Positions 1-63,255 of a DNA stretch of 63,255 nucleotides are shown here, one piece after another. This DNA comes from Chrysochromulina tobinii. Taxonomy: Eukaryota > Haptophyta > Prymnesiales > Chrysochromulinaceae. Within the stretch, counting starts at the first letter, position 1, and every line of letters begins with the position of its first letter. The translations under genes were made by a program, and so were the position numbers. The notes under the pieces were generated by a model, which was not told where the DNA came from, did no database searches, and saw only the letters and a list, made by a program, of their open reading frames with translations. The stretch covers positions 1 through 63,255 of the forward strand of contig JWZX01003271.1 in the NCBI GenBank assembly GCA_001275005.1, written 5' to 3'.

Positions 1-258
1 TGAACGTCTTGTTGCCGTGGTTGCGGTTGTTGTTCGTCAGGCGCCACTCGAGCTTCAACGCGGGGTAATCCGCCGGCATGATGTATGTGGTCGGGAAGAA
101 TTTGTACGGCTTGCCGCACGCGAGGAGCATCTTGTTGAGGTTGCGCGCGGTGCCCGCCTTGCGCACCAGCTCAAGCATGCCCGGGAAGTGGTTGATCTTC
201 TGCATGCGCCCCAGCTGGCCCACACGCTTGTTGGTCACCGCCCGGTCTGTCCAGCACA
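1..258 (-). CDS. Tubulin tyrosine ligase-like (TTLL) protein, partial and truncated
   Basis: Reading the minus strand from about base 258 down to base 1 gives an open frame that matches the start of the TTLL catalytic domain: a WTD motif, then KINHFPGM, then a RNLNKML segment, then KFFPTTYIMPAD. In TTL/TTLL enzymes (ATP-grasp ligases that add tyrosine, glutamate or glycine to tubulin tails) the same series occurs in the same order, WTD...NHFPGM...FFP.T..LP. The frame continues past base 1, so the C-terminal part lies outside the window. Upstream of the WTD motif no TTLL-like sequence is seen; instead the plus-strand retroelement frame begins. Either the gene was interrupted by the element or an intron starts here. 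The assignment to TTLL is strong; the subfamily and the substrate cannot be told. Confidence 0.72.
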
Positions 259-3200
259 ACGGTAGCGGCGACGGTAGCGCAGGTACTAACGACCGCGGCG
301 AGGACGGGGGCAGCGGCGACGAAGGCGAGGAGGGCGGATGCGGCGGCAGCAACGGCAACGGCCGCGCCGGTGGCGGCGCCAACATCACGTTCGGCTGCGC
401 CAGCGGCCGCGACGGCGGCGGCGACTACAGGTACGGAGGCGGCGGCGGCGACGGCAGTCGCAGCGCAACGGGTGCGGACGACGCGGGCGCAGGTGGGCGA
501 GGCACGAGCGCGAACAACGGCGAGAGCGACGGCGGCGGCGATGATCGCGGACGCGCCAAAACCCCGAGACGGACGGAGAAAAGGGTTGGCATCCTCCGGA
601 CACTACTCACATTGATGCAACTGGCGGCGGTAGAGATCGGCAACCCGAGGACGCACCGTACACCTCGACGCCCATCCCGCCCACAGGCAGACCAGCACAC
701 CGGGACGCCGGAACGGGCGGCCGCACGGGTCGCGGCGCCGATGGCGATATGGACGGAAGACGGCGGGTCCTACAGGGGAGACGACCGGGGCATCGGGGGC
801 GATGGCCAAGGCGGGCGGGGCGCCGACGACAGCGACCAACACGACGGCGACCGGGGACACGGAGGCGGGGGGTGGCTGGCCACGGTGATCGCACAGATGC
901 TACGCCATCGCCAAGAATCACGGCGTCGCACGAGTATCCTCAACATGGTCGCCCTTAACATTGCCCTATGGCACGGGGCAGCGACGTGGGCGGCGCGAGC
1001 GACGATGGCGGACGTGTACGCATGGGCCATTCGCGCCCCCGCGCATGTGCTGGTGCTCGGCACGGACCCAAGCGGCACCCGCGCGCTGGAACGCGCGGTC
1101 CAAGCGTGGAGGACAGCGACCGCGCAAGCATGCGACGGCGAAGGGGCGCTCATCATCACGGCGACGAGGATAGGGCTAAACGGACCATGGCAGGCAATCT
1201 TCGCGCCCAAGGACGCGGACGCCCACTCCCTCCTGCGCCTCGTGCGACAGGGCGTCACTCTCAGCCGGACGGAGGCGATCGCACAGCTAGCACCGGTCCG
1301 ACACGCTGTCGGCACGGCGCCCGCCATCACATTCATACCCCGCCTCGCTGCAGCGGCGCCATCCGGCGCAGGGCCATCGGGAAACGAACCGACCATGACG
1401 GCCAACGCAAAGGGGAAGCTGCCAGTGCGCCAATCGCGCGATCACCCGCGGGAAGGGCCGGCGGACCCGACGGCCGGACGACGGACAGCCTCTGAAGTTG
1501 CTTGGGCCACGCGGACTATGCAGGAAGAAGGGTACACCGTCACGGGGGGCATCCGACCCCAGGACGCGCGAGCCCTCGCCCGATACGTGTCGACAGGCAC
1601 CGACGACACCGAGCACGCCATGCGCTTCGACGAAGCGGCGATACGAGCGTACATCCAAGAAGTGGGGGGCGGACACGCGGACGATGCGTACACGACCGCA
1701 ATGCTGAAGCGGGCCTTCGCAGAACATGTCCGGCTGCGGCGCGGCGTCGAGTACGCCCACGGGCTCACCCGAGCGTACCTCACGGGTGGGGACACGACGG
1801 CAGACGAACCACAACACGTATGGCCGTTTGACGGCGTCCAATTACGCAGCGATCCGGGGGCGCGTCGACACCACTGCGAATGGGCAGAGGGCGCTACGGG
1901 CACGGTCATACGAAGCGCCGCGCGGGGTGACTGGACAGTGCGCCTCGACGGCACCGGCGCCAGTTACGAGGTGGACGTCCCGGGAACGGCGGTGCACCTA
2001 CTCACAGCGCGTGGATACTCAGCGGGGGACGTGGCCATCGCAGCGCGCGTGATCGGTACGGATCGAACCGCGACCGGGGCATCCGAGTCGACACACACAC
2101 ATAACGCCGTGCTACTCCTGCAGCGCACTCACAACAACGGGGGGAAGGACGTGGCCACATGGACAGCGTATCGCGGGGAAGACATGGCGACGGTGACGGT
2201 TTCGGAGGCCGACCTTCGGCGGGCACCATGGCAGGCGCGATCACGAGAACGCCCGGAAGACTCACCCAAGGGCGGGGAAGCGCTTGTGGCGATGGCGCAG
2301 CGGGCCTATGCAATCACCGGGGAGTGGGGAGAGGATGCGATCACACATATGCGGAGTGCCGCGAGGGGCAAAGGCCTCGCGATCAGCGACTCCGAGGCCA
2401 AGGCGGCGCTCGCGGAAGCGCGGCGCCGATGGCAAGGGGGCCACTCCTGCGCCCGCATGGTCACACTCAACCACGGGGGGATCGTCATGAGACTTCGAGA
2501 AGCAACAGCGGCGACGCCCGGTGTACGCAGAATGGCGACGGCGTCGGACAGCCAAGACACAGCCGCATTGTCCTGGGAGGCCGACGCCCGGCTCTGGAGG
2601 ACGATGCACACCCTTGCCGCCAACAATGACATCGTCATCCTCCAGGAAACACACCTCCCGGAACGGGATCCGGAAGGGCTCAGCTCGCGCGTCAAGCAAG
2701 CGCTCACATGCGGAGAATTCTCGGGGTGGAACGTAGCCGAGTCACCCGCACCCGAGGATGACACATTCGCGGGCATCTTGATGTGGTGGAACGCGGCGAC
2801 GGTGGAGCTGACGGGCATCGAGGTACTCGTGCCGGGACGGCTGCAGCGAGCACGGGTACGCATACGCGCGGACGGCACGGAGCTGTTGGTCGTGAACGCA
2901 TACGTCCCCACGAGACGTGGCAATCCGAACGCACGACAGGCCGCCGTGCTAGAATCCGTCCGGGCGCACATACAAAATGCAATTGACAAGGCCGACGAGG
3001 ACGGCGACGAGATCGCGATTGGAGGCGACCTGCAAGCACAGTCCACGGACGCACTCGACGCGCGCAAGGTCACCGGCAGCAACGAGTACAACGCATGGCT
3101 GGACGCGCTGTGCGCGGACAATTGCCTCGTGAGCGTCGGAGACGACGACCCCACATATAGCGCGGGAGCAGGAGGGCCGCAGACTACCATCGACCACTGG

Positions 3201-6200
3201 CTCGTCAGCTCGGGCCTGACCAGCAGGTCAACCGCGGAAGTGGGGGCCGGTGCGGACGGGCTTGCGGGGGACACGGCAGGCGCACACGGGCACCACTCAC
3301 TCCAGCTCAGCCTCGCGCTGCGCACCGCCGACGCTGAGGAGATGGAAGAAGAGTGGGAACGGCGGGAACCGCAGGTACCGCCTATGGACGAGGACGAATG
3401 GAGCGTCTTCCACGCGAAGGAAGAAGACACAGCGAGGGAGGCGGTGGACACAGCCGACAACGAGCACCGAAAGGAGGTCGAACACAAAGGAATCGGATCG
3501 TTCGGGCTGGCGGCGCGTAGACTGGGGGCCATCGAGGGGGCGCTCAAGGGCCTGGTGTCCGACATACAAGACCTGAGCAGCAAAACGGGTCCCCAACAGG
3601 GCACCAAAATCGGGCGCTTGCACGCGCGGATGCTCAGATGGCGCAGATGGCTACGCATCTGCGACGGCTCGAAGTACTTCCCCGACACGCACCCGATGTT
3701 CCGAACGGACAACTGCGCTGACGTCCTCGGGGACGCGCCAGAGCGCGACGAGTCGGTGCGCAGCGCCATACGAAGCTCGACTCCCGGGGTGCCGCGGCGG
3801 AATGCACTACGGGAGGCGTGCCGCCGCAGGTTCTTACATGCGCGAGACAAGTACGAGAGCGCGGTGACCGCCGGAGCGGTGGACACGGACAGGGTACGTA
3901 CTCGCCTCCTTGAGGACATCAGAAAAGCGGTCGAAGACGGGCGCGACCCGCGGTGGGAATGCTTCCGAGCGGTCGGTAGGGCGAAGGCGGCGCTCGCAGG
4001 CAAACGGACCGCGCCGAGACTGGATCAACCGGGCATGCGCACTATTAAACGCACGGGCGCCACCGTAGCGGAGACGGGCACGGGGCCGGTGCTGCACGCG
4101 ATCCACGACGAAAGCGTCGTCATGCACCAGGAGAGAGGGGCGAGCGCGGCGGGCGCCTTGATCGCGCAAGAGCGCATGGCGGCTGCAGGGCTGCCGGCAC
4201 CGTGGCCACACACGGTACACGAGCGGCGGGAAGACGCGGAAGTCGCAGCGGCAGATGAAGCGCGCGCGATGCACGAGGAGCGCTTGCGAGCAGCGTGGGC
4301 ACAATGGCACGCGGACACGGCGGTGGCGCCGGACGCGACATACGACCCGTGGGAAGCGATCCACACGGCATCATACCCGCCTCTCGTCGACGCCTTGAGG
4401 AAGGAGATGACGATACTCATCACAAACGACGGCATCGATCGCGGCCTCCAACGCTTCAGGGCACGACAGGGGGTCGGGGTGGGTGGATTCTCGGGCATAT
4501 GGGTGGCCCGTGCCAGCGACGCCACGCGACAACGCTACGCGACGGCACTAAGAGACATCGCCGCAGACGTACTCGTCGCCGCCGACGCGCTGGAACGTGC
4601 ACGCAACCCACAGGAAAGACGCGTCGCCGTGGAACTGATACGCGCGGCGGCGCCGCCAGGGTGGACACAGTGGATTATTATGCTCCTCACCAAACCCGGC
4701 AAAGCGCTGGACGTGCTCAGCAAGAGACGGGACATCTGCCTGCAGCCGCACTCGCTCAAGCTGTGCGCAAACGCGGTGGCATCCCACTACGTGGAGCTCC
4801 AGGAGCACGTCCAGCCGGAGGCGAACACTGGATTTCGGGAACGCGGAGCGGCAACGACCACGGCCCTTTGGCTAGGCCTAACCAAGGAAGAGGCGGCGTC
4901 GGAACGGAAGGGGTGGTACTGCGGCTTCGTCGACAAAGGGGGCTTCTTCCAGTCCTGCGTGCGACGAGCCCAGAGGGTCGTCGAAGCACGATTCGGCGTG
5001 CCAACTTCGGTCACCAACCTCATCATGGCTATCCATGAGGCACTCGTGGTCCGCTATGATTCGGGGATGGGAATCACCCACGGCACGGAATCCCACGTGG
5101 GCAACGGTCAGGGCGACTCTATCGCGCCCATGCGGAGTATGATACCACTCGCCATAGAGACGCGCGCGGTTGAGTGGCTCGTAGCGGGGTTTCAGTTCGC
5201 GGCCCCACGTGGTGTCCAACGCACTCGCACTCCACAAGGATGGTTCGCGGACGACGGCGCCTTCGTCGTGGACTCCCTCCGCGCCCTCCAACAGGCTTTC
5301 ACGGTTAGCTCGGCAATGGCGCGCGTCCTGGGATTCACCGTCGGAATCGACGTCGACGCTAAAGGCGTCCCGACGGGCGACAAAACCGGATGGATGGGCA
5401 GCGAGTGGCGCGACGGCCAGTGGGTGGAGGCGGGCGATGCAGTGACCATACGACTCATCGACGGCAGAGCGGTGCCGAGGGTGCAAGGTTACTACAAACA
5501 CCTCGGAATCCGGCAAACGCCCAAAGCCGACTGGGCGGTAGCCCGACAGGTGGTCACGCATCGGTGCGGGGGCATCGCAAGTGCGCTCTCACGCCTCGGC
5601 GTCCTCACGGCGGAGGAATTCATTGACACGGTGGACGCCGCAACCACCACGGTCGTCGCGTACTACGGCGCCGCATTCCCGATAGGCAGAAAGGCGTGCG
5701 AAACGATCGACGTGGCCAAACGACGCGGGCTCGCGCGCATGGGGCACGCAGGAGAACGCACATCCCGATGGCTCGCGCACGCGCCGCGACCGCTCGGACT
5801 CGGCATGGCCATCACGTGGGCACACGCGGCCGCGGCGCTCGTGGTGGAAGTGGACCGGGCCATCAACATGCCCGAGACGGCTCCGGCGCACGTGGCCGTC
5901 ACGAGCAGATTGGCCAAGGAGTTCTGGAGGTGGGGGTGGCGACCCTCTACGGGGGCACAAGTGCCGCTTGCATGGAACCCGACGTGGATCCACGACACGC
6001 TCACGGAGGAAGGCATCATTGAAGCGTGGCAGCTCTATCTGCAGACCGCCAAAGTGCGCACGAGCTCGAGTACCACCGGAAACGGATGCGCCGACGCACT
6101 CGCGCCTAACTACCGACTACCGGACGACCCCCTAGGCGCGGACGCTCCGATCTGGGAAAGAGAAGGGCGTACATACGGCAGGCGCCTGGCCAGACTTGGC

Positions 6201-9200
6201 GGCACCCTGCGCAGGCACTTTCTCGCCGACGACGGCGGATGGCGCAGCGAAAAGGAACTGGGCGAATATCTGGGCCGCGGAGGGCGCATCGTCGGGGGAC
6301 GCAGGATCGGAGCGAAACTTACGACGGCGGAGGCTCAAGAGTACCGCACCCTGCTGCAACAACTACACCCGGACGAGAACGAATGGGCATCGGATCAACG
6401 CCCGGGACCACGGGAGCGGCCAGCCGAAGTGCACGCCGTCGAGGTCCTCAGCGCGGGGGGCAATGAGTATCGCGGCACGGAGTATCTTCTCGAATACAAC
6501 GACGGCACCGTGCGATGGGAACGGCGCCCCAGGGCCATGGCACCGGGGCTGACAAGAAAGATGCGCGCGGCACGGGCACAGCACCTCGAGGAAGGGGAGC
6601 TCACCATTGCGCAACACATCGAGGGACGGCTCGGGGGCACACGCGGCGCACTGTGGCTCGCAACGAAAGCACCGCTATCGGTCGGAGCGCGCCACGTCCA
6701 GGACATCCTCGCCGAGGCGGCCAAGGAACTCGGGGAAGGATGGTTTCGACCCCCGATCGTCGCCGAGCGCACAGCGGCGCGCATGGGGCCTGGAACCGGC
6801 AACGCCCAAGGCGCGCGACTCGCAGCAACGGAGGCTCACGCGGCCGCGGCACGCGCGGACGGGGCGACGGCAGACGGGTCCGAGACGCCGGGCGCACGCG
6901 CCGCCCTCGCGGAAAAGGCAGAGGCCGCGTGGGCGTGGGCAGCAGTGATGGACGTTTACGCAACATCCCTTGAAGCGCCCGCAAACGAAAGGGATGCACG
7001 ACAACAATCCGTGGACAGGGCGTACGCGGAATGGATAGCGGCCTCGGCACGGGCGGCGACAGGGGCAACGGCGCAGGCGGTGATCGAATGGGCGCAGGCG
7101 CTCCCGGAACACGATATGGCGGCCGACACGAACGCCGAGGGCGCATACGCAGCGGCGGAGGCGGACGAGCGATCCCCGGCCAAAAGGTTTCGACCTAGCG
7201 CGCGGCCGGAATGCTTCATGGGATCAGTCGGGCCGGGGGGCGCGGATGGACGCAAACGAAGGCAGCCGTCCCTGGAGCTCTCCGAGGCACAACGGCAAGC
7301 CGCGGGCTCACTACCCCAGTGCATGCCCATACCTGAGGAGAACGACATGGAACAGGACCCGAGGGTGGCGTGGGACGGCACGTGGCGCCAGTGCGGGATG
7401 CACGTGGAACGGGTGGAACGCATGTGGAACATCGCACCGAGGCGGCTGGGATGGAAGCTCACCAGTGAGCAGCTAACGCAGATACAGCGCCAACACGACG
7501 CCGCCCTCGTACGCAAGGCCGCGACCCGCAGGACGCACCACACCAGCGACGCTCACCCAATCGCCGGGACACTGGCGGAAGAGACGCCGACTGCCGAGCA
7601 CGATTCGAGTGCACCCGCGTACGGCACGAACCATCGACAACGACAAATGGCGGAAGCCATGGCCGCAGAGGAGCGCGCGGACGACGCGGCGGACGCCGCG
7701 CTCGAGGACGAGTGGGGGATGACCGATTGGAGCGCGGCGGAGATTGAGGCCGCGGAGCGCGACGCCGCTGCCACAGGCTCGATGGACGACGACACGAGGG
7801 ATGGGTGGGACGCCATAGCGGCCATGGAGGCGTACGAAGACGCGGAGACCGCTGCAGAAGCGTATCTTCGCGAGGATACGGCGGCTCCCCACGGCCGCGA
7901 ACGGGCAGACGGCTTGACCGACGCGCAGCAACGGCACATCGCGACACAACGCGTCCTGGCCCTCGAACGCAAACAGAGACGCGAGGCGGAGGAGTCCCAA
8001 AGCAACGCCGACGCCCTCGCCGCCAAGACGGCGGAGGCGGAGCAGGAATGGCGGCACAGGAAAGCAGAGGCCCTGGAAGCACGACAAGCCGCGAATGCTC
8101 GCATGCTGGCCTCGGAGGGCGCACGCACGCTGAGCTGGGCAACGAACTATCAAGAGGCGTCCTCCAAGGACATGGAGCGTAACGCGGCGGCACGACGCGT
8201 TGATCTCGCACGAGCGGCGGAACAGACGGCCCGCGATGCGTGCGCCCACCTGACGGGAGAGACGACACGGCGCCTTCAAAAGGCGCGCGCAGAGCTCGCG
8301 CGCCTGAAAGGGACTGACGGTGACGAAGCGGGCATCACGGACGCGGAACGAGCCGCCCTCGAACAGGACGAAAGGGAGGACGAGGCGCTACGCGAGACCG
8401 CGCGGCAACAGGCCGCGGCACAAGTTGCAGCGGCGCAGGCCGACCGCGCGAAGCGCGCGAGCGTTGCGGAAACGGCGGACAGACTCAGAGCCGCGCGGGA
8501 AGCAACGACGGAAGCGCTCCACGCAATTAACGGGTCCGAGGCACACGCAAAAAGGCGCGAACGGCAGGAGGGGGAGCGGGCGGAGGAGGAAGCGCGGTAC
8601 GCGCACGTCGAGTACTGGGACACGCTCACGCCGGAGCAGCGAGCGGCAATCCTCGCGAGCCCGACGCTGCGCCTCTGCGTGCGACACCGGGAAATGGAGC
8701 AACGGGAGTCGATGCGCGCCACGGATAGCCGAATCGACATCAGCATGGAGCCCAAGGAGCGCCGCAACATGGACACGGCGCATACGAAACGCGCCGCGGC
8801 CATCGGGCTCGCCATCGAACGACGGTACGGAATAAGGTACGCGTACGCGGTGGACGGCAGCAAGGACGACGCGGAGGCGTGGGGGGAGCACGCGACCGGC
8901 GAACGAGCGGCGGCCTGGGGGGCATGGGACGGGATCACGGCATACGGTGGCGCGCTTCCTCCGGGCACGGGTAACCAGGAAGCCGAACTTTATGCGATTG
9001 AACGTGTCCTGGCACGGCACACGCGGGGCGATCGGATCCTCCTAATGTGCGACTGTCAAGCGGCGCTTGCGTTGATTGAGGCCGCATGGCGAAGCGGCAG
9101 GGCGGGCACGGGGAGCCCCGCGACCGGCAAAACGGGGGGCCTATTGGTCGAAGCGATCATACGGCACCGCCTGCGCATCACGAGCAGAGAAAGGGACGAC

Positions 9201-12200
9201 ACGCCCAGAGGGTGCGTCTGCTTCATGTGGGTCAAAGCTCATGGCGGCGGGGTGGTGCCGAACGCATACGCGGACGCGATCGCCAAGTCATGCCTCACCG
9301 CGGAGGTGGACTACGCCACCGTGGACGACCCATACCGCGCCTTGCCACGGGCGTGCCTCTATATGGCTCAGCCCGAGCCACGAGACGACACATGGGAAAT
9401 GGGGAACCGGCGGTTCTCATGCATCACCGCGGACCGATCCCTCCGCAACCTCATCATCGACGGCATCACGAGACAGGTCATCGCACAACTACCTCGGCAG
9501 TCGCACGCGAAGTGCGACGAGCGCGTAGTCGCGGCGGCGACGTGCACGGGGGGGCGACCTGCGGGAGCGACTACAGGCGCCGGACCGAAACATGGCATGA
9601 CGGAACCGACGGGGACCGGTCGCGCGATGCGACTGCGCTCCGACGACCTACGACAACGTCACGACGAATGCCCACTGTGCAAGGAGCAGGGGCCACATGA
9701 GGGGGTGCACGTCCTGAGGTGCGCCGGGATCCCTCCAGAACACAGAGACGCAGCCGTGACGCAAATGGTGGCCGCGCTCGCCGCGGCCGCGGACTCGCTA
9801 CCGTCGGGGAACCGGCGGGCACCCGCGGAGAACACGCTACAGGCGTGGCGAGAGGCGGCACATCGCGCCGGACAATACGGAGCAGTGGCGGCGCTCGGGC
9901 AGCCACCGACTGGTGAGGAGACCCGCGCACCTCAAAACGCACGCGAGTGGGCGAGATCTGGATGGCGACGAAAGGGCGATCTGTACGAACTCGACCTGCA
10001 CAGCGAGACGGAGAAGGCGGACTGGAGGATCGCGGTGTGGGGCGCCATAGCAGTTCGCAGCGCATACGCGTCCGCCGCCAAGGCGGCCAGCGCGGAACAC
10101 GCCACCGCAGAAGTGAAACAGGCGTGCGAAGAGGCCACACGGCGACTGGAGGACGGTCCCCTCGGTTCGGCGAGTCGCGCCGCGGGGGACGCGGCGGTGG
10201 ACGAACACACAGACGCGCCCCACATCACCCCCAGGACGGACGGGGGAGGCATCGGAGCAGTCCGCCTGCGCTTCACACAGCTCCAACCGCACCACCTCGC
10301 ACACACGCGTGACTGGACAGAGCGCCGCTCGTGGCTGCCCGCGGCGCGCGCAAAGGCCGGGACGACAGCCTGGTCCGCGCATGCACACAGGGGCTTCAGA
10401 TCGGAGGGTGGGGCAGCAGGACGGAAGGAGGAACAGGCGGTAGCCGTGGACGCTCAGGATGCAGTATACAAAATCGCGGCTCCAGCGGCGTGGCCGTGGC
10501 TGGTGGAGTACGAAATGGACGGATACGAAGCGACGCGACCGGACGGGACGGAGGGGGCGCGCACACTCACCACCCTCCGACTCGGACACGCGGAAGGCGC
10601 CAACACAGTGATCGTCAGCACGAGATACGTCCGGGCAAACGGCCAACGCTACCAGGACGGGGGAAACGCGATCACTATAGAGACAGAACTCATGGGGGAC
10701 GCAGACGGGAAAGGCATGCGAGCCATGTTCTGGGACATCGCCCTCGGAGGTCATGAAACGACGCACGGGGCACAGGCGACGGTACGGCGAGCCGCGGCTG
10801 CCGCCGCTTCCAGGTGCCTAGGGGACGCGGACGGCACGCAATGGCGCGCCCTCCGATGCGCGATGGGCGGGGAAATCCCGCCCCCCACAATTTGCGAACG
10901 CATGGAGGCGATACGGGCCCGAAAAGCGGCGGGCGACGCCGCGGCGACCGCGGCTGAGGCCCGCACGAGAGCTGCACTCAACGACGCCCAACACGAACAG
11001 GACCCCACCCCCGCACCGACACGTATCACCAATGGGGCGGAGCGACTGCGGAAGGCGGCGGCGGAGCTCGGGGTCCACGTCGACGCCCCCCGCCAGGCGC
11101 TGCGACGCGCCTACCTCCGGGAGGCTCTAGATGCACACCCAGACAAGGGGGGCAGCGACCTTGCCTTCCAGAAGCTGCGCGAGGCGTTTCAGGAACTGGA
11201 AGGCGCGACGGAGGAAGCGCGCCAGGGTGCCGCGCAGGAGATCCGAGACGGACACGACACGGCGGAGCGGACCCGACACGACGCGAGGCAGGGCACCGAA
11301 CGGGCGGAAGCGCGACTATCGGACGTGATTGCGAAGGCTCGGGCGGCCGCGGCCCAATGTGCGGAGGCCGAGTGGGTCCCGACATGGAAAGCCACGGCAC
11401 AACACCTCCGAGATGCCGGCGGGGCATTCATGCTACTATGGACGCGATACCAAGGATGCGTGATCCGGCATCTGAACGCGCTCGCACGCGAAGTACCTGG
11501 GGCGAATTACAGGACGCATGGAGAACGCCAAGCAGCGGCGGCCGTGGTACGTCGAGCCGAGCAACGCCACGCGAGAGAGTGCGCGAAACAACAAGCGGTG
11601 GACGAAATGCGACGGGCTGAACAACGAGTGCTACACGAGCGCAGAAAAGCGGCGGAGGCGGCGGCGGACTTACTCAGACGCCAGGGCGCGCTGGCGTACG
11701 CTGAGGCTGCGCGCCTGGATGGCGCCACCCTCACACAAGACTACCGCGTCAAACTCCCGTGGGCCATGTGGCCGAAGGAAGCGGAAAGCGAACGGTACGA
11801 ACTGTACGAGATCGCAGAGATCGACACCGAATGCACATACGTGGTGCTGGAGCGCACCGGCGCGAGCTATGCCGAGAGGCGGCGACCGATCCGCAAGGGA
11901 GCTCGACCTCACTGGAACCGCTTCACGGTCGACTGGGATTGCTTCACCGGCGTCCGACGATACGGAACAAATCAGCGGGGCGTCATCATCGTACACGAAG
12001 ACGCGACGGAAGGGACGTCGGCAGAGGATGAGGGCACAGACGAGGAGGAGCGCCAGCAACAAGGACTCGAGGCACGAAGAGCGGCGCACCGCGCGGCGCG
12101 CCTGATGGGGATAGCCCGCGCGACCGACCGCGACGCCGCGAAGCTGCTACATGAGGAGGAACAACTGGGGCGGGGACACACGGCAGCGGAGGACGCGTTA

Positions 12201-14486
12201 CGACGAGAGGAAGCGGAAGGAACGGACGACGTTCCATCGGACGACAGCGACGATCACCGACGAGACACGGCACCTGATGCCACGCCTCAAGAGACCGGGA
12301 CCGGGGGGACGCAACTCGCACGGCGCAGGGGTACGTGGAATGGGAAACACTGGGCCAAGGAGGCATGGACCGGACCCGTCGCGGCCATGGAGTACGCGGC
12401 GGCGTGGCGCGAGGACCCCCCCGAGCGCCCACCGCGATCGACGGCGGCGGACGCCGCGCAGCGGAAGGCGCACCAAAGGTCCCTCGAAGGGAACCGGGAG
12501 GGCAACCGAAGAGCGGCGACCACGGCGATACGCGAAACCGCGCGACGTAGCGGCGGACTGTGGGGCGCCGCCGCAGACGCGGAGGCCGTGGACGACCAGA
12601 GACATGCCATAGCGCATCTTGCACACGCCGCGCGACAGTGGCACGCACGGGAACAGCCGGGACAGCGGCGGCGAGGAGGGACAGCGGCGACGCAAGCAGT
12701 CGCGGCGGCGGCAGATGCCCTGCAACGGAAACGGCCCGCAGCGGATACAGTGGACGCGGCCGCTCGCAAGCGGGCCATGCTCGACACCGCCCACATCATA
12801 GCCGCCACGAGGGCTCACCTCGAGCTCCCCGGTGACAACAGCGAGGCGCGGGCTCGACAGATGCTCCGACGTGCCACGGGGGGCTCCTCCGCGCCCATGG
12901 GGGGCCGCGGACTACAGGGCGCGGAGGTGCTCATGGAGACCGTGCTCGCAAGCCTGCCGGAAGTATCGGAAGCGGACGGTGAACTGTACCGCGAAGCGCC
13001 ACAAGCCGCGGGGATACTTGGAATACCGGATAGCGAGGCCCACACGACGATCTCCGAAGACGCGACGGAGAGGAGCGCCGTACGACGGATATCACTCGAC
13101 GTCGACATCTGGGTCGGAAACTTGCACGCGCAGGGTCGCGCAGCGCAGCGACCGGAGGGCGCGATAGACAGAAGGGTGGACCGGACGACGGCGTGCGGCA
13201 ACCCGTTCCTCATCGCCCCGAACAACGAACGCGAACGGAACGCCGCATGCAGAGCATACGCGGAACTGATCCATGGTGACCCGGAGAGTCCCGATGTCCG
13301 GAAACTCGCCACAGAATACGGCCTACGCGTCGACCTGAAGTTCGCCACACCAGAGGCGAAGCAGGCGCGGGACAACGCGCTCCGCCAACTCGAACGGGAC
13401 GTGCTGACCCTGCACCGGGGGACATCCATCCGCCTCATGTGCCACTGCGCCCCCAAACGGTGCCACGCGCACGCCATCGCAAGGGAGATCCGGCGGCGCC
13501 TCCGGACACGCGGCGTGGACATACACGTGGACGACGGGGGTTGGGAAGGACCACCAGAGGAACGCATGGACGCAGACATGCACGCGGACAATGAGGAGGC
13601 CGGAGAGATGACGGTCGACGGAACCGACGTCACCGCGGCGCGCCAAACAGACCCGGGGACACCGAGCCATACCCCCACCGACACAACGCGCGCCCCGAGG
13701 GCGCTCCCGGGAGACTGGGTGAGCCGCCTGTTCGACAAACTACTCGCTCACAAATACAACGGGCGCAACCAAAGGGCATACGAGGAATTCATGGCACAGA
13801 TGGCGACGAAGGCAGCGGGGACGGCGGCGTCCTCGGCAGAGACGGCGACGGAGGTTGCGACTTCGCGGGCGGGGGCGGACGGGGAAAGAGCGCGGGCGGC
13901 AGAGGACAGAGGGGCGGGGGCGGCGAATCGGAGGAAAGGTCCGGAGGCGTCGGAGAGGAAGAGGGCGGCGGTGACTAAGGCGGCGGCGGAGAGGGAGCAG
14001 AGAGCGAGGGAGGTAGCGGAGAGGGGGAAGGGGTCGGTGGAGATGGCGAGGGGGGCGGCGGAGGAGACGGCGAAGGGAACGGAGGTGCCGAGAGCGGGGA
14101 CGACGACGACGACGACGACGGCGACAAGGGAAGCGACGACGGCGCAGGTGCTAGCGGAGGCAGAGACGACGGCGGCGGCGGACGAGTGGGCACGTCCGCG
14201 CGACACATTAGAACCAGACGACAGCCACGAGAACGGAACAGCCCAAGCAACACGGCCGAAGACCGCGCACGGCGACAGGGACGACAACGAACGGGCGCAC
14301 GGACACGACGGCACAACCAGGGGACGGGATGACGGAACGGAGGACACGAGGGCGGAGCAGCGAGCGGGGGGGGACGGCGACACGACAGGCGGCGTCAAGA
14401 TTCGCGCGCCACGCGTCCGGAACGAAGAATACCGGGCAGCGAAGCGCCGTCGCAACGACAAGTACCAGGGGGGCAAGGCGACGTGA
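78..14486 (+). CDS. Giant non-LTR retrotransposon polyprotein (endonuclease, reverse transcriptase, RNase H, J domain, DUF4326-like)
   Basis: One uninterrupted frame of 4,802 codons. The first ATG at 78 lies in DNA antisense to the TTLL gene, so the true start is probably after base 258. Domains in order: an exonuclease-endonuclease-phosphatase domain at about residues 830-1050 (ILQETH with Glu857, GGD at 982-984, IDH at 1038-1040; the usual GDFN box reads GGDLQ); a reverse transcriptase at about 1460-1800 (motif A Asp1619 in FVDKGGFF, motif B GNGQGDS, motif C FADD at 1723-1726); RNase H at about 2920-3075 with candidate catalytic Asp2926, Glu2970, Asp2992 and Asp3066; a C2HC finger near base 9,670; a J domain with HPD at 3687-3689; and a DUF4326-like domain at about 4343-4480 with CHC..KRCH. 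The EN-RT-RNase H order is that of LINE-type elements. Long Ala/Arg/Glu-rich spacers separate the domains. It is three to four times the usual ORF2 length. Confidence 0.85.
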   Translation: MMYVVGKNLYGLPHARSILLRLRAVPALRTSSSMPGKWLIFCMRPSWPTRLLVTARSVQHNGSGDGSAGTNDRGEDGGSGDEGEEGGCGGSNGNGRAGGGANITFGCASGRDGGGDYRYGGGGGDGSRSATGADDAGAGGRGTSANNGESDGGGDDRGRAKTPRRTEKRVGILRTLLTLMQLAAVEIGNPRTHRTPRRPSRPQADQHTGTPERAAARVAAPMAIWTEDGGSYRGDDRGIGGDGQGGRGADDSDQHDGDRGHGGGGWLATVIAQMLRHRQESRRRTSILNMVALNIALWHGAATWAARATMADVYAWAIRAPAHVLVLGTDPSGTRALERAVQAWRTATAQACDGEGALIITATRIGLNGPWQAIFAPKDADAHSLLRLVRQGVTLSRTEAIAQLAPVRHAVGTAPAITFIPRLAAAAPSGAGPSGNEPTMTANAKGKLPVRQSRDHPREGPADPTAGRRTASEVAWATRTMQEEGYTVTGGIRPQDARALARYVSTGTDDTEHAMRFDEAAIRAYIQEVGGGHADDAYTTAMLKRAFAEHVRLRRGVEYAHGLTRAYLTGGDTTADEPQHVWPFDGVQLRSDPGARRHHCEWAEGATGTVIRSAARGDWTVRLDGTGASYEVDVPGTAVHLLTARGYSAGDVAIAARVIGTDRTATGASESTHTHNAVLLLQRTHNNGGKDVATWTAYRGEDMATVTVSEADLRRAPWQARSRERPEDSPKGGEALVAMAQRAYAITGEWGEDAITHMRSAARGKGLAISDSEAKAALAEARRRWQGGHSCARMVTLNHGGIVMRLREATAATPGVRRMATASDSQDTAALSWEADARLWRTMHTLAANNDIVILQETHLPERDPEGLSSRVKQALTCGEFSGWNVAESPAPEDDTFAGILMWWNAATVELTGIEVLVPGRLQRARVRIRADGTELLVVNAYVPTRRGNPNARQAAVLESVRAHIQNAIDKADEDGDEIAIGGDLQAQSTDALDARKVTGSNEYNAWLDALCADNCLVSVGDDDPTYSAGAGGPQTTIDHWLVSSGLTSRSTAEVGAGADGLAGDTAGAHGHHSLQLSLALRTADAEEMEEEWERREPQVPPMDEDEWSVFHAKEEDTAREAVDTADNEHRKEVEHKGIGSFGLAARRLGAIEGALKGLVSDIQDLSSKTGPQQGTKIGRLHARMLRWRRWLRICDGSKYFPDTHPMFRTDNCADVLGDAPERDESVRSAIRSSTPGVPRRNALREACRRRFLHARDKYESAVTAGAVDTDRVRTRLLEDIRKAVEDGRDPRWECFRAVGRAKAALAGKRTAPRLDQPGMRTIKRTGATVAETGTGPVLHAIHDESVVMHQERGASAAGALIAQERMAAAGLPAPWPHTVHERREDAEVAAADEARAMHEERLRAAWAQWHADTAVAPDATYDPWEAIHTASYPPLVDALRKEMTILITNDGIDRGLQRFRARQGVGVGGFSGIWVARASDATRQRYATALRDIAADVLVAADALERARNPQERRVAVELIRAAAPPGWTQWIIMLLTKPGKALDVLSKRRDICLQPHSLKLCANAVASHYVELQEHVQPEANTGFRERGAATTTALWLGLTKEEAASERKGWYCGFVDKGGFFQSCVRRAQRVVEARFGVPTSVTNLIMAIHEALVVRYDSGMGITHGTESHVGNGQGDSIAPMRSMIPLAIETRAVEWLVAGFQFAAPRGVQRTRTPQGWFADDGAFVVDSLRALQQAFTVSSAMARVLGFTVGIDVDAKGVPTGDKTGWMGSEWRDGQWVEAGDAVTIRLIDGRAVPRVQGYYKHLGIRQTPKADWAVARQVVTHRCGGIASALSRLGVLTAEEFIDTVDAATTTVVAYYGAAFPIGRKACETIDVAKRRGLARMGHAGERTSRWLAHAPRPLGLGMAITWAHAAAALVVEVDRAINMPETAPAHVAVTSRLAKEFWRWGWRPSTGAQVPLAWNPTWIHDTLTEEGIIEAWQLYLQTAKVRTSSSTTGNGCADALAPNYRLPDDPLGADAPIWEREGRTYGRRLARLGGTLRRHFLADDGGWRSEKELGEYLGRGGRIVGGRRIGAKLTTAEAQEYRTLLQQLHPDENEWASDQRPGPRERPAEVHAVEVLSAGGNEYRGTEYLLEYNDGTVRWERRPRAMAPGLTRKMRAARAQHLEEGELTIAQHIEGRLGGTRGALWLATKAPLSVGARHVQDILAEAAKELGEGWFRPPIVAERTAARMGPGTGNAQGARLAATEAHAAAARADGATADGSETPGARAALAEKAEAAWAWAAVMDVYATSLEAPANERDARQQSVDRAYAEWIAASARAATGATAQAVIEWAQALPEHDMAADTNAEGAYAAAEADERSPAKRFRPSARPECFMGSVGPGGADGRKRRQPSLELSEAQRQAAGSLPQCMPIPEENDMEQDPRVAWDGTWRQCGMHVERVERMWNIAPRRLGWKLTSEQLTQIQRQHDAALVRKAATRRTHHTSDAHPIAGTLAEETPTAEHDSSAPAYGTNHRQRQMAEAMAAEERADDAADAALEDEWGMTDWSAAEIEAAERDAAATGSMDDDTRDGWDAIAAMEAYEDAETAAEAYLREDTAAPHGRERADGLTDAQQRHIATQRVLALERKQRREAEESQSNADALAAKTAEAEQEWRHRKAEALEARQAANARMLASEGARTLSWATNYQEASSKDMERNAAARRVDLARAAEQTARDACAHLTGETTRRLQKARAELARLKGTDGDEAGITDAERAALEQDEREDEALRETARQQAAAQVAAAQADRAKRASVAETADRLRAAREATTEALHAINGSEAHAKRRERQEGERAEEEARYAHVEYWDTLTPEQRAAILASPTLRLCVRHREMEQRESMRATDSRIDISMEPKERRNMDTAHTKRAAAIGLAIERRYGIRYAYAVDGSKDDAEAWGEHATGERAAAWGAWDGITAYGGALPPGTGNQEAELYAIERVLARHTRGDRILLMCDCQAALALIEAAWRSGRAGTGSPATGKTGGLLVEAIIRHRLRITSRERDDTPRGCVCFMWVKAHGGGVVPNAYADAIAKSCLTAEVDYATVDDPYRALPRACLYMAQPEPRDDTWEMGNRRFSCITADRSLRNLIIDGITRQVIAQLPRQSHAKCDERVVAAATCTGGRPAGATTGAGPKHGMTEPTGTGRAMRLRSDDLRQRHDECPLCKEQGPHEGVHVLRCAGIPPEHRDAAVTQMVAALAAAADSLPSGNRRAPAENTLQAWREAAHRAGQYGAVAALGQPPTGEETRAPQNAREWARSGWRRKGDLYELDLHSETEKADWRIAVWGAIAVRSAYASAAKAASAEHATAEVKQACEEATRRLEDGPLGSASRAAGDAAVDEHTDAPHITPRTDGGGIGAVRLRFTQLQPHHLAHTRDWTERRSWLPAARAKAGTTAWSAHAHRGFRSEGGAAGRKEEQAVAVDAQDAVYKIAAPAAWPWLVEYEMDGYEATRPDGTEGARTLTTLRLGHAEGANTVIVSTRYVRANGQRYQDGGNAITIETELMGDADGKGMRAMFWDIALGGHETTHGAQATVRRAAAAAASRCLGDADGTQWRALRCAMGGEIPPPTICERMEAIRARKAAGDAAATAAEARTRAALNDAQHEQDPTPAPTRITNGAERLRKAAAELGVHVDAPRQALRRAYLREALDAHPDKGGSDLAFQKLREAFQELEGATEEARQGAAQEIRDGHDTAERTRHDARQGTERAEARLSDVIAKARAAAAQCAEAEWVPTWKATAQHLRDAGGAFMLLWTRYQGCVIRHLNALAREVPGANYRTHGERQAAAAVVRRAEQRHARECAKQQAVDEMRRAEQRVLHERRKAAEAAADLLRRQGALAYAEAARLDGATLTQDYRVKLPWAMWPKEAESERYELYEIAEIDTECTYVVLERTGASYAERRRPIRKGARPHWNRFTVDWDCFTGVRRYGTNQRGVIIVHEDATEGTSAEDEGTDEEERQQQGLEARRAAHRAARLMGIARATDRDAAKLLHEEEQLGRGHTAAEDALRREEAEGTDDVPSDDSDDHRRDTAPDATPQETGTGGTQLARRRGTWNGKHWAKEAWTGPVAAMEYAAAWREDPPERPPRSTAADAAQRKAHQRSLEGNREGNRRAATTAIRETARRSGGLWGAAADAEAVDDQRHAIAHLAHAARQWHAREQPGQRRRGGTAATQAVAAAADALQRKRPAADTVDAAARKRAMLDTAHIIAATRAHLELPGDNSEARARQMLRRATGGSSAPMGGRGLQGAEVLMETVLASLPEVSEADGELYREAPQAAGILGIPDSEAHTTISEDATERSAVRRISLDVDIWVGNLHAQGRAAQRPEGAIDRRVDRTTACGNPFLIAPNNERERNAACRAYAELIHGDPESPDVRKLATEYGLRVDLKFATPEAKQARDNALRQLERDVLTLHRGTSIRLMCHCAPKRCHAHAIAREIRRRLRTRGVDIHVDDGGWEGPPEERMDADMHADNEEAGEMTVDGTDVTAARQTDPGTPSHTPTDTTRAPRALPGDWVSRLFDKLLAHKYNGRNQRAYEEFMAQMATKAAGTAASSAETATEVATSRAGADGERARAAEDRGAGAANRRKGPEASERKRAAVTKAAAEREQRAREVAERGKGSVEMARGAAEETAKGTEVPRAGTTTTTTTATREATTAQVLAEAETTAAADEWARPRDTLEPDDSHENGTAQATRPKTAHGDRDDNERAHGHDGTTRGRDDGTEDTRAEQRAGGDGDTTGGVKIRAPRVRNEEYRAAKRRRNDKYQGGKAT

Positions 14487-15240
14487 GCCACAGGAGGACT
14501 GTTAGCGCCCGCACAACCAGGGCAATCCCAGGGCCCCCCCTACGAGTATAACGGCAGCCAAGATCGGCCTCTGGCTCCCTAAGCACGAGAGCAAAGACAA
14601 ATACGAGGACCAGGCAACATGTCCTACCAGGGGGGTAACGGCGATCGCGCAACCAGGCTAATCCGTGCGGGCTTCCTACGAGCGCACGAGGGGCGCCGAC
14701 CGGCCTCGCATCTTCAAGAACACGACAAGCGGTACGACGAGTACGAGGACGAGACGACGTGTACTACCGGGGGACTGATGGCGTTCGCGCAGTCAGGCTG
14801 ATCCCAGCGTGCTCCCCTACGAAGGCGACGGCGACACGGAACGGCCTCGAGCTCCACACGCACAAGCGGAACAACAAGCACGGGGACGAGACGACGTGTA
14901 CTACCGGGGGACTGATGGCGTTCGCGCAGTCAGGCTGATCCCAACGTGCTCCTTACCGCGGGGGCCGACGACTCGATACTACCGGGGGACTGGTAGCGCT
15001 AGCGCAGCCAGGCTGATCCCAGCGTGCTCCACTTACCACTACGAGACAAACGCGACGCCGATCCGCCCTCGGTTTTAAAAACAAAACAAACGCTCGCAGG
15101 TTTTTTCCTCCCCACTTCACTAAAAGCATATCAAGGCAAGGACGGGCCGCGCCTAGCAATAGGTTCCCAGAGCCTAAATGTAACCGGGTAACCGGGTTCG
15201 CAGTCTACTTAATTAGAATTTAATATTGAATTTCGGATCG
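259..15240 (+). mobile_element. LINE-like non-LTR retroelement (approximate limits)
   Basis: The left limit is set where TTLL similarity ends on the opposite strand (about 258). The right limit is set after the 3' repeats and an A/T-rich stretch (about 15,205-15,235), before the next gene. No long terminal repeats were seen and no clear target-site duplication could be identified by eye, as expected if the 5' end is variable. The element is intact in the sense that the RT and RNase H catalytic residues are present and the 14.4 kb frame has no stop, which suggests recent activity. The exact ends are uncertain by tens to hundreds of bases. Confidence 0.55.
14461..15030 (+). repeat. Degenerate tandem repeats in the 3' region of the retroelement
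   Basis: Five related blocks start near 14,461, 14,621, 14,761, 14,897 and 14,977. Each has a TACTACCGGGGG-like head followed by a GGCGTTCGCGCAGTCAGGCT-like core and a GTGCTCC-type end. The third and fourth blocks are nearly identical over about 60 bases including upstream flank; the others are diverged. Spacing is 80-160 bases. Repeated 3' tails in non-LTR elements can serve as reverse transcriptase recognition sites; that role here is inference. Confidence 0.75.
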
Positions 15241-15373
15241 TTACATCCACTGGCAGGGGCACATCCTCTCTAGGTGCCGGTTGGCGCTGGGGAGGATCGA
15301 CTGCAAAAGCCAACATTTGCACTCCGCATCATCGTCGGATCCATACCAGTGGTGACGACCCACAACGGGCCGT
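15031..15373. other. Element tail and intergenic DNA
   Basis: Contains an A-rich run (about 15,075-15,090), a TAACCGGG doublet near 15,180 and an A/T-rich stretch near 15,205-15,235 that may be the end of the retroelement. No convincing gene was seen. Confidence 0.4.
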
Positions 15374-15919
15374 CTATAGCACCCAAACGTCGTTCCCCTT
15401 CTTCTGCTTGAACCCGCATGCAAGCAGCGCCTCCTGCGCAATCGCCAGGTCGACCGCCGCATAGGGCGCGCCGTTGACCACAAATACGGCCGCCTCTTTC
15501 AGACCGGGGAGCATGATTTTCACCGAGCCCTGCACCGGCAGGGTGTCGGTGAAGCCAAACACCCAGGGTAACATGTACACGATTGCTGTGGTAATCACGG
15601 ATGGATTGCCCAATACGTCGCCCTTGAGGTATGCGCGCGCTTTGGCACGGGCGATGGGTGCCATCATAGCTACTTCGTTATTGTACCCATACATTTCCTC
15701 GAGCTGGCCGTTGAAGAGCGATGCGCGTACCTTGACACCGTGACGGTCTTCAGCAGCTGCAAGTGCCATCGGCAACGTCTTGGCTGCCTTTGCTCCGCTC
15801 TTTGGCAGAGGCGCATTTGCCATCGGGGGCGCAAAGGGACCTAGCGGCCCAATGACGCCCAGGAAAATGGCTGCTATCGCCATGGCCAAATAGTCCCGGG
15901 TCCGGAGGGGCTCGGCCAT
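15374..15919 (-). CDS. Small protein with N-terminal membrane segment, unknown function
   Basis: A 181-residue frame starting at the ATG at 15,919 (MAEPLRTRDY). The frame stays open far upstream through the antisense of the PRMT7 gene, but that extension has no sensible composition. Residues about 10-30 are hydrophobic (LAMAIAAIFLGVIGPLG), consistent with a signal peptide or anchor. A second hydrophobic stretch (TTAIVYMLPWVFGF) lies mid-protein. The C-terminal half (EAAVFVVNGAPYAAVDLAI...) looks like a folded domain. I do not recognise the family. It shares a 150-base divergent promoter region with the PRMT7 gene at 16,070; a plastid or endomembrane location is a guess from the N-terminus. 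Confidence 0.6.
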   Translation of the reverse strand: MAEPLRTRDYLAMAIAAIFLGVIGPLGPFAPPMANAPLPKSGAKAAKTLPMALAAAEDRHGVKVRASLFNGQLEEMYGYNNEVAMMAPIARAKARAYLKGDVLGNPSVITTAIVYMLPWVFGFTDTLPVQGSVKIMLPGLKEAAVFVVNGAPYAAVDLAIAQEALLACGFKQKKGNDVWVL

Positions 15920-16069
15920 TGTGAACCGAAGAGATCGGAGCTCGTCTCGCGACTCCGATTGTTCACACGCGTGTTGAAATCGAAACTCGCACTCAGCGCG
16001 CTGGCCGGGATGAAATTTGTTCTGTGTCATTGGGGCTTTTCGGCGAGTTGCGGAATTCGCGCTTGCAAC

Positions 16070-17121
16070 ATGAGCGACGTCGATCTTGTGGACTGCCAGC
16101 TCGCCGACCTCCTTCCCGACGCGACGATCGACGACTGCCTCGTGATCGCGCCTAACGACGAGGAGGATGCGGTACCGAGTGTCGCTGCCGCCGAGCGCGT
16201 ACTTGAGGCGCGTGGCGTCAACATGGACGGCAGCGGTGGCCTGGCGTGGGCGGAGGCAGCTGAGGGCGCCGTGGTCGCTCGCAAGTACCGCATGATGTCG
16301 GCGATGCTCAAGGACGGGCCACGCAATGCGGCATATGCCGCGGCCATCGAGGAGGCGGTGCGTACGCACCTCGCGCGGCATGGCGCGCCGCCGCTCGTTC
16401 TTGACATTGGCACCGGCTTTGGCCTGCTTGGCATGGTCGCAGCACGCGCGGGCGCGCTCGTCGTCGGCTGCGAGATGAACACGGCGGTTGCCGCAGTGTG
16501 CGAGCGCGTGGTCGAGCGCAATGGACTGGCTGCACGCATGCAGGTCCTCCCTCGGCGCTCCGACGAGCTCACGCCGCACGTTCTGGACGGGCGGCGATTT
16601 GACCTCATCGTGACCGAGACGCTCGATAGCGAGCTGCTGCGCGAGGGGATCGTGCCGACGCTCCGGCATGCACAGGCGGTGCTGCTCGCGCCGGGTGGCC
16701 GCATCGTGCCCGCGCGCGCTCACCTGTACTGCGAGCTCGTCGCCCTCGACGCCACCACAGCGCCGTGCCTTTCCACACTCAACTCGGAGGCCGTGCTCGA
16801 ATGGGAGACGCTCGCTCCCACCACGGCGTCCGAGCTGGCAGACGCGGTGGATGCGGCCGGCGTGACGGTCTATGCCGCGCCGCTGGCCGCCTTGGACGCC
16901 TTTTGCAACCCTGACGAGATGCACACGCCCCTTCGGGTGCAGGCTGATGCGTTGCGGGCGAGCGGCGCGCTGCGTTCGCTCGCGGGACCAGTCAAACTGC
17001 ACTCGATCGCGCTGGCACAAGCCGAGACGCTGCCGGAGCGGGTGGAGGTGCGGCGTGAGGTGCAGGTGCATGCCGCAGGCCGGGCGGAGGGTTTGCTCGT
17101 CTGGTGGAGCCTCGAGTGTAG

Positions 17122-17174
<53 letters not shown>

Positions 17175-17755
17175 GCGAGGGCGGCGGTAGCAATGGCGTC
17201 GGCACCGGCGCGCCTTGCGTGGCTTCCATCGGCCCCACCCCAGGTGCGCCGTGGCAAGACCACTGGCACGCATGCCTCTACCCTATAGGGGCGCCGGCAG
17301 AGCTCAGCGAGGGGATGTGTGTGGCACTCCTCTCCCGCCACATTGACGAGTTGCATGCAGTCCAACTTGAACGACCCTCCGGAGCCGAACCTACCGCCGC
17401 CGCCGCTGCCTGCGCCGCATCCTCTCCCGCCACCGATTCGGCTGCCGCGGAACCCTCCTCAAAGCGAGCGCGGGTGGCGGCTCGGGGGATGGCTCGGGGG
17501 ATGGCACGGCCGCGATTGGACTTGCGACTGGCGTACGCGCCCGCCGACGAGGCCGCTGCGCCCGGGGCCATGGAGCGCGTCTTCGCATTGTGCACTCGCT
17601 CACGCACCACTGCCCTGATGCATGAGCTGCGACGGGGCCTTGCACGCGCGCCGGCCGGCGCGGCCGCCGTCGACGTCAACGACGGCTCGCTGTGCGCATG
17701 CCTCCTCGCCGGCCTACTTCGAAGTGATGGCGGCGGCGGCGGCGGCGGCGTCTTA

Positions 17756-17791
<36 letters not shown>

Positions 17792-18667
17792 AGCGGCAGG
17801 AGCGGGGGCGGCGGCAGGAGTGGCAGAGCGGCACGCGTGGTGCTCAGCCTCGAGAACCTCGAGAGTTCCCCACACGTGGCGACACGCCTGTGGCGCCGCT
17901 TTGTCGAACGGCTAGTGGACACGCTGGGCGCGCCGTATGTTCACTTGACCGAGACACGTGCCGACCAGACCGTGCAGATGAGGGAGGCCATTATTCAGGC
18001 GCTCGCGGGTGCTGATGATTTGGGCGGCGCTGACAGTGAAGAGGGCGCTGACAGTGAAGGCGGCCTCATCGGGATGATCATGGCCGAACCCTATTATCAC
18101 TGCTGCGCCGGCCGCGCCTCCCTGAGCGCGCTCCTCTTCTACGCCCAAGTACGCGTCCTCCGCCCCCTCTGCCACCCAGAGGGCTGCGCGGTGGTGCCGC
18201 GGCGCGCGGTCCTTACGGCGGTGGGCATCCGCTTCGGCTCCCTCGGGCGTGCGCACGGACTCCTGGGCCGCGGGGTGTGCGGCCTCGACCACAGCGCCCT
18301 CGATGAAGCGTGGGCTAGCTGGCACCGCTCGCCGTACGTCTACCATTTATGGCAGTATGAGCATCAGGTCGTCTCGGCCACGCCGCTCGTGCTACTCACA
18401 CTCGACTATGAGGCCGCCGCCGCCGCCGGCGGGGCGTTGGGATGGGCAGCGGACGCCGTACCGGTGACGCACACAATGCATCTCCGGCCGGGGGCCACCG
18501 GCATCGATGCTGTCGCAGTCACTGTCGACTTTGGCCTCGGGCCTGCAGGAGACACTCCCCATGACGGGCACGAGGTCTTCTTCCTGCCACAGCGGCGCGA
18601 AGGCGACGCGCCGCTCATGATGTCCGCCACGGTGGAAGGCGGCGCGCTCAAGCTTGAGTTCTGCTAG
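16070..18667 (+). CDS. PRMT7: Protein arginine N-methyltransferase, PRMT7 type
   Basis: 865 residues from the ATG at 16,070 (MSDVDLVD); an earlier in-frame start would run into the divergent neighbour. The N-terminal core has the SAM-binding motif VLDIGTGFGLLGMVAARAG, the acidic ribose-binding position (GCEMN) and a PRMT7-like loop TETLDSELLREGIVPTL that replaces the double-E loop of other PRMTs. The C-terminal half is a second, degenerate methyltransferase core ending in an LWQYEHQ...LLTLDYE segment, matching the tandem-core layout of PRMT7. PRMT7 enzymes make monomethylarginine on histones, RNA-binding and other proteins. Unusual features are a run of Gly-Glu repeats near 17,120-17,190 and a poly-Gly insert encoded by a GGC tract at about 17,728-17,795; both lie in linkers. 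Confidence 0.85.
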
Positions 18668-18874
18668 GCGCGTAGCAGTTTTGGTATATCCGTCTTGGAT
18701 TCTCCTTTACATGCCCGAACCCTGTGAGCTCGGCTGCGTCGCCGACGAAGCGTCGTTTTGGGCGGCCACGGCTTTCGAGTAAGTTTGAGTTTGAAGTGCG
18801 GAGGGTCGCAGCAACACACATGGACATCGGCACCCTCGCGCTGCCGGCGCCGGTGCCCTGCGGGCTCAGTCGCC

Positions 18875-20242
18875 ATGCAAACATCCGACGCAACGCGCAT
18901 CCTCGTGGGTGAACTTTTGAAGTACGAAGCTGCTGCGACCGCCAACCTGCAGGAGCAGAGGCGGCAAGCTGCTGGGGTGCTCGCTGACCTACCGGAGCTC
19001 GCAACGCGCTTCGAAACGCAAGCGTCGGCGATCAGCATCAACGCAGCGTTCCTCCGCTCGATCGTCTCTGAGATGGGCCTCGTCGGCGACGTCGCGAGCG
19101 CTGAGCTCGACAGCCTCGGCGTGGTCGAGCTCACAGTGGACGGCATGTTGAAGCAGCTCGTACGCGAGTGGACGGATGCAGGCGCCGCCGAGAGGGAGCA
19201 ATGCCTCGGCTTCGTGCTCTCCTCTCTCGAGCGGCACGTGCCCATCAGCGGCGGCAGCCCTCCGCAGGTTGTCATTCCAGGCGCGGGCCTCGGGCGGCTC
19301 GTGTGGGAGGTGGCGATGCGCGGCTATGCCGCCGTCGGCATCGAGCGCGCGATGAGCATGATGCTGTGCGGATCCTATGTTATCAACCATCTGCTCAGCC
19401 ATGAACGCACCGGGCGCATCCAGCCGTACGCTGCGGTGGGCTCTGGCCCGTGTAACGTCGAGTCGGCGGCGAACGTCGGGCGTGAGTTCTGCGTACCCGA
19501 CGCTGACGCAGCCAAACGCTTCGCGTCCGCCACGGCAGAAGCGGACGCGACAGCCGGGCTGCAGCATCCTCACGAGCGGCTGCAGGTGATTACGGGCGAC
19601 TTCCGTGCCGTTGCCCGAGCGAGCGGCCCGTGCGCCGACGCGGTCCTCACTACCTTCCTGGTGGATGCGTGCGGTGACGTGGTGGGAGCACTCGAGACGG
19701 TGCATGCGCAGCTGAAGCCCGGTGGCGTGTGGATCAACCTGGGCCCCCTTGAGTATGAGGGGACCGCGGGCTACCATGCGAGCCGCAAGCTGCGCCTCTG
19801 TGCCGACGAGCTGGTGCAGGTGAGGATCCCATGGCCTCCTTCCACCGTCCCTCGCAACGGCCCTCCACCGCCCGCCTGTCACTCGTCACTGGCCGACCCC
19901 CCGATGACCCCTGATGACCCCGTGCGGCAGCTCGTGCGCCAGCGCGGCTTCGAAATACTCGAGACGCGCAAGGGCGTCCGATGCGACTACACGCAGGATC
20001 AGTTCTCCATGCTCCAGAGCCACTTCAATTGCCTCTTCATCGTCGCGCGCAAGCACATCGGGGCTGCAACGCCGGCGGGGGCACCACCCGAGCCACCTGG
20101 GGCCGGGCGCGCCCGAGAGCAAATGTGCGCGGCGGCGGCGCGACCCTTGCACGCCTCTCCCGGGAACCTCCAGAATCTCCCAGGAACTTATGAGAATCAG
20201 ATCGAAAGGCCTCTGAGCCATGATGATCGATCCCTTCACTAA
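18875..20242 (+). CDS. CARNMT1: Carnosine N-methyltransferase-like protein (N2227 family)
   Basis: The start is placed at the ATG at 18,875 (MQTSDATRIL), which begins the helical N-terminal region; the upstream in-frame stretch has atypical composition. The family motif VVIPGAGLGRLVWEVAMRGY is the SAM site. It is followed by LCGSYVINHLL, a DFRAVARA segment after TG, TTFLVDACGDVVGALETV and the signature LKPGGVWINLGPLEYE. Members methylate carnosine or related His-containing peptides. The frame contains a likely 111-base in-frame intron (19,820-19,930); removing it restores DELVQ-LVRQRGFEILE, as expected for the family. The last 60 residues are Pro/Ala-rich and may be mis-spliced. It lies downstream of PRMT7 on the same strand, so two unrelated methyltransferases sit in tandem. 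The substrate in algae is unknown. Confidence 0.82.
   Translation: MQTSDATRILVGELLKYEAAATANLQEQRRQAAGVLADLPELATRFETQASAISINAAFLRSIVSEMGLVGDVASAELDSLGVVELTVDGMLKQLVREWTDAGAAEREQCLGFVLSSLERHVPISGGSPPQVVIPGAGLGRLVWEVAMRGYAAVGIERAMSMMLCGSYVINHLLSHERTGRIQPYAAVGSGPCNVESAANVGREFCVPDADAAKRFASATAEADATAGLQHPHERLQVITGDFRAVARASGPCADAVLTTFLVDACGDVVGALETVHAQLKPGGVWINLGPLEYEGTAGYHASRKLRLCADELVQVRIPWPPSTVPRNGPPPPACHSSLADPPMTPDDPVRQLVRQRGFEILETRKGVRCDYTQDQFSMLQSHFNCLFIVARKHIGAATPAGAPPEPPGAGRAREQMCAAAARPLHASPGNLQNLPGTYENQIERPLSHDDRSLH
19820..19930 (+). other. Probable 111-base in-frame intron in the carnosine N-methyltransferase-like gene
   Basis: Donor GTGCAG|GTGAGG and acceptor GTGCGGCAG|CTC bracket 37 codons that encode a Pro-rich stretch absent from the family. 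Its length is a multiple of three and it has no stop, so it is silent in a plain frame search. Confidence 0.7.
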
Positions 20243-20753
20243 CCACCCATCCTTGAACCGTCTGCTCAGTCTCACACCCCCTTCCCACACGCTTGTCGAT
20301 TGCGACCCAGCGCGCAGGCCGAAAGCTAAGGGCAAGTCACATGGCAAGAAGCCACAGGGCAGGTAGCCCTAGCGGAGGCCGGTATCACGAAACTACCGTT
20401 TACTGTACGTGGTAAATTACACGTCACGGTGAGGAACATGGGAAATTCGCGTCTCGTGTGTGGCTCAGTTCTCTAAACTTTGAGGCTAATAGCCTGAGGC
20501 CGTTATGTTCAAGTCAAGTCAATAATTCCGCGTCGAATCCGGCGGCTCGAGTGCTCGACTCTCCCAGCGTACGAACTTTCAACTTAGCGATCGAGGATTA
20601 GTATACCGTACATAAAAATTTCATAGGGTCAAGGCCGCCGCCTCCGCCACCTTTTGGCCGCCTCCGCTCCCATATGGGCGGGCCGTCCGCAGCACGGACG
20701 CCCGTTCTCCGCCGCTGGTGCATTCGCCTCGCCGCCTCCAGCTCCACCATTAT
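20243..20753. other. Intergenic region between convergent genes
   Basis: Lies between the 3' ends of the methyltransferase and pseudokinase genes. It holds an A/T-richer segment near 20,460-20,630 with no coding signal, then Pro-codon-like C-rich DNA that is antisense to the next gene's tail. Nothing else is seen. Confidence 0.4.
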
Positions 20754-23477
20754 CTACCCCTTTTCAGCCTCCTTCGCCGCCTTCTCCTCCTTCGCCGCCT
20801 TCTCCGCCTTCTCCGCCGCCTTCGCCTTCTCCGCCTTCGCCTTCTCCGCCACCTTCTGGGCCATCTCAGCCCCCCGCGGCGAGAGGGGCGGCGCGATCAC
20901 GCGCGGCGGCGGCCGACGCGGCGCCGGCGTGGCGAGGCGCGCGAGACGGAGCGCCTCGGCGACTAACCGCTTACCCACCGCCTCATGCACGAGGCGTGAG
21001 AAGTAGGTGCTTAGCATGGAGTCCACTCGTGCATCAGCCTCCGGCGTGAAATCGCCAGGCCTTGAGGCATTGCGCGCGGCGCGCCGCCCGGCGGTGTATT
21101 GGCGCCATGCCTCGAGCACCGCCCGGTGCGTGTGGGTGCGCCAACGCTCCACGACAGCCTGGAGGCTGGGTGGCTCGTGGGCACGCGGCGGAGGCAGCCA
21201 GGGAGCGGGCAGCGATCGTCCATAGAGCCTCACCCAGTCCACCCCTTCGAAGAAGGCGGCATCGCGTATGCTGGGAGCCAACGGTCGTCGTGAGGGCGAT
21301 CGCTGCAGCAAGCTGTGAATGAGCTCCCTCGCAGCGGCCGATGCATGCTCCGGACTGACCGTGACCAAAGGCTGCGAGAGTACATTCTCAATCGTCGCCT
21401 CGACGCGCCTCTCAATCGCTCCGCTCCGCGAGGCCGCCGCAGCCGCCGTGTGCATGGCCCGCTGCTCCGCCTCAAAGTCCTCTGGCGCCATACGCCTCGC
21501 ACCCATCGCGTCGAATCGTTGAGTTTCGTCAAGCCGGAGGGCGGATTCGAAGGTGAAGGGAGGAGCCCCATGAAGCAGTTCGAAGAGGACGACGCCCATC
21601 GCCCACACATCCACCCGACCGTCGTGCCCGCACCGCAGAAGCATCTCGGGCGCCATGTACTCGGGCGAGCCGCACAAGGTGTACGTGCGCTCCCGCCCGC
21701 TCGGCCGCCCGAGCACTGACGCGAAGTCACTTCCACCCAGCTTGGCGTATCCCTGCATGTCGATGAGCAGGGCCTCTGGGCGAAGGTCGCGATGGGCAAT
21801 GCCGTGCAGCGAGAGATGCTCGAGGGCAAGCACGGCACACGCGGCGTGGAACTGCGCCGCATACTCGGGCATGCCGCCGCCGCCCGAGACGGCGCGTGCC
21901 GGGTCCCTCATGTCCATTCCGGATCGTTGACCTTCGGGCCGCTCACCATCAGGCCCTTTGCGTGCTCGACTCATCGCGCTGAGCACCGTCCGCAGCGTGC
22001 CACAGGGCACGTGCTCCGAGAAAATGTAGAGACGCTCCCGATCAAAGTGGGCCCCGGCGAGCGCGACCACATTGGGATGGCGGCATGCGCCTAGGGATCG
22101 AATCTCCGCGAGGGCATGGGCCATTTGGGAGGAGGTGCGCAGGGCTGAGCGCGGCTTGATCTTGAGAGCCAGCGTCGCGCCGCCAGAGGGGAGCGAGGAA
22201 CGCGCGCCGTTTGCCCCACCCGCTCCCCTCTCATCATCCTCCTCCAGATAGTAGGGATGATTGTCATCATCTGTAATCAGGCCCGTAGCACGCCGCACGC
22301 GAACCTCCGCCTCGAGAAACGCGGCGCCGCTGCCAGCGCCAGCGCCAGCGCCATCGACGCCACGCGGCGCTCGCGCCTTTAAGAGAGTCATTCCCTCGAG
22401 GTGACCGATGACGCGCATCCTCGCAGCCAGCCGCTCCGTACCGGTACCGCTCGATGGGCGCACACGCGGTACGACGCGCGCCGTCGCCGCCAGTGGCCAG
22501 TCCCGCTCCGCACGCTGCGGCATCAGCTTCCACAGGCGCACCTGAGGGCTTTGAGGCTGGTCCGGCGGCACCGGAGGCTGGTCCTGCGGCATCGGGTGCT
22601 GCTGCTGCTGCGGTGTCGATGGCGGCGGCTGCGACGAGTGCTGCGCCATCGCGTGTGGCATGGCGTGAGGCTTGAAGAGCGCGGCGAGCAGATCCGCACG
22701 TCGCACGAACCAGAGCGATGCCCCCGCGAAGGGCGCCGTCTCCGAGGTAGCTCTCGGCTCGAGGGAAGGCGCCCACACGCTCACGCTCTCGGGCCGCGCG
22801 CAGTCCCATAGCAAGCCGAGGAGACCGAAGGTGTCGCCCGGACCGTACTCGGCTACCACGGCTACCTCGGAGCGCGGCGCGGCGGTCGCGGCGGCTAGAC
22901 TCGGAACCGCAGTCGATGCGGTTGCCTCCGCGCTATTGCCCGCCGCCGCCGTCCACGTCGCCTGCAGCCGACCCTCGTGGACGATGAAGAGGTCGCCCGC
23001 GCCTCGAGAGCTCCGCTCCCCCTGAGTGACCACGTGGCTGCGGGGCGGGTACCACTCGTGCCGCAGCGAGATCAACAAGGTTTTCCACTGATTCTCGTCC
23101 AGGTGCGTGAGCAACGAGCAACGCCGCAAGGCACCAATGACCACGTCCGGTGGTGGCTGTGGGCGATGGTGGCCACGCTGAGGCTCGTACGCGCTGGCGT
23201 CGGCCTCGTCGTAGGTGCTCGACGGCAAGCACAGCGACTGCGGCTCTGCAAAAACTCGGGCTGTCCCTCGCCAGGGCAGCGCTGCCATCTTCACGGCCGT
23301 CACTGGCTTTTGCCGCCGCTGCTCAAGCTGCTGCTGCTTCTGCTGCTTCTGCCTCTTCGGCTCGAGAGGCGCCACATGGATGCGCCCGAGCGGCACATGG
23401 GTAGTGGGCACCCCTCCGACCTCTTCGTAGACACCCTGCCAGTAGGCCAGCGGCGGATCAGCCAGGCTCGTCGACAT
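20754..23477 (-). CDS. Cyclic-nucleotide-domain/AGC-kinase fusion, predicted pseudokinase
   Basis: 907 residues, ATG at 23,477. Residues about 108-270 form a cyclic nucleotide-binding fold (VVTQGE, FIVHEGRL, then YGPGDTFGLLGLL). The phosphate cassette lacks the usual Glu and Arg: it reads FGLLGLLWDCARPESV instead of FGExAL..PRxA. A PKG/PKA-like kinase domain follows. A beta-3 lysine (LALKIK) and an alpha-C glutamate (AEIRSL) are present, but no glycine-rich loop is evident. The catalytic loop reads HRDLRPEALL (562-571), with Ala569 where the metal-binding Asn should be. DFG is replaced by Gly582-Ser583-Asp584. SPEYMAPE and DVWAMGVVLFELLHG are kept. The C-terminus is a Lys/Ala/Glu helix. I infer a scaffolding or allosteric role without normal catalysis. 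It is divergent with HOP2. Confidence 0.85.
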   Translation of the reverse strand: MSTSLADPPLAYWQGVYEEVGGVPTTHVPLGRIHVAPLEPKRQKQQKQQQLEQRRQKPVTAVKMAALPWRGTARVFAEPQSLCLPSSTYDEADASAYEPQRGHHRPQPPPDVVIGALRRCSLLTHLDENQWKTLLISLRHEWYPPRSHVVTQGERSSRGAGDLFIVHEGRLQATWTAAAGNSAEATASTAVPSLAAATAAPRSEVAVVAEYGPGDTFGLLGLLWDCARPESVSVWAPSLEPRATSETAPFAGASLWFVRRADLLAALFKPHAMPHAMAQHSSQPPPSTPQQQQHPMPQDQPPVPPDQPQSPQVRLWKLMPQRAERDWPLAATARVVPRVRPSSGTGTERLAARMRVIGHLEGMTLLKARAPRGVDGAGAGAGSGAAFLEAEVRVRRATGLITDDDNHPYYLEEDDERGAGGANGARSSLPSGGATLALKIKPRSALRTSSQMAHALAEIRSLGACRHPNVVALAGAHFDRERLYIFSEHVPCGTLRTVLSAMSRARKGPDGERPEGQRSGMDMRDPARAVSGGGGMPEYAAQFHAACAVLALEHLSLHGIAHRDLRPEALLIDMQGYAKLGGSDFASVLGRPSGRERTYTLCGSPEYMAPEMLLRCGHDGRVDVWAMGVVLFELLHGAPPFTFESALRLDETQRFDAMGARRMAPEDFEAEQRAMHTAAAAASRSGAIERRVEATIENVLSQPLVTVSPEHASAAARELIHSLLQRSPSRRPLAPSIRDAAFFEGVDWVRLYGRSLPAPWLPPPRAHEPPSLQAVVERWRTHTHRAVLEAWRQYTAGRRAARNASRPGDFTPEADARVDSMLSTYFSRLVHEAVGKRLVAEALRLARLATPAPRRPPPRVIAPPLSPRGAEMAQKVAEKAKAEKAKAAEKAEKAAKEEKAAKEAEKG

Positions 23478-23508
23478 GATGGGCCCCTTTCTAACCGTCC
23501 ATGTGAAA

Positions 23509-23542
23509 CTGGGTGTCGAATTCTAAACATGGCTGTGAAACA
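23509..23542 (-). promoter_or_regulatory. Motif shared with the TBC gene upstream region
   Basis: This stretch, 32-65 bases upstream of the pseudokinase ATG, is repeated with one inserted base at 51,307-51,341, upstream of the TBC gene. Core on the plus strand: GGTGTCGAATTCTAAACAT followed by GGCTGTGAAACA. Both genes are on the minus strand with the motif in the same orientation. It could be a promoter or 5' UTR element. Confidence 0.5.
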
Positions 23543-23649
23543 TGGTCCTAAGGTCTGCGCGCGGGCGCGGCGCGGCGCGACTCTCGATCATCTTCACGGC
23601 CTCGAGATGATCCTCTTCACTGTGAGTTTCCCCGCCAAAGTGACCGGGC

Positions 23650-25074
23650 ATGTCGCGCCCGCAGCGCGCCGCCGCTGCCAAGGGTGTGGCCGCGCGCATC
23701 GACGGGGGAAACGACGACGACGACGACGACGACGACGATGTCATGCAAGTGCCCTCGCCCATCGACAAGGACGACGATGGGGACGCGTCCGTCGGCGGCT
23801 CGGAGGACGACGACGACGATGAAGATGACGTGGAGGATGAGGCGAGCGCGGATGAGGCGGCAGGCTCGGACGACGACGATGCGTTCGCGAGTAAGCCGCC
23901 GCCCCAAAAGACGGCGTCGGCCAAGGCGCGCAAGGCGCCGTCCGCGGAGGCGCCGCCCGCCAAGAAGGCCAAGGTCGCTGGCAAGGGCAAGGAGGCGCCG
24001 CAGCCCAAGAAGGCGAGCGTGCTCAAGACGGTGCCCCTCAACGACCCCGCGTGCGCGCCCAAGGCAAGCCTCGCCAGCTCCTCCGCGTCGTCCTTGGCGC
24101 CTCCGCCGGCCGCCAAGCCGGCGGCGGCCAAGAAGGCGGCCAAGGCGGCGCCGTCGACAGCGGCAGCAGATGAGGACGACGGGGGTGACTTCGACGCGCC
24201 CGCGCCCAAGAAGGCGCCCGCGAAGCCTACCGCGGCCGCGGAGGCGCTCGAGCCGGACAAGGCGCCAGCTGCCAAACTTGCCGCCCCGGCTGCCAAGCCC
24301 ACCGCCCCAGCTGCCAAGCCCGCGCCCTCGGGCAAGGCACCAGCGTCGGGTCCGTCCAAGGCGCCGGCGGCGAGCGCGCCCGCGCCCTCGGCCACTGGCG
24401 ACCCGGTGCTCGACTTTCTGCGCCAGGCGTGCGCGCCGATGACGGCCCAGGCGATCGCCGATCACTTCCACGGCGGCTTGTCCAAGGGAGAGGCAGAGCG
24501 ACGGTGCGCGGAGCTTGCGGCGGCCGGGCAGGCGGATACTCGCGAGAGCGCGAAGATCAAGCTGTACTGGGCGACGCAGAAGGGGGCGGCCGTGCTGTCC
24601 GAGAAGGAGGCGGCCGATCTCGAGCGCCAGATCGCCGATGCCAAGGCGCAGGCCCTCGCCCGCCAGGCCGAGGTGAGCAAGCTCGCGCAGGCACTCAAGG
24701 TGCTGCAGCAGGCGCGCTCACTCTCCGAGGTGAAGGCCGAGATAGCGAGCGCGCGCGCCGCGTGCCAGGCGGCCGAGGAAGAGCTCGGGGCGCTCAAGAA
24801 GGCGCTCGGAGCGGGCGCGCCCATGAGCGAGGCCGAAGAGGCCACGGTCCTCAAGGAGTATGTCCGGCTGCGCAAGCTGTATCTGGACCGGCGGCGGGCG
24901 GCGCTCGAGGTTCTGGAGCAGATGGGCGAGGCACAGGGAGTGACGACCAAGAAGCTCATGGACGACCTCGGGCTCGAGCGCGACGAGGAGTACGGGTGCG
25001 ATCCGAAGGCGTTCCCCGTCCTCACCAACGCGCCTGTCGCGCCGCGTGCGAGCTTCGGCAAGGGCCGCGTCTGA
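23650..25074 (+). CDS. HOP2: Homologous-pairing protein 2 (HOP2/TBPIP family) with long disordered N-terminal extension
   Basis: 474 residues, ATG at 23,650. The last about 225 residues match HOP2. They hold a winged helix (LDFLRQACAPMTAQAIADHF...KIKLYWATQ), a coiled coil (about 315-400), and the C-terminal segment LYLDRRRAALEVLEQM...KKLMDDLGLERDEEY, equivalent to the RKR...GIETDEDY end of animal and plant HOP2. HOP2 acts with MND1 to stimulate DMC1/RAD51 strand invasion in meiosis. The first about 245 residues are unlike any HOP2: an acidic run of aspartates (about 20-35), further acidic blocks, then Lys/Ala/Pro-rich repeats resembling histone-H1-type tails. The usual length is about 215-230 residues. 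Nuclear action is expected. The gene suggests the organism has or had a sexual cycle. Confidence 0.85.
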   Translation: MSRPQRAAAAKGVAARIDGGNDDDDDDDDDVMQVPSPIDKDDDGDASVGGSEDDDDDEDDVEDEASADEAAGSDDDDAFASKPPPQKTASAKARKAPSAEAPPAKKAKVAGKGKEAPQPKKASVLKTVPLNDPACAPKASLASSSASSLAPPPAAKPAAAKKAAKAAPSTAAADEDDGGDFDAPAPKKAPAKPTAAAEALEPDKAPAAKLAAPAAKPTAPAAKPAPSGKAPASGPSKAPAASAPAPSATGDPVLDFLRQACAPMTAQAIADHFHGGLSKGEAERRCAELAAAGQADTRESAKIKLYWATQKGAAVLSEKEAADLERQIADAKAQALARQAEVSKLAQALKVLQQARSLSEVKAEIASARAACQAAEEELGALKKALGAGAPMSEAEEATVLKEYVRLRKLYLDRRRAALEVLEQMGEAQGVTTKKLMDDLGLERDEEYGCDPKAFPVLTNAPVAPRASFGKGRV

Positions 25075-25539
25075 GAGGCCTCTGAGCGGCCGAGCGACGC
25101 GAGTGAGAGGACGTCGACCTCGTCGTCACAGCGTCCCCCAGGTACATGAACGCGCGGCGAGGGCGGGCCCACGGACGCTCCGGAAAGGATTGATGGCTCA
25201 ACCAGCCTGGTGAAGGTGTGCACTGTCGGGAGCGACAACTCTGTCCCGGTGTGAGGTCTGATGATTTACAGATTTACGTGCAAAACGGTCGTTACCGGGC
25301 CGGTTATCCGATCGAGCCACGCGATCTGCCGAAGGACGACGTTTCACGAGTCGCTCATATGGGGATTCAGCGCCATATGCGCGGGAGGTATTATTCGATG
25401 CGATGGTCTCGCCGTTGCTCCATGCCTCGCTCCGACTCCTCTCTCTCTCCGGGGCTCCCGGCCATTCCACATTGCCACGGGCTGCCCTCCGCCGAGATCA
25501 GCTGAGCAATCTAGAGCTATTTCCCCCGAACCCCCTTGA
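25075..25539. other. Intergenic region between convergent genes
   Basis: Lies between the 3' ends of HOP2 and the nine-exon gene. No coding or repeat signal was found. Confidence 0.4.
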
Positions 25540-28500
25540 TTACGATGCGCGGTGTAGTGCAGTAAAAGCGAACGCCTCCTTCTTGTCGAGAGTGAGGTTG
25601 GTCTGTTGGCTCACGTCGAACTTGGACACGCGCGCCTTAATCGTACGCAGGATCAGGCTCAGCAGGTGGTGGAGGCACCTGAACGCAGCCAATCATAGCA
25701 ATCAACCGCAGTCAACGGCGCTCGATGGCAAGCGATGCCACACTCAGTGACAGTCCCCCCTTGCAGGTAACCCTGCAGGCGGCAACGCGGCGTCTCGCAC
25801 CGGTGTACGGGTTGGCGCGGTGGCTCTTCCCAAGTAGCAGGGTGCGCGAGGAGCCATTTCGTGTGCTCGGCCCGATTCTCCTTGAGGTTCATCATGAATA
25901 TTCCCGCATCGAGGGCGCCCGCCTCGGCGATCTCTTCATCAGTCGGCAGGGACTGCGTGCAAATTTCCCCCGATCAGTCTCCATCAGTTGGATCCAATCA
26001 GTCTCCATCAGCAACCGTCCGAGGTGTACCAAGGCCAGTCGCACGCGTTCATGAGGGTTCATGGGGGCAACGTGCACGAGTGCCTAACCTTGACACTGCA
26101 TGCATCGCAATAGCATCGCAATCAGCCGCACTCAGACCCGATTTAGTCGCACCTTCATGAGGGCAACGTGCACGAGTGCTTCACAAAAGTCCTCAAATGA
26201 GAGGTTCTCAAGCTTGGTCTTGGACTGCTTGCCCGCGCTCTCGTCGATGACACGCATGCGACTCCATGCGAACGCGAGGGCGGCCTCGCGCGCCTGCGTC
26301 GTGGTGGGCGGTCAGCTGGCGGTTAGCGTCGTGGTGGGCGGTCAGCTGGCGGTTAGCGTCGTGATGGGCGGTCAGCTGGCGGTTAGGGCGTCGTGGTGGG
26401 CGGTCAGCTGGCGGTTAGGGGAGGCATCTGTGCGCGATCTAGTTGTTCGGTAATCAGTGGCCATCATCTATCTATGGCTATCAGTGGCCATCATCTATCT
26501 ATGGCTATCAGTGGCCATCAGTGGCCATCAGCGGCGGCGCGCGCACACACCGTGAACTCCTGATCAATGAAATCGAGGTCTTTCATCAGCTGCATCCACT
26601 CGTCGGACGAAAGGACTGTCGCCAGCTGCCGATTCGCGAAGTCGACACCCTCTGCGAGCGAATATGTCTCGAAGAGCGCCTGCGATGATGCGATCGAGCA
26701 ATCGCACGTCATCAGAGGCCATCAGACGTCATCAGAGGTCATCAGAGGCAATCATAGGTCATCAGAGCACAGAGGCAATCAGAGGTCATCAGAGGCAATT
26801 GCACGTCAGCAGAGGCCATCAGAGGCCATGCATCAGGCAGGAGCAGACAAGGCCGCCCCGAATGATCACCTTGAGCGACTCGAAGTGTTCGAGCAGCACG
26901 GCATCTGTTGCCTCCGAGTAGCAGTTCGCCATACGGAAGTCATTCGCATCAAAGCTTGAAGAGCTGCCGAGCAGTGCCTCAACCTTGGACGTGAACATGT
27001 GCTCGACGGCGCGAGATACCTCCGAGATCTGCTTCGAGAGCACGTACTTGAGGATGGCGATGCGCACGAGGCACTGCAGCCACTCGCACCTGCGATCCGA
27101 GGCCATCCGAGAGGCAATCAGAACCTTATCAGAGCCTACTCAGAACCCAACCGGAGCTAACCAAAAGGCCCATCAGAGGCCCCTTTGGACGACTTGGAGC
27201 GATTGGAGAACGAGTTGGGGCTAAGTTGGGCCCAGTTGAGGCTCAGTTGGGGCTGCCATGGGGCTTCCAGTGCCACGCACCGGTTGAGCGCAAGCTTGTC
27301 ATCGTCGACAGCCGCGCCCGTGTTCAAAGAGCCCAGCTCGCCGCCCACGAGTGCCAGGTCCACCTGAGCCTTGCCCACTCGCTTGGCAGTCTCGGGGGTG
27401 TTGACCATCAGAAAGACCTGCAGGTAGAGAGGAGGGGGGGGTAGGAGAGACGAAGGGGGGGTGGCAGATCCCTCGAAGCAAGAGCGACGGGTTCAGGCCA
27501 ATGTAAGGCCAATGTAAGGCCAATGTCAGGCCAATGGGTCCATCCGTGGCAATGTAAGGCCAATGGGTCCATCCGTGGCAATGTAAGGCCAATGGGTCCA
27601 TCCGTGGCAATGTAAGGCCAATGGGTCCATCCGTGGCAATGTCAGGCCAATGGGTCCATCCGTGGCAATGGAAAAGCAATGAGCGGCTGAGTGAGCGGCT
27701 GAGTGAGCGGCTGAGTGAGCGGCTGAGTCAGTGGGCTGAGTGAGCGGCCAGCTCACCTGGTCTAGGTGAGCCTTTTGGCAGAATTTGGACTTGGAGTCGG
27801 ATAGCTCGCAATCCTCGACAAAGCGTTTGAATGCGATTGCACTCATATGGCTTATCTGCGATCATGATCGAGAGAGAGACAGGGGGCGCATCATGATCGA
27901 GAGAGAGACAGGGGGCGCGTCATTAGCTAGTAAACAGGTGTTCCACTGCCAACCCCCCTCACCAACGCGGCGCGAATCGTCGCGCAATCGGTGGCAATCG
28001 GTGGCAATCAAGTGCAATCGGGAGCAATCAAGTGCAATCGGGTGCAATGTCCAGTGAGTGTACAGTGAGGGGCCCTCACCGTAGTGGCACTGATGATCGA
28101 ATACGCGTCGAAGGTGCGATAGATGGTCGCGTGATGCTTCCAAAGCACCTCGCCAATCTCGGCGATCTCGGAGGATTGCGAGATCTTACGAGCCGCGGCC
28201 TCTTCTGCCTTCACACGCCGCCGCTCTGCCAAGAGCTCGTCGAGGAGCGCGTCGTCCCGGGCGCCGTTCCCTGCCTCGTCGTCCGCGGCACCCTCCCCTG
28301 CCTCCATCTCAGATCGCCTCTCCGCCTTCTCTTCGTCCTTGCTCTCGCCACTGCCATGCTTGAGAATGTACGCCGCCAGTCCGTGCGACCGGAGCGCTCG
28401 AGACCAATCGAGTGCAAATGCCTTGCGGTACGTCTCCTCGGTGTCCAGGAACGAACCGCTGTCAGCCCAGGCGGCACGCGCCTTCCAAGCACTCTCCTCG

Positions 28501-30196
28501 AGCTTCCATTCCTTCTTGGCAGGCTCGTCACGCTTTCGTCGGCCGCCCGCACTGTACACGACCACTTGCGCGAGGTGCTCGGGCCTCACATACCTGTGTC
28601 GACGAGAGAGGCGATCAGTGAGGCACTCAGAGTCACAGAGGCGCGGCTCCTTAATTTGGTTCTTCTCGGAGGGGTCGATGAGAGTGGCCATCGGAAAGGG
28701 CATAGAATGGGCATCACTCAAAGGACATGATTCAGGGACAAAGGGCATCAAGTGCAGTTCTGCACAGGGAGGCAGTCGGCTTGGCAGTCTTTGGTCATCA
28801 GAGAGGGTGATGAATCCGATGATGAGAGGGCAATCCGCTAATGGTGCTAATGATGCTAATGATGATGAGAGGGTAATCCGATGATGAGAGGGCAATCCGC
28901 AGCGCACGCAGAGCCGCAGGACCTGTTCCACACGAGCGCCTGTGTTCTTCGAAGTAACCTTTCCTGCTTGGACGGGCACGCAACGTCGGCAGCCGCCGAG
29001 ACGAAGGCAGCGTGTGCGAGGGCGTACTGAGCGTCGTGTCGGGCGAAGAAGGCATGCGCCGCGTCCCGCTCCTCCTCTGTTCCAAAGCTGCGCAGCCTCA
29101 ATGCCTCAAGGCCGCTACCGTCAGGCTCCCGAGCGGAATCCTGCTGAGCTGGACGCCCATCATGACGCCCATCATGGCGCCCATCGTGAGGCTCGTCGTG
29201 CCTCCAAAGCGAGGGGATTGCGCGTGCGCCATCTCCGAGTCCAGACCCCATCGTGTTCACAGACCCCATCGCGTTCACAGGTCCGGTCGCAGGGCCGCGG
29301 GCGCCGTCCCGGGCGCCGAGGGTGGCACGCGTGCTTAGTAGTGGGCGCCCGTCGCCTTGCATCTGCCCCTGAAGTACCTCGAGTGCATGGCCGGTGTCGC
29401 TGTCCAGCATCGGCATGCGGCGAGAGGAGCTCGGTGGGCGAGCCGGCTGAGCAGTTGGAGCAGTCTGAGCATGCCGAGCAGCCAAGGCACTGAGCGCTTT
29501 GCTGCGAGTCTGACCGGGGATGGGAGATCGGAAGGCAGGCGGTGATCGGCTGACAGGGAAGGGGGCGGCCGCGGGTGCAGGGACTGTGTGCGGCCGCGGG
29601 TCCGGCCGCGGGAAGAGGCGGCCTCGATGCTGCTCCACCCTTGACTCCACCTTCGACTCCGGCTGCACAGTGGCGTGTAGTGCGGCTGAGGGCGGTAGAC
29701 CGAGGCCAGCCGCCGGCGGAGGTGAGAGTGACTTTGCCGAGATCGGTGGAGGCAAGGGCGGCGGTGGATCCCACAGGGGCGGGAACCATCCAGGTGGCGA
29801 GGTTGGCAAGAGGTCGAACGAGTCTTTCAAGCTCTTGAGGTACTTGGCGTCTGGACGCACGGCCAGGGCCTTGCGCACGCTCCACTGCCCCCGGCCGCTG
29901 GGCGAGACGACCTGCATTGCAAGCACCTCATCGAGCGATCGCTCGGGCATGCGCGGCATCCGGAGGTTGCGGCGCTCCGATTGCGGTTCCCTGGCCTCGG
30001 CTGCGTTGGGTCGCGCTTGTTCTGGCTCTTCATATCGGGACTCGAATGTTCGAAGCCCCACGTCTTCGGCAGCGTGGCGAGAGGACCTCGTGCCATGGCT
30101 TACCAACGAGGCTCTGGCCGTGTTGGGCGGCTCAGGCACTCTGAGCTCACCGAGACCGCTCGAGCCGCGCATTTCGCGCGCAGTATAGGGCGGCAT
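25540..30196 (-). CDS. Nine-exon conserved protein of unknown function, possibly cilium-associated
   Basis: Exons on the minus strand, 5' to 3': 28,923-30,196; 28,080-28,593; 27,757-27,855; 27,281-27,417; 26,870-27,089; 26,551-26,679; 26,153-26,293; 25,801-25,952; 25,540-25,678. All introns are GT-AG and every junction keeps frame (934 residues). The first exon is Pro/Arg/His-rich with short DGRH repeats. The later exons encode helical blocks: KAFALDWSRALRSHGL, EIGEVLWKHHATIYRTFDAY, FKRFVEDCELSDSKSKFCQK, LVRIAILKYVLSKQISEV, EWMQLMKDLDFIDQEFT, RMRVIDESAG and ENLSFEDFCEALVHVALMK, then SLPTDEEIAEAGALDAG. The last blocks resemble EF-hand-type proteins known from algal flagella, but I cannot name the family. 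Introns are rich in tandem repeats. The exon model is strong; the function is not assigned. Confidence 0.78.
26294..26550 (-). repeat. Intron made of two minisatellites
   Basis: Four to five copies of a roughly 30-base unit (CGTCGTGGTGGGCGGTCAGC plus TGGCGGTTAG) at about 26,297-26,420, then GGCTATCAGTGGCCATCA-type units at about 26,455-26,530. It separates exons 6 and 7 of the nine-exon gene. Confidence 0.8.
26680..26869 (-). repeat. Intron made of short CATCAGAGG repeats
   Basis: About ten degenerate 10-13 base units of the form GTCATCAGAGGC or AATCAGAGGT fill most of the intron between exons 5 and 6 (about 26,705-26,830). Confidence 0.8.
27418..27756 (-). repeat. Intron made of a 29-base minisatellite and two shorter repeats
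   Basis: Five near-perfect copies of a 29-base unit containing GGGTCCATCCGTGGCAATG at about 27,535-27,670, flanked by AAGGCCAATGT units (27,495-27,535) and by four 12-base GAGCGGCTGAGT units (about 27,683-27,730). It separates exons 3 and 4. Confidence 0.85.
27856..28079 (-). repeat. Intron with 34-base and 14-base repeats
   Basis: Contains two copies of a block with ATCATGATCGAGAGAGAGAC (about 27,861-27,920) and several AGTGCAATCGG / GTGGCAATCGG units (about 27,985-28,050). It separates exons 2 and 3. Confidence 0.75.
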
Positions 30197-30502
30197 AGCG
30201 ACAAAGTCGTCGAATGCTCACGCGATGCCCTTTTGATTGGCGCGAAGCTGTGTGTTCTACCCGTTCCGTTGCCCGAGCCCTGGCGACCCTGCCTGGAGCG
30301 CCACTTGAAACTGTCCAGGACTTCAACTGTGCTCGTGAAAGAGCGGACGGGATCGCCGAGCGCAGGCGGCAGGACGAACAGAAAATCGTCGCGTAACACT
30401 CGACCCATTTTTGGTGTTTTGACGCCGTGAAAGAAACAGTTTTTGTTCGGTTGGGGTTGCAAATGGATTCGGTTTCATGCATGCCAATAAACGAAAATGC
30501 CA
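30197..30502. other. Upstream region of the nine-exon gene
   Basis: 306 bases between the nine-exon gene start and the end of the NEK gene. No recognised motif or gene. Confidence 0.35.
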
Positions 30503-33359
30503 CTAGAACCCCGAGGTTGCGGAGAGTGAGGCAGCGACGGCGCGGAGCGTGCCTGAGAGCGCATGCACCTCATCTTGCACAACCGCCTGCTCGTCATTCT
30601 GGAGCTGCAGCTGACGGAGCTCTGCCTCGAGCGCGTCCAGATGCGAGTCGTGCTCGCCGCCGCCGCCACCGCCGCCGCCCGGCGCGCGCGTGCGAAGCGT
30701 GGCTTGAAGCGAGGTGCCGGCGCCGTCATGGGCAGCTTCAGCCTCGTCCTCAGCAGCCTCGAGATCGCTATCGTCGGTTTCGTCATGCCCGGCCTCGTCC
30801 TCGTCGTCCTCAAAGTCGTCCTCGTAATACTCCGCCGCCGCCTCCTCCTCCTCTTCTTCCTCCGCCGCCCCTCCGCTGTAGCGCCCAGCGGCGGCATCGG
30901 CCGCCCCGCCGTCGTCGTCATCGTCGGGGCCCGTCCGGCCGCGCCGGCGGGGTGAGGCGCCGGGGGAGGGCAGGTCGGCGGCGCTGAAGACGTTGCCCTG
31001 GGCGCCGAGGAACCCAGGCATCACCGCGAGCCGCAGCGTCGCCGGCACCACCAGCCGTCCCCCGAGACCATCCTCGCCTTCATCATCCTCGTCAGTGCCA
31101 CCCGCACCGCCGCCGCCGTACGCGCCGTCGCCGTAGGTACCTTCGCCCCTGGACGGAGCATACCTGTATCCACCGACGGTTGCGGACGTCGTGCGGAGCG
31201 TCGCGTGATAGCCGCCCTCGAGGTATCCGCCACCACAGGACGGAGCTCCAGTCACGGCCTCGAGGTCGTCGTACCGCGCCGCCGCTGCCGTCGCCGCTGC
31301 CAGCAGCTCCGCCCTCTCCGCCTGCGCCTCCGCCTCATCATTGTGTGCGTCGTATCCATCCGCCTCGGCCTCCTCCTCGGCCGCCGCCAGCGCGTCCGCC
31401 TCGGCTCGTAATGCAGCCTCCGCCTCGGCCGCGTACGCCGCCTCCTCCTCCTCGTCGTATTCTCGCGCGCCCTCCTCGCGCCACGAGCGAGGCAGCGCAC
31501 CGTCCGCCATGTCCGCCCCGTCCGCCATGTCGGCGGTGTCCTCGGCGCCATACGCCGCGCCTTCCCAGCGCGCCGGCGTCTGATAAGGCGGGGGCTCCGA
31601 CCACGGCACCGCGCACGCGACCGCGGCCGCGGCCGCGGCGGCGGCGGCGGCTGCGGCCTCGAGCGCGGCGGCCACATGTACATGCGCGGGCGCGTTGGCA
31701 CCACTGAGGCTTCGGCTGAGCGCATCCCCGTCGGCGCCGGCAGCATACCGGCCGGCAGCCGGCATGGCGGCCGCCTCGTCCTCAGCATATCCAGCTTCCG
31801 CGTAATGCTGCTCGTCGTACGGCGGGTGGTGATACGAGGCGCCCAAGTCGTCGTGGTAGGGCAGCGCGTCGTCGTGGTACGGCGGCGCGTCGTCGTGGTA
31901 CGGTGGCGCGTCGCCATACTTGGGCGGCGCGTGCGTGAGCCGTTGGGTCTCGACGAGCTGCTTGGCGGCATGCAGTTGAGAGAGCGCGATCTGCAGACGC
32001 TCCTGCTCGCACTCGATGGCCGCCAACACCTCCGCCTTCCGGCGCTCCTCCTCTGCCCTCGCCCCCGCCGCGTCCGTCGCCGCGTCCGTCGCCGCGTCCG
32101 TCGCCGCTGCGTCGGAGGTGAGGCCCGGCGCTGCTGCTGCTGCTGCCGCTGGGAGGGCGCTGCCGGCCGCCCTTGCGAATCGATGAGCTCTCAGCCCCCG
32201 CCTCGGCCGCGGCGGAAGAATGGGCATGCTGCGACGGTGGGCGCTCGAGCTGCGGCGAGCGCGATCGCGGCGGCTCGAAGAGAGGCGGCTGCTGGGTGGC
32301 GGGCTGGGCGGGCTGCTGTGTGGCGGGCTGGGCAGGCTGCTGGGTGGCGGGCGGCTGCTGGGTGGCGGGCCGGGCAGGTTGGGCGGGCGGAGGCCGAGAC
32401 GAAGGGCGTCCAACCTCTCGGGACGGCGGCGCGGCCGTTGCGGTCGGGCGCGGCTGCGCGTGCGCCGCCGGCTGCGTGGGCGTCGGCTGCGCGCTCGGCG
32501 TCGCATGAAGGGGAGCGGTCGGGTCGATCTCTTTGACAAAGGCGAGCATGCGACGCTGCACGAGAGGTGTGCCGAGCAGCGACGGGAGTGACGCCCGCTG
32601 GTGCGGCGGCTTGCGGATCATGGTGCGGAAGATGGCATCGAGGCTGCGCACATCGCCGCCCACGGACGCCGGCCGCCGCGCGCCTATCGGCTCCGGCTCC
32701 GTGCGCAAGATGCGGTCGGCGAGCTGTGGGAAGTTTTTGGCGTCGAAGGGGTGTTCGAGCGTGGCGATCTCGTACACGATGATACCGAGGGCCCACACGT
32801 CGGCGGGCGGGCCGTACGGCTGCGACTGGAGCAGCTCGGGGGACAGGTAGTACGGCGTCCCCACGAACGTCTTCGCCAGCTCCGCTGTTGCCGAGAGCAC
32901 TCGCGCCACTCCGAGGTCGCCGAGCTTGACGATGTTCGCGCGCGTCAGGAAGACGTTGGCGGTCTTGAGGTCGCGGTGGAGGACGCGCTGGCTGTGCAGG
33001 TACTGCAGCGCGAGCGCCATCTGCACAAACCAGTCGAGCAGCTGCGCCTCGGGCACGTGCCGACCCTCCTTCTTGCACGTCGCCAGACGCTGCTCGAGGT
33101 CACCGCCATCGCAGTACTGCATGAAGATGAAGAGCTTGGAGCGCGTGCTGATCATATCGACGTAGGCGACCACGTTTGGGTGGTCGAGCCGCTTGAGCAG
33201 GTTGGCCTCCTGCAGCGCCGATCGACGCTCCTTTTCGTTGAGTGCGTTGAGCTGCAGCCGCTTCATCACGCACTGCTTGCCGGAGGCTTTCTGCCGGCAG
33301 AGGTAGACGGAGCCGTAGGTGCCCTGCCCGAGCTTCCGGATGGTCTCGTACTTTTCCAT
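30503..33359 (-). CDS. NEK-family serine/threonine protein kinase (frame break in the middle)
   Basis: ATG at 33,359. The kinase domain is at the N-terminus (residues about 4-265): GQGTYGSVYL glycine loop, VMKRL lysine, HRDLKTANVFL catalytic loop, DLG in place of DFG, and the NEK signature GTPYYLSPELL. After the kinase comes a Gln/Pro/Ala-rich linker (PATQQPAQ repeats). Near 32,080-32,230 the frame shifts by one. The continuation in the other frame is clearly coding: a coiled coil (AEEERRKAEVLAAIECEQERL), long acidic Ala/Glu/Tyr-rich low-complexity DNA, and a C-terminal coiled coil ending at 30,503 (LDALEAELRQLQLQNDEQAV). NEK kinases govern centrosome and cilium functions, and kinase plus coiled coil is the usual layout. 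No convincing GT-AG intron was found at the break, so an indel, possibly in a G run, is favoured. Confidence 0.8.
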
Positions 33360-33577
33360 CGCGCACCTGGGTGCGAAGGTGGCGGCGGCGGCGGCGGCGG
33401 CGGGCGGCGCGGCGTCAGAGTCCGGTGCGTTGGTCGCGACCCGAATCGATTTTCACATGTTTTCACAGCTCAGTCAGTTTCGTCGCGGTCCACCCGCGCT
33501 CACCAGACCACCGTCTCAAAGGGCGGCTCCGCACCCCTCGGTCACCACAAGCTCAGGACCCCCGGCGTTCACAAACG

Positions 33578-34600
33578 TCATCCATACTCCATCCGCACCG
33601 TGCGCTCCGTCGTGCCGAGCCCGGCCTGGCCTACGCGCTCGGCAGTGCTCCTCGAGCTCGCGTTCCCCTCGGCCGCGCGCTGCGTTTTGGCCTTGGCCGC
33701 CGCCCTCGTGGCCGCCGCCTTGGCCGCCGTCTTGGTCGCCGCCTCGGCCTCGTTGAGGCCCATGACGCCGAACGCGTACGCGGGGATCGCGTCATCGAGC
33801 ACGCGGGCCGCACCGCTGCGCCGTGCGTCTACGGGGTGGCCGCCCCCGCCCGAGCGCGGGCGGTACCCTTCGACCATCTGCTCCCACGGTTGCGAGGTCG
33901 CAAACGGTGCGGGCGGCGGCACACTCCGTCGCTCGAAGACGGTCCCGAGGGTCGCGGCGCTCGGGAAGGCGCGCACCTTGGTTGGGCTGGCGGAGGTGGC
34001 GGCGGACCAGGCGGCGGCGGACGCGGCCGAGCCGGCGGCGGCGGCGGATGAGGGATCGGCGGCTGGGGGTGGTGGCGGCGGCGGCGGCGGTGATGGACCT
34101 CCTCCAGCTGGCGGGAGCCGCACCGGACCTGCCGCGTCCTGCCTAGTGGCGGCGGCGGCGGCCTCACGCTCGGCACCCGCGGCAGTGGCGGGCGCGAGGG
34201 CTGCGGCCACGCCCTCGCGCAGGAAAAGCGACGTTGTCGAGAGCGACGTGGCGTATGCATGTGAGCGCCGTGCGCACTCGCGGCCGCAGAACGAGTGGAG
34301 CGACGAGATGTCGTAAACCCTGCGATCGTCGATCGAAACGTGAAACTTGGGGCCCTGGCCCTTCAGCGGTGCCGCGTTCGTGCACGGCGGGTAGCCGCAC
34401 AGCCCATCGATTGCGCGCTCGGCCACAATGTCCTCATAGTGCGAGGGCTGCAGCACCCGCGCAGCGGCCTCGAGCTGCTCCGCCGTGACGCCCGGCTCGA
34501 GCAGCTCCCACTGCATGTTGTATGCGGCCTTCTCGCAGTTGACCTTGGCGCGAATGGACGCCTCGAGCGCTGCGCGCTCGGTGCTCGGGACTGGAGGCAT
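33578..34600 (-). CDS. RPAP2: RPAP2/Rtr1-type RNA polymerase II CTD phosphatase
   Basis: 340 residues, ATG at 34,600. The N-terminal half has the RPAP2/Rtr1 zinc-binding signature: HYEDIVAERAIDGLCGYPPC (first Cys pair), then the ISSLHSFCGRECARRSHAY segment with the remaining Cys and His ligands. These proteins dephosphorylate Ser5 of the Pol II CTD and help import or assemble Pol II. The rest is Ala/Pro-rich with a VEGYRPRSGG motif near the C-terminus. About 25-45 bases upstream of the ATG is an ATTGGCTGTGAATCACAC element (34,626-34,645) related to the motif upstream of the pseudokinase and TBC genes. Confidence 0.82.
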   Translation of the reverse strand: MPPVPSTERAALEASIRAKVNCEKAAYNMQWELLEPGVTAEQLEAAARVLQPSHYEDIVAERAIDGLCGYPPCTNAAPLKGQGPKFHVSIDDRRVYDISSLHSFCGRECARRSHAYATSLSTTSLFLREGVAAALAPATAAGAEREAAAAATRQDAAGPVRLPPAGGGPSPPPPPPPPPAADPSSAAAAGSAASAAAWSAATSASPTKVRAFPSAATLGTVFERRSVPPPAPFATSQPWEQMVEGYRPRSGGGGHPVDARRSGAARVLDDAIPAYAFGVMGLNEAEAATKTAAKAAATRAAAKAKTQRAAEGNASSRSTAERVGQAGLGTTERTVRMEYG

Positions 34601-35000
34601 CGCTCTGGTCGCTGCTGCTGTGAAACCATTGGCTGTGAATCACACTACCAACTCTTCAAGCTCACCGTAGACACACACGTCCTGGGGAATCTCGTCCTGG
34701 ATCTCCCCCCCGCTCGCACCAACCACTGCCGGCTGCGTTTGCGCCGCAGGCTGCCGTGAGTGAGTGCCGGAGGTATCGTATTGACACAGACACACCGTGG
34801 AACAATACGGGGTTCGGGTCGAGATATCCCTTGAGGCACGTAGGGTATCCCATAGCAGCACACACGCAGCCTCTAGCTCGTGGCCATGTTTTGAATCCAC
34901 ACTCACTCACTCACAGGTACTCACTCACTCTCCTCACTCGCTCACTTACTCACAGGCTGCCGCCCGCCGCCCGCCCGCCGGCTGCGTGTGCGCCGCAGGC
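34601..35000 (-). other. Repeat-flanked region downstream of the ankyrin gene
   Basis: Contains two 24-base direct repeats differing at one base (around 34,729-34,753 and 34,978-35,002; core GCTGCGT.TGCGCCGCAGGCT), with CACTCA microrepeats between them. On the minus strand GTGAGTAAGTG follows one copy like a splice donor, and a short open stretch ending at 34,640 (GGEIQDEIPQDVCVYGELEE) follows the other. It may be an extra 3' exon of the ankyrin gene or a remnant; not resolved. Confidence 0.3.
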
Positions 35001-38000
35001 TCAAAGCTCTTCTTTGGCCTCAATCGGCTTGGCTTTGGCACCACCTTTGGTGGGAACGCATTCGGCGTTGATGGCCTTGTGCACAGCAACCTTGACCACG
35101 GAGCAGCGTGGTGCACACGGCAGCGAGGCCCACGCGATGTCCGAAAAGAGTTCGTCCATTGTCAGACCGCACAGAATGCTCACGTCTGCAAGCCGGTCCA
35201 CTCCAAGGGATTGCAGCAAGGGAAGATGCTGGGTCTCGCTCAACTCATGGGCTCTCAACCATCGTCTCAACGGATCTGCTGCCTCGAGAATGCGAATCGC
35301 ATCTGCATGGCCCATCCTTGCAGCGAAGTGCAGCGGCGTCGCCTTCTCGTCGGCCTGAGCTTCGACCGACGCGCCCGCCGCCACGAGCGCCTTGATCGCA
35401 TCTGCGTGCCCTTTTCCCGCAGCGACGTGCAGCGGCGTCCTCTTCGCGTCGTCCTGAGCTTCGACCGACGCGCCCGCCGCCACGAGCGCCTTGATCGCAT
35501 CTGCGTGGCCTCGTAACGCAGCCAAGTGCAGCGGCGTCCTCTTCCCGTCGGTCCGAGTTTCGACCGACGCGCCCGCCGCCACGAGCGCCTTGATCGCATC
35601 TGCGTGGCCTCGTAACGCAGCCAAGTGCAGCGGCGTCCTCTTTGTGTCGTCCTGAGCTTCGACCGACGCGCCCGCGGCCACGAGCGCCTTGATGGCATCT
35701 GCGTGGCCTTCTATCGCGGCGATGTGCAGCGGCGTCATCTTCTCGTCGTCCTGAGCTTCGACCGACATGCCCGTCGCCGCTAGCGCCTTGATCGCATCTA
35801 CGTGGCCTTTTCCCGCGGCAGAGTGCAGCGGCGTCCTCTTGTTGTCGTCCCGAGCTTCGACCGACGCGCCCGCCGCCACGAGCGCCTTGATCGCATCTGC
35901 GTGGCCTTCTATCGCGGCGATGTGAAGCGGCGTCCTCTTCTCGTCGTCCTGAGCTTCGACCCACGCGCCCTTCACCACAAGCACCTTGATAGCATCTGCG
36001 TGGCCTTGGGCCGCAGCCGAGTGCAGCGGCATCCATTTCGTGTGGTCCTGAGCTACGACCGACGCGCCCGCCGCCACGAGCGCCTTGATCGCATCTGCGT
36101 GGCCATTTCCCGCAGCCCAGTGCAGCGGCGTCATCTTCCCGTCAGTCCGAGCTTTGACTGACGCGCCCGCCGCCACGAGCACCTTGATCGCATCTGCGTG
36201 GCCATTTCCCGCAGCCCAGTGCATTGGCGTCGCCTTCTCGTCGTCCTGGGCTTCGACCGATGCGCCCGCCGCCACGAGCGCCTTGATTGCATCTCCTTGG
36301 CCATATATCGCAGCGAAGTGCAGCGGCGTCGCCTTCTCGTCGGCCTGAGCTTCGACCGACGCGCCCGCCGCCACGAGCACGTTGATCGCATCTGCGTGGC
36401 CATTTCCCGCAGCCGAGTGTAGCGGCGTCCTCTTCTCGTCGGCCAGAGCTTCGACTGACGCGCCCGCGGCCACGAGCGCCTTGATCGCATCTGCGTGGCC
36501 ATTCCCCGCCGCCGAGTGTAGCGGCGTCCTCTTCACGTCGTCCTGAGCTTCGACCGACGCGCCCGCCGCCACGAGCGCCTTGATAGCATCTGCGTGGCCA
36601 TTTTCCCGCAGCCGAGTGTAGCGGCGTCCTCTTCTCGTCGTCCAGAGCTTCGACTGACGCGCCCGCCGCCACGAGCTCCTTGATAGCATCTGCATGGCCA
36701 TTTCCCGCCGCCGAGTGCAGCGGCGTCGCCTTCTCGTCAGCCAGAGCTTCGATCGACGCGCCCGCCGCCACGAGCGCCTTGATCGAATCTGCGTGGCCTT
36801 GATTCGCAGCCCAGTGCAGCGGCGTCATCTTCGTGTCGGTGTGAGCTTCGACTGACGCGCCCGCCGCCACCAGCGCCTTGATCGCATCTGCGTGGCCTTC
36901 TGCCGCAGCGACGTGCAGCGGCGTCCTCTTCACGTCGTCCTGAGCTTCGACCGACGCGCCCGCCGCAACGAGCGCCTTGATAGCATCTTCGTGCCCTTGG
37001 GCCGCAGCCCAATGCAGCGGCGTCATTTTCTCGTTGGCCGGAGCTTCGACTGGCGCGCCCGCGGCCACGAGCGCCATGATAGCATCTTCGCGGCCTTCTA
37101 CCGCAGCAATGTGCAACGACGTCAATTTCTCGATGGCCGGAGCTTCAACTGACGCTCCCGCCTCCACAAGGGCCTTGATCGCCTTTGCGTGACCATTTCC
37201 CGCAGCCCAGTGCATTGGCGTCGCCTTCTCGTCGTCCTGGGCTTCGACCGATGCGCCCGCTGCCACGAGCGCCTTGATAGCATCTGAATGGCCTTCTGCC
37301 GCTGCAATGTGCAGCGGCGTCCTCTTCTCGTTGGCCTGAGCTTCGACCGATGCGCCCGCTGCCACTAGCGCCTTGATAGCATCTGCATGGCCTTCTGCCG
37401 CTGCAATGTGCAGCGGCGTCCTCTTCTCGTCGTCCTGAGCTTCGACCGACGCGCCCGCCGTCACGAGCGTCTTGATAGCATCTGCGTGGCCATTTCCCGC
37501 CGCCGAGTGCAGTGGCGTCCTCTTCTCGTCGTCCTGAGCTTCGACTGACGCGCCCGCCGCCACGAGCTCCTTGATCGCATCTGCATGGCCATTTCCCGCC
37601 GCCGAGTGCAGTGGCGTCCTCTTCACGTCGTCCTGAGCTTCGGCTGACGCGCCCGCAGCCACTAGCGCCTTGATAGCATCTGCATGGCCATTTCCCGAAG
37701 CCGAGAGTAGCGGCGTCCTCTTCACGTCGTCCTGAGCTTCGACTGACGCGCCCGCGGCCACGAGCGCCTTGATCGCATCTGCGCGGCCTTGTGCCGCAGC
37801 ACCGTGCAGCGGCGTCCTCTTCTTGTCGTCCTGGGCTTCGACCAACGCGCCCGCCGCCACTAGCGCTTTGATAGCATCTGCGTGGCCTTGTGCCCCAGCA
37901 ATGTGCAGCGGAGTCCTCTTCTTGTCGTCCTGGGCTTCGACTGACGCGCCCGCCGCCACGAGCGCCTTGATAGCATCTGCGTGGCCATTTCCCGCAGCCC

Positions 38001-38370
38001 AGTGCAGCGGCGTCATCTTCTCGTTGTCCTGGGTTTCAACCGCCGCGCCAGCCGCAGCGAGCGCCTTGATCGCATCTGCGTGGCCATCTGCCGCAGCGAT
38101 GTGCAGCGGCGTCGCCTTCAGCGGCGTCCTCTTCACGTCGGTCCGAGCTTCGACCGACGCGCCCGCCGCAACGAGCGCCTTGATCGCATCTGCGTGGCCT
38201 TGTGCCGCAGCGATGTGCAGCGGCGTCCTCTTCTCGTCGTCCTGGGCTTCGACCGACGCGCCTGCCGCCACGAGCTCATCGATTTTCGTGACATCATTAG
38301 CACGCGCAGCTCGATGCATGTCAGTGGAGGCCTGCGAGAATGCAAGTACAAGTACAAATGCCGCCATCAT
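35001..38370 (-). CDS. Large ankyrin-repeat protein with signal peptide and SAM-like C-terminus (single-base frame break)
   Basis: ATG at 38,370 gives MMAAFVLVLAFSQAS, a likely signal peptide, then about 31 ankyrin repeats of 33 residues. The consensus is TPLHSAAGNGHADAIKALV followed by AAGASVEAQDDEKR. The 99-base units are strikingly uniform. At 36,601-36,604 the plus strand reads GCCATTTTCCCGC where sister repeats read GCCATTTCCCGC, and the extra T shifts frame between repeats 17 and 18. Both sides are otherwise open and coding. After the last repeat comes a SAM-like domain (WLRAHELSETQHLPLLQSLG...LTMDELFSDI) and a Lys-rich tail. One repeat near 38,110 has a small TPLKA insertion. The break is either an assembly indel or a recent disabling mutation. 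Binding partners are unknown. Confidence 0.8.
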
Positions 38371-38791
38371 CACTATGGAGTCGAACTCGACAAATCCACA
38401 CGGGGCTGCTGTGTGAACCAGTGAACGTACCGGTAACACGACAGACCACAGACGCGACAACCTGTGTGAATGTTAACACGCGTCGGGATCCTCTTAACAT
38501 TCAGGGCGGGTCTGGTTCCCAATAAGTTCCCCATCGGCTCGCGGGGGTCCTAATAGTTAAAAAGAGACGCTCGGGGTCAAACTTACCTATAACCCTAACC
38601 TCCCCGCTAACATCAAACATGTATCAGTTTCTTTCCGTTAAACATCCCTTACTCGCCTGTAGCATGTGCGACTTTTTCGACGGGAACGAAAGAGCCCGTC
38701 CGCGGTCTTTTCTCTTTATACATTTACTACCCCGGGACCACTTGCCTCCCTAAGATGACCATTGAAGATGACCAAATAAATGCGCGCCAGG
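38371..38791. other. Intergenic region
   Basis: Between the ankyrin gene start and the mTERF gene end. An A/T-richer stretch with one TAACCCTAACC near 38,588 was seen, but no gene. Confidence 0.35.
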
Positions 38792-40723
38792 TCACCTCAA
38801 CCCCAGCGTTCTTTCGTCCAGCTCTTGCAAGCCGCCTTTGGCCACGCCGGCAGGCCAGTCGACATTTGCAAAGCTCTCGAGGCTGAGCTCGCCTCCGCGC
38901 GCGTCCTCGGCCTCGAGGCGCCTCTCGAGCCACTCGCCGAGCCGTTCCTCGAGCTGTGCGACGCTCGCGCCCGCGCTCGGCACAGCGCTCACGCTCGGCA
39001 CAGCGCCCGCGCTCGGCACGGCGCCTGCCCTAGACGGCGCGCTCGACGACTTGCCGGCGGCACGGCCGCCGAGCGCTGTGCCGAGCGCCTGCGCCTGCTG
39101 GTGGGCGATCTGGCGGCGGAGCCAGCCGGCATAGCCCGGGAATCGCTCCGCAAACTTGGGCTTGGGTGCCATGAGGGCGCTGCTGACCGTGATGGTCTCC
39201 AAGCCGCCCGGCACAGCGCGCAGCACAAAGGGCAGGCGGCTGAGCACGCCCCAGCTGCTCATCAGCAGTCGAGGATTGGCAACGACGATGCGGGTCGCCT
39301 CCGCGGGATCGCCCAGCATCGCACCCAGGAAGGCGAGCCGAGGCCGTAGGGACCCTTCGACGTCACGCCGGAGCAGCGCTGGCTGCTTGCCGACCAGAGC
39401 GATCGTATCCACTTCGGGCAGCAGAGCGCTCAGCCGCTCAAGTCGGCGCTCGACCGTCGCCGTATCGAGGGCCGCGAGGCGCAGAAGACCAATCGTGCTC
39501 GGCCCGCGCGCGCTGCCGCCGCCTCTGTCGCCACGCGCCGCCGCCGCCGCCGCCGCCGCCGCTGTCACAGGCCGGCGCGGCCCAGTGACGGCGGTGCGAC
39601 CGGTAGGGTTTCGTCCGGGCTGCCGGCCGCCGAGGAGCTTCGAGGTGGCGAGGCGCCGCGCCGCGCTCGGCGGCGGAGGCGGCGGTCCGATCGCGCGCGG
39701 ATGGAAGAGTGCCCGGAGCGCCGTCAGCTTTGGCGGGAGTTTCGTCTCCACGTCATACCTGTGGAGAGGGGATGGCGCCGTGGTGAGCACGTGCATGCAA
39801 GCAGTTTTTGGCGGGAGTTTCGTCTCCACGTCGTACTCAAGCAGCTGTGGAACACTCTTGATGAGCCTTGGAATGTCGGCGCCTGGGAGGGCGTCGGCGA
39901 GCGCGGCGAGCTTGCGCGGCAGCATCGTCGCCACGTCATAGCTCAGCAGCCGCGGCGCCGCTACAAGCAGCTTAGTGGCATCAAGGTTAGGGAGCCATGT
40001 CTCGAAGACGCGCACCTTGGCAGCAAGGGTATGGCGCACATCGTACGTGAGCAGTGCGGGCTCGCGCTTCACCATCGCGGCGGCGTTGGCGGCGGAGCCA
40101 AACAGCTCAGCCAGCTCGTCCAGCTTGCGCACCACCGCCTCCGGCGCGTACGCGAGCAGCGACGGCGCACGCGACACGAGCTGCGATGAGGAGACTCCCG
40201 GTAGCAGCGCGCCGAGCGCCGCAAGGCGCTGCTCGAGGTCGGGCAGATGCAGGAGGGTGGGTGCGCGGCGCACGGTGCGTGCGACGTCAACGCCTTTCGG
40301 GAGCATCGCCTCCAGCTGGCGCACGCGCGGCTCCAGCATCGTTTGCAGGTCAAGCTCGAGCACTGCCGGCGCGCGCACCACAAGCGTGGGTATGTCGACG
40401 CCAGGCAGAAGCTCGCGCAGCGCGGCGAGCCGCGGCTCGAGGGTCCACTCCAAATCGCTGGCGAGGACCAGCGGCGCGCGCAGCATCAAGATGCGCGCCG
40501 CGTCCGAGCCGAGCGCTGCCTCGAGGATGGCAGCCCGCCGGTCTAGTGCTGGCGCATCCGCAAAGACGCTCTGGTCCTTCCAGGTCTGCGCGACGCGCCG
40601 CTGCACGAGCTCCATGCGATTGCTTCCCAGGGGCACCCCGAGGCGCGAGTACAGCGCCTCGAGGGGCGACACGGCTGCCGTAGCCGTCGCGAACAGCGCA
40701 GCCAGGAGCACGAGCGGGCCCAT
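38792..40723 (-). CDS. mTERF-domain protein, probably organelle-targeted
   Basis: The first ATG in frame is at 40,723, giving MGPLVLLAALFATATAAVSP, a signal-peptide-like start consistent with a complex-plastid pre-protein. The body is a series of mTERF motifs of about 33 residues, each with an LLxxDLxxxLxPRLAxL helix pair and the pattern 'xxxxVxRAPxLL' (for example LVVRAPAVLELDLQTML, LVSRAPSLLAYAPEAVV, LLVAAPRLLSYDVATML). mTERF proteins bind nucleic acid in mitochondria or plastids and act in transcription or splicing. A 78-base in-frame segment (39,759-39,836) is a likely intron. A Pro/Ala/Arg-rich stretch (about 39,480-39,690) interrupts the repeats and may be another unspliced or disordered region. 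TTTCGTCA lies directly upstream. Confidence 0.82.
   Translation of the reverse strand: MGPLVLLAALFATATAAVSPLEALYSRLGVPLGSNRMELVQRRVAQTWKDQSVFADAPALDRRAAILEAALGSDAARILMLRAPLVLASDLEWTLEPRLAALRELLPGVDIPTLVVRAPAVLELDLQTMLEPRVRQLEAMLPKGVDVARTVRRAPTLLHLPDLEQRLAALGALLPGVSSSQLVSRAPSLLAYAPEAVVRKLDELAELFGSAANAAAMVKREPALLTYDVRHTLAAKVRVFETWLPNLDATKLLVAAPRLLSYDVATMLPRKLAALADALPGADIPRLIKSVPQLLEYDVETKLPPKTACMHVLTTAPSPLHRYDVETKLPPKLTALRALFHPRAIGPPPPPPSAARRLATSKLLGGRQPGRNPTGRTAVTGPRRPVTAAAAAAAAARGDRGGGSARGPSTIGLLRLAALDTATVERRLERLSALLPEVDTIALVGKQPALLRRDVEGSLRPRLAFLGAMLGDPAEATRIVVANPRLLMSSWGVLSRLPFVLRAVPGGLETITVSSALMAPKPKFAERFPGYAGWLRRQIAHQQAQALGTALGGRAAGKSSSAPSRAGAVPSAGAVPSVSAVPSAGASVAQLEERLGEWLERRLEAEDARGGELSLESFANVDWPAGVAKGGLQELDERTLGLR
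39759..39836 (-). other. Probable 78-base intron whose 5' end duplicates the next exon
   Basis: On the minus strand the segment starts GTACGACGTGGAGACGAAAC and ends CTCTCCACAG. The exon after it starts GTATGACGTGGAGACGAAAC, and the copies match over about 30 bases. Splicing gives a single LLEYDVETKLPPKLTAL as the mTERF pattern expects. Without splicing the protein carries a repeated YDVETKLPPK. Confidence 0.65.
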
Positions 40724-40951
40724 TAACGCGACGATTTTCGGCAATGTGACGAAACATTTGCAGGGATCTCACAGAAGCTTGCATAGCCTTGGTGAGTGTC
40801 TTGAGGGGGCACTCCCTCTACATGAACTCGGGGAATTCTTTGCGGTTCAAACTCCGCTGTTTCGCGTGCATCTTGCAAGTTCAGCACTTGCGTCTCACTC
40901 GTGGGTTCAGTCCAGGGTCTCTTTGGTCGTGCTCGTGGACAGAGGCGGGGA

Positions 40952-41287
40952 ATGGACGACATCAGCGACAAGCTACGCTCGAAACGCGAGGAAGAGGCGA
41001 CCATTCGAGCGCGCGAGCTCAGGTTTCTAATCGAAATACACCACACGTGCTCTCAATGCGGCAAACGGAAGTCAGCCGGGACGTGCAGGCTGTGCCTTCC
41101 GAAGAGCAGGCTTGATCCTGGCATGGACGCGAGGAGGAAAGTGTCGCAAAAGGCCCGCCATTCGATTATGTGGCTAAATAGCAACGTTTCCCAAACTTAC
41201 AACCGGCCAGGTTTTGAGTTCGCACCTGGCTCGCACCCGTCTTTGAACGGCTCGTTTCGGAAAACGGTGCCGGCCAAATCGTTCTAG
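40952..41287 (+). CDS. Small Cys-rich protein, hypothetical
   Basis: 111 residues from the ATG at 40,952 (MDDISDKLRSKREEEATI). It has a charged N-terminal helix and then a CSQCGKRKSAGTCRLC segment, two CxxC pairs that could bind one zinc. The rest (Lys/Ser/Asn-rich, ending PAKSF) has no recognised motif. It sits between two minus-strand genes, divergent from the mTERF gene. The composition looks coding and is less GC-biased than random frames here, but there is no family assignment. Confidence 0.4.
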   Translation: MDDISDKLRSKREEEATIRARELRFLIEIHHTCSQCGKRKSAGTCRLCLPKSRLDPGMDARRKVSQKARHSIMWLNSNVSQTYNRPGFEFAPGSHPSLNGSFRKTVPAKSF

Positions 41288-41364
41288 ATGCACGCGATCT
41301 GTAAGCGTGTTAAAGAGCTCGGAGCTAAACTCTGTACGGTGCCGGCACAATCATGCGCCGACGG

Positions 41365-42312
41365 CTATTCACCGTCCTCGTCCCAACCATCCTCTGCACT
41401 CCACGCAGCTCGTTCATCCACCGATGAAGGAGTTCGACGCGGCGCGGCGCGCTTTTTCCGTTCGCGGCGCACGTGCCGCACGAGCGCCTCGGCGGCACGA
41501 GGCTGCTTGCTGGTCGTGCGCACGAGTGACGAGAACTGCAGCGTCGCGTCCCTCGCGTCCCTCGCGTCTTCCGCGACTGCCGCATCTGCGACTGCAGCAT
41601 CAGCGACTGCCGGCGCCTGTGTCACAGCTGCTGGCGCCGCCGATGTCGGCGTCGTCCATTTGGAAAGCTCCTCGACCCGGTAGGTTTCCCACGCGCCACC
41701 CCACACGCGACGCACGGCGGTCACGTCCCCCGTCTTCGCGAGCGCCTCCGCCAGGAAGAACGCCTGCTCAAAATCCGACAGGAACATCGGTGGCACGGCG
41801 TGTCCCACACGCGCCGTGAGCAGCAGCGCCTCGAGGTCCGGATTGGCCATGATGACCGGCCGATCACCTGCGCCGCACACGAGCTGCTGCACGGCTTCCA
41901 GGTGGCGCGTGCGAGTCGCGGGCGCTCGGTTACGCGGCCGCACGAGCACAAGCACGGAGTCATCTGGATGCATCACACCGTCGGCCAGCAACGAGAAGCG
42001 GCATTCGCGCGAAATGGGCAGCCGTGCCCACGCTTCGACAGCGAGCGGCGTGTCGAAGAAGAAGTGTACATTCTTCCGCGCGCACAGCGCCGTGGTGAGC
42101 CGCTCGCACAGAGCACCCAGCGGCAGTGGCTCGGGCTGCTCAATCGCGTCGCCAAACAGGTCCAAGCGCAGCCGCCGGCGGCCCGCATCGAGCGCGGAGA
42201 GCGTTGCCGCAGTAGCCTGCTCGCTCGCGGCCGCGACGCTCAGCGGGAGCGGCGCCGGCACGGTGCGTCCGGCGGCCGATAGAGCAAGATGGAGGAACGC
42301 CCAAGCCACCAT
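41365..42312 (-). CDS. DUF1995-domain protein, probably plastid
   Basis: ATG at 42,312 (MVAWAFLHLALSAAG), a hydrophobic signal-like start; the frame is open further upstream but lacks sense. The DUF1995 pattern is visible: RRLRLDLFGDAIEQPEPLPL near the start, FFDTPLAVEAW, VLVLVRPRNRAP, VIMANPDLEALL, FLSDFEQAFFLAEAL and VRRVWGGAWETYRVEEL. DUF1995 proteins include plastid photosystem-assembly factors in plants and uncharacterised algal proteins. The C-terminal 90 residues are Ala/Asp repeats (AVADAAVADAAVAEDARDA) and a basic tail. It is divergent with the CNB/GYF gene across 365 bases. Confidence 0.72.
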   Translation of the reverse strand: MVAWAFLHLALSAAGRTVPAPLPLSVAAASEQATAATLSALDAGRRRLRLDLFGDAIEQPEPLPLGALCERLTTALCARKNVHFFFDTPLAVEAWARLPISRECRFSLLADGVMHPDDSVLVLVRPRNRAPATRTRHLEAVQQLVCGAGDRPVIMANPDLEALLLTARVGHAVPPMFLSDFEQAFFLAEALAKTGDVTAVRRVWGGAWETYRVEELSKWTTPTSAAPAAVTQAPAVADAAVADAAVAEDARDARDATLQFSSLVRTTSKQPRAAEALVRHVRRERKKRAAPRRTPSSVDERAAWSAEDGWDEDGE

Positions 42313-42677
42313 CCGCGCCGCGGAAAGTCGGCTCCCGCCCACCTCGGCGCGTTGACACACAGAGTTCCGCCAACCTCGCCCACCGGGGTCGATTATCAGC
42401 TGAATGTAAATCCTATGCGCCAAGGAAGATTGACCTGCTGGAGGGCAGGACCACGTGTTTCGACAGAGGCCTCCTCGTGCGCGTTGGTTTCAACATGAAA
42501 GAGCGCGAAGGCGCGGCGCGGCGCGCGCCTGCACCAGGCCTCGATTCCGTCGCGGACATACGTCAACTCCTCCTTGCGCAGCAATTTGCGGAATTCGTCG
42601 CTGCAAACGAAACCGAAAAATCATTTCGTGCAGACACCCCTCATCGGCTCGTTCCCGTCCACGGGCTTGCCGCAGCC

Positions 42678-43995
42678 ATGGGCTGCTCTCACAGCCGCTC
42701 ACTACAGCCGTTCAACGTGCCCCTTCAGGGCCTGCCCTCGAAAGCGCTAGCGCAGGATAGGAACTCGCCCGACGGCTTTCCGCTCAAGCCTCTTGACGAG
42801 GCTATCCTGAGCTTGCTGAAGGAGGTGCAGCCGGAGGTGCTGCCCTCGCTGGACCTGCCACAGCTGGAGGTTATCAGCAGCATCGCATTGAGGCGCTCGT
42901 ACGAAGCGGGCTCGACCGTCGTGCAGCAGGGCGAGCTGTACGACAGCCTCTATATCGTCGAGTCCGGCGATGCAGAGGTCCTGTGCGATGGGAAACGGCT
43001 GGGCAGCCTCGGGCCACGCCAGCACTTTGGCGGGCGCGCCCTCCGTCAGGGAGCAGCGCAGCCGGCCGAGATCACCATCGTGGTGCCAGCGGCCGAGGGC
43101 GGTCGCGGCCAGGCGCCGCTGCAGTGCGTGCGCATCTCGGCAGCGAGCTTCTGTGAGGCGCTCGGCCCGAATGCATGCAGGATTGCAGCCGCGACGCCGC
43201 TGCCGATGCCCGCAGCCGAGGCGGCGGCGGCCGCCGCCGCGGAGGATGCAACGGCGCCGGTCGTTTGGTTTTACGTCGACAGCAAGCGGGAGCGGCAAGG
43301 GCCGATGCGTCGGCACACGTTGATTGAGCGGCTCGAAGGAAAGGCACCGCTGCCAGAGAGTACCCTCGTCTGGACGCCGCCCATGGAACAGTGGCACCAA
43401 TTAGACGGTGTCGCAGAGCTCACGAACGCCCGCGCCGCCCGCGCTGCGCGCGCACGGGCCAAGGCGCACGAGGAGCGATGCCTGGCGCTCGACGTGGCGT
43501 TCACAGCGGCGGTGACAGCGTCCCTGCCCCAGAGCTTGGTCGACCACTTGAACCTCGCCATCCAAGTGGTCGCGGAGCAGCTGCTCACCCACCGCGAGGC
43601 GGCCGCAAGTGCCCTCAAATTTCTCGTCACCCCCGCCCTTGCCCCGGCTGGGGAGCCTAGCGCTGCCCTGAGCGCTGCCCCCTGCCCTCTGCCCGCTGCC
43701 CTCGTCCGCCAACGCGCCGACATTTGGCGCCTCGCCCGCGCCCGCCGCCTCGGCGCCCTCCGCCCCCGAGGCCGCCGCCGACGAGGTCACTGCATCAGTT
43801 CCGGAGGCCCTCGACTCTCCCGCCTCGGAGATGGAGCAGATGGCTCTTGCGAGAGCCCCCGCCCCAGCGAGCTCTGCTGCATGCACTGCTGGGATTGAAG
43901 CGGCCACTTTAGGCGCCGCAGCACCCGCGTCCGCTGCCACGGCCGCCACCTCACCCCACGGTGTGGCTGCGGAGCTGCATGTATTTCGTTCATAG
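42678..43995 (+). CDS. Putatively myristoylated protein with cyclic-nucleotide-type and GYF-like domains
   Basis: The frame is open from 42,477, but the ATG at 42,678 gives MGCSHSRS, a classic N-myristoylation plus palmitoylation start, so membrane attachment is likely. Next is a CNB-type fold (LPQLEVISSIALRRSYEAGS, VVQQGELYDSLYIVESGDAEV, GSLGPRQHFGGRAL); the usual Glu and Arg of the phosphate cassette are not seen. A GYF_2-like domain follows: VWFYVDSKRERQGPMRRHTL...STLVWTPPMEQWHQL. After about base 43,680 the first frame turns Arg-rich, while the next frame reads ANAPTFGASPAPAASAPSAP and DEVTASVPEALDSPASEMEQ to a stop at 43,995. A one-base shift in a C run is likely. Function unknown; a membrane adaptor is plausible. 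Confidence 0.7.
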
Positions 43996-44204
43996 CGATG
44001 AGAAAAGTAGATGATCTCGTTTTGCCATGCATGCAAACCCCGACGTTTCTTTTTTTCGGAGAGCCGCTTCACATTTCGGCGAGCCTTCACGCATTTCGGT
44101 CGCTGTCGGGCGAAGGCCGAAGCCGAAGTCACCCGACCTGGAGCGGGCGCATCGCGACCTGAGAAGCGGGTAAGGCGCGCGGCGTGACTCGACTGTGGAC
44201 CCAG

Positions 44205-44759
44205 ATGGCCCTTTCGCCAGCATGGCCCATTGCTCCCGCAACGCGCCGGCCTCCGAGCATCATGCCTGTACGCGACCCTAAGTTTGGCTTCCACAGCCCG
44301 CGGCGGCACGCTGGTGTGCCCGAGCCCCTAGCCTCCCAGCTCCGCTCTGGCACGTACGCGACGAAGCAGCAGGTGTACCTCGGAACGTGGCGCGGCGGCA
44401 TCATTGGCACGGCGGCGAATTCATCTCCTCGTACTCCTGACAGCGGTGCTACGATCGTGACCCCTTACGAGGTGTGCCAGCAGAGCTCCATAACAAGGAG
44501 CGCCTCACCTCGCGACACCGCACGCGCCGTGACGCCCGGGCTCGCAGAAGACAGGCGCGGGCCCAAGCGGCTGGGGCTTCCCGACAGGTTTGGCATGCGC
44601 GGTGTGATTGTGCGCGAGCGTGGCTATTGCGGGCCTGAGCACGCGGGCTTGTGGCCACATCAGCTCGACACGCGCCACAACAAGGTGTACGCGACCGCCG
44701 AGCGGCTGAGCAGCGCAGGGATCAGCTTGCCTTGGGCACAGTCGCGCACGCCAGCTTAA
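44205..44759 (+). CDS. Hypothetical protein
   Basis: 184 residues from the ATG at 44,205. There are no membrane segments and no domain that I recognise. It is rich in Arg, Pro, Ser and Gly, with short aromatic/basic patches (DPKFGFHSPRRHAG, QQVYLGTWRGGIIG, NKVYATAERLSSAG). The amino-acid mix and lower repetitiveness favour a real gene over a random frame, and it fills a gap between two plus-strand genes. A microtubule-associated role would only be a guess. Confidence 0.45.
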   Translation: MALSPAWPIAPATRRPPSIMPVRDPKFGFHSPRRHAGVPEPLASQLRSGTYATKQQVYLGTWRGGIIGTAANSSPRTPDSGATIVTPYEVCQQSSITRSASPRDTARAVTPGLAEDRRGPKRLGLPDRFGMRGVIVRERGYCGPEHAGLWPHQLDTRHNKVYATAERLSSAGISLPWAQSRTPA

Positions 44760-45291
44760 CGCCAGCGGAGCGTAGCGTAGGGCAAAGTAACTGTCTCTTC
44801 TCGCGCCGGTATGTGCATGAGTATGTGCATGAAGCATTGATTGATAGTGATTGATCGTAATTCAGTCGTAGTGTCGTTGTGTGGATCGAGGCACCTACTA
44901 TAAAGTCAAGTCAAGTAAACGTCAAGTCAACTCACAAGTGTCATGTCGACACCTCGCGGCACACGGGCGCGTTCCTACACTCCACACACAGATCACGAAG
45001 CAACAGATCACGCGAGCTCGAAGCGTCAAGGAGTAAGGACCCGACTGTCGGACTACCCCAATACAAGGAAACAAGGGACACTCAAGGGCCCCAATATCCC
45101 CAGCCCAAGTGCGCCAAGAGGTCACTGGAGCACAGCGCGATCGGCGATGACGAGCGCGCCGTCTGCCACTTGTGAGCGCAGGTGCAGGACTCACTTTCGG
45201 AAACGGCACTCTTTTCTCACGCGAAAAAAGCGTCAGCGCGTTCACTGAGGGGGTCAAGCACGAGGTAGTGGGTCGGCCCAAGCGTCGCGAG
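44760..45291. other. Intergenic / promoter region of the EamA gene
   Basis: Holds ATGTGCATGAGT and AAGTCAAGTCAAGT microrepeats (about 44,810-44,935) and no convincing gene. Confidence 0.35.
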
Positions 45292-46740
45292 ATGCACGCC
45301 GTCGCCGCGATGACGCTCGCGTTAGCGAGCACCGCGCTGCAGTTCCGTCCAGTGGGCACCCCCACGTCCCAGCAGTCACGGCGATCATTCTTTCATGGGG
45401 AGCGTTTGGGCGCGCCGCCAAGGCTTGTGGTGCCAGTTGGCAGCCGCGACGAATCGGCGGTGGCTGCAAGCGCACTTGATGAACCGCCGCGTGCAGCTGC
45501 AGCCGCGCCAGCCGCGCCGCTCGCGCCGCTGGTGGTGCTCAGCCTCGTTCCGCTCGCGTGGGGCACATACGGCCCGGCGATCAAATCGCTGTACAGCCTG
45601 GAGGCGCCACCGCCCGAGCTGCTCTTCAACTGGATGAACTACGTCGTCTCGGCGGCGACGCTGGTGGTGGTGTCGCTCGTGCGCGCGCAGCTCGAGGCGC
45701 CCAGCAATCCATCCGCTTCCTTAGCGGGAGACAGCTCCTCCTCTGCGAGTGCCTCGGGTGCCTCGGATGGCGCGGACGGCTCCGACGTCTCAGACAGTCC
45801 GCGCAGTGCGATGCTCGCGGGAGCCGAGCTTGGTGGGTACCTGTTCCTCGGCTCGACGATGCAGATCTTTGGGCTGCGGTACACGAGCGCGGGGCGCGCC
45901 GCCTTCCTCGTCCAGCTCACCACCGTCATCGTCCCCCTCCTCGACGCCCTCCTCGTGACCAAGCAGCTGCCCAGGCCGCGCGTTCTTGGCGCTTGCCTCC
46001 TCGCCTTCAGCGGCGTGCTGCTTCTGACCGCGGGCGGCGGCGGCGGCGAGGGTGAGGGCGCAGCGGCAGTCGCGGCGCTGGCTGGCGGCTTTGGAGGGCC
46101 AAGCCTAGGCGATGGGCTCGTGGGCGCTGCGGCTCTCATCTACTCGATGCACGTGGTGCGCCTCTCATACCACGCCCCGCGGCTGAACCCGTTGCGGCTG
46201 GCGCGTGCGAAGGAGGTGTCGCGGCTCGGGTACGCGTCGGCCACGCTCGCGGTGGGGGTGGCTCTCTCGAGTCAACAGGCAGATGCCCTCGGCGCTTTCG
46301 TCGCCAGCTTCGGCGATGCGCCAGACGCGGCGCGCCTCGCCCTCGGCATCGTGCTGTGGAATGGAGTGGTGACCACAGCTTTCCCCACTTGGGCACAGTC
46401 GTTTGGGCAGGCGCGCGTGAGTGCGGGCACGGCACAGGTGCTCTACTCCCTCCAGCCTCTCTGGTCTTCTCTCTTCGGATTCCTTCTCCTCGGTGAGACC
46501 TTTAGCGCCGCGGGGGGCGCTGGCGCCGCCCTGATCCTCGCCGCCGTCCTCCTCGCTGGCACCGACGCCGGAGCGGGCGAGAGCACCCAATTGGGCGTGA
46601 GCGTAACCACCGATGCCGCGTTGGTGGACGCTGATGTCGACGGCGCGGGAGCGGTTAAGGGAGGCGCTGGGCTCGTGGTGCCCGTGGCGGCTGCGCTGCC
46701 GGGCAAGGAGGAGGAGCCTACGGGCAAGCCTTCGCGATGA
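45292..46740 (+). CDS. EamA/DMT-superfamily transporter, probably plastid envelope
   Basis: 482 residues from the ATG at 45,292 (MHAVAAMTLALASTALQF); an earlier frame opening lacks an ATG with sense. The N-terminus looks bipartite: a short hydrophobic signal, then a Ser/Arg-rich transit-like stretch. About ten hydrophobic segments follow in two EamA-type halves, including LAPLVVLSLVPLAWGTYGPA, ELGGYLFLGSTMQIFGL, FLVQLTTVIVPLLDALLV, VLGACLLAFSGVLLLTAG and, in the second half, LYSLQPLWSSLFGFLLLGET, the typical end-of-EamA motif. DMT transporters carry small metabolites; the substrate here is unknown. A Ser/Asp-rich loop (about residues 145-175) and a Gly/Glu-rich loop separate the segments. Confidence 0.78.
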   Translation: MHAVAAMTLALASTALQFRPVGTPTSQQSRRSFFHGERLGAPPRLVVPVGSRDESAVAASALDEPPRAAAAAPAAPLAPLVVLSLVPLAWGTYGPAIKSLYSLEAPPPELLFNWMNYVVSAATLVVVSLVRAQLEAPSNPSASLAGDSSSSASASGASDGADGSDVSDSPRSAMLAGAELGGYLFLGSTMQIFGLRYTSAGRAAFLVQLTTVIVPLLDALLVTKQLPRPRVLGACLLAFSGVLLLTAGGGGGEGEGAAAVAALAGGFGGPSLGDGLVGAAALIYSMHVVRLSYHAPRLNPLRLARAKEVSRLGYASATLAVGVALSSQQADALGAFVASFGDAPDAARLALGIVLWNGVVTTAFPTWAQSFGQARVSAGTAQVLYSLQPLWSSLFGFLLLGETFSAAGGAGAALILAAVLLAGTDAGAGESTQLGVSVTTDAALVDADVDGAGAVKGGAGLVVPVAAALPGKEEEPTGKPSR

Positions 46741-46820
46741 GAATCTCGTGTTCGCGGAGATGTAGTCGCGTTACTGAACTTTTACGGTTTCGAGGCGAAA
46801 CCACAATTTCACGCACCGCG

Positions 46821-48080
46821 ATGGCAAATTTCAACTCGCGCCATTCGTCCCGCTCCGAGTGGCGCGCGCTGCGTGAGCGCAGCCTTCTGAAGAAACTGCT
46901 CGCCGCAGCGTCCGTCGACGAGAGCGCCGTGCTGTCTGAGATCGACGGCGCTCTCACGCGCCAGGACAAGACCGTTTCCGAGAGGCTGGAGCGGCTGGGC
47001 GCCATGGAGGCAGCCATGCAGGAGGCACGGCTAGCCTTCGCGGCAGACGTGCGCGCGATCACCGAGCGTGTCATGTGCGCGCGCGACATGTGCTTGCTCG
47101 AGGCGGCGGCATCGCGCGGGCACGACGGGTTGCACGGCTTGCGGCTGCTCGGCGAGCTCAACCCGCCGTGGATGGTATGGGAGGAGTTGGCGGCCGCTGA
47201 TGGCGCGCGCGAGGCGTTCAAGCGGCTTGCGGCCGCACTCGAACAGACGCGTGTGGCGCGCAGCCACGCGCTTGCGCAGACACTCGCCAGTGAGGTGAGC
47301 GCGCGCCGCGGTCGGCACGGCGGCCAGCGCCCACCACGGATGCTGGCGCATGCGGACGTGGGAGCGGTTCTGACGGCGCGCGACGTGGCGCACCTGCGCG
47401 CCGGTGGATGGCTCGACGTTCCGCCTGGCGCGCCCTTTTTGCTCTCGCCTGCCGCCATGCGCGAGGTCGAGCGCGACCTGCGCGCGCACGTGTCTGTCTC
47501 GGGTACCGAGTCGACATCTTCATGCAACCAACGCGCGCGCACGGCGGCAGTGCCACTGCTCGGCGAGGGATTCGCGCTCTCGGCGCCGACACGTCGACTA
47601 CTCGCGCTGCTCGCCGCGCTGCCCGCCGAAATCGAGCGCCATGGCTGGCCGCGGCCTCTCCAGCTGCCGCCGCTCGTGCAGCTCGGGTTGTACACGGGAT
47701 CGAGCGGTGCGCGCTACTCAAGACACCTCGATAGGAACGCTTGGGAGAAGCATAATCGGCGCGAGATCACAATCCTGCTGTACGTCAACACAGAATGGGA
47801 CGCGGCCACGCAGGGCGGCTGCCTTCGCCTCCATCCAAACCCCGCCAGCGCCGCCCACGCCGCCAATGCCGCCCACGCCGCCAACGCCGCCCACGCCGCC
47901 ACCTCGGCACCAGTGGGCGTGGCTCCCGTCGACGTGGCGCCGCTCGCGGGCCGCTTGGTGCTCTTCCCCTCGGCCACGCAGTACCACGAGGTGCTCCCGT
48001 GCACTGGCTGCGCTGAGCGGCTTGCCCTTACGCTTTGGGTCGAGTTCGGAGATGATGCAGCCAGATCCGGGGAGACCTGA
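46821..48080 (+). CDS. 2-oxoglutarate/Fe(II) oxygenase, prolyl-4-hydroxylase-like
   Basis: 419 residues from the ATG at 46,821 (MANFNSRHSSRSEW). A helical N-terminal half (LRERSLLKKLLAAASVDESA, RLEAMEAA-like coils) precedes a P4H/EGLN-type double-stranded beta helix. Seen: LGLYTGSSGARYSRHLDRNA with the HxD iron ligands, REITILLYVNTEWDAATQGG, LAGRLVLFPSATQYHEVLPC with the distal His, and ERLALTLWVEF with the Arg that binds 2-oxoglutarate. All catalytic positions are present. An Ala/His/Asn repeat (AAHAANAAHAAN) sits in a surface loop where other members have short turns. The substrate may be prolines of Hyp-rich wall proteins, such as those at the right end of this window, or a signalling protein; this is inference. 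Confidence 0.82.
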   Translation: MANFNSRHSSRSEWRALRERSLLKKLLAAASVDESAVLSEIDGALTRQDKTVSERLERLGAMEAAMQEARLAFAADVRAITERVMCARDMCLLEAAASRGHDGLHGLRLLGELNPPWMVWEELAAADGAREAFKRLAAALEQTRVARSHALAQTLASEVSARRGRHGGQRPPRMLAHADVGAVLTARDVAHLRAGGWLDVPPGAPFLLSPAAMREVERDLRAHVSVSGTESTSSCNQRARTAAVPLLGEGFALSAPTRRLLALLAALPAEIERHGWPRPLQLPPLVQLGLYTGSSGARYSRHLDRNAWEKHNRREITILLYVNTEWDAATQGGCLRLHPNPASAAHAANAAHAANAAHAATSAPVGVAPVDVAPLAGRLVLFPSATQYHEVLPCTGCAERLALTLWVEFGDDAARSGET

Positions 48081-48502
48081 CAGCGTCAGCCGACTGGAGC
48101 AGAGCGTGGGTTGGTAGCGTAGAAGGAAGTATACGGTCGGGTGCGTGCCGTGCGTACGGTCTAGCGCGTACGGACTACGGCCCTCTCTCGGCGTTCGTTG
48201 AAGGTGTAAGTTCGCGGAGTCATGTATGCTCTTTAGACTTTTAGGAAGCATGTGAGGAGCTGACACACCGAGCACGCGTACCCGGACACCCGCACGGCAC
48301 CAGCCATTACGGGTGCGCGCGAGGGCTCAGCGAGCTTTCATAGCGACCACGGCGGAACGCCCATCCCCTCCGCGGCCACACACGGCCGACGAGGAGAGGT
48401 GCGATTCGGTAGAGGAGTGATAGGCCTCGGCCTGGCGCGAGCGCGTGGCCGCGTCTGCTCGCAGCCTCTCATGCCAGCCCATCCCGCCTAGAGCGGTTGA
48501 GT
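48081..48502. other. Intergenic region between convergent genes
   Basis: No coding, repeat or regulatory signal recognised. Confidence 0.35.
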
Positions 48503-49048
48503 CTAGAGCCCGAAGAGAGATGGCTTCTCCTCGCCGGACGCCTCCCGAGCTGAGATGCGCTCTGCCTGTTTGTTGACCGTCTGCACGGCGTACTTGCTCT
48601 TCTTATCGCTCGAAGTGGCCCCGGTGGACTTCTTCTCTCCCGAGGCAACTACTTTCTTCTCCGCCGCCGCCGCCGCCGCTGCGGCGGCCTTTTTGGCCTT
48701 GGCATCCTCGATGGCGGCCAGCTTCTTCGCCTCTCTCTCCGCAATCGTCTTCTGCGCCTTCTCGTACTCGGCGGCCGCCTTCTCCTCCTGCTCCTGCTGC
48801 GCCCGCTTCAACGCGTCCTTCTTCGCCTGAAACGCCGCATCCTTTGCGGCCTGCTCCGCAGCAAAGTCATCCAGGCCTGCAAAGTCCCCGAGTCCGGCGG
48901 CCAATGTCGTAGTCGGAAAGATGGAGGACGCGGCGGCAGAGCTGCTCAGGACCGCCGGGCGCGGCGCGACCACAAGCTGCTCCATTGGCGGGGGCGTGGC
49001 GAGCCACGCCATCATCACCGCCGCAGTGCAAGTGAGCAAGGCAACCAT
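48503..49048 (-). CDS. Coiled-coil protein with signal-like N-terminus, hypothetical
   Basis: 181 residues from the ATG at 49,048 (MVALLTCTAAVMMAWLATPP). A hydrophobic start is followed by a Ser/Ala-rich stretch and a FAGLDDF motif. A long Lys/Glu/Ala helix comes next (AAKDAAFQAKKDALKRAQQE ... EREAKKLAAIEDAKAKKAAA), then a basic Ser/Lys segment (KKSTGATSSDKKSKYAVQTV) and a PSLFGL end. The layout fits a complex-plastid or secreted protein, but no family is recognised. TGACGAAA lies about 65 bases upstream. Confidence 0.55.
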   Translation of the reverse strand: MVALLTCTAAVMMAWLATPPPMEQLVVAPRPAVLSSSAAASSIFPTTTLAAGLGDFAGLDDFAAEQAAKDAAFQAKKDALKRAQQEQEEKAAAEYEKAQKTIAEREAKKLAAIEDAKAKKAAAAAAAAAEKKVVASGEKKSTGATSSDKKSKYAVQTVNKQAERISAREASGEEKPSLFGL

Positions 49049-49163
49049 CGTCGGGTCGGAGATTGGTAAAGTCGCGGAAAAGCACCGTCCGTGTGTGACT
49101 GTGAAGGTCATAATGACGAAACTGATCGGAAGACTGACTGACAACGGCAGCGTGAAGGTATTC

Positions 49164-51242
49164 TCATTCGGCGACCTCGGCCTTCCACGCCTCCTCGAGG
49201 CGCGCCTCGAGCGCCGCCGTCGCCACGCTCAGCAGCTTTGGCTCGAGAGAGGCGGCCATGAGGCGCGCGGCGTCGCATTCGAGGACGAGGCCGAGGTCGA
49301 AGAGCTCGGAGGGGTCAGCGGCGAGGAGGGCCTCCTCGTGCAGCGCAAAGGCCGCCGCCGCGGCGCGTAGCAGTGCGACCTGCCCGTCCACAAAGAGCAT
49401 GTCCCACACGCGCAGTGTGCTCTCGAGGGGCAGCGAGTCGAGGAAGGCGCATAGGAGCCATGAGGTCGATTGCTCCTTGATGGGGACGCCCTCACGTTGT
49501 AAGCGCTCGAGGGCGCGCGGGGTCGTGGCCGCGATCACGTCTAGCAGCGCCGCCTGTGCCACGTGCAATCCTTCCATGCGTGGCGAGTGGTACCGCGGAA
49601 GCAACCGGGCACAGAAGGTTGCAAGGAGCGCGAAGGCGTCGGACGTGTCGGCATGAAGGAGAAGGAGGCCAGCGACGAAGTTGAGGCCCTGGCAGTAGCC
49701 CACACACGGGTTGTGCGCGGCGAGGGCGTGGAGGACGCGCCGTAGCGGCGCGATCAACCCTGCCGCCCCGTGACTGAACCACGGATGGGAAGGGAAGGTG
49801 CGTAGGAGATCGACTGCGATTACACGGTGGGCCGAGGCCAAGGCGGATGCCGCATCATCCGTCGCCGCTACCGTGTCGGCCACCGCCGCCAACTTAGAGC
49901 GCGCGCCGTCGCCGTCGCCGCCTTCGCCGTGTCCGCCCATCCGTAGGTCGCCGTGTCCGCCCATCCTTAGGTCGCCGTGTCCGCCCATCCGTAGGTCGCC
50001 GTGTCCGCCCATCCGTAGGTCGCCGTGTCCCATCCATAGGGCGAGGGGCGCGCCGCGGCAGCTGTGAAGCCAAACGTGCGCACGGTGCTGGAAGGGCACC
50101 CCGCCGACGAGCAGCCGGCGCAGTCGACGCGGGTGCACCTCATCAAGCGAGGCGCAGCTGCAAATGGACGCATTCCACACCCGCAGCTGCATCGCATCCG
50201 TCTCCCACCAGCCACCCGCTGCGTGCCGCGCTTGCTCACTCTGCTCGCGCTCGGCTGCTGCGCCTCTCTGACGCAACGGAGTCTCCATCTCGCGCTGGCG
50301 CTGCCGATGTGTGCGGTGTGGAGTGGAGGGAGTTCCACCCGCTGCGCCGGGCAGCTCAAATCCCAGTGCGTCCAGAGGCGGCATGGCGGCCGCACCGACG
50401 GCCGCACCAGCGCCCACCCTCTGCGCAGCCAATGCCGACTCCGAAGCTGCGAACGGTCGCCACTCGAGGCGCACACAGAGCCGCACACAGAGCTGGCGAT
50501 GACCGTTGGAGGCGCCCGATGATGGCCGCTCCGGCGTCGCCATCATCCGATCCGCAGCCCACGGGACAGCGCCGACGTAAGCCATCTGCGGCGCCTCCGA
50601 GCCGCTCAGCTCGCCGCTCACGACCGAAGAGACGAACGGCGTGAGCGAGAGCGCGTCGGCGTGCAGGGTGCACGCTGCGAGCGGCGTCCCGCCGCCGTCG
50701 CCGTCGCTCTCGCACACAATCGCACGCAGAGGCACCGGCTGCGCGGGCGCCGTACGCGCTCCCGCCGTGCCCTCTGCCAGCACGGGCAGCGCAAACGCCT
50801 GGTTCCACTCGCGCAAGCACGCATCGCCACCACCCGGGCTACCGCGGAGTGCGTGCGAGCGCACCACACCCTCGCCGAGTCTGAGCTCCACAAACAGGGC
50901 CGCCTCGGCGTCGAGGAGCTCTTCGGCCGCCGCGCCGGCGATCGGCTCGAGCGCCAACAACCGCACCATGATCACGCCCACGCACGCGTCGCGGTCTGCT
51001 GGAGGTGGAGGTTGCGGCGCTTGTGGGAGCGGCGATGGAGCGAACGATGGGCTCGCTGGCGTGGGCGCATCGCGTCGGGCCTCCCACTTGCGTTGCAGCG
51101 ACGCGCTCTCAGCAAGCAGTTGCTCGACGAGCTGCTCGAGGGCTGTCACCTTGGCTGACTCCTCAGCAGCGAGCTGCTCGGCCGACTCGGCACGCTGGCG
51201 CAGGCGCACGAGCTGCTTCTCCTCAAAGTGCGAGCTATTCAT
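49164..51242 (-). CDS. TBC-domain Rab GTPase-activating protein
   Basis: First ATG at 51,242 (MNSSHFEEKQLVRLRQRAES). An N-terminal coiled coil (about 1-60) is followed by a region that may be a C2-like domain (VRLLALEPIAGAAAEELLDA...LFVELRLGE). The second half is a TBC domain: HPRRLRRLLVGGVPFQHRAH, the arginine finger in IAVDLLRTFPSHPWF, the glutamine finger in NPCVGYCQGLNFVAGLLLLH, then STSWLLCAFLDSLPLESTLRVWD across the last helices. Both catalytic fingers are intact, so GAP activity on a Rab is expected in membrane traffic. A minisatellite inserts GGHGDLRM repeats ahead of the arginine finger. The motif at 51,307-51,341 lies about 65 bases upstream of the ATG. Confidence 0.85.
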   Translation of the reverse strand: MNSSHFEEKQLVRLRQRAESAEQLAAEESAKVTALEQLVEQLLAESASLQRKWEARRDAPTPASPSFAPSPLPQAPQPPPPADRDACVGVIMVRLLALEPIAGAAAEELLDAEAALFVELRLGEGVVRSHALRGSPGGGDACLREWNQAFALPVLAEGTAGARTAPAQPVPLRAIVCESDGDGGGTPLAACTLHADALSLTPFVSSVVSGELSGSEAPQMAYVGAVPWAADRMMATPERPSSGASNGHRQLCVRLCVRLEWRPFAASESALAAQRVGAGAAVGAAAMPPLDALGFELPGAAGGTPSTPHRTHRQRQREMETPLRQRGAAAEREQSEQARHAAGGWWETDAMQLRVWNASICSCASLDEVHPRRLRRLLVGGVPFQHRAHVWLHSCRGAPLALWMGHGDLRMGGHGDLRMGGHGDLRMGGHGDLRMGGHGEGGDGDGARSKLAAVADTVAATDDAASALASAHRVIAVDLLRTFPSHPWFSHGAAGLIAPLRRVLHALAAHNPCVGYCQGLNFVAGLLLLHADTSDAFALLATFCARLLPRYHSPRMEGLHVAQAALLDVIAATTPRALERLQREGVPIKEQSTSWLLCAFLDSLPLESTLRVWDMLFVDGQVALLRAAAAAFALHEEALLAADPSELFDLGLVLECDAARLMAASLEPKLLSVATAALEARLEEAWKAEVAE
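49925..50040 (-). repeat. 24-base coding minisatellite in the TBC gene
   Basis: Four to five copies of GTCCGCCCATCCGTAGGTCG plus CCGT, encoding the octapeptide GGHGDLRM on the minus strand. One copy has a T for G substitution and the last is truncated. Confidence 0.9.
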
Positions 51243-51589
51243 GTGATCGCCCGACAGCGCCAAGGATCGCTGTTGGGCGTCATTCCGCTCCGACTGTTGC
51301 TGGCTGCTGGGTGTCGAATTCTAAACATTGGCTGTGAAACACACAACGCGCGCTCTCCGGACCCCCAAGCACGGGGGCCGCTATCGCAATGGACGCTCCG
51401 ACTTGGCCACTGTGCCGCGACGGCGCGTTATGCTGTGAACGGCTTTTGGCCGGAGCTTGCGGAGTCAGGGGCCCGGAGGACTCACATCGAAAAGCGGGAC
51501 CGCCGTCGTGCGAGCCTAGTGTTTTCACTTTTGTAATATGGCGAGTTATCTGCAAAACAACCGCCCTCCAGCAACAAATACAGTTCAGA
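51243..51589. other. TBC gene upstream region
   Basis: Holds the shared motif at 51,307-51,341. No gene is seen in the remaining bases up to the zinc-finger gene end. Confidence 0.4.
51307..51341 (-). promoter_or_regulatory. Motif shared with the pseudokinase upstream region
   Basis: GGTGTCGAATTCTAAACAT then TGGCTGTGAAACA; it differs from the copy at 23,509-23,542 by one inserted T. It lies 65-99 bases upstream of the TBC ATG in the same orientation as at the pseudokinase gene. Confidence 0.5.
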
Positions 51590-52676
51590 TTATAACGCCA
51601 CAGAGCCGGGGGCTGGGCCAGGCCTTGGCGAGAGAATCGTGCCCGGTGGCAGGTAGGTAGAGCTCGTGCCGCCGCCACTGCGGCTGAGCGTCGTCTTGAG
51701 CGCGCGCTTGACCTGTGCCTTGGCCGCCCGGATCTGCTCGCGCCGCTCCGCTTTGCGCGCGTCGCGAGCGAGGAGCGCCTCCGCTCGCTCTCGCTCGTCG
51801 GCACTCAACGCATCGGGCGTGGCCGTGTACCGCGCGCGCAGCGCCGCGTTCGCTTCGGCGGAGCCTGCGGCGTTGGTGCCTTGCCATGCGCGCGTCGGGT
51901 CGGAGGGGGGCTTCTGCCGCTTGGCGCTCGGTCCGCCAGCGCCTCTGCCAACGTCCTCGGGGGTCGAGCCACCCTCCGCCGCCGCCAACGGACGCTTGCT
52001 ACCCGCCACCGCAGCCGTGCAGTGCCGTGCCCAATGGCCCAGTTGGCCGCACTTTTTGCAGCGTCCCGTCTCGCCTGCGGCGGCTGCGGCCGCGGCGGCT
52101 GCCGCGACGAAGCTCTCATCAAGGTCTGGACGCGTGGCGATCGGCGCTGGCGCGGGCGGTGCGGCCGACAGCGCCGCCTTCCTCAAGGACACTTTGGGCG
52201 CGTCGTCGTGTTTGGGGCCCTTGGTGATCGTGGCCACCTGCATGAGGCAGCGCGCGTTGCACTTACGGCACTCACGCCGGTACGCAAAGTTGAGCTCGCC
52301 GCAGAACGCGCCCGCCACGCCCATGCAGACCCAGCCGCGCTTCTCGTCCTTCTTGAGCTTGCGGTCGGGGCGCCGCTCGGGCGGCAGCTTGAACAGTGGG
52401 ATGCCCACTGCCACGGGTGCGGCTCCGTGGGTGCTAATAGCGGCAGGCGGTGGTGATGGTCTCGTCGGCGAGCGCCTTGATGGGAGGGGCTGGCAACTCC
52501 TCCTCGCTGAGCTGCACTTGTGCTGGTACACCTGGCTGCTCTTGTCGAGCAGCCGCAGCTTCCTTGAGCTGTGCTTGCTTGCGATCGGAGGCTCGGTCCG
52601 CTGCCTTTTGCTCCTCGAGCGTCCGGCCGCGCTTCTCGGCGCGGCGCCTCATGGCCTCCTCTGATCGCACGCCCAT
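51590..52676 (-). CDS. RanBP2-type and CCHC zinc-finger protein (frame break near the N-terminus)
   Basis: The ATG at 52,676 starts MGVRSEEAMRRRAEKRGRTL, a charged helix that runs into LPAPPIKALADETITTAC before a stop at 52,434. The rest of the protein continues in the next frame from about 52,450, so an intron or a one-base indel lies near 52,440-52,470. The second part has VGIPLFKLPPERRPDRKLKK. It then shows a RanBP2-like finger (WVC...FCGELNFAYRRECRKCNAR), an Ala run and a CCHC zinc knuckle (CKKCGQLGHWARHC), and ends in an Ala/Arg helix and a Pro-rich tail. Both finger types bind single-stranded RNA in many proteins, so an RNA-processing role is likely but not specific. Confidence 0.7.
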
Positions 52677-53318
52677 TGATGGCTCTGTCGGCTCCGTCCA
52701 CACGCAGGTCGACGTCGCCCAGGATTAATCCAGGGTTCTGCTAATTACTGTCGTCATCGACGGGCCGTCCAGGCCGTTGGACGTGCGCTCCACGGACGCC
52801 CACTCGATGGCGATTGCCATTAGGGCTGGGTCGACTAGTGGGTTTTTTCTCGGATAGCCTAAGGATAGCCACCTCGCGACAGGCACAGCACCCACCGTCA
52901 CACGACAGTACGACTGAGCCTCAGCTCCCCAGTGTCCGTCTCGCCGACGATCGCGGAGCGGCACGTCGACACGGTACATGTAGATCTAGTAGATCCGTCT
53001 GGAGTTCCCAGCGCAGAGGCAGAGACGAAGACCACGGAGAGGAGCGTGGAGCGAGACGACAACCCTCCATGCAACCCTCCCACGTCCGTTCAATCGTCAT
53101 GAGAGAGGCTCACCGCCCGAAAGCGCGCGCGGGGCTGCACTGACTATAGGTGGCTGCACTGCACCATCGGCGAGGCGTGGTCACACGGTCCAATGGATGC
53201 CTCTCTCCACGGATCGTGCGATGCAATAAGGATGCATGTGTGCATGCACGGCCTGGGCCCCTCGACCGTGCATGCATTGGCTTCGCTCAGCCCTCGACCG
53301 TGCATGCATTGGCTTCGC
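52677..53318. other. Intergenic region with a short direct repeat at its end
   Basis: Between the zinc-finger gene start and the MORN gene end. Apart from the 32-base repeat at 53,261-53,324 and CATGCA-rich DNA near 53,225-53,250, nothing is seen. Confidence 0.4.
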
Positions 53319-53324
53319 TCAGCC
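53261..53324. repeat. Two copies of a 32-base direct repeat
   Basis: CTCGACCGTGCATGCATTGG followed by CTTCGCTCAGCC, repeated head to tail. The second copy contains the stop codon of the MORN gene. Confidence 0.85.
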
Positions 53325-54536
53325 AAAGGTGACGGTAGGGGTTGGCTCGACGGGTGTGGCGCCGGGCGTCAGCCAGGGCGTCGCGTACACGTCCGCCGGC
53401 TTGGTCGGTGCCGGCAGGTCCAGGATGGTCGAGGACGGCAGGATGGTCGGCGCTTGGTGCTCGGCAACCGCCGTACCTTCTTGCTGCATGCGAGCGTAGA
53501 TCGAAGCGTACAGCGCGCGGCGGTCGACGCCGACGAGCGAGCCTCCGGCCGCCTTGCTTGCCAGAGCAGCGGCGCCGCTCTCGCGCCGCTCAAAGATGCT
53601 CCGTTCGATCTCGAAGCGGCGCGTCTCACTCGACGTTCCCAAAACCGGACGCGCGAGCGGCCACGGCCACGCGTCCTTCGGCGGCGCGGGACGGTAGGTA
53701 GGTCGATTGCCGGAGTGCATGTAGGCGACCTGGCGCATCGCTGGCGAGGGCCGCTGCGATGCGGGGCAGTGCGCGTACAGGACCGGCGCCGCGCTCAGAG
53801 GGCGCGGCGGCTTGGCCCAGATCTCACGTGTGGCTGGCTCGAAGGCCCCAACGCGCTGCATGTCCTGCCTCGGTGCGCCGCACTGGAGGGCGATTTCCTC
53901 GAGGCCTGCCTGGCGGGCGAGTGCAAAGGCCTCGCGCAGCATGATCTCGCCATGACGCTCCTCGTGCCAGCGCAGCCCAGTCAACACCGTCGCGCTGTCC
54001 ACGGGCGCCACGCGCCGATTCTCCCACTCAATCTCACCCTCGAGAAGCGCCCATGCCCGCCGCCGATCCGCCGACCAGATGAGCGCGACGCCCACGGAGC
54101 GGTCGTTGTGCCACTGGCTCACGGTCACCACGCCCGATCGGTGATGGTACGCGCCGCGGCCAGACCGCTTGCCACTTTGGAACTCGCCTTCGTACACGTC
54201 GCCGCTCGGATGCCTCAGGCGGCCGGTTCCGTGCATGAGGCCGTCTACGATGTCGCCCTCGTAGTGCGCGCCCGTGGCCCACTCGATCGAGCTCGCCGAC
54301 ACTTGCACGCAGGCACGCGGCGGCAGCTTCGGCGCCGGCGACGGAAGCTTCGGCGCCGGCGGCGGCCTATGCTTTGGAACCGTGCTGTTGTCTGGGCCCC
54401 GCGTCCAAACGTGGCGCTTTTCGTGCGGGTACGAGTACGACTTCGGGTTGGGCGGCTCGGCCCATCGAAAGGCGGGCTCCAGCTTGCTCTCGGTCTCAAT
54501 GAGCAATGCGTGGGCTATTACGGACGAGTTGGGCAT
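53319..54536 (-). CDS. MORN-repeat protein
   Basis: 405 residues, ATG at 54,536. Residues about 80-150 contain MORN repeats: GAHYEGDIVDGLMHGTGRLRH, then SGDVYEGEFQSGKRSGRGAY, then a weaker third repeat. A Pro-rich stretch with PAPKLPSPAPKLP repeats precedes them. The region after the repeats (WHEERHGEIMLREAFALARQ, VAYMHSGNRPTYRPAPPKDA and a C-terminal Pro/Thr-rich tail) has no domain I can name. MORN proteins link membranes to the cytoskeleton and are frequent in cilia. Partner and location are unknown. Confidence 0.75.
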   Translation of the reverse strand: MPNSSVIAHALLIETESKLEPAFRWAEPPNPKSYSYPHEKRHVWTRGPDNSTVPKHRPPPAPKLPSPAPKLPPRACVQVSASSIEWATGAHYEGDIVDGLMHGTGRLRHPSGDVYEGEFQSGKRSGRGAYHHRSGVVTVSQWHNDRSVGVALIWSADRRRAWALLEGEIEWENRRVAPVDSATVLTGLRWHEERHGEIMLREAFALARQAGLEEIALQCGAPRQDMQRVGAFEPATREIWAKPPRPLSAAPVLYAHCPASQRPSPAMRQVAYMHSGNRPTYRPAPPKDAWPWPLARPVLGTSSETRRFEIERSIFERRESGAAALASKAAGGSLVGVDRRALYASIYARMQQEGTAVAEHQAPTILPSSTILDLPAPTKPADVYATPWLTPGATPVEPTPTVTFG

Positions 54537-54942
54537 CGGACCGAACAGCGACAGGGGGTGTGCCTGACGAGTATTGCCTCGGTGCTCAAGCTGCTGCCGC
54601 CGCCGCCGCTGCTGCCTGGAGAGTTAGAGGAAAATCGAACGAACTTAGCCCGCCGATACGACGCGTGAAGCAACTTGTGCTACTGATGGGCCAAGCACGC
54701 ACCCACAAGCCCCGGTGATGCACAGCACGTGTTGTCGGCTTCCTTTCAACTAAACATTTGAATTCCGGTAGGCCCCTCACTAGGAGACGTGAGAAATCCA
54801 GGCACGACCTTTTCAGCTGTGAGTTGGCGCCTTTACGGGAACCGCGAACAGCGTATACGGCTGAGCGGCATAAACTTCCAAGTTCGCTGACGAAATCGAG
54901 CGCGATGCGATGGCAAGGGAGGATTAGTGTGCGGTCTCCGCG
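54537..54942. promoter_or_regulatory. Divergent promoter region with a TGACGAAAT element
   Basis: Between the MORN and kinesin genes, which diverge here. TGACGAAAT lies at 54,888-54,896, 47-55 bases before the kinesin ATG; the same element occurs upstream of the SEC14 and other genes. No gene is seen in this interval. Confidence 0.35.
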
Positions 54943-57871
54943 ATGCCGTCGAGCACGGCCATCACCACGTTCCTGCGGCTGCGCCCGTCCAAGCACGGCT
55001 CTGGCTACTTTGCCGTCGATCCATCCGCGCCCAACAAGGTTGAGGTCTCCGTGCCTCCCGAGGAGGCGGCGGGCCTACACGTGAACCACAAGCGGAACCA
55101 ATGGAAGTTCAGCTTTGACGGTGTGCTCGAGACTCGCGCGACGCAAGAGGAGGTCTTCGAGCGCGTCGCCGAGCCCGTCGTCGCTTCCGTCTTCGAGGGC
55201 TACAATGGCACGGTCTTCGCGTACGGCCAGACGGGCAGTGGCAAAACGTTCACGCTCACAGGCGGCGTGAATGCCTTCGGCGAGCGTGGCATCATCCCGC
55301 GCACGCTGAGCGCCCTCTTTGCGCGCATCGCCGCTGACACGGAGGCCGAGTATACGGTCCGCATATCGTACCTCGAGATCTACAACGAGACTGGCTTCGA
55401 CTTGCTCGACTCACGGCAGGCCGCAGTGCAGTCCAAGGGACACGGCAACCTGGCGCATGCAGATCTGGCGCAGCTCGCGCGCGTGCAGGGCGGTCACCGA
55501 GGACGCGGATGGCTCCGTGCGCCTCAAGGGGCTCTCGTCGCACGTGGTGGGCAGCGAGGAGGCGGCTCTCAACCTGCTCTTCGTGGGCGATACCAATCGC
55601 GCCGTCTCGGAGACGTCGATGAACGCGGTCTCGTCGCGCTCGCACTGCGTGTTCACGGTGGCGCTCGAGGCGCGTCCGCACGGCTCGAGCACCGTGCGCC
55701 GCTCCAAGCTCCACCTCGTCGACCTCGCAGGCAGCGAGCGCGTGGGCAAGAGCGGCGCGAGCGGCACGACACTGAACGAGGCGATCCACATCAATTCGAG
55801 TCTTTTTCAGCTCGAGCTTGTGATCATGGCCCTCCATGAGCGCCAGACAGCGAGCAGCCGGCACGTGCCCTACCGAAACTCAATGTTGACCTCCGTGCTA
55901 CGCGACTCCCTCGGCGGCAACTGCAAGACGGTCATGGTGGCCACGGTCCACCCGGCCGTGAGCCACACAGACGAATCCATCTCCACGTGCAAGTTTGCGC
56001 AACGGGTGGCGATGGTCAAGAACGAGGTGAGTGTGAACGAGGAGGTGGACCAAGCAGTGCTCATCGCGCGGCTGCAGGACGAGAATCGCAAGCTGCGCGA
56101 GGCGGGTGGTGGCGCTGGCGGGAGTGCGGAGGACGACCCGACCAAGCAGCTGAGTGCTGAGGAGTTGCAGCAGTTGCATCGCGACGTGCGTGCCTTTGTG
56201 AGCGACGCGGACCCACAGGTGACGCTCGCGTGGGGGCCTGGCAAGCGGCTGGCCAAGGTGCGCCACGCGCTCTGGATCCTCAAGGGGTTGCTGCTCGAGG
56301 GGTGGCGGCCGCACCGGGCGCCACCCGCCGAGGCTTGGTCTGCTGAACGGCTCGCACGGAGTGCGCCGGCACCGACGGCCGGTGTGGTGGCCGCTGGGGC
56401 GGCAGGGGCGAGTGGCGGCGTGGGCACTGGAGGCGGCGGAGGCGGCGACGAGGGGCCGAGCTCGACGACTGGTGGCACGCGGGCGGCGGACGAGGCGGAG
56501 GCGGCTGAGGTGCGAGAGCGGCGCGAGGAGTTGCTGCGGCGCGCTGACGACGCGCCTGTGGTGACGGCGGCGGAGGAGGCGACAGCGCTACGTAGCGTCG
56601 AGCAGGCGTACTCCCTGTTTACAAGCTGCTATGCCCAGGGCGTCGCCTTGACGCGAGCCCATCGCGAGGCGCGCGCGGCGCTCCGTTTGCATGTCGAGAG
56701 GGCGCAGGCGATCGGCCAGTCGCTGCGGGCGGTGCGGGACGCGGTTGGAGCGGCCAAAGCGGCGGTCGAGGCGCGCCGCGTGTCGCTCGCCGTCGCCTCC
56801 GTGCTCCCTGCTGCTGCGACGGCGGACGCGGCGGCGGACGCGGCGGCGGACGCGGCGGCGGTGGACTCGGCGGCTGCTTCCCATGGGGTGGGCGAGGACG
56901 AGGAGGAGCGACGGTTGTGTGCTGAGCTGCAACACGCCAAAGATCTGTACCATGCGCAAGCGACGGAGCTCAAGCACTTGAAGCAGCAATGCACTGCGCT
57001 GCAGGGGCGTGCGGATGGATTGCACGCAGCGGCGGAGATGGCTTTCCATTCTTGGTGGCCTCTCGCGTGCGAAAGGCTGCAAGTGCCGCCGCCGCCGACG
57101 AGCGGTGAGGGGGGCGAGGAGCAGCCTACCGCCTTCCACCCCCCACCCCCCTCTTCCGAGCCGACACCGCGCGCACCACCGCGCGCACCACCGCGGGCAA
57201 CAGGGCTTCCGCCGCCGCCGCGGCCCGCGCCGCCCCCACCGCCGCCGGCGGCGGCCGCTTCCGCCGCTCCGGTGGCGGCGGCGATGAGTGCGGCGGCGTG
57301 GCTGGCGCTGCTGAGTGATCCTCACGCGGCGCTCGCCGAGTTCCGTCACGCGCACTGGGACGCCGCGCGCGCGAGGGAGAGAGACGAAACCAAGCGCGCG
57401 CTGCATGAGGCGTATGCGGGCGCCAAGGAGGCGGGTGAGCTTGTGGGTCGCAAGCGTGCGGCGGTGGCACAGCTCAAGGAGGCGCTCGGGACGGCGCTCG
57501 AAGGTCAGGCCGGTAATCAGGCCGGTAGCCAGGCCGGCGAGGAGCGCATGCGCGCGCAGCTAACGCTCGAGACGACGCTGTACAAGGGCGGCGTGGCCTC
57601 ACTCAAGGAGCTCAAGGGCGAGATTGAGAGCCTTCAGCTCCAGCTCCAGCGTTCGCAGCAGCGCTTGCAGGCGGACTTTGAGAGCTGGCACACGGGTGCG
57701 CTCGCAGACGCCAGCAAGCGCGCCGCCGCTGAGGGCGCCACCGCCACGCTCTTGGCCGGCGCGGCCAGCGCCGCCGCGCCCAAGGCACCTACCGCCGGTG
57801 CGATGCCAGCAGGGCTGTTTGTGCGCGGCAGCTTGCCAGGGCCGCCGACGTACGCTTGGGCGGCCGACTAG
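54943..57871 (+). CDS. Kinesin-9 family motor protein (frame break in the motor domain)
   Basis: ATG at 54,943. The motor domain is at the N-terminus: AITTFLRLRPSKHGSG, WKFSFDGVLETRATQEEVFE, the P-loop GQTGSGKTFTLTGG, YTVRISYLEIYNETGFDLLD, then after a frame break LSSHVVGSEEAALNLLFVGD, NAVSSRSHCVFTV (switch I), LHLVDLAGSERVGKSG (switch II) and PYRNSMLTSVLRDSLGGNCK. The order and wording match kinesin-9 (KIF6/KIF9), which works in cilia and flagella. Between about 55,440 and 55,495 the frame moves by one; the break falls in a surface-loop region before the VTEDADGSVRLKGLS segment. No good intron was seen, so an indel is likely. The tail has coiled coils, Ala/Asp repeats and a Pro-rich hinge. 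Confidence 0.85.
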
Positions 57872-58018
57872 GCTAGGGGTTTCTAGACGCCGTCACCGAG
57901 TCCGAAATAAGACTGTTTCAGTGAACTTGAGACCCTCACCTGCGGTCGTGAATTTCGGTTGACGAAATTGAATCTCTCGAAAAACTCAGTTGTGTGTGTG
58001 TGGGAGCGCGGAATCTTC

Positions 58019-59296
58019 ATGTCGTCGCCAGAAAGTTTCTCCACCCCGACCGAGGCAGCGGTCGTGCGCTGGCTGAAATCGCAGGAGATCCCGGCGGATG
58101 TGTACCTGAGGGAGGCCCGCGCCGCACTTGAGGCAGCTGTCGAACAAGTGCTCATCGACAGGCCGGTCAACCCATTGTTGGCCATCGGGCAGCACCTCTG
58201 CGCTTACCAGGTGCAGGCGGAGTTGGCGCTGGTGCAGCGCAGCTCGAGCACCTCTTCTCGCATGCCGACGCACGAGCTGGAGGTGGAGGCGGCGCCGGTG
58301 CAGCGCAGCTCGGGCACCTCTTCTCGCATGCCGACGCACGAGCTGGAGGCGGAGGCGGCGCCGGTGCAGCGCAGCTCGAGCACCTCTTCTCGCATGCCGA
58401 CGCACGAGCTGGAGGGGGAGTCGGCGCCCGTTCAGAACTTCAAGACTGAACGCAGCGACTCCACCATGCCCGAAAGTGTCTCCATTGTGGCCGCGGTCGC
58501 GCCTGTCCAAACGCCGACCGCCAAAGAGCAGCTGTTGCTGCCCAAGATGCTCGCGGCGCTCGCTGTGCGCGGGGTGAAGCCGCGTCCGCTCGGGGCGGGA
58601 GAGACGAAAGAGGACGCGCTCCTGCGGTACCTGCGCGCGCGTCACCACAATGTGGAGAAGGCAGCGAACCAGTACGCGGCGACCATTAAGTGGCGCGAAG
58701 AGCATCATGTCGACCACTTAAGAACGTTGACGCCCGATGAGGCATTGGGGGCGCCTGTCGCGGGCATGCGGCATTTCGTACCGCACGCGCAGACCGGCAT
58801 TGATCGCAAAGGCTGCCCAATCATCTTCAAGGTGATGGGAGCTAACTGCCGCGTGAAGTTGGCTGTCGAAGCGGGCTATTCTCTGGACGCCATCGGACGG
58901 TATAATGTCTGGCTGAATGAGTCGTACATGGACGCGCTGGCGGCGGCCAAGGCGCGAGAGTGGTCGGTGGTCATTGACGCCGCGGGCTGGCATCTCGGCC
59001 TTTTCGATTCGTATGGGTTCAAGTTCCTCAAGCAAACGGCGACCACGGACTCATCGCACTACCCAGAGCTGCTCAGCACGATGCTGATCGTCAACGCGCC
59101 TCCGGTGCTTGCTGTAGCGTGGCGCGTTATCCGAACGTGGGTGGACGAGGACACACGCGAGAAGATCGATATCCTCTCGTCTGAAACCTCGCGAGCACGG
59201 CTGCACAAGATGGCCGACCCGGCGCAGCTGCCTGCACAATACGGCGGAACCGCGAAGCCCTTGCCAGGCTGGCCGCCTGAGGCGGGCGTTCCCTAA
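58019..59296 (+). CDS. SEC14-like (CRAL-TRIO) lipid-transfer protein with DPY-30-like N-terminus
   Basis: 425 residues from the ATG at 58,019 (MSSPESFSTP). Residues about 20-65 (VVRWLKSQEI, VYLREARAALEAAVEQVLID, RPVNPLLAIGQHLC) resemble the DPY-30/RII-alpha dimerisation-docking helices, which have YLRE...LLxGLxxLxxERPxDPLxFLAxYL. Three 22-residue repeats follow. The CRAL-TRIO N-lobe is ALLRYLRARHHNVEKAANQY and the lipid-binding lobe has FKVMGANCRVKLAVEAGY, WSVVIDAAGWHLGLFDSYGF, YPELLSTMLIVNAPPVLAVA and LPAQYGGTAKPLPGW at the end. SEC14 proteins exchange phosphoinositides or other lipids. DPY-30-like motifs in cilia bind AKAP-like partners, so membrane or ciliary targeting is an inference. Confidence 0.78.
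   Translation: MSSPESFSTPTEAAVVRWLKSQEIPADVYLREARAALEAAVEQVLIDRPVNPLLAIGQHLCAYQVQAELALVQRSSSTSSRMPTHELEVEAAPVQRSSGTSSRMPTHELEAEAAPVQRSSSTSSRMPTHELEGESAPVQNFKTERSDSTMPESVSIVAAVAPVQTPTAKEQLLLPKMLAALAVRGVKPRPLGAGETKEDALLRYLRARHHNVEKAANQYAATIKWREEHHVDHLRTLTPDEALGAPVAGMRHFVPHAQTGIDRKGCPIIFKVMGANCRVKLAVEAGYSLDAIGRYNVWLNESYMDALAAAKAREWSVVIDAAGWHLGLFDSYGFKFLKQTATTDSSHYPELLSTMLIVNAPPVLAVAWRVIRTWVDEDTREKIDILSSETSRARLHKMADPAQLPAQYGGTAKPLPGWPPEAGVP
58226..58423 (+). repeat. Three 66-base tandem repeats in the SEC14 gene
   Basis: Each copy encodes the 22-residue block 'APVQRSSSTSSRMPTHELE' plus three variable residues. Copies differ by few bases, so the array is young. Confidence 0.9.
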
Positions 59297-60375
59297 ACTT
59301 GCAGGGCAAACGTCCTTCTCCTCAGCGAAGAGGCAGCGCGGGCTGCTGGCACATGACCGTGAGGTCGTGTCCAAAGCACGCAGCATCCGTCGCTCGGGAT
59401 GTCGAGCTTTACGTGTCCAACCTATTTTGCCTCAACAATGGTTACCTCAATGGTGTTTTGCACTTTTTGCATTTGTACGGTCGATCTGCGTCGAGAGGTA
59501 GTTCTGTCAGTGTGTGTCATTTGCACCATGCATTTGCACCCTGTCCGGTCCGGTATCGGGTACGGGTTCGGGTTATATAAAATTTTAGGGGTAGTGCGGT
59601 GAGTGAGTGAGTGAGGTAACCTATATTCAAAGTTAAGTAGTATATTAACGCGGTTATGAAAGGGAAGAGGGAGGCGAGAAACGATGAACTCACACCAAGG
59701 TTCGGTAAACGGTAAACCCAAACGCCGCGGGCGTTTCACCAGGACGTGACGAACCTCCTCTCACTCTCTCGAATTCAATGGAATTCTGCGCAATCCTTCG
59801 CCTTTCGATGGAGTCCATTCAGCGTCCCTCGCCTCAGTCAATCAATCGCCCTCACCCTTCGCCGCACCTGTGTCGCATGATAGGGGTACGGATACATACA
59901 TCATGCTGTGTTAGATTGTAACCGGGCATGCCATATGTCCCCCCGCGGTCCACACGCCAATCAGGCGAGGTGGTTGCACGGCCTAGAGGTCTAGACCGTG
60001 TCCGTGGGGGGGACTACAGGTCCTGCCCGGGGTCGCATACGGTGAGGCTCGGCCACGCGCGAGACGTCAGCGGCTGACGAAATTCGGTTTCGTCAATGAC
60101 GAAACTCGCGCGGTCTGGAGGTATTCACTATGAACAACGACTCTGAGTGACCACAAGCGGAAAGGGCGAGAACCACTCCTCCCCGTTTTCCCCACAGGGG
60201 AGTCGGCCCGGCGCCGGCGCCGGACTCACGCTCGGCGTGGAGCCCCCATTCACAATGAGAAAAGAGGGGCTGGGCGAGAACTGAAAAACTGAAGCCTAGT
60301 ACGACCCTCATACCCTCCGTCACCTTCGACACCAAGCGCAGCGGGCGCTTCCTGCTGCAATTCCTGCTCGTCGGA
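59297..60375. other. Intergenic region upstream of the CUB gene
   Basis: Holds a TTATATAAAATTTT TATA-like stretch near 59,573-59,587, a GAATTCAATGGAATTC palindrome near 59,771, and a compact TGACGAAA / TTTCGTCA / TGACGAAA cluster at about 60,073-60,105. The frame of the CUB protein is open from 60,259 without an ATG. No separate gene was identified. Confidence 0.4.
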
Positions 60376-61835
60376 ATGGCCCTCTTCCATGTCTTCTCCA
60401 TCGCGCCCGTGTTTGCGTCGGTCAAGGTCGAGCGTCATGCGGCGCCGGAGCCCTTGGCGGACACCTCCGCCTCGCCGAGCCCTAATGCGTCGACGATCGT
60501 GGGCACGGAGCTCACCCACAGCCTCGACGACGGACCCGCGTTCCTCGTTTGCATATCGGCCGCCGACTTGCCTCTGGTGGGCCGCCTCACGGCGTGCATC
60601 ATCGACGACGGCTCGTGCCTGAACACGATGTCGTGCCCGTACCTGTCCACCGCTGTCGGCGGCACGGGCCTCTACCGCATCCCGGCTGGCAACTCCACCA
60701 TCGACCCGTGCGCCTTCTGCCGCGGTGCCACGAGCACGCGCGCTGGGCGTAACTCGATGGCGGCCGACGACGGGCTGCGCAAGGGCGCGCGCCAGGTCTT
60801 TGAGGTCGCGCTCGAGGAACCCTTCTTCGAGGGCAAGCTCGGGGACGCCGACGTCAAGTACGAGTACTCGTTCCCGTACGGCCAGACGAGTGTGAACGCG
60901 GACGCGGCGGGTGGCCCCGTCGAGGAAGCAGCGAAAAGGGACGGGGTGCCTTTGCGGTGGGTGGAGCGCTTCGACGGCGCACTCGTGCTGCGCTGGCTCG
61001 GGTTGCTCGGGTTCATCTTGGTTGCAGGTTGCTCGGAGCAGGATCGGTGCAGACCAAACAAGCACTCCGCGATTTGGTCGAAAACCAATCGCTCCTACCA
61101 TAACAAGTGGTTCGAAATGGCCTTGCTCGCGCACTTGGTCCCGCATGCGTCGCCGTCGCCGCCGCCGCCGTCGCCGCCGCCGTCGCCGCCCGACGTTGGG
61201 TTCTCCCCCTCAACCATCGCGCCGAACACACATATCACTCTCAGCGTCCTCGGCACCTTTGCATCCCCAGGCGACACCCTCGTCCTCCTCCCGGCCGGCA
61301 CGCCCGACTGCACCGGCGCCGTCCACGCCTTCTCCACCTCCGGCGGCCTCGTCAGCTCCTCGAGGACCCTGACCGTGACCATCGGCGTGAGCGGCACGTA
61401 CAAGACGTGCATCTCGCGCCTCACCGGCCCAACGCTCGACTCGCAGTTCATCTACCTCAACGGGCCTCGGCTGATCGTTGCGAGCGCGAACGCCTACTTC
61501 ACCGTCACCTCCGGCCCATGCACTGTCGATCCGAGCGCCCCGAACTGCATTCGCTCGCCCAACTTTCCGTCGGAATACGGCAGATACCAGCTACCCTGCT
61601 CCATCACGTCCACCACGCTCGCCATCGGAAGGCCCCTGACAGCGACCTCCTTTAACACGGGCGGCGCGTCGTACGACTCTCTCAACATACCTAGCCACCC
61701 GTCGGGCACGTTGACGAGCTTCTCAGGATATTATATATATAACGGGCCTTCCAATTTCATCTTGGGTCCGGGGACGATCACATGGTCTTCAGGCTACTAC
61801 AGCAACACCGGCTGGCGAGTGTGCTCGCACTCGTG

Positions 61836-61873
<38 letters not shown>

Positions 61874-63033
61874 CGCCGCCGCCGCCGTCGCCACCGCCGT
61901 CGCCGCCGCTGAACACACTGAGATTTACCGTCACCTCCGGCCCATGCACCGTCGATCCGAGCGCCCCGAACTGCATTCGCTCGCCCTACTTTCCGTCGAA
62001 TTACGGCGTCAACGAGACGTGCTCCATCACGTCGACCGCGCTCGCCATTGGAAGGCCCCTGACAGCGACCTCCTTTAATACGGAGGCTGGTTACGACTAT
62101 CTCCACATACCTAGCCACCCGTCAGGGACGTTGACGGCCTTCTCAGGATACACCGGACCTTCCAATTTCATCTTGGGTCCGGGGACGATCCAATGGTCTG
62201 CAAACCTCTATCACGCCTCCACCGGCTGGCGAGTGTGCTCGCACTCGTGGCCGCCGCCGTCGCCGCCGTTGCCGCCGCCGCCCCCGTCGCCGCCGCCGTC
62301 GCCGCCCGACGTTGGGTTCTCCCCCTCGACCATCGCGCCGAACACACAGATCACCCTCAGCGTCCTCGGCAGCTTTGCGTCCCCAGGCGACACCCTCGTC
62401 CTCCTGCCGGCCGGCACGCCCGACTGCACCGGCGCCGTCCACGCCTCCTCCACCACCGGGGGCCTCGTCAGCTCCTCGAGGACCCTGGCCGTGACCTTCG
62501 GCGTGAGCGGCACGTACAAGACGTGCATCTCGCGCCTCACCGGCCCAACGCTCGACTCGCAGTTCATCTACCTCAACGGGCCTCGGCTGATCGTTACGAT
62601 GCCGACGTCGCCAACGGCTGCCACGTCGGTCGAGGCCCTCGCTCAACAGATTGCCGCTCTCTCTGCCAGCGTGGCTGCCCTGTCCCCTCTCTCTGCCAAT
62701 GTAGCTGCTCAGAGCAGTGCTCTTGCGACTCAGAGCAGTACTCTCTCGACTCTCTCTGCCAGTGTGGCTGCCCTGTCCCCTCTCTCTGCCAATGTAGCCG
62801 CCCTTTCGGCAGCCCTCTCATGCGGCGCGGGCGGCCGCCGGCTGGAAACGGACGCGTCTTCCGCAGCCTCCGTGCTATCAGAGCCATCGGGGCCATCCGA
62901 GTCCACCACTGCACAGACAGTCGTGGACGACTTCCTGAGCCTCCGCCCCGACCTTGCCGGGACGCTCACCGCGGAGCAGCGAGCGGGGATGGAGGAGCTC
63001 GGGCAGCATTTTGGGCTGCCGGCGCTCGCGTAA
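60376..63033 (+). CDS. CUB-domain, Ser-Pro-rich surface protein
   Basis: The first ATG is at 60,376, but the open frame reaches back to 60,259 and encodes a hydrophobic GRFLLQFLLVGMALFHVFSI start, so the real signal peptide may begin upstream or in another exon. An N-terminal Cys-rich region (ISAADLPLVGRLTACIIDDG, CLNTMSCPYL) is followed by a region of odd composition at about 60,930-61,140 that may hold an unspliced intron. Next come: a beta-rich domain A1 (61,195-61,480), CUB domain B1 (61,490-61,820, CIRSPNFPSEYG), a Pro/Ser linker, CUB B2 (61,925-62,250), a Pro/Ser linker, and A2 (62,310-62,590). A1 and A2, and B1 and B2, are near-identical. The tail is an Ala/Leu/Ser coiled-coil-like repeat (IAALSASVAALSPLSANVA) and an acidic end. 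Extracellular or wall location is expected; hydroxyproline glycosylation is likely in the linkers. Confidence 0.75.
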
Positions 63034-63077
63034 GGCGATCGAGCGTCGGCATCCCATCGCCTAGTACCCCATCCGTC
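63034..63077. other. Short intergenic gap
   Basis: 44 bases between the CUB gene stop and the ATG of the next frame. The spacing is so short that the next frame may be another exon of the CUB gene. Confidence 0.3.
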
Positions 63078-63255
63078 ATGACATCCGCATTCGCTCTATC
63101 GGCGGCGCTGTTGTCCCGCCGTCGTCTTCAGGGGAGTACGTGCCCGCTCGCCGCTCTTGCAAGCCGGTGCTCCTGCGGACCGTTACAGTACCCGCCAGCT
63201 CCACCCTCGCTGCCGCCTTCGCCACCACCACCGTCGCCGCCCCCGCCCTCTCCAC
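63078..63255 (+). CDS. Start of a Pro-rich secreted protein, partial
   Basis: From the ATG at 63,078 the frame is open to the window end (59 codons). It begins with a hydrophobic MTSAFALSAALLS, then RRRLQGSTCPLAALASRCSC, and enters a YPPAPPSLPPSPPPPSPPPP run like the linkers of the CUB protein just upstream. It may be a separate Hyp-rich wall protein or a downstream exon of the CUB gene. The frame is too short for a firm call. Confidence 0.35.
   Translation, partial: MTSAFALSAALLSRRRLQGSTCPLAALASRCSCGPLQYPPAPPSLPPSPPPPSPPPPSP

Follow-up and report, generated by a model that had tools for sequence, protein, structure and literature searches.

The window analysed here, a stretch of 63,255 nucleotides from the 53-Mb Chrysochromulina tobinii assembly (contig C2112), opens with a forward-strand frame that runs from an ATG at position 78 to a stop at 14486, 4,802 codons with no internal stop. 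The remaining five frames across 78-14486 carry between 47 and 119 stops each. Since 20 windows simulated with an order-2 Markov model at the same composition gave stop-free frames of at most 643 codons, we rule out that the giant frame is a by-product of base composition. In its product, an endonuclease (EN), a reverse transcriptase (RT), an RNase H and a CCHC finger come in this order before a C-terminal arm of ~1,600 residues; in the arm, a J domain is succeeded by a coiled coil, a small beta domain and DUF4326. Below, C519, C1022, C1120 and other C numbers denote loci of the same assembly, and P0002-P0012 are relatives from public protein sets; family 1 comprises window-type elements, and family 2 is a second LINE lineage with DUF4326 between EN and RT. 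The features are as follows.

78..1475, plus strand: 5' portion of the frame, no clear counterpart in other copies (no Pfam match at E 0.1 or better)
1476..14486, plus strand: element ORF backed by other copies, residues ~467-4802 and the stop (homology to C519, C1022, C1120 and P0006)
2619..3245, plus strand: predicted APE-type endonuclease (Exo_endo_phos); QETH and IDH present, GGDLQA replaces GDLNA
4608..5957, plus strand: reverse transcriptase; motif A VDKGGFF at 4929, FADD at 5244-5255
8847..9290, plus strand: RNase H; D-E-D-D all present
9669..9722, plus strand: CPLC...H...C finger after RNase H (motif)
11067..11201, plus strand: J domain (Pfam DnaJ); HPDKGG at 11136-11153
11211..11741, plus strand: long helical, coiled-coil-like stretch after J (helices 93-269 of the AF2 model)
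11742..11996, plus strand: small beta domain, weakly Tudor-like (strands 270-354 of the AF2 model)
13158..13481, plus strand: DUF4326; C-x5-R (CHCAPKR) from 13440
14486..15033, plus strand: 3' UTR repeat of five imperfect 57-nt copies at a spacing of 78-140 nt (repeat search)
15142..15196, plus strand: conserved 3' end, last bases TAACCGGGTAACCGGG (identical end in all four genome matches)

The original prediction described the element as a single frame of about 4,800 codons. While the stop-free frame itself is real, its ATG and its full length cannot be ascribed to the element. A tubulin-tyrosine-ligase exon occupies window positions 2-301 on the minus strand (Pfam TTL, E 1.1e-6; match at ~38-205) and the first codons of the giant frame are therefore antisense host DNA. 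Homology to C519, C1022 and C1120 sets in at residue 467-476 (window ~1476), and the element protein comprises at least ~4,330 codons in a single ORF. At the other end, homology to P0006 extends through the final residue of the window protein. The 3' boundary of the element lies past the stop codon at 14486, at window position 15196, an end shared by all four genome matches (C2112 itself, C1751, C519 and C1534). The segment 15100-15196 recurs at 97% identity in C1751, at 93% in C519 (last 55 bases) and at 86% in C1534 (last 56 bases). At the common 3' end, TAACCGGG occurs twice (TAACGCGG in C1534); beyond it the flanks diverge. Since nothing else in the 1.1 kb of C1534 that we examined matches the element at the DNA level, this locus either is a stub or belongs to a relative with the same 3' end. 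The C1751 match (31936-33649) is a scrambled remnant of inverted and direct pieces. A 3'-end hairpin (CCTA-GCAA-TAGG) that we had picked out by eye was discarded, as its three folds gave z of -1.2 to -1.5 and differed between copies.

Apart from the 3' UTR array, a repeat search of window 1-17000 (seed 12, minimum length 40 nt) brought up neither direct nor inverted repeats that could represent LTRs. In a search for a target-site duplication, in which the 5' end of the copy is not fixed, no 9-mer or longer was common to window 1-1200 and 15181-15330. With an R2/L1-type RT, an APE-type EN, no LTRs and a constant 3' end with differing flanks, the element is almost certainly a non-LTR (LINE-type) retrotransposon family that encodes one giant protein with a J and DUF4326 arm.

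Domains of the element protein

The endonuclease of the window protein scores just under the Pfam Exo_endo_phos cut-off (24.2 against 24.5 bits), with the C1120 copy at 25.1 bits. QETH is kept in all five family-1 EN sequences. The conserved EN Asn is Gln (GGD[LI]QA) in the same five, of which C1022 and P0002 are near-identical, whereas Asn is present in all five other EN sequences compared (C2132 and P0008 being one copy). Judged by these residues, the predicted family-1 endonuclease is a departure from the usual APE type. The Gln-for-Asn and HGHH sites lie at window 3021-3038 and 3285-3299, and HGHH occupies the expected SDH position in both the window and P0002.

The RT is too divergent to reach the Pfam RVT_1 cut-off: the whole protein gives no match, and the RT segment alone scores 14.1 bits against 29.6. 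A profile of seven related RTs nevertheless finds the R2 protein of known structure (E 7.9e-13) and LINE-1 ORF2p (E ~1e-9). The FADD that had been read as intact is present, along with the motif-A Asp. One of the seven members of the RT set has a weak Pfam match to Chromo (E 0.78). Among the IMG/VR sequences searched for RT relatives, three stretches fit a pattern and none was confirmed. RNase H scores 23 bits in the window protein against a cut-off of 25.8, and 26.5 bits in the C519 copy. All four of its acidic residues (D-E-D-D) are found in seven of seven sequences, in agreement with the original reading of this domain. The zinc finger placed after it is likewise there, with CPLC...H...C in six of the same seven sequences; C1120 lacks it because its contig ends first. 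In both counts C1022 and P0002 are near-identical.

The J domain exceeds its curated Pfam cut-off on the whole protein (DnaJ, 31.8 against 27.8 bits, residues 3664-3708), its profile matches DNAJA1 at E 1.5e-6, and the AF2 model of the segment consists of helices with pLDDT ~90. Foldseek assigns this model to J domains with a probability of up to 1.00, at E 0.26 or worse. Pfam, profile and model all point to a J fold in which HPD sits between helices II and III, in line with the HPD-containing J domain of the original prediction. An alignment of five J sequences has few invariant columns, HPD among them. The beta domain beyond the helical stretch resembles the SMN/PHF20 Tudor domains weakly (Foldseek probability 0.2-0.5). 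The fold search returned no PDB match at E 0.001 for either the J-segment or the DUF4326 model. C2182 has a J domain within a frame of 2,951 codons; we considered it as a sign of another element and rejected this, as 7 kb there showed no similarity to element RTs at E 1e-3.

DUF4326 likewise clears its cut-off (PF14216, 34.9 against 25 bits on the whole protein, residues 4361-4468), and the CHC and KRCH ascribed to it occur together as CHCAPKRCH. The C-x5-R motif is kept in all four family-1 copies whose domain is intact, as well as in seven of seven family-2 sequences, two of which are one copy. The closest solved fold to the modelled domain is the RapZ C-terminal domain, at 11-14% identity in the structural alignment. 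The model thus resembles an RNA-binding domain; in the search with the DUF4326 profile (A1), RapZ was absent up to E 10. The RapZ C-terminal domain binds RNA and has a pocket on RNA phosphate (C247...R253), which is also proposed for GlcN6P. The element resembles E. coli RapZ in this modelled fold, and no N-terminal kinase-like domain is seen in it. Structural matches to the DUF4326 model in BFVD number 226, three of them at E 0.001 or better; most of the named ones that rank high are DUF4326 proteins from phages and giant viruses, mostly of 100-320 residues. These proteins belong to the same Pfam family, and four IMG/VR matches contain CHCAPKRCH, in frames that, unlike the element, span 103-202 codons and carry no RT. 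DUF4326 has been described in phages and giant viruses (PMC9503650, PMC7824862), and ADP-ribose chemistry has been predicted for it (PMC9503650). The earlier proposal of a nucleotide- or nucleic-acid-related module gains support from this published prediction and from the RapZ-like model, and the model suggests that DUF4326 may hold RNA.

Recurrence, selection and a second DUF4326 lineage

An RT query against the 53-Mb assembly returned 28 matches, including four close copies (84-100%, no stops) in C2112, C1022, C1120 and C519; the others are two short fragments at 73-92% and RTs at 34% or less. C1022 and C1120 leave their contigs upstream of the J domain. A single C519 frame, with RNase H and J inside it, aligns to the window protein at 62% identity across 3,733 columns. 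DUF4326 is broken in this copy: an inverted ~575-bp segment holds its N-terminal half, a stop follows, and the C-terminal half comes next, with Gln for the C-x5-R Arg. The inversion (C519:11163-11738) is either a rearrangement or an assembly error. Among the public proteins, P0002 is 60% identical to the window, P0003 64% (from residue 1960), P0004 49% and P0005 28-32%, with P0006 and P0007 as further relatives. P0005 has the order EN-RT-RNase H, and no Pfam domain matched in it.

Distinct copies were counted at a pairwise identity of 82% or less, leaving out the scrambled C1751 fragment. P0002 and C1022 are counted as one because they are 99.8% identical over 1,451 residues. J with HPD is present in all six distinct copies that reach the region (window, C519, P0002/C1022, P0003, P0004 and P0007). 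DUF4326 is present in five of six: the window, P0002, P0003 and P0006 have an intact domain and C519 a broken one, and none was found in P0004. The succession of J and then DUF4326 is common to the window, P0002 and P0003, and to C519 with its broken DUF4326, at ~50-65% identity. Further copies with the same C-terminal order, which the original prediction had proposed to look for, are therefore at hand, intact in P0002 and P0003. Both domains pass their Pfam cut-offs and both recur, and the core of that prediction, a giant single-frame EN-RT-RNase H element with J and DUF4326, holds.

On its 5' side P0003 reads in frame into a U-box/ARM protein, and P0002 into what looks by eye like ARM-like sequence; each looks like a 5'-truncated copy that was read as one with a host gene. 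C1120 (from 2681) and C1022 (from 79) have a common N-terminal block that is absent from the window copy. By eye, this block recalls an OTU-type cysteine protease (NCLAFSI and, in C1120 only, DHFSALLP), with no PDB match at E 1 or better for C1120 and no such Pfam match at E 0.1 or better.

Comparing the window with C519 over 3,873 aligned codons (residues 473-4170), we find that this whole range, J included, is under purifying selection and has evolved as coding sequence. The dN/dS ratios, which are rough because synonymous sites are near saturation (pS ~0.6 across every region tested), are 0.06 for RT, 0.09 for RNase H, 0.13 for EN and 0.17 for the EN-RT interval. They amount to 0.24-0.26 for the RNase H-J and RT-RNase H intervals, 0.29 for J, 0.30 from J to residue 4170 and 0.34 for the N-terminal residues 473-840. 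The range stops before DUF4326 because C519 is rearranged there.

The genome contains 12 DUF4326 matches at E 0.01 or better, 11 of them above the cut-off and several in very long frames. Two of these frames, in C1185 (5,097 codons) and C2132 (4,479 codons, running off the contig), encode EN-DUF4326-RT proteins that are 61-69% identical to each other over the two longest blocks, but 22-27% identical to the window RT. Their EN scores of 15.8 and 19.3 bits lie under the Pfam cut-off, and DUF4326 scores 25.5 and 23.3 bits against 25. C2201 has the same DUF4326-RT order. P0008, at 99.97% identity, is the same copy as C2132. DUF4326 follows EN in P0008, P0009, P0010 and P0011, and an RT is then seen in the first three. 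P0012 has EN and RT with no DUF4326 found, so that four of five family-2 relatives carry the domain. In a small RT tree, P0004 and P0005 adjoin family 1 and P0012 adjoins family 2. In the DUF4326 tree the two families are separate, though weakly supported (43-71 at key nodes), with family 1 grouping with a stand-alone gene in C1464; two separate gains of DUF4326 are the simpler reading. The C1464 gene is a 336-codon frame, 42-45% identical to the element domain, adjoining a frame that by eye is riboflavin-kinase-like, and is a possible donor of the element domain. Further DUF4326 matches (L010/L016, L013/L014, L012) lie in frames of 192-2,207 codons, with no additional Pfam domain above the cut-off in L012, L013, L014 and L016.

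Possible role of the C-terminal arm

LINEs with an APE endonuclease and RNase H include those of the I/Jockey/Tx1-L1 type, and LINE proteins are usually compact. With these LINEs the element shares the EN-RT-RNase H-CCHC order, the R2/L1 RT match, the fixed 3' end and copies that look 5'-truncated. It differs from them in its ~1,600-residue arm, its ~4,330-codon ORF, the Gln for Asn in EN and the DKGGFF of RT motif A. L1 ORF1p combines a coiled coil with RNA binding. In the explanation that we favour, and to which we give an even chance as a whole, EN and the RT with RNase H would move the element by target-primed reverse transcription from the fixed 3' end, and the arm would do in cis the job that the ORF1 protein does in other LINEs. 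For the arm we tentatively propose a mechanism that seems plausible to us: holding the element RNA would fall to the coiled coil and to the RapZ-like pocket of DUF4326, and J would recruit Hsp70 from the host for the folding, assembly or opening of the giant ribonucleoprotein. More speculatively, one LINE lineage may have built a chaperone-equipped ribonucleoprotein arm in place of ORF1, and a second, distant lineage may have taken up DUF4326 independently, elsewhere in its protein. If so, DUF4326 would be a recurrent retroelement module with a role in cis.

Other readings of the arm were weighed against this one. The J and DUF4326 segments could be parts of adjacent host genes that chance or the assembly joined to the element. 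This would be in keeping with the window N-terminus, which runs into antisense host DNA, and with the host-like sequence fused to the 5' sides of P0002 and P0003. We reject chance fusion because J and DUF4326 recur in distinct copies, with the same C-terminal order despite an identity of ~50-65%; coding-type selection over residues 473-4170, J included, also stands against it, and we consider such an origin extremely improbable. Alternatively, DUF4326 could be an enzyme that acts on ADP-ribose or NAD-derived nucleotides and blunts a host defence signal, leaving folding as the only task of J. Phage and giant-virus versions are predicted to act in this way (PMC7824862), and such proteins dominate the top named BFVD matches. 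The preservation of C-x5-R in both families would fit an enzyme, and the A1 profile matches a protein-tyrosine phosphatase, at E 1.4 only. However, the best solved fold is the RNA-binding domain of RapZ with its pocket on RNA phosphate, and Pfam gave no NADAR, Macro or SLOG partner in the scanned stretches (P0002 left out); we hold this reading to be somewhat unlikely.

It could also be that J has no special role in mobility and only aids the folding of so long a protein (over 4,300 residues), and that DUF4326 is a tolerated passenger. The fairly fast evolution of J, the scarcity of invariant columns in its alignment and the broken DUF4326 of C519 all speak for this. A passenger, however, would not be expected at a different place in a second LINE lineage, where all relatives but P0012 carry it, and we regard this reading as unlikely.

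We found no LINE with J and DUF4326 in the open-licence papers searched. Terminons and Burro are likewise very large RT elements, but of Penelope-like or LTR type, and 'DnaJ' does not occur in the main text of the review that covers such giant retroelements (PMC6431247). Orchid Ty3/Gypsy elements have likewise acquired an extra domain, an m6A RNA demethylase (PMC9289625), but these are of the LTR type and the element described here carries J and DUF4326 instead. The LINE described here maintains an ORF product longer than 4,300 residues, the greater part of which is under selection, and which combines an Hsp70 co-chaperone domain with a DUF4326 otherwise described, in the sources cited above, from phages and giant viruses. 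It offers a testable case of a retrotransposon carrying its own chaperone recruiter, and the two distant retroelement lineages offer tests of whether DUF4326 holds RNA.

Elsewhere in the window, ~30 tandem 99-bp units occupy 35296-38275, and the minus-strand frame at 36142-38460 encodes an ankyrin-repeat protein.
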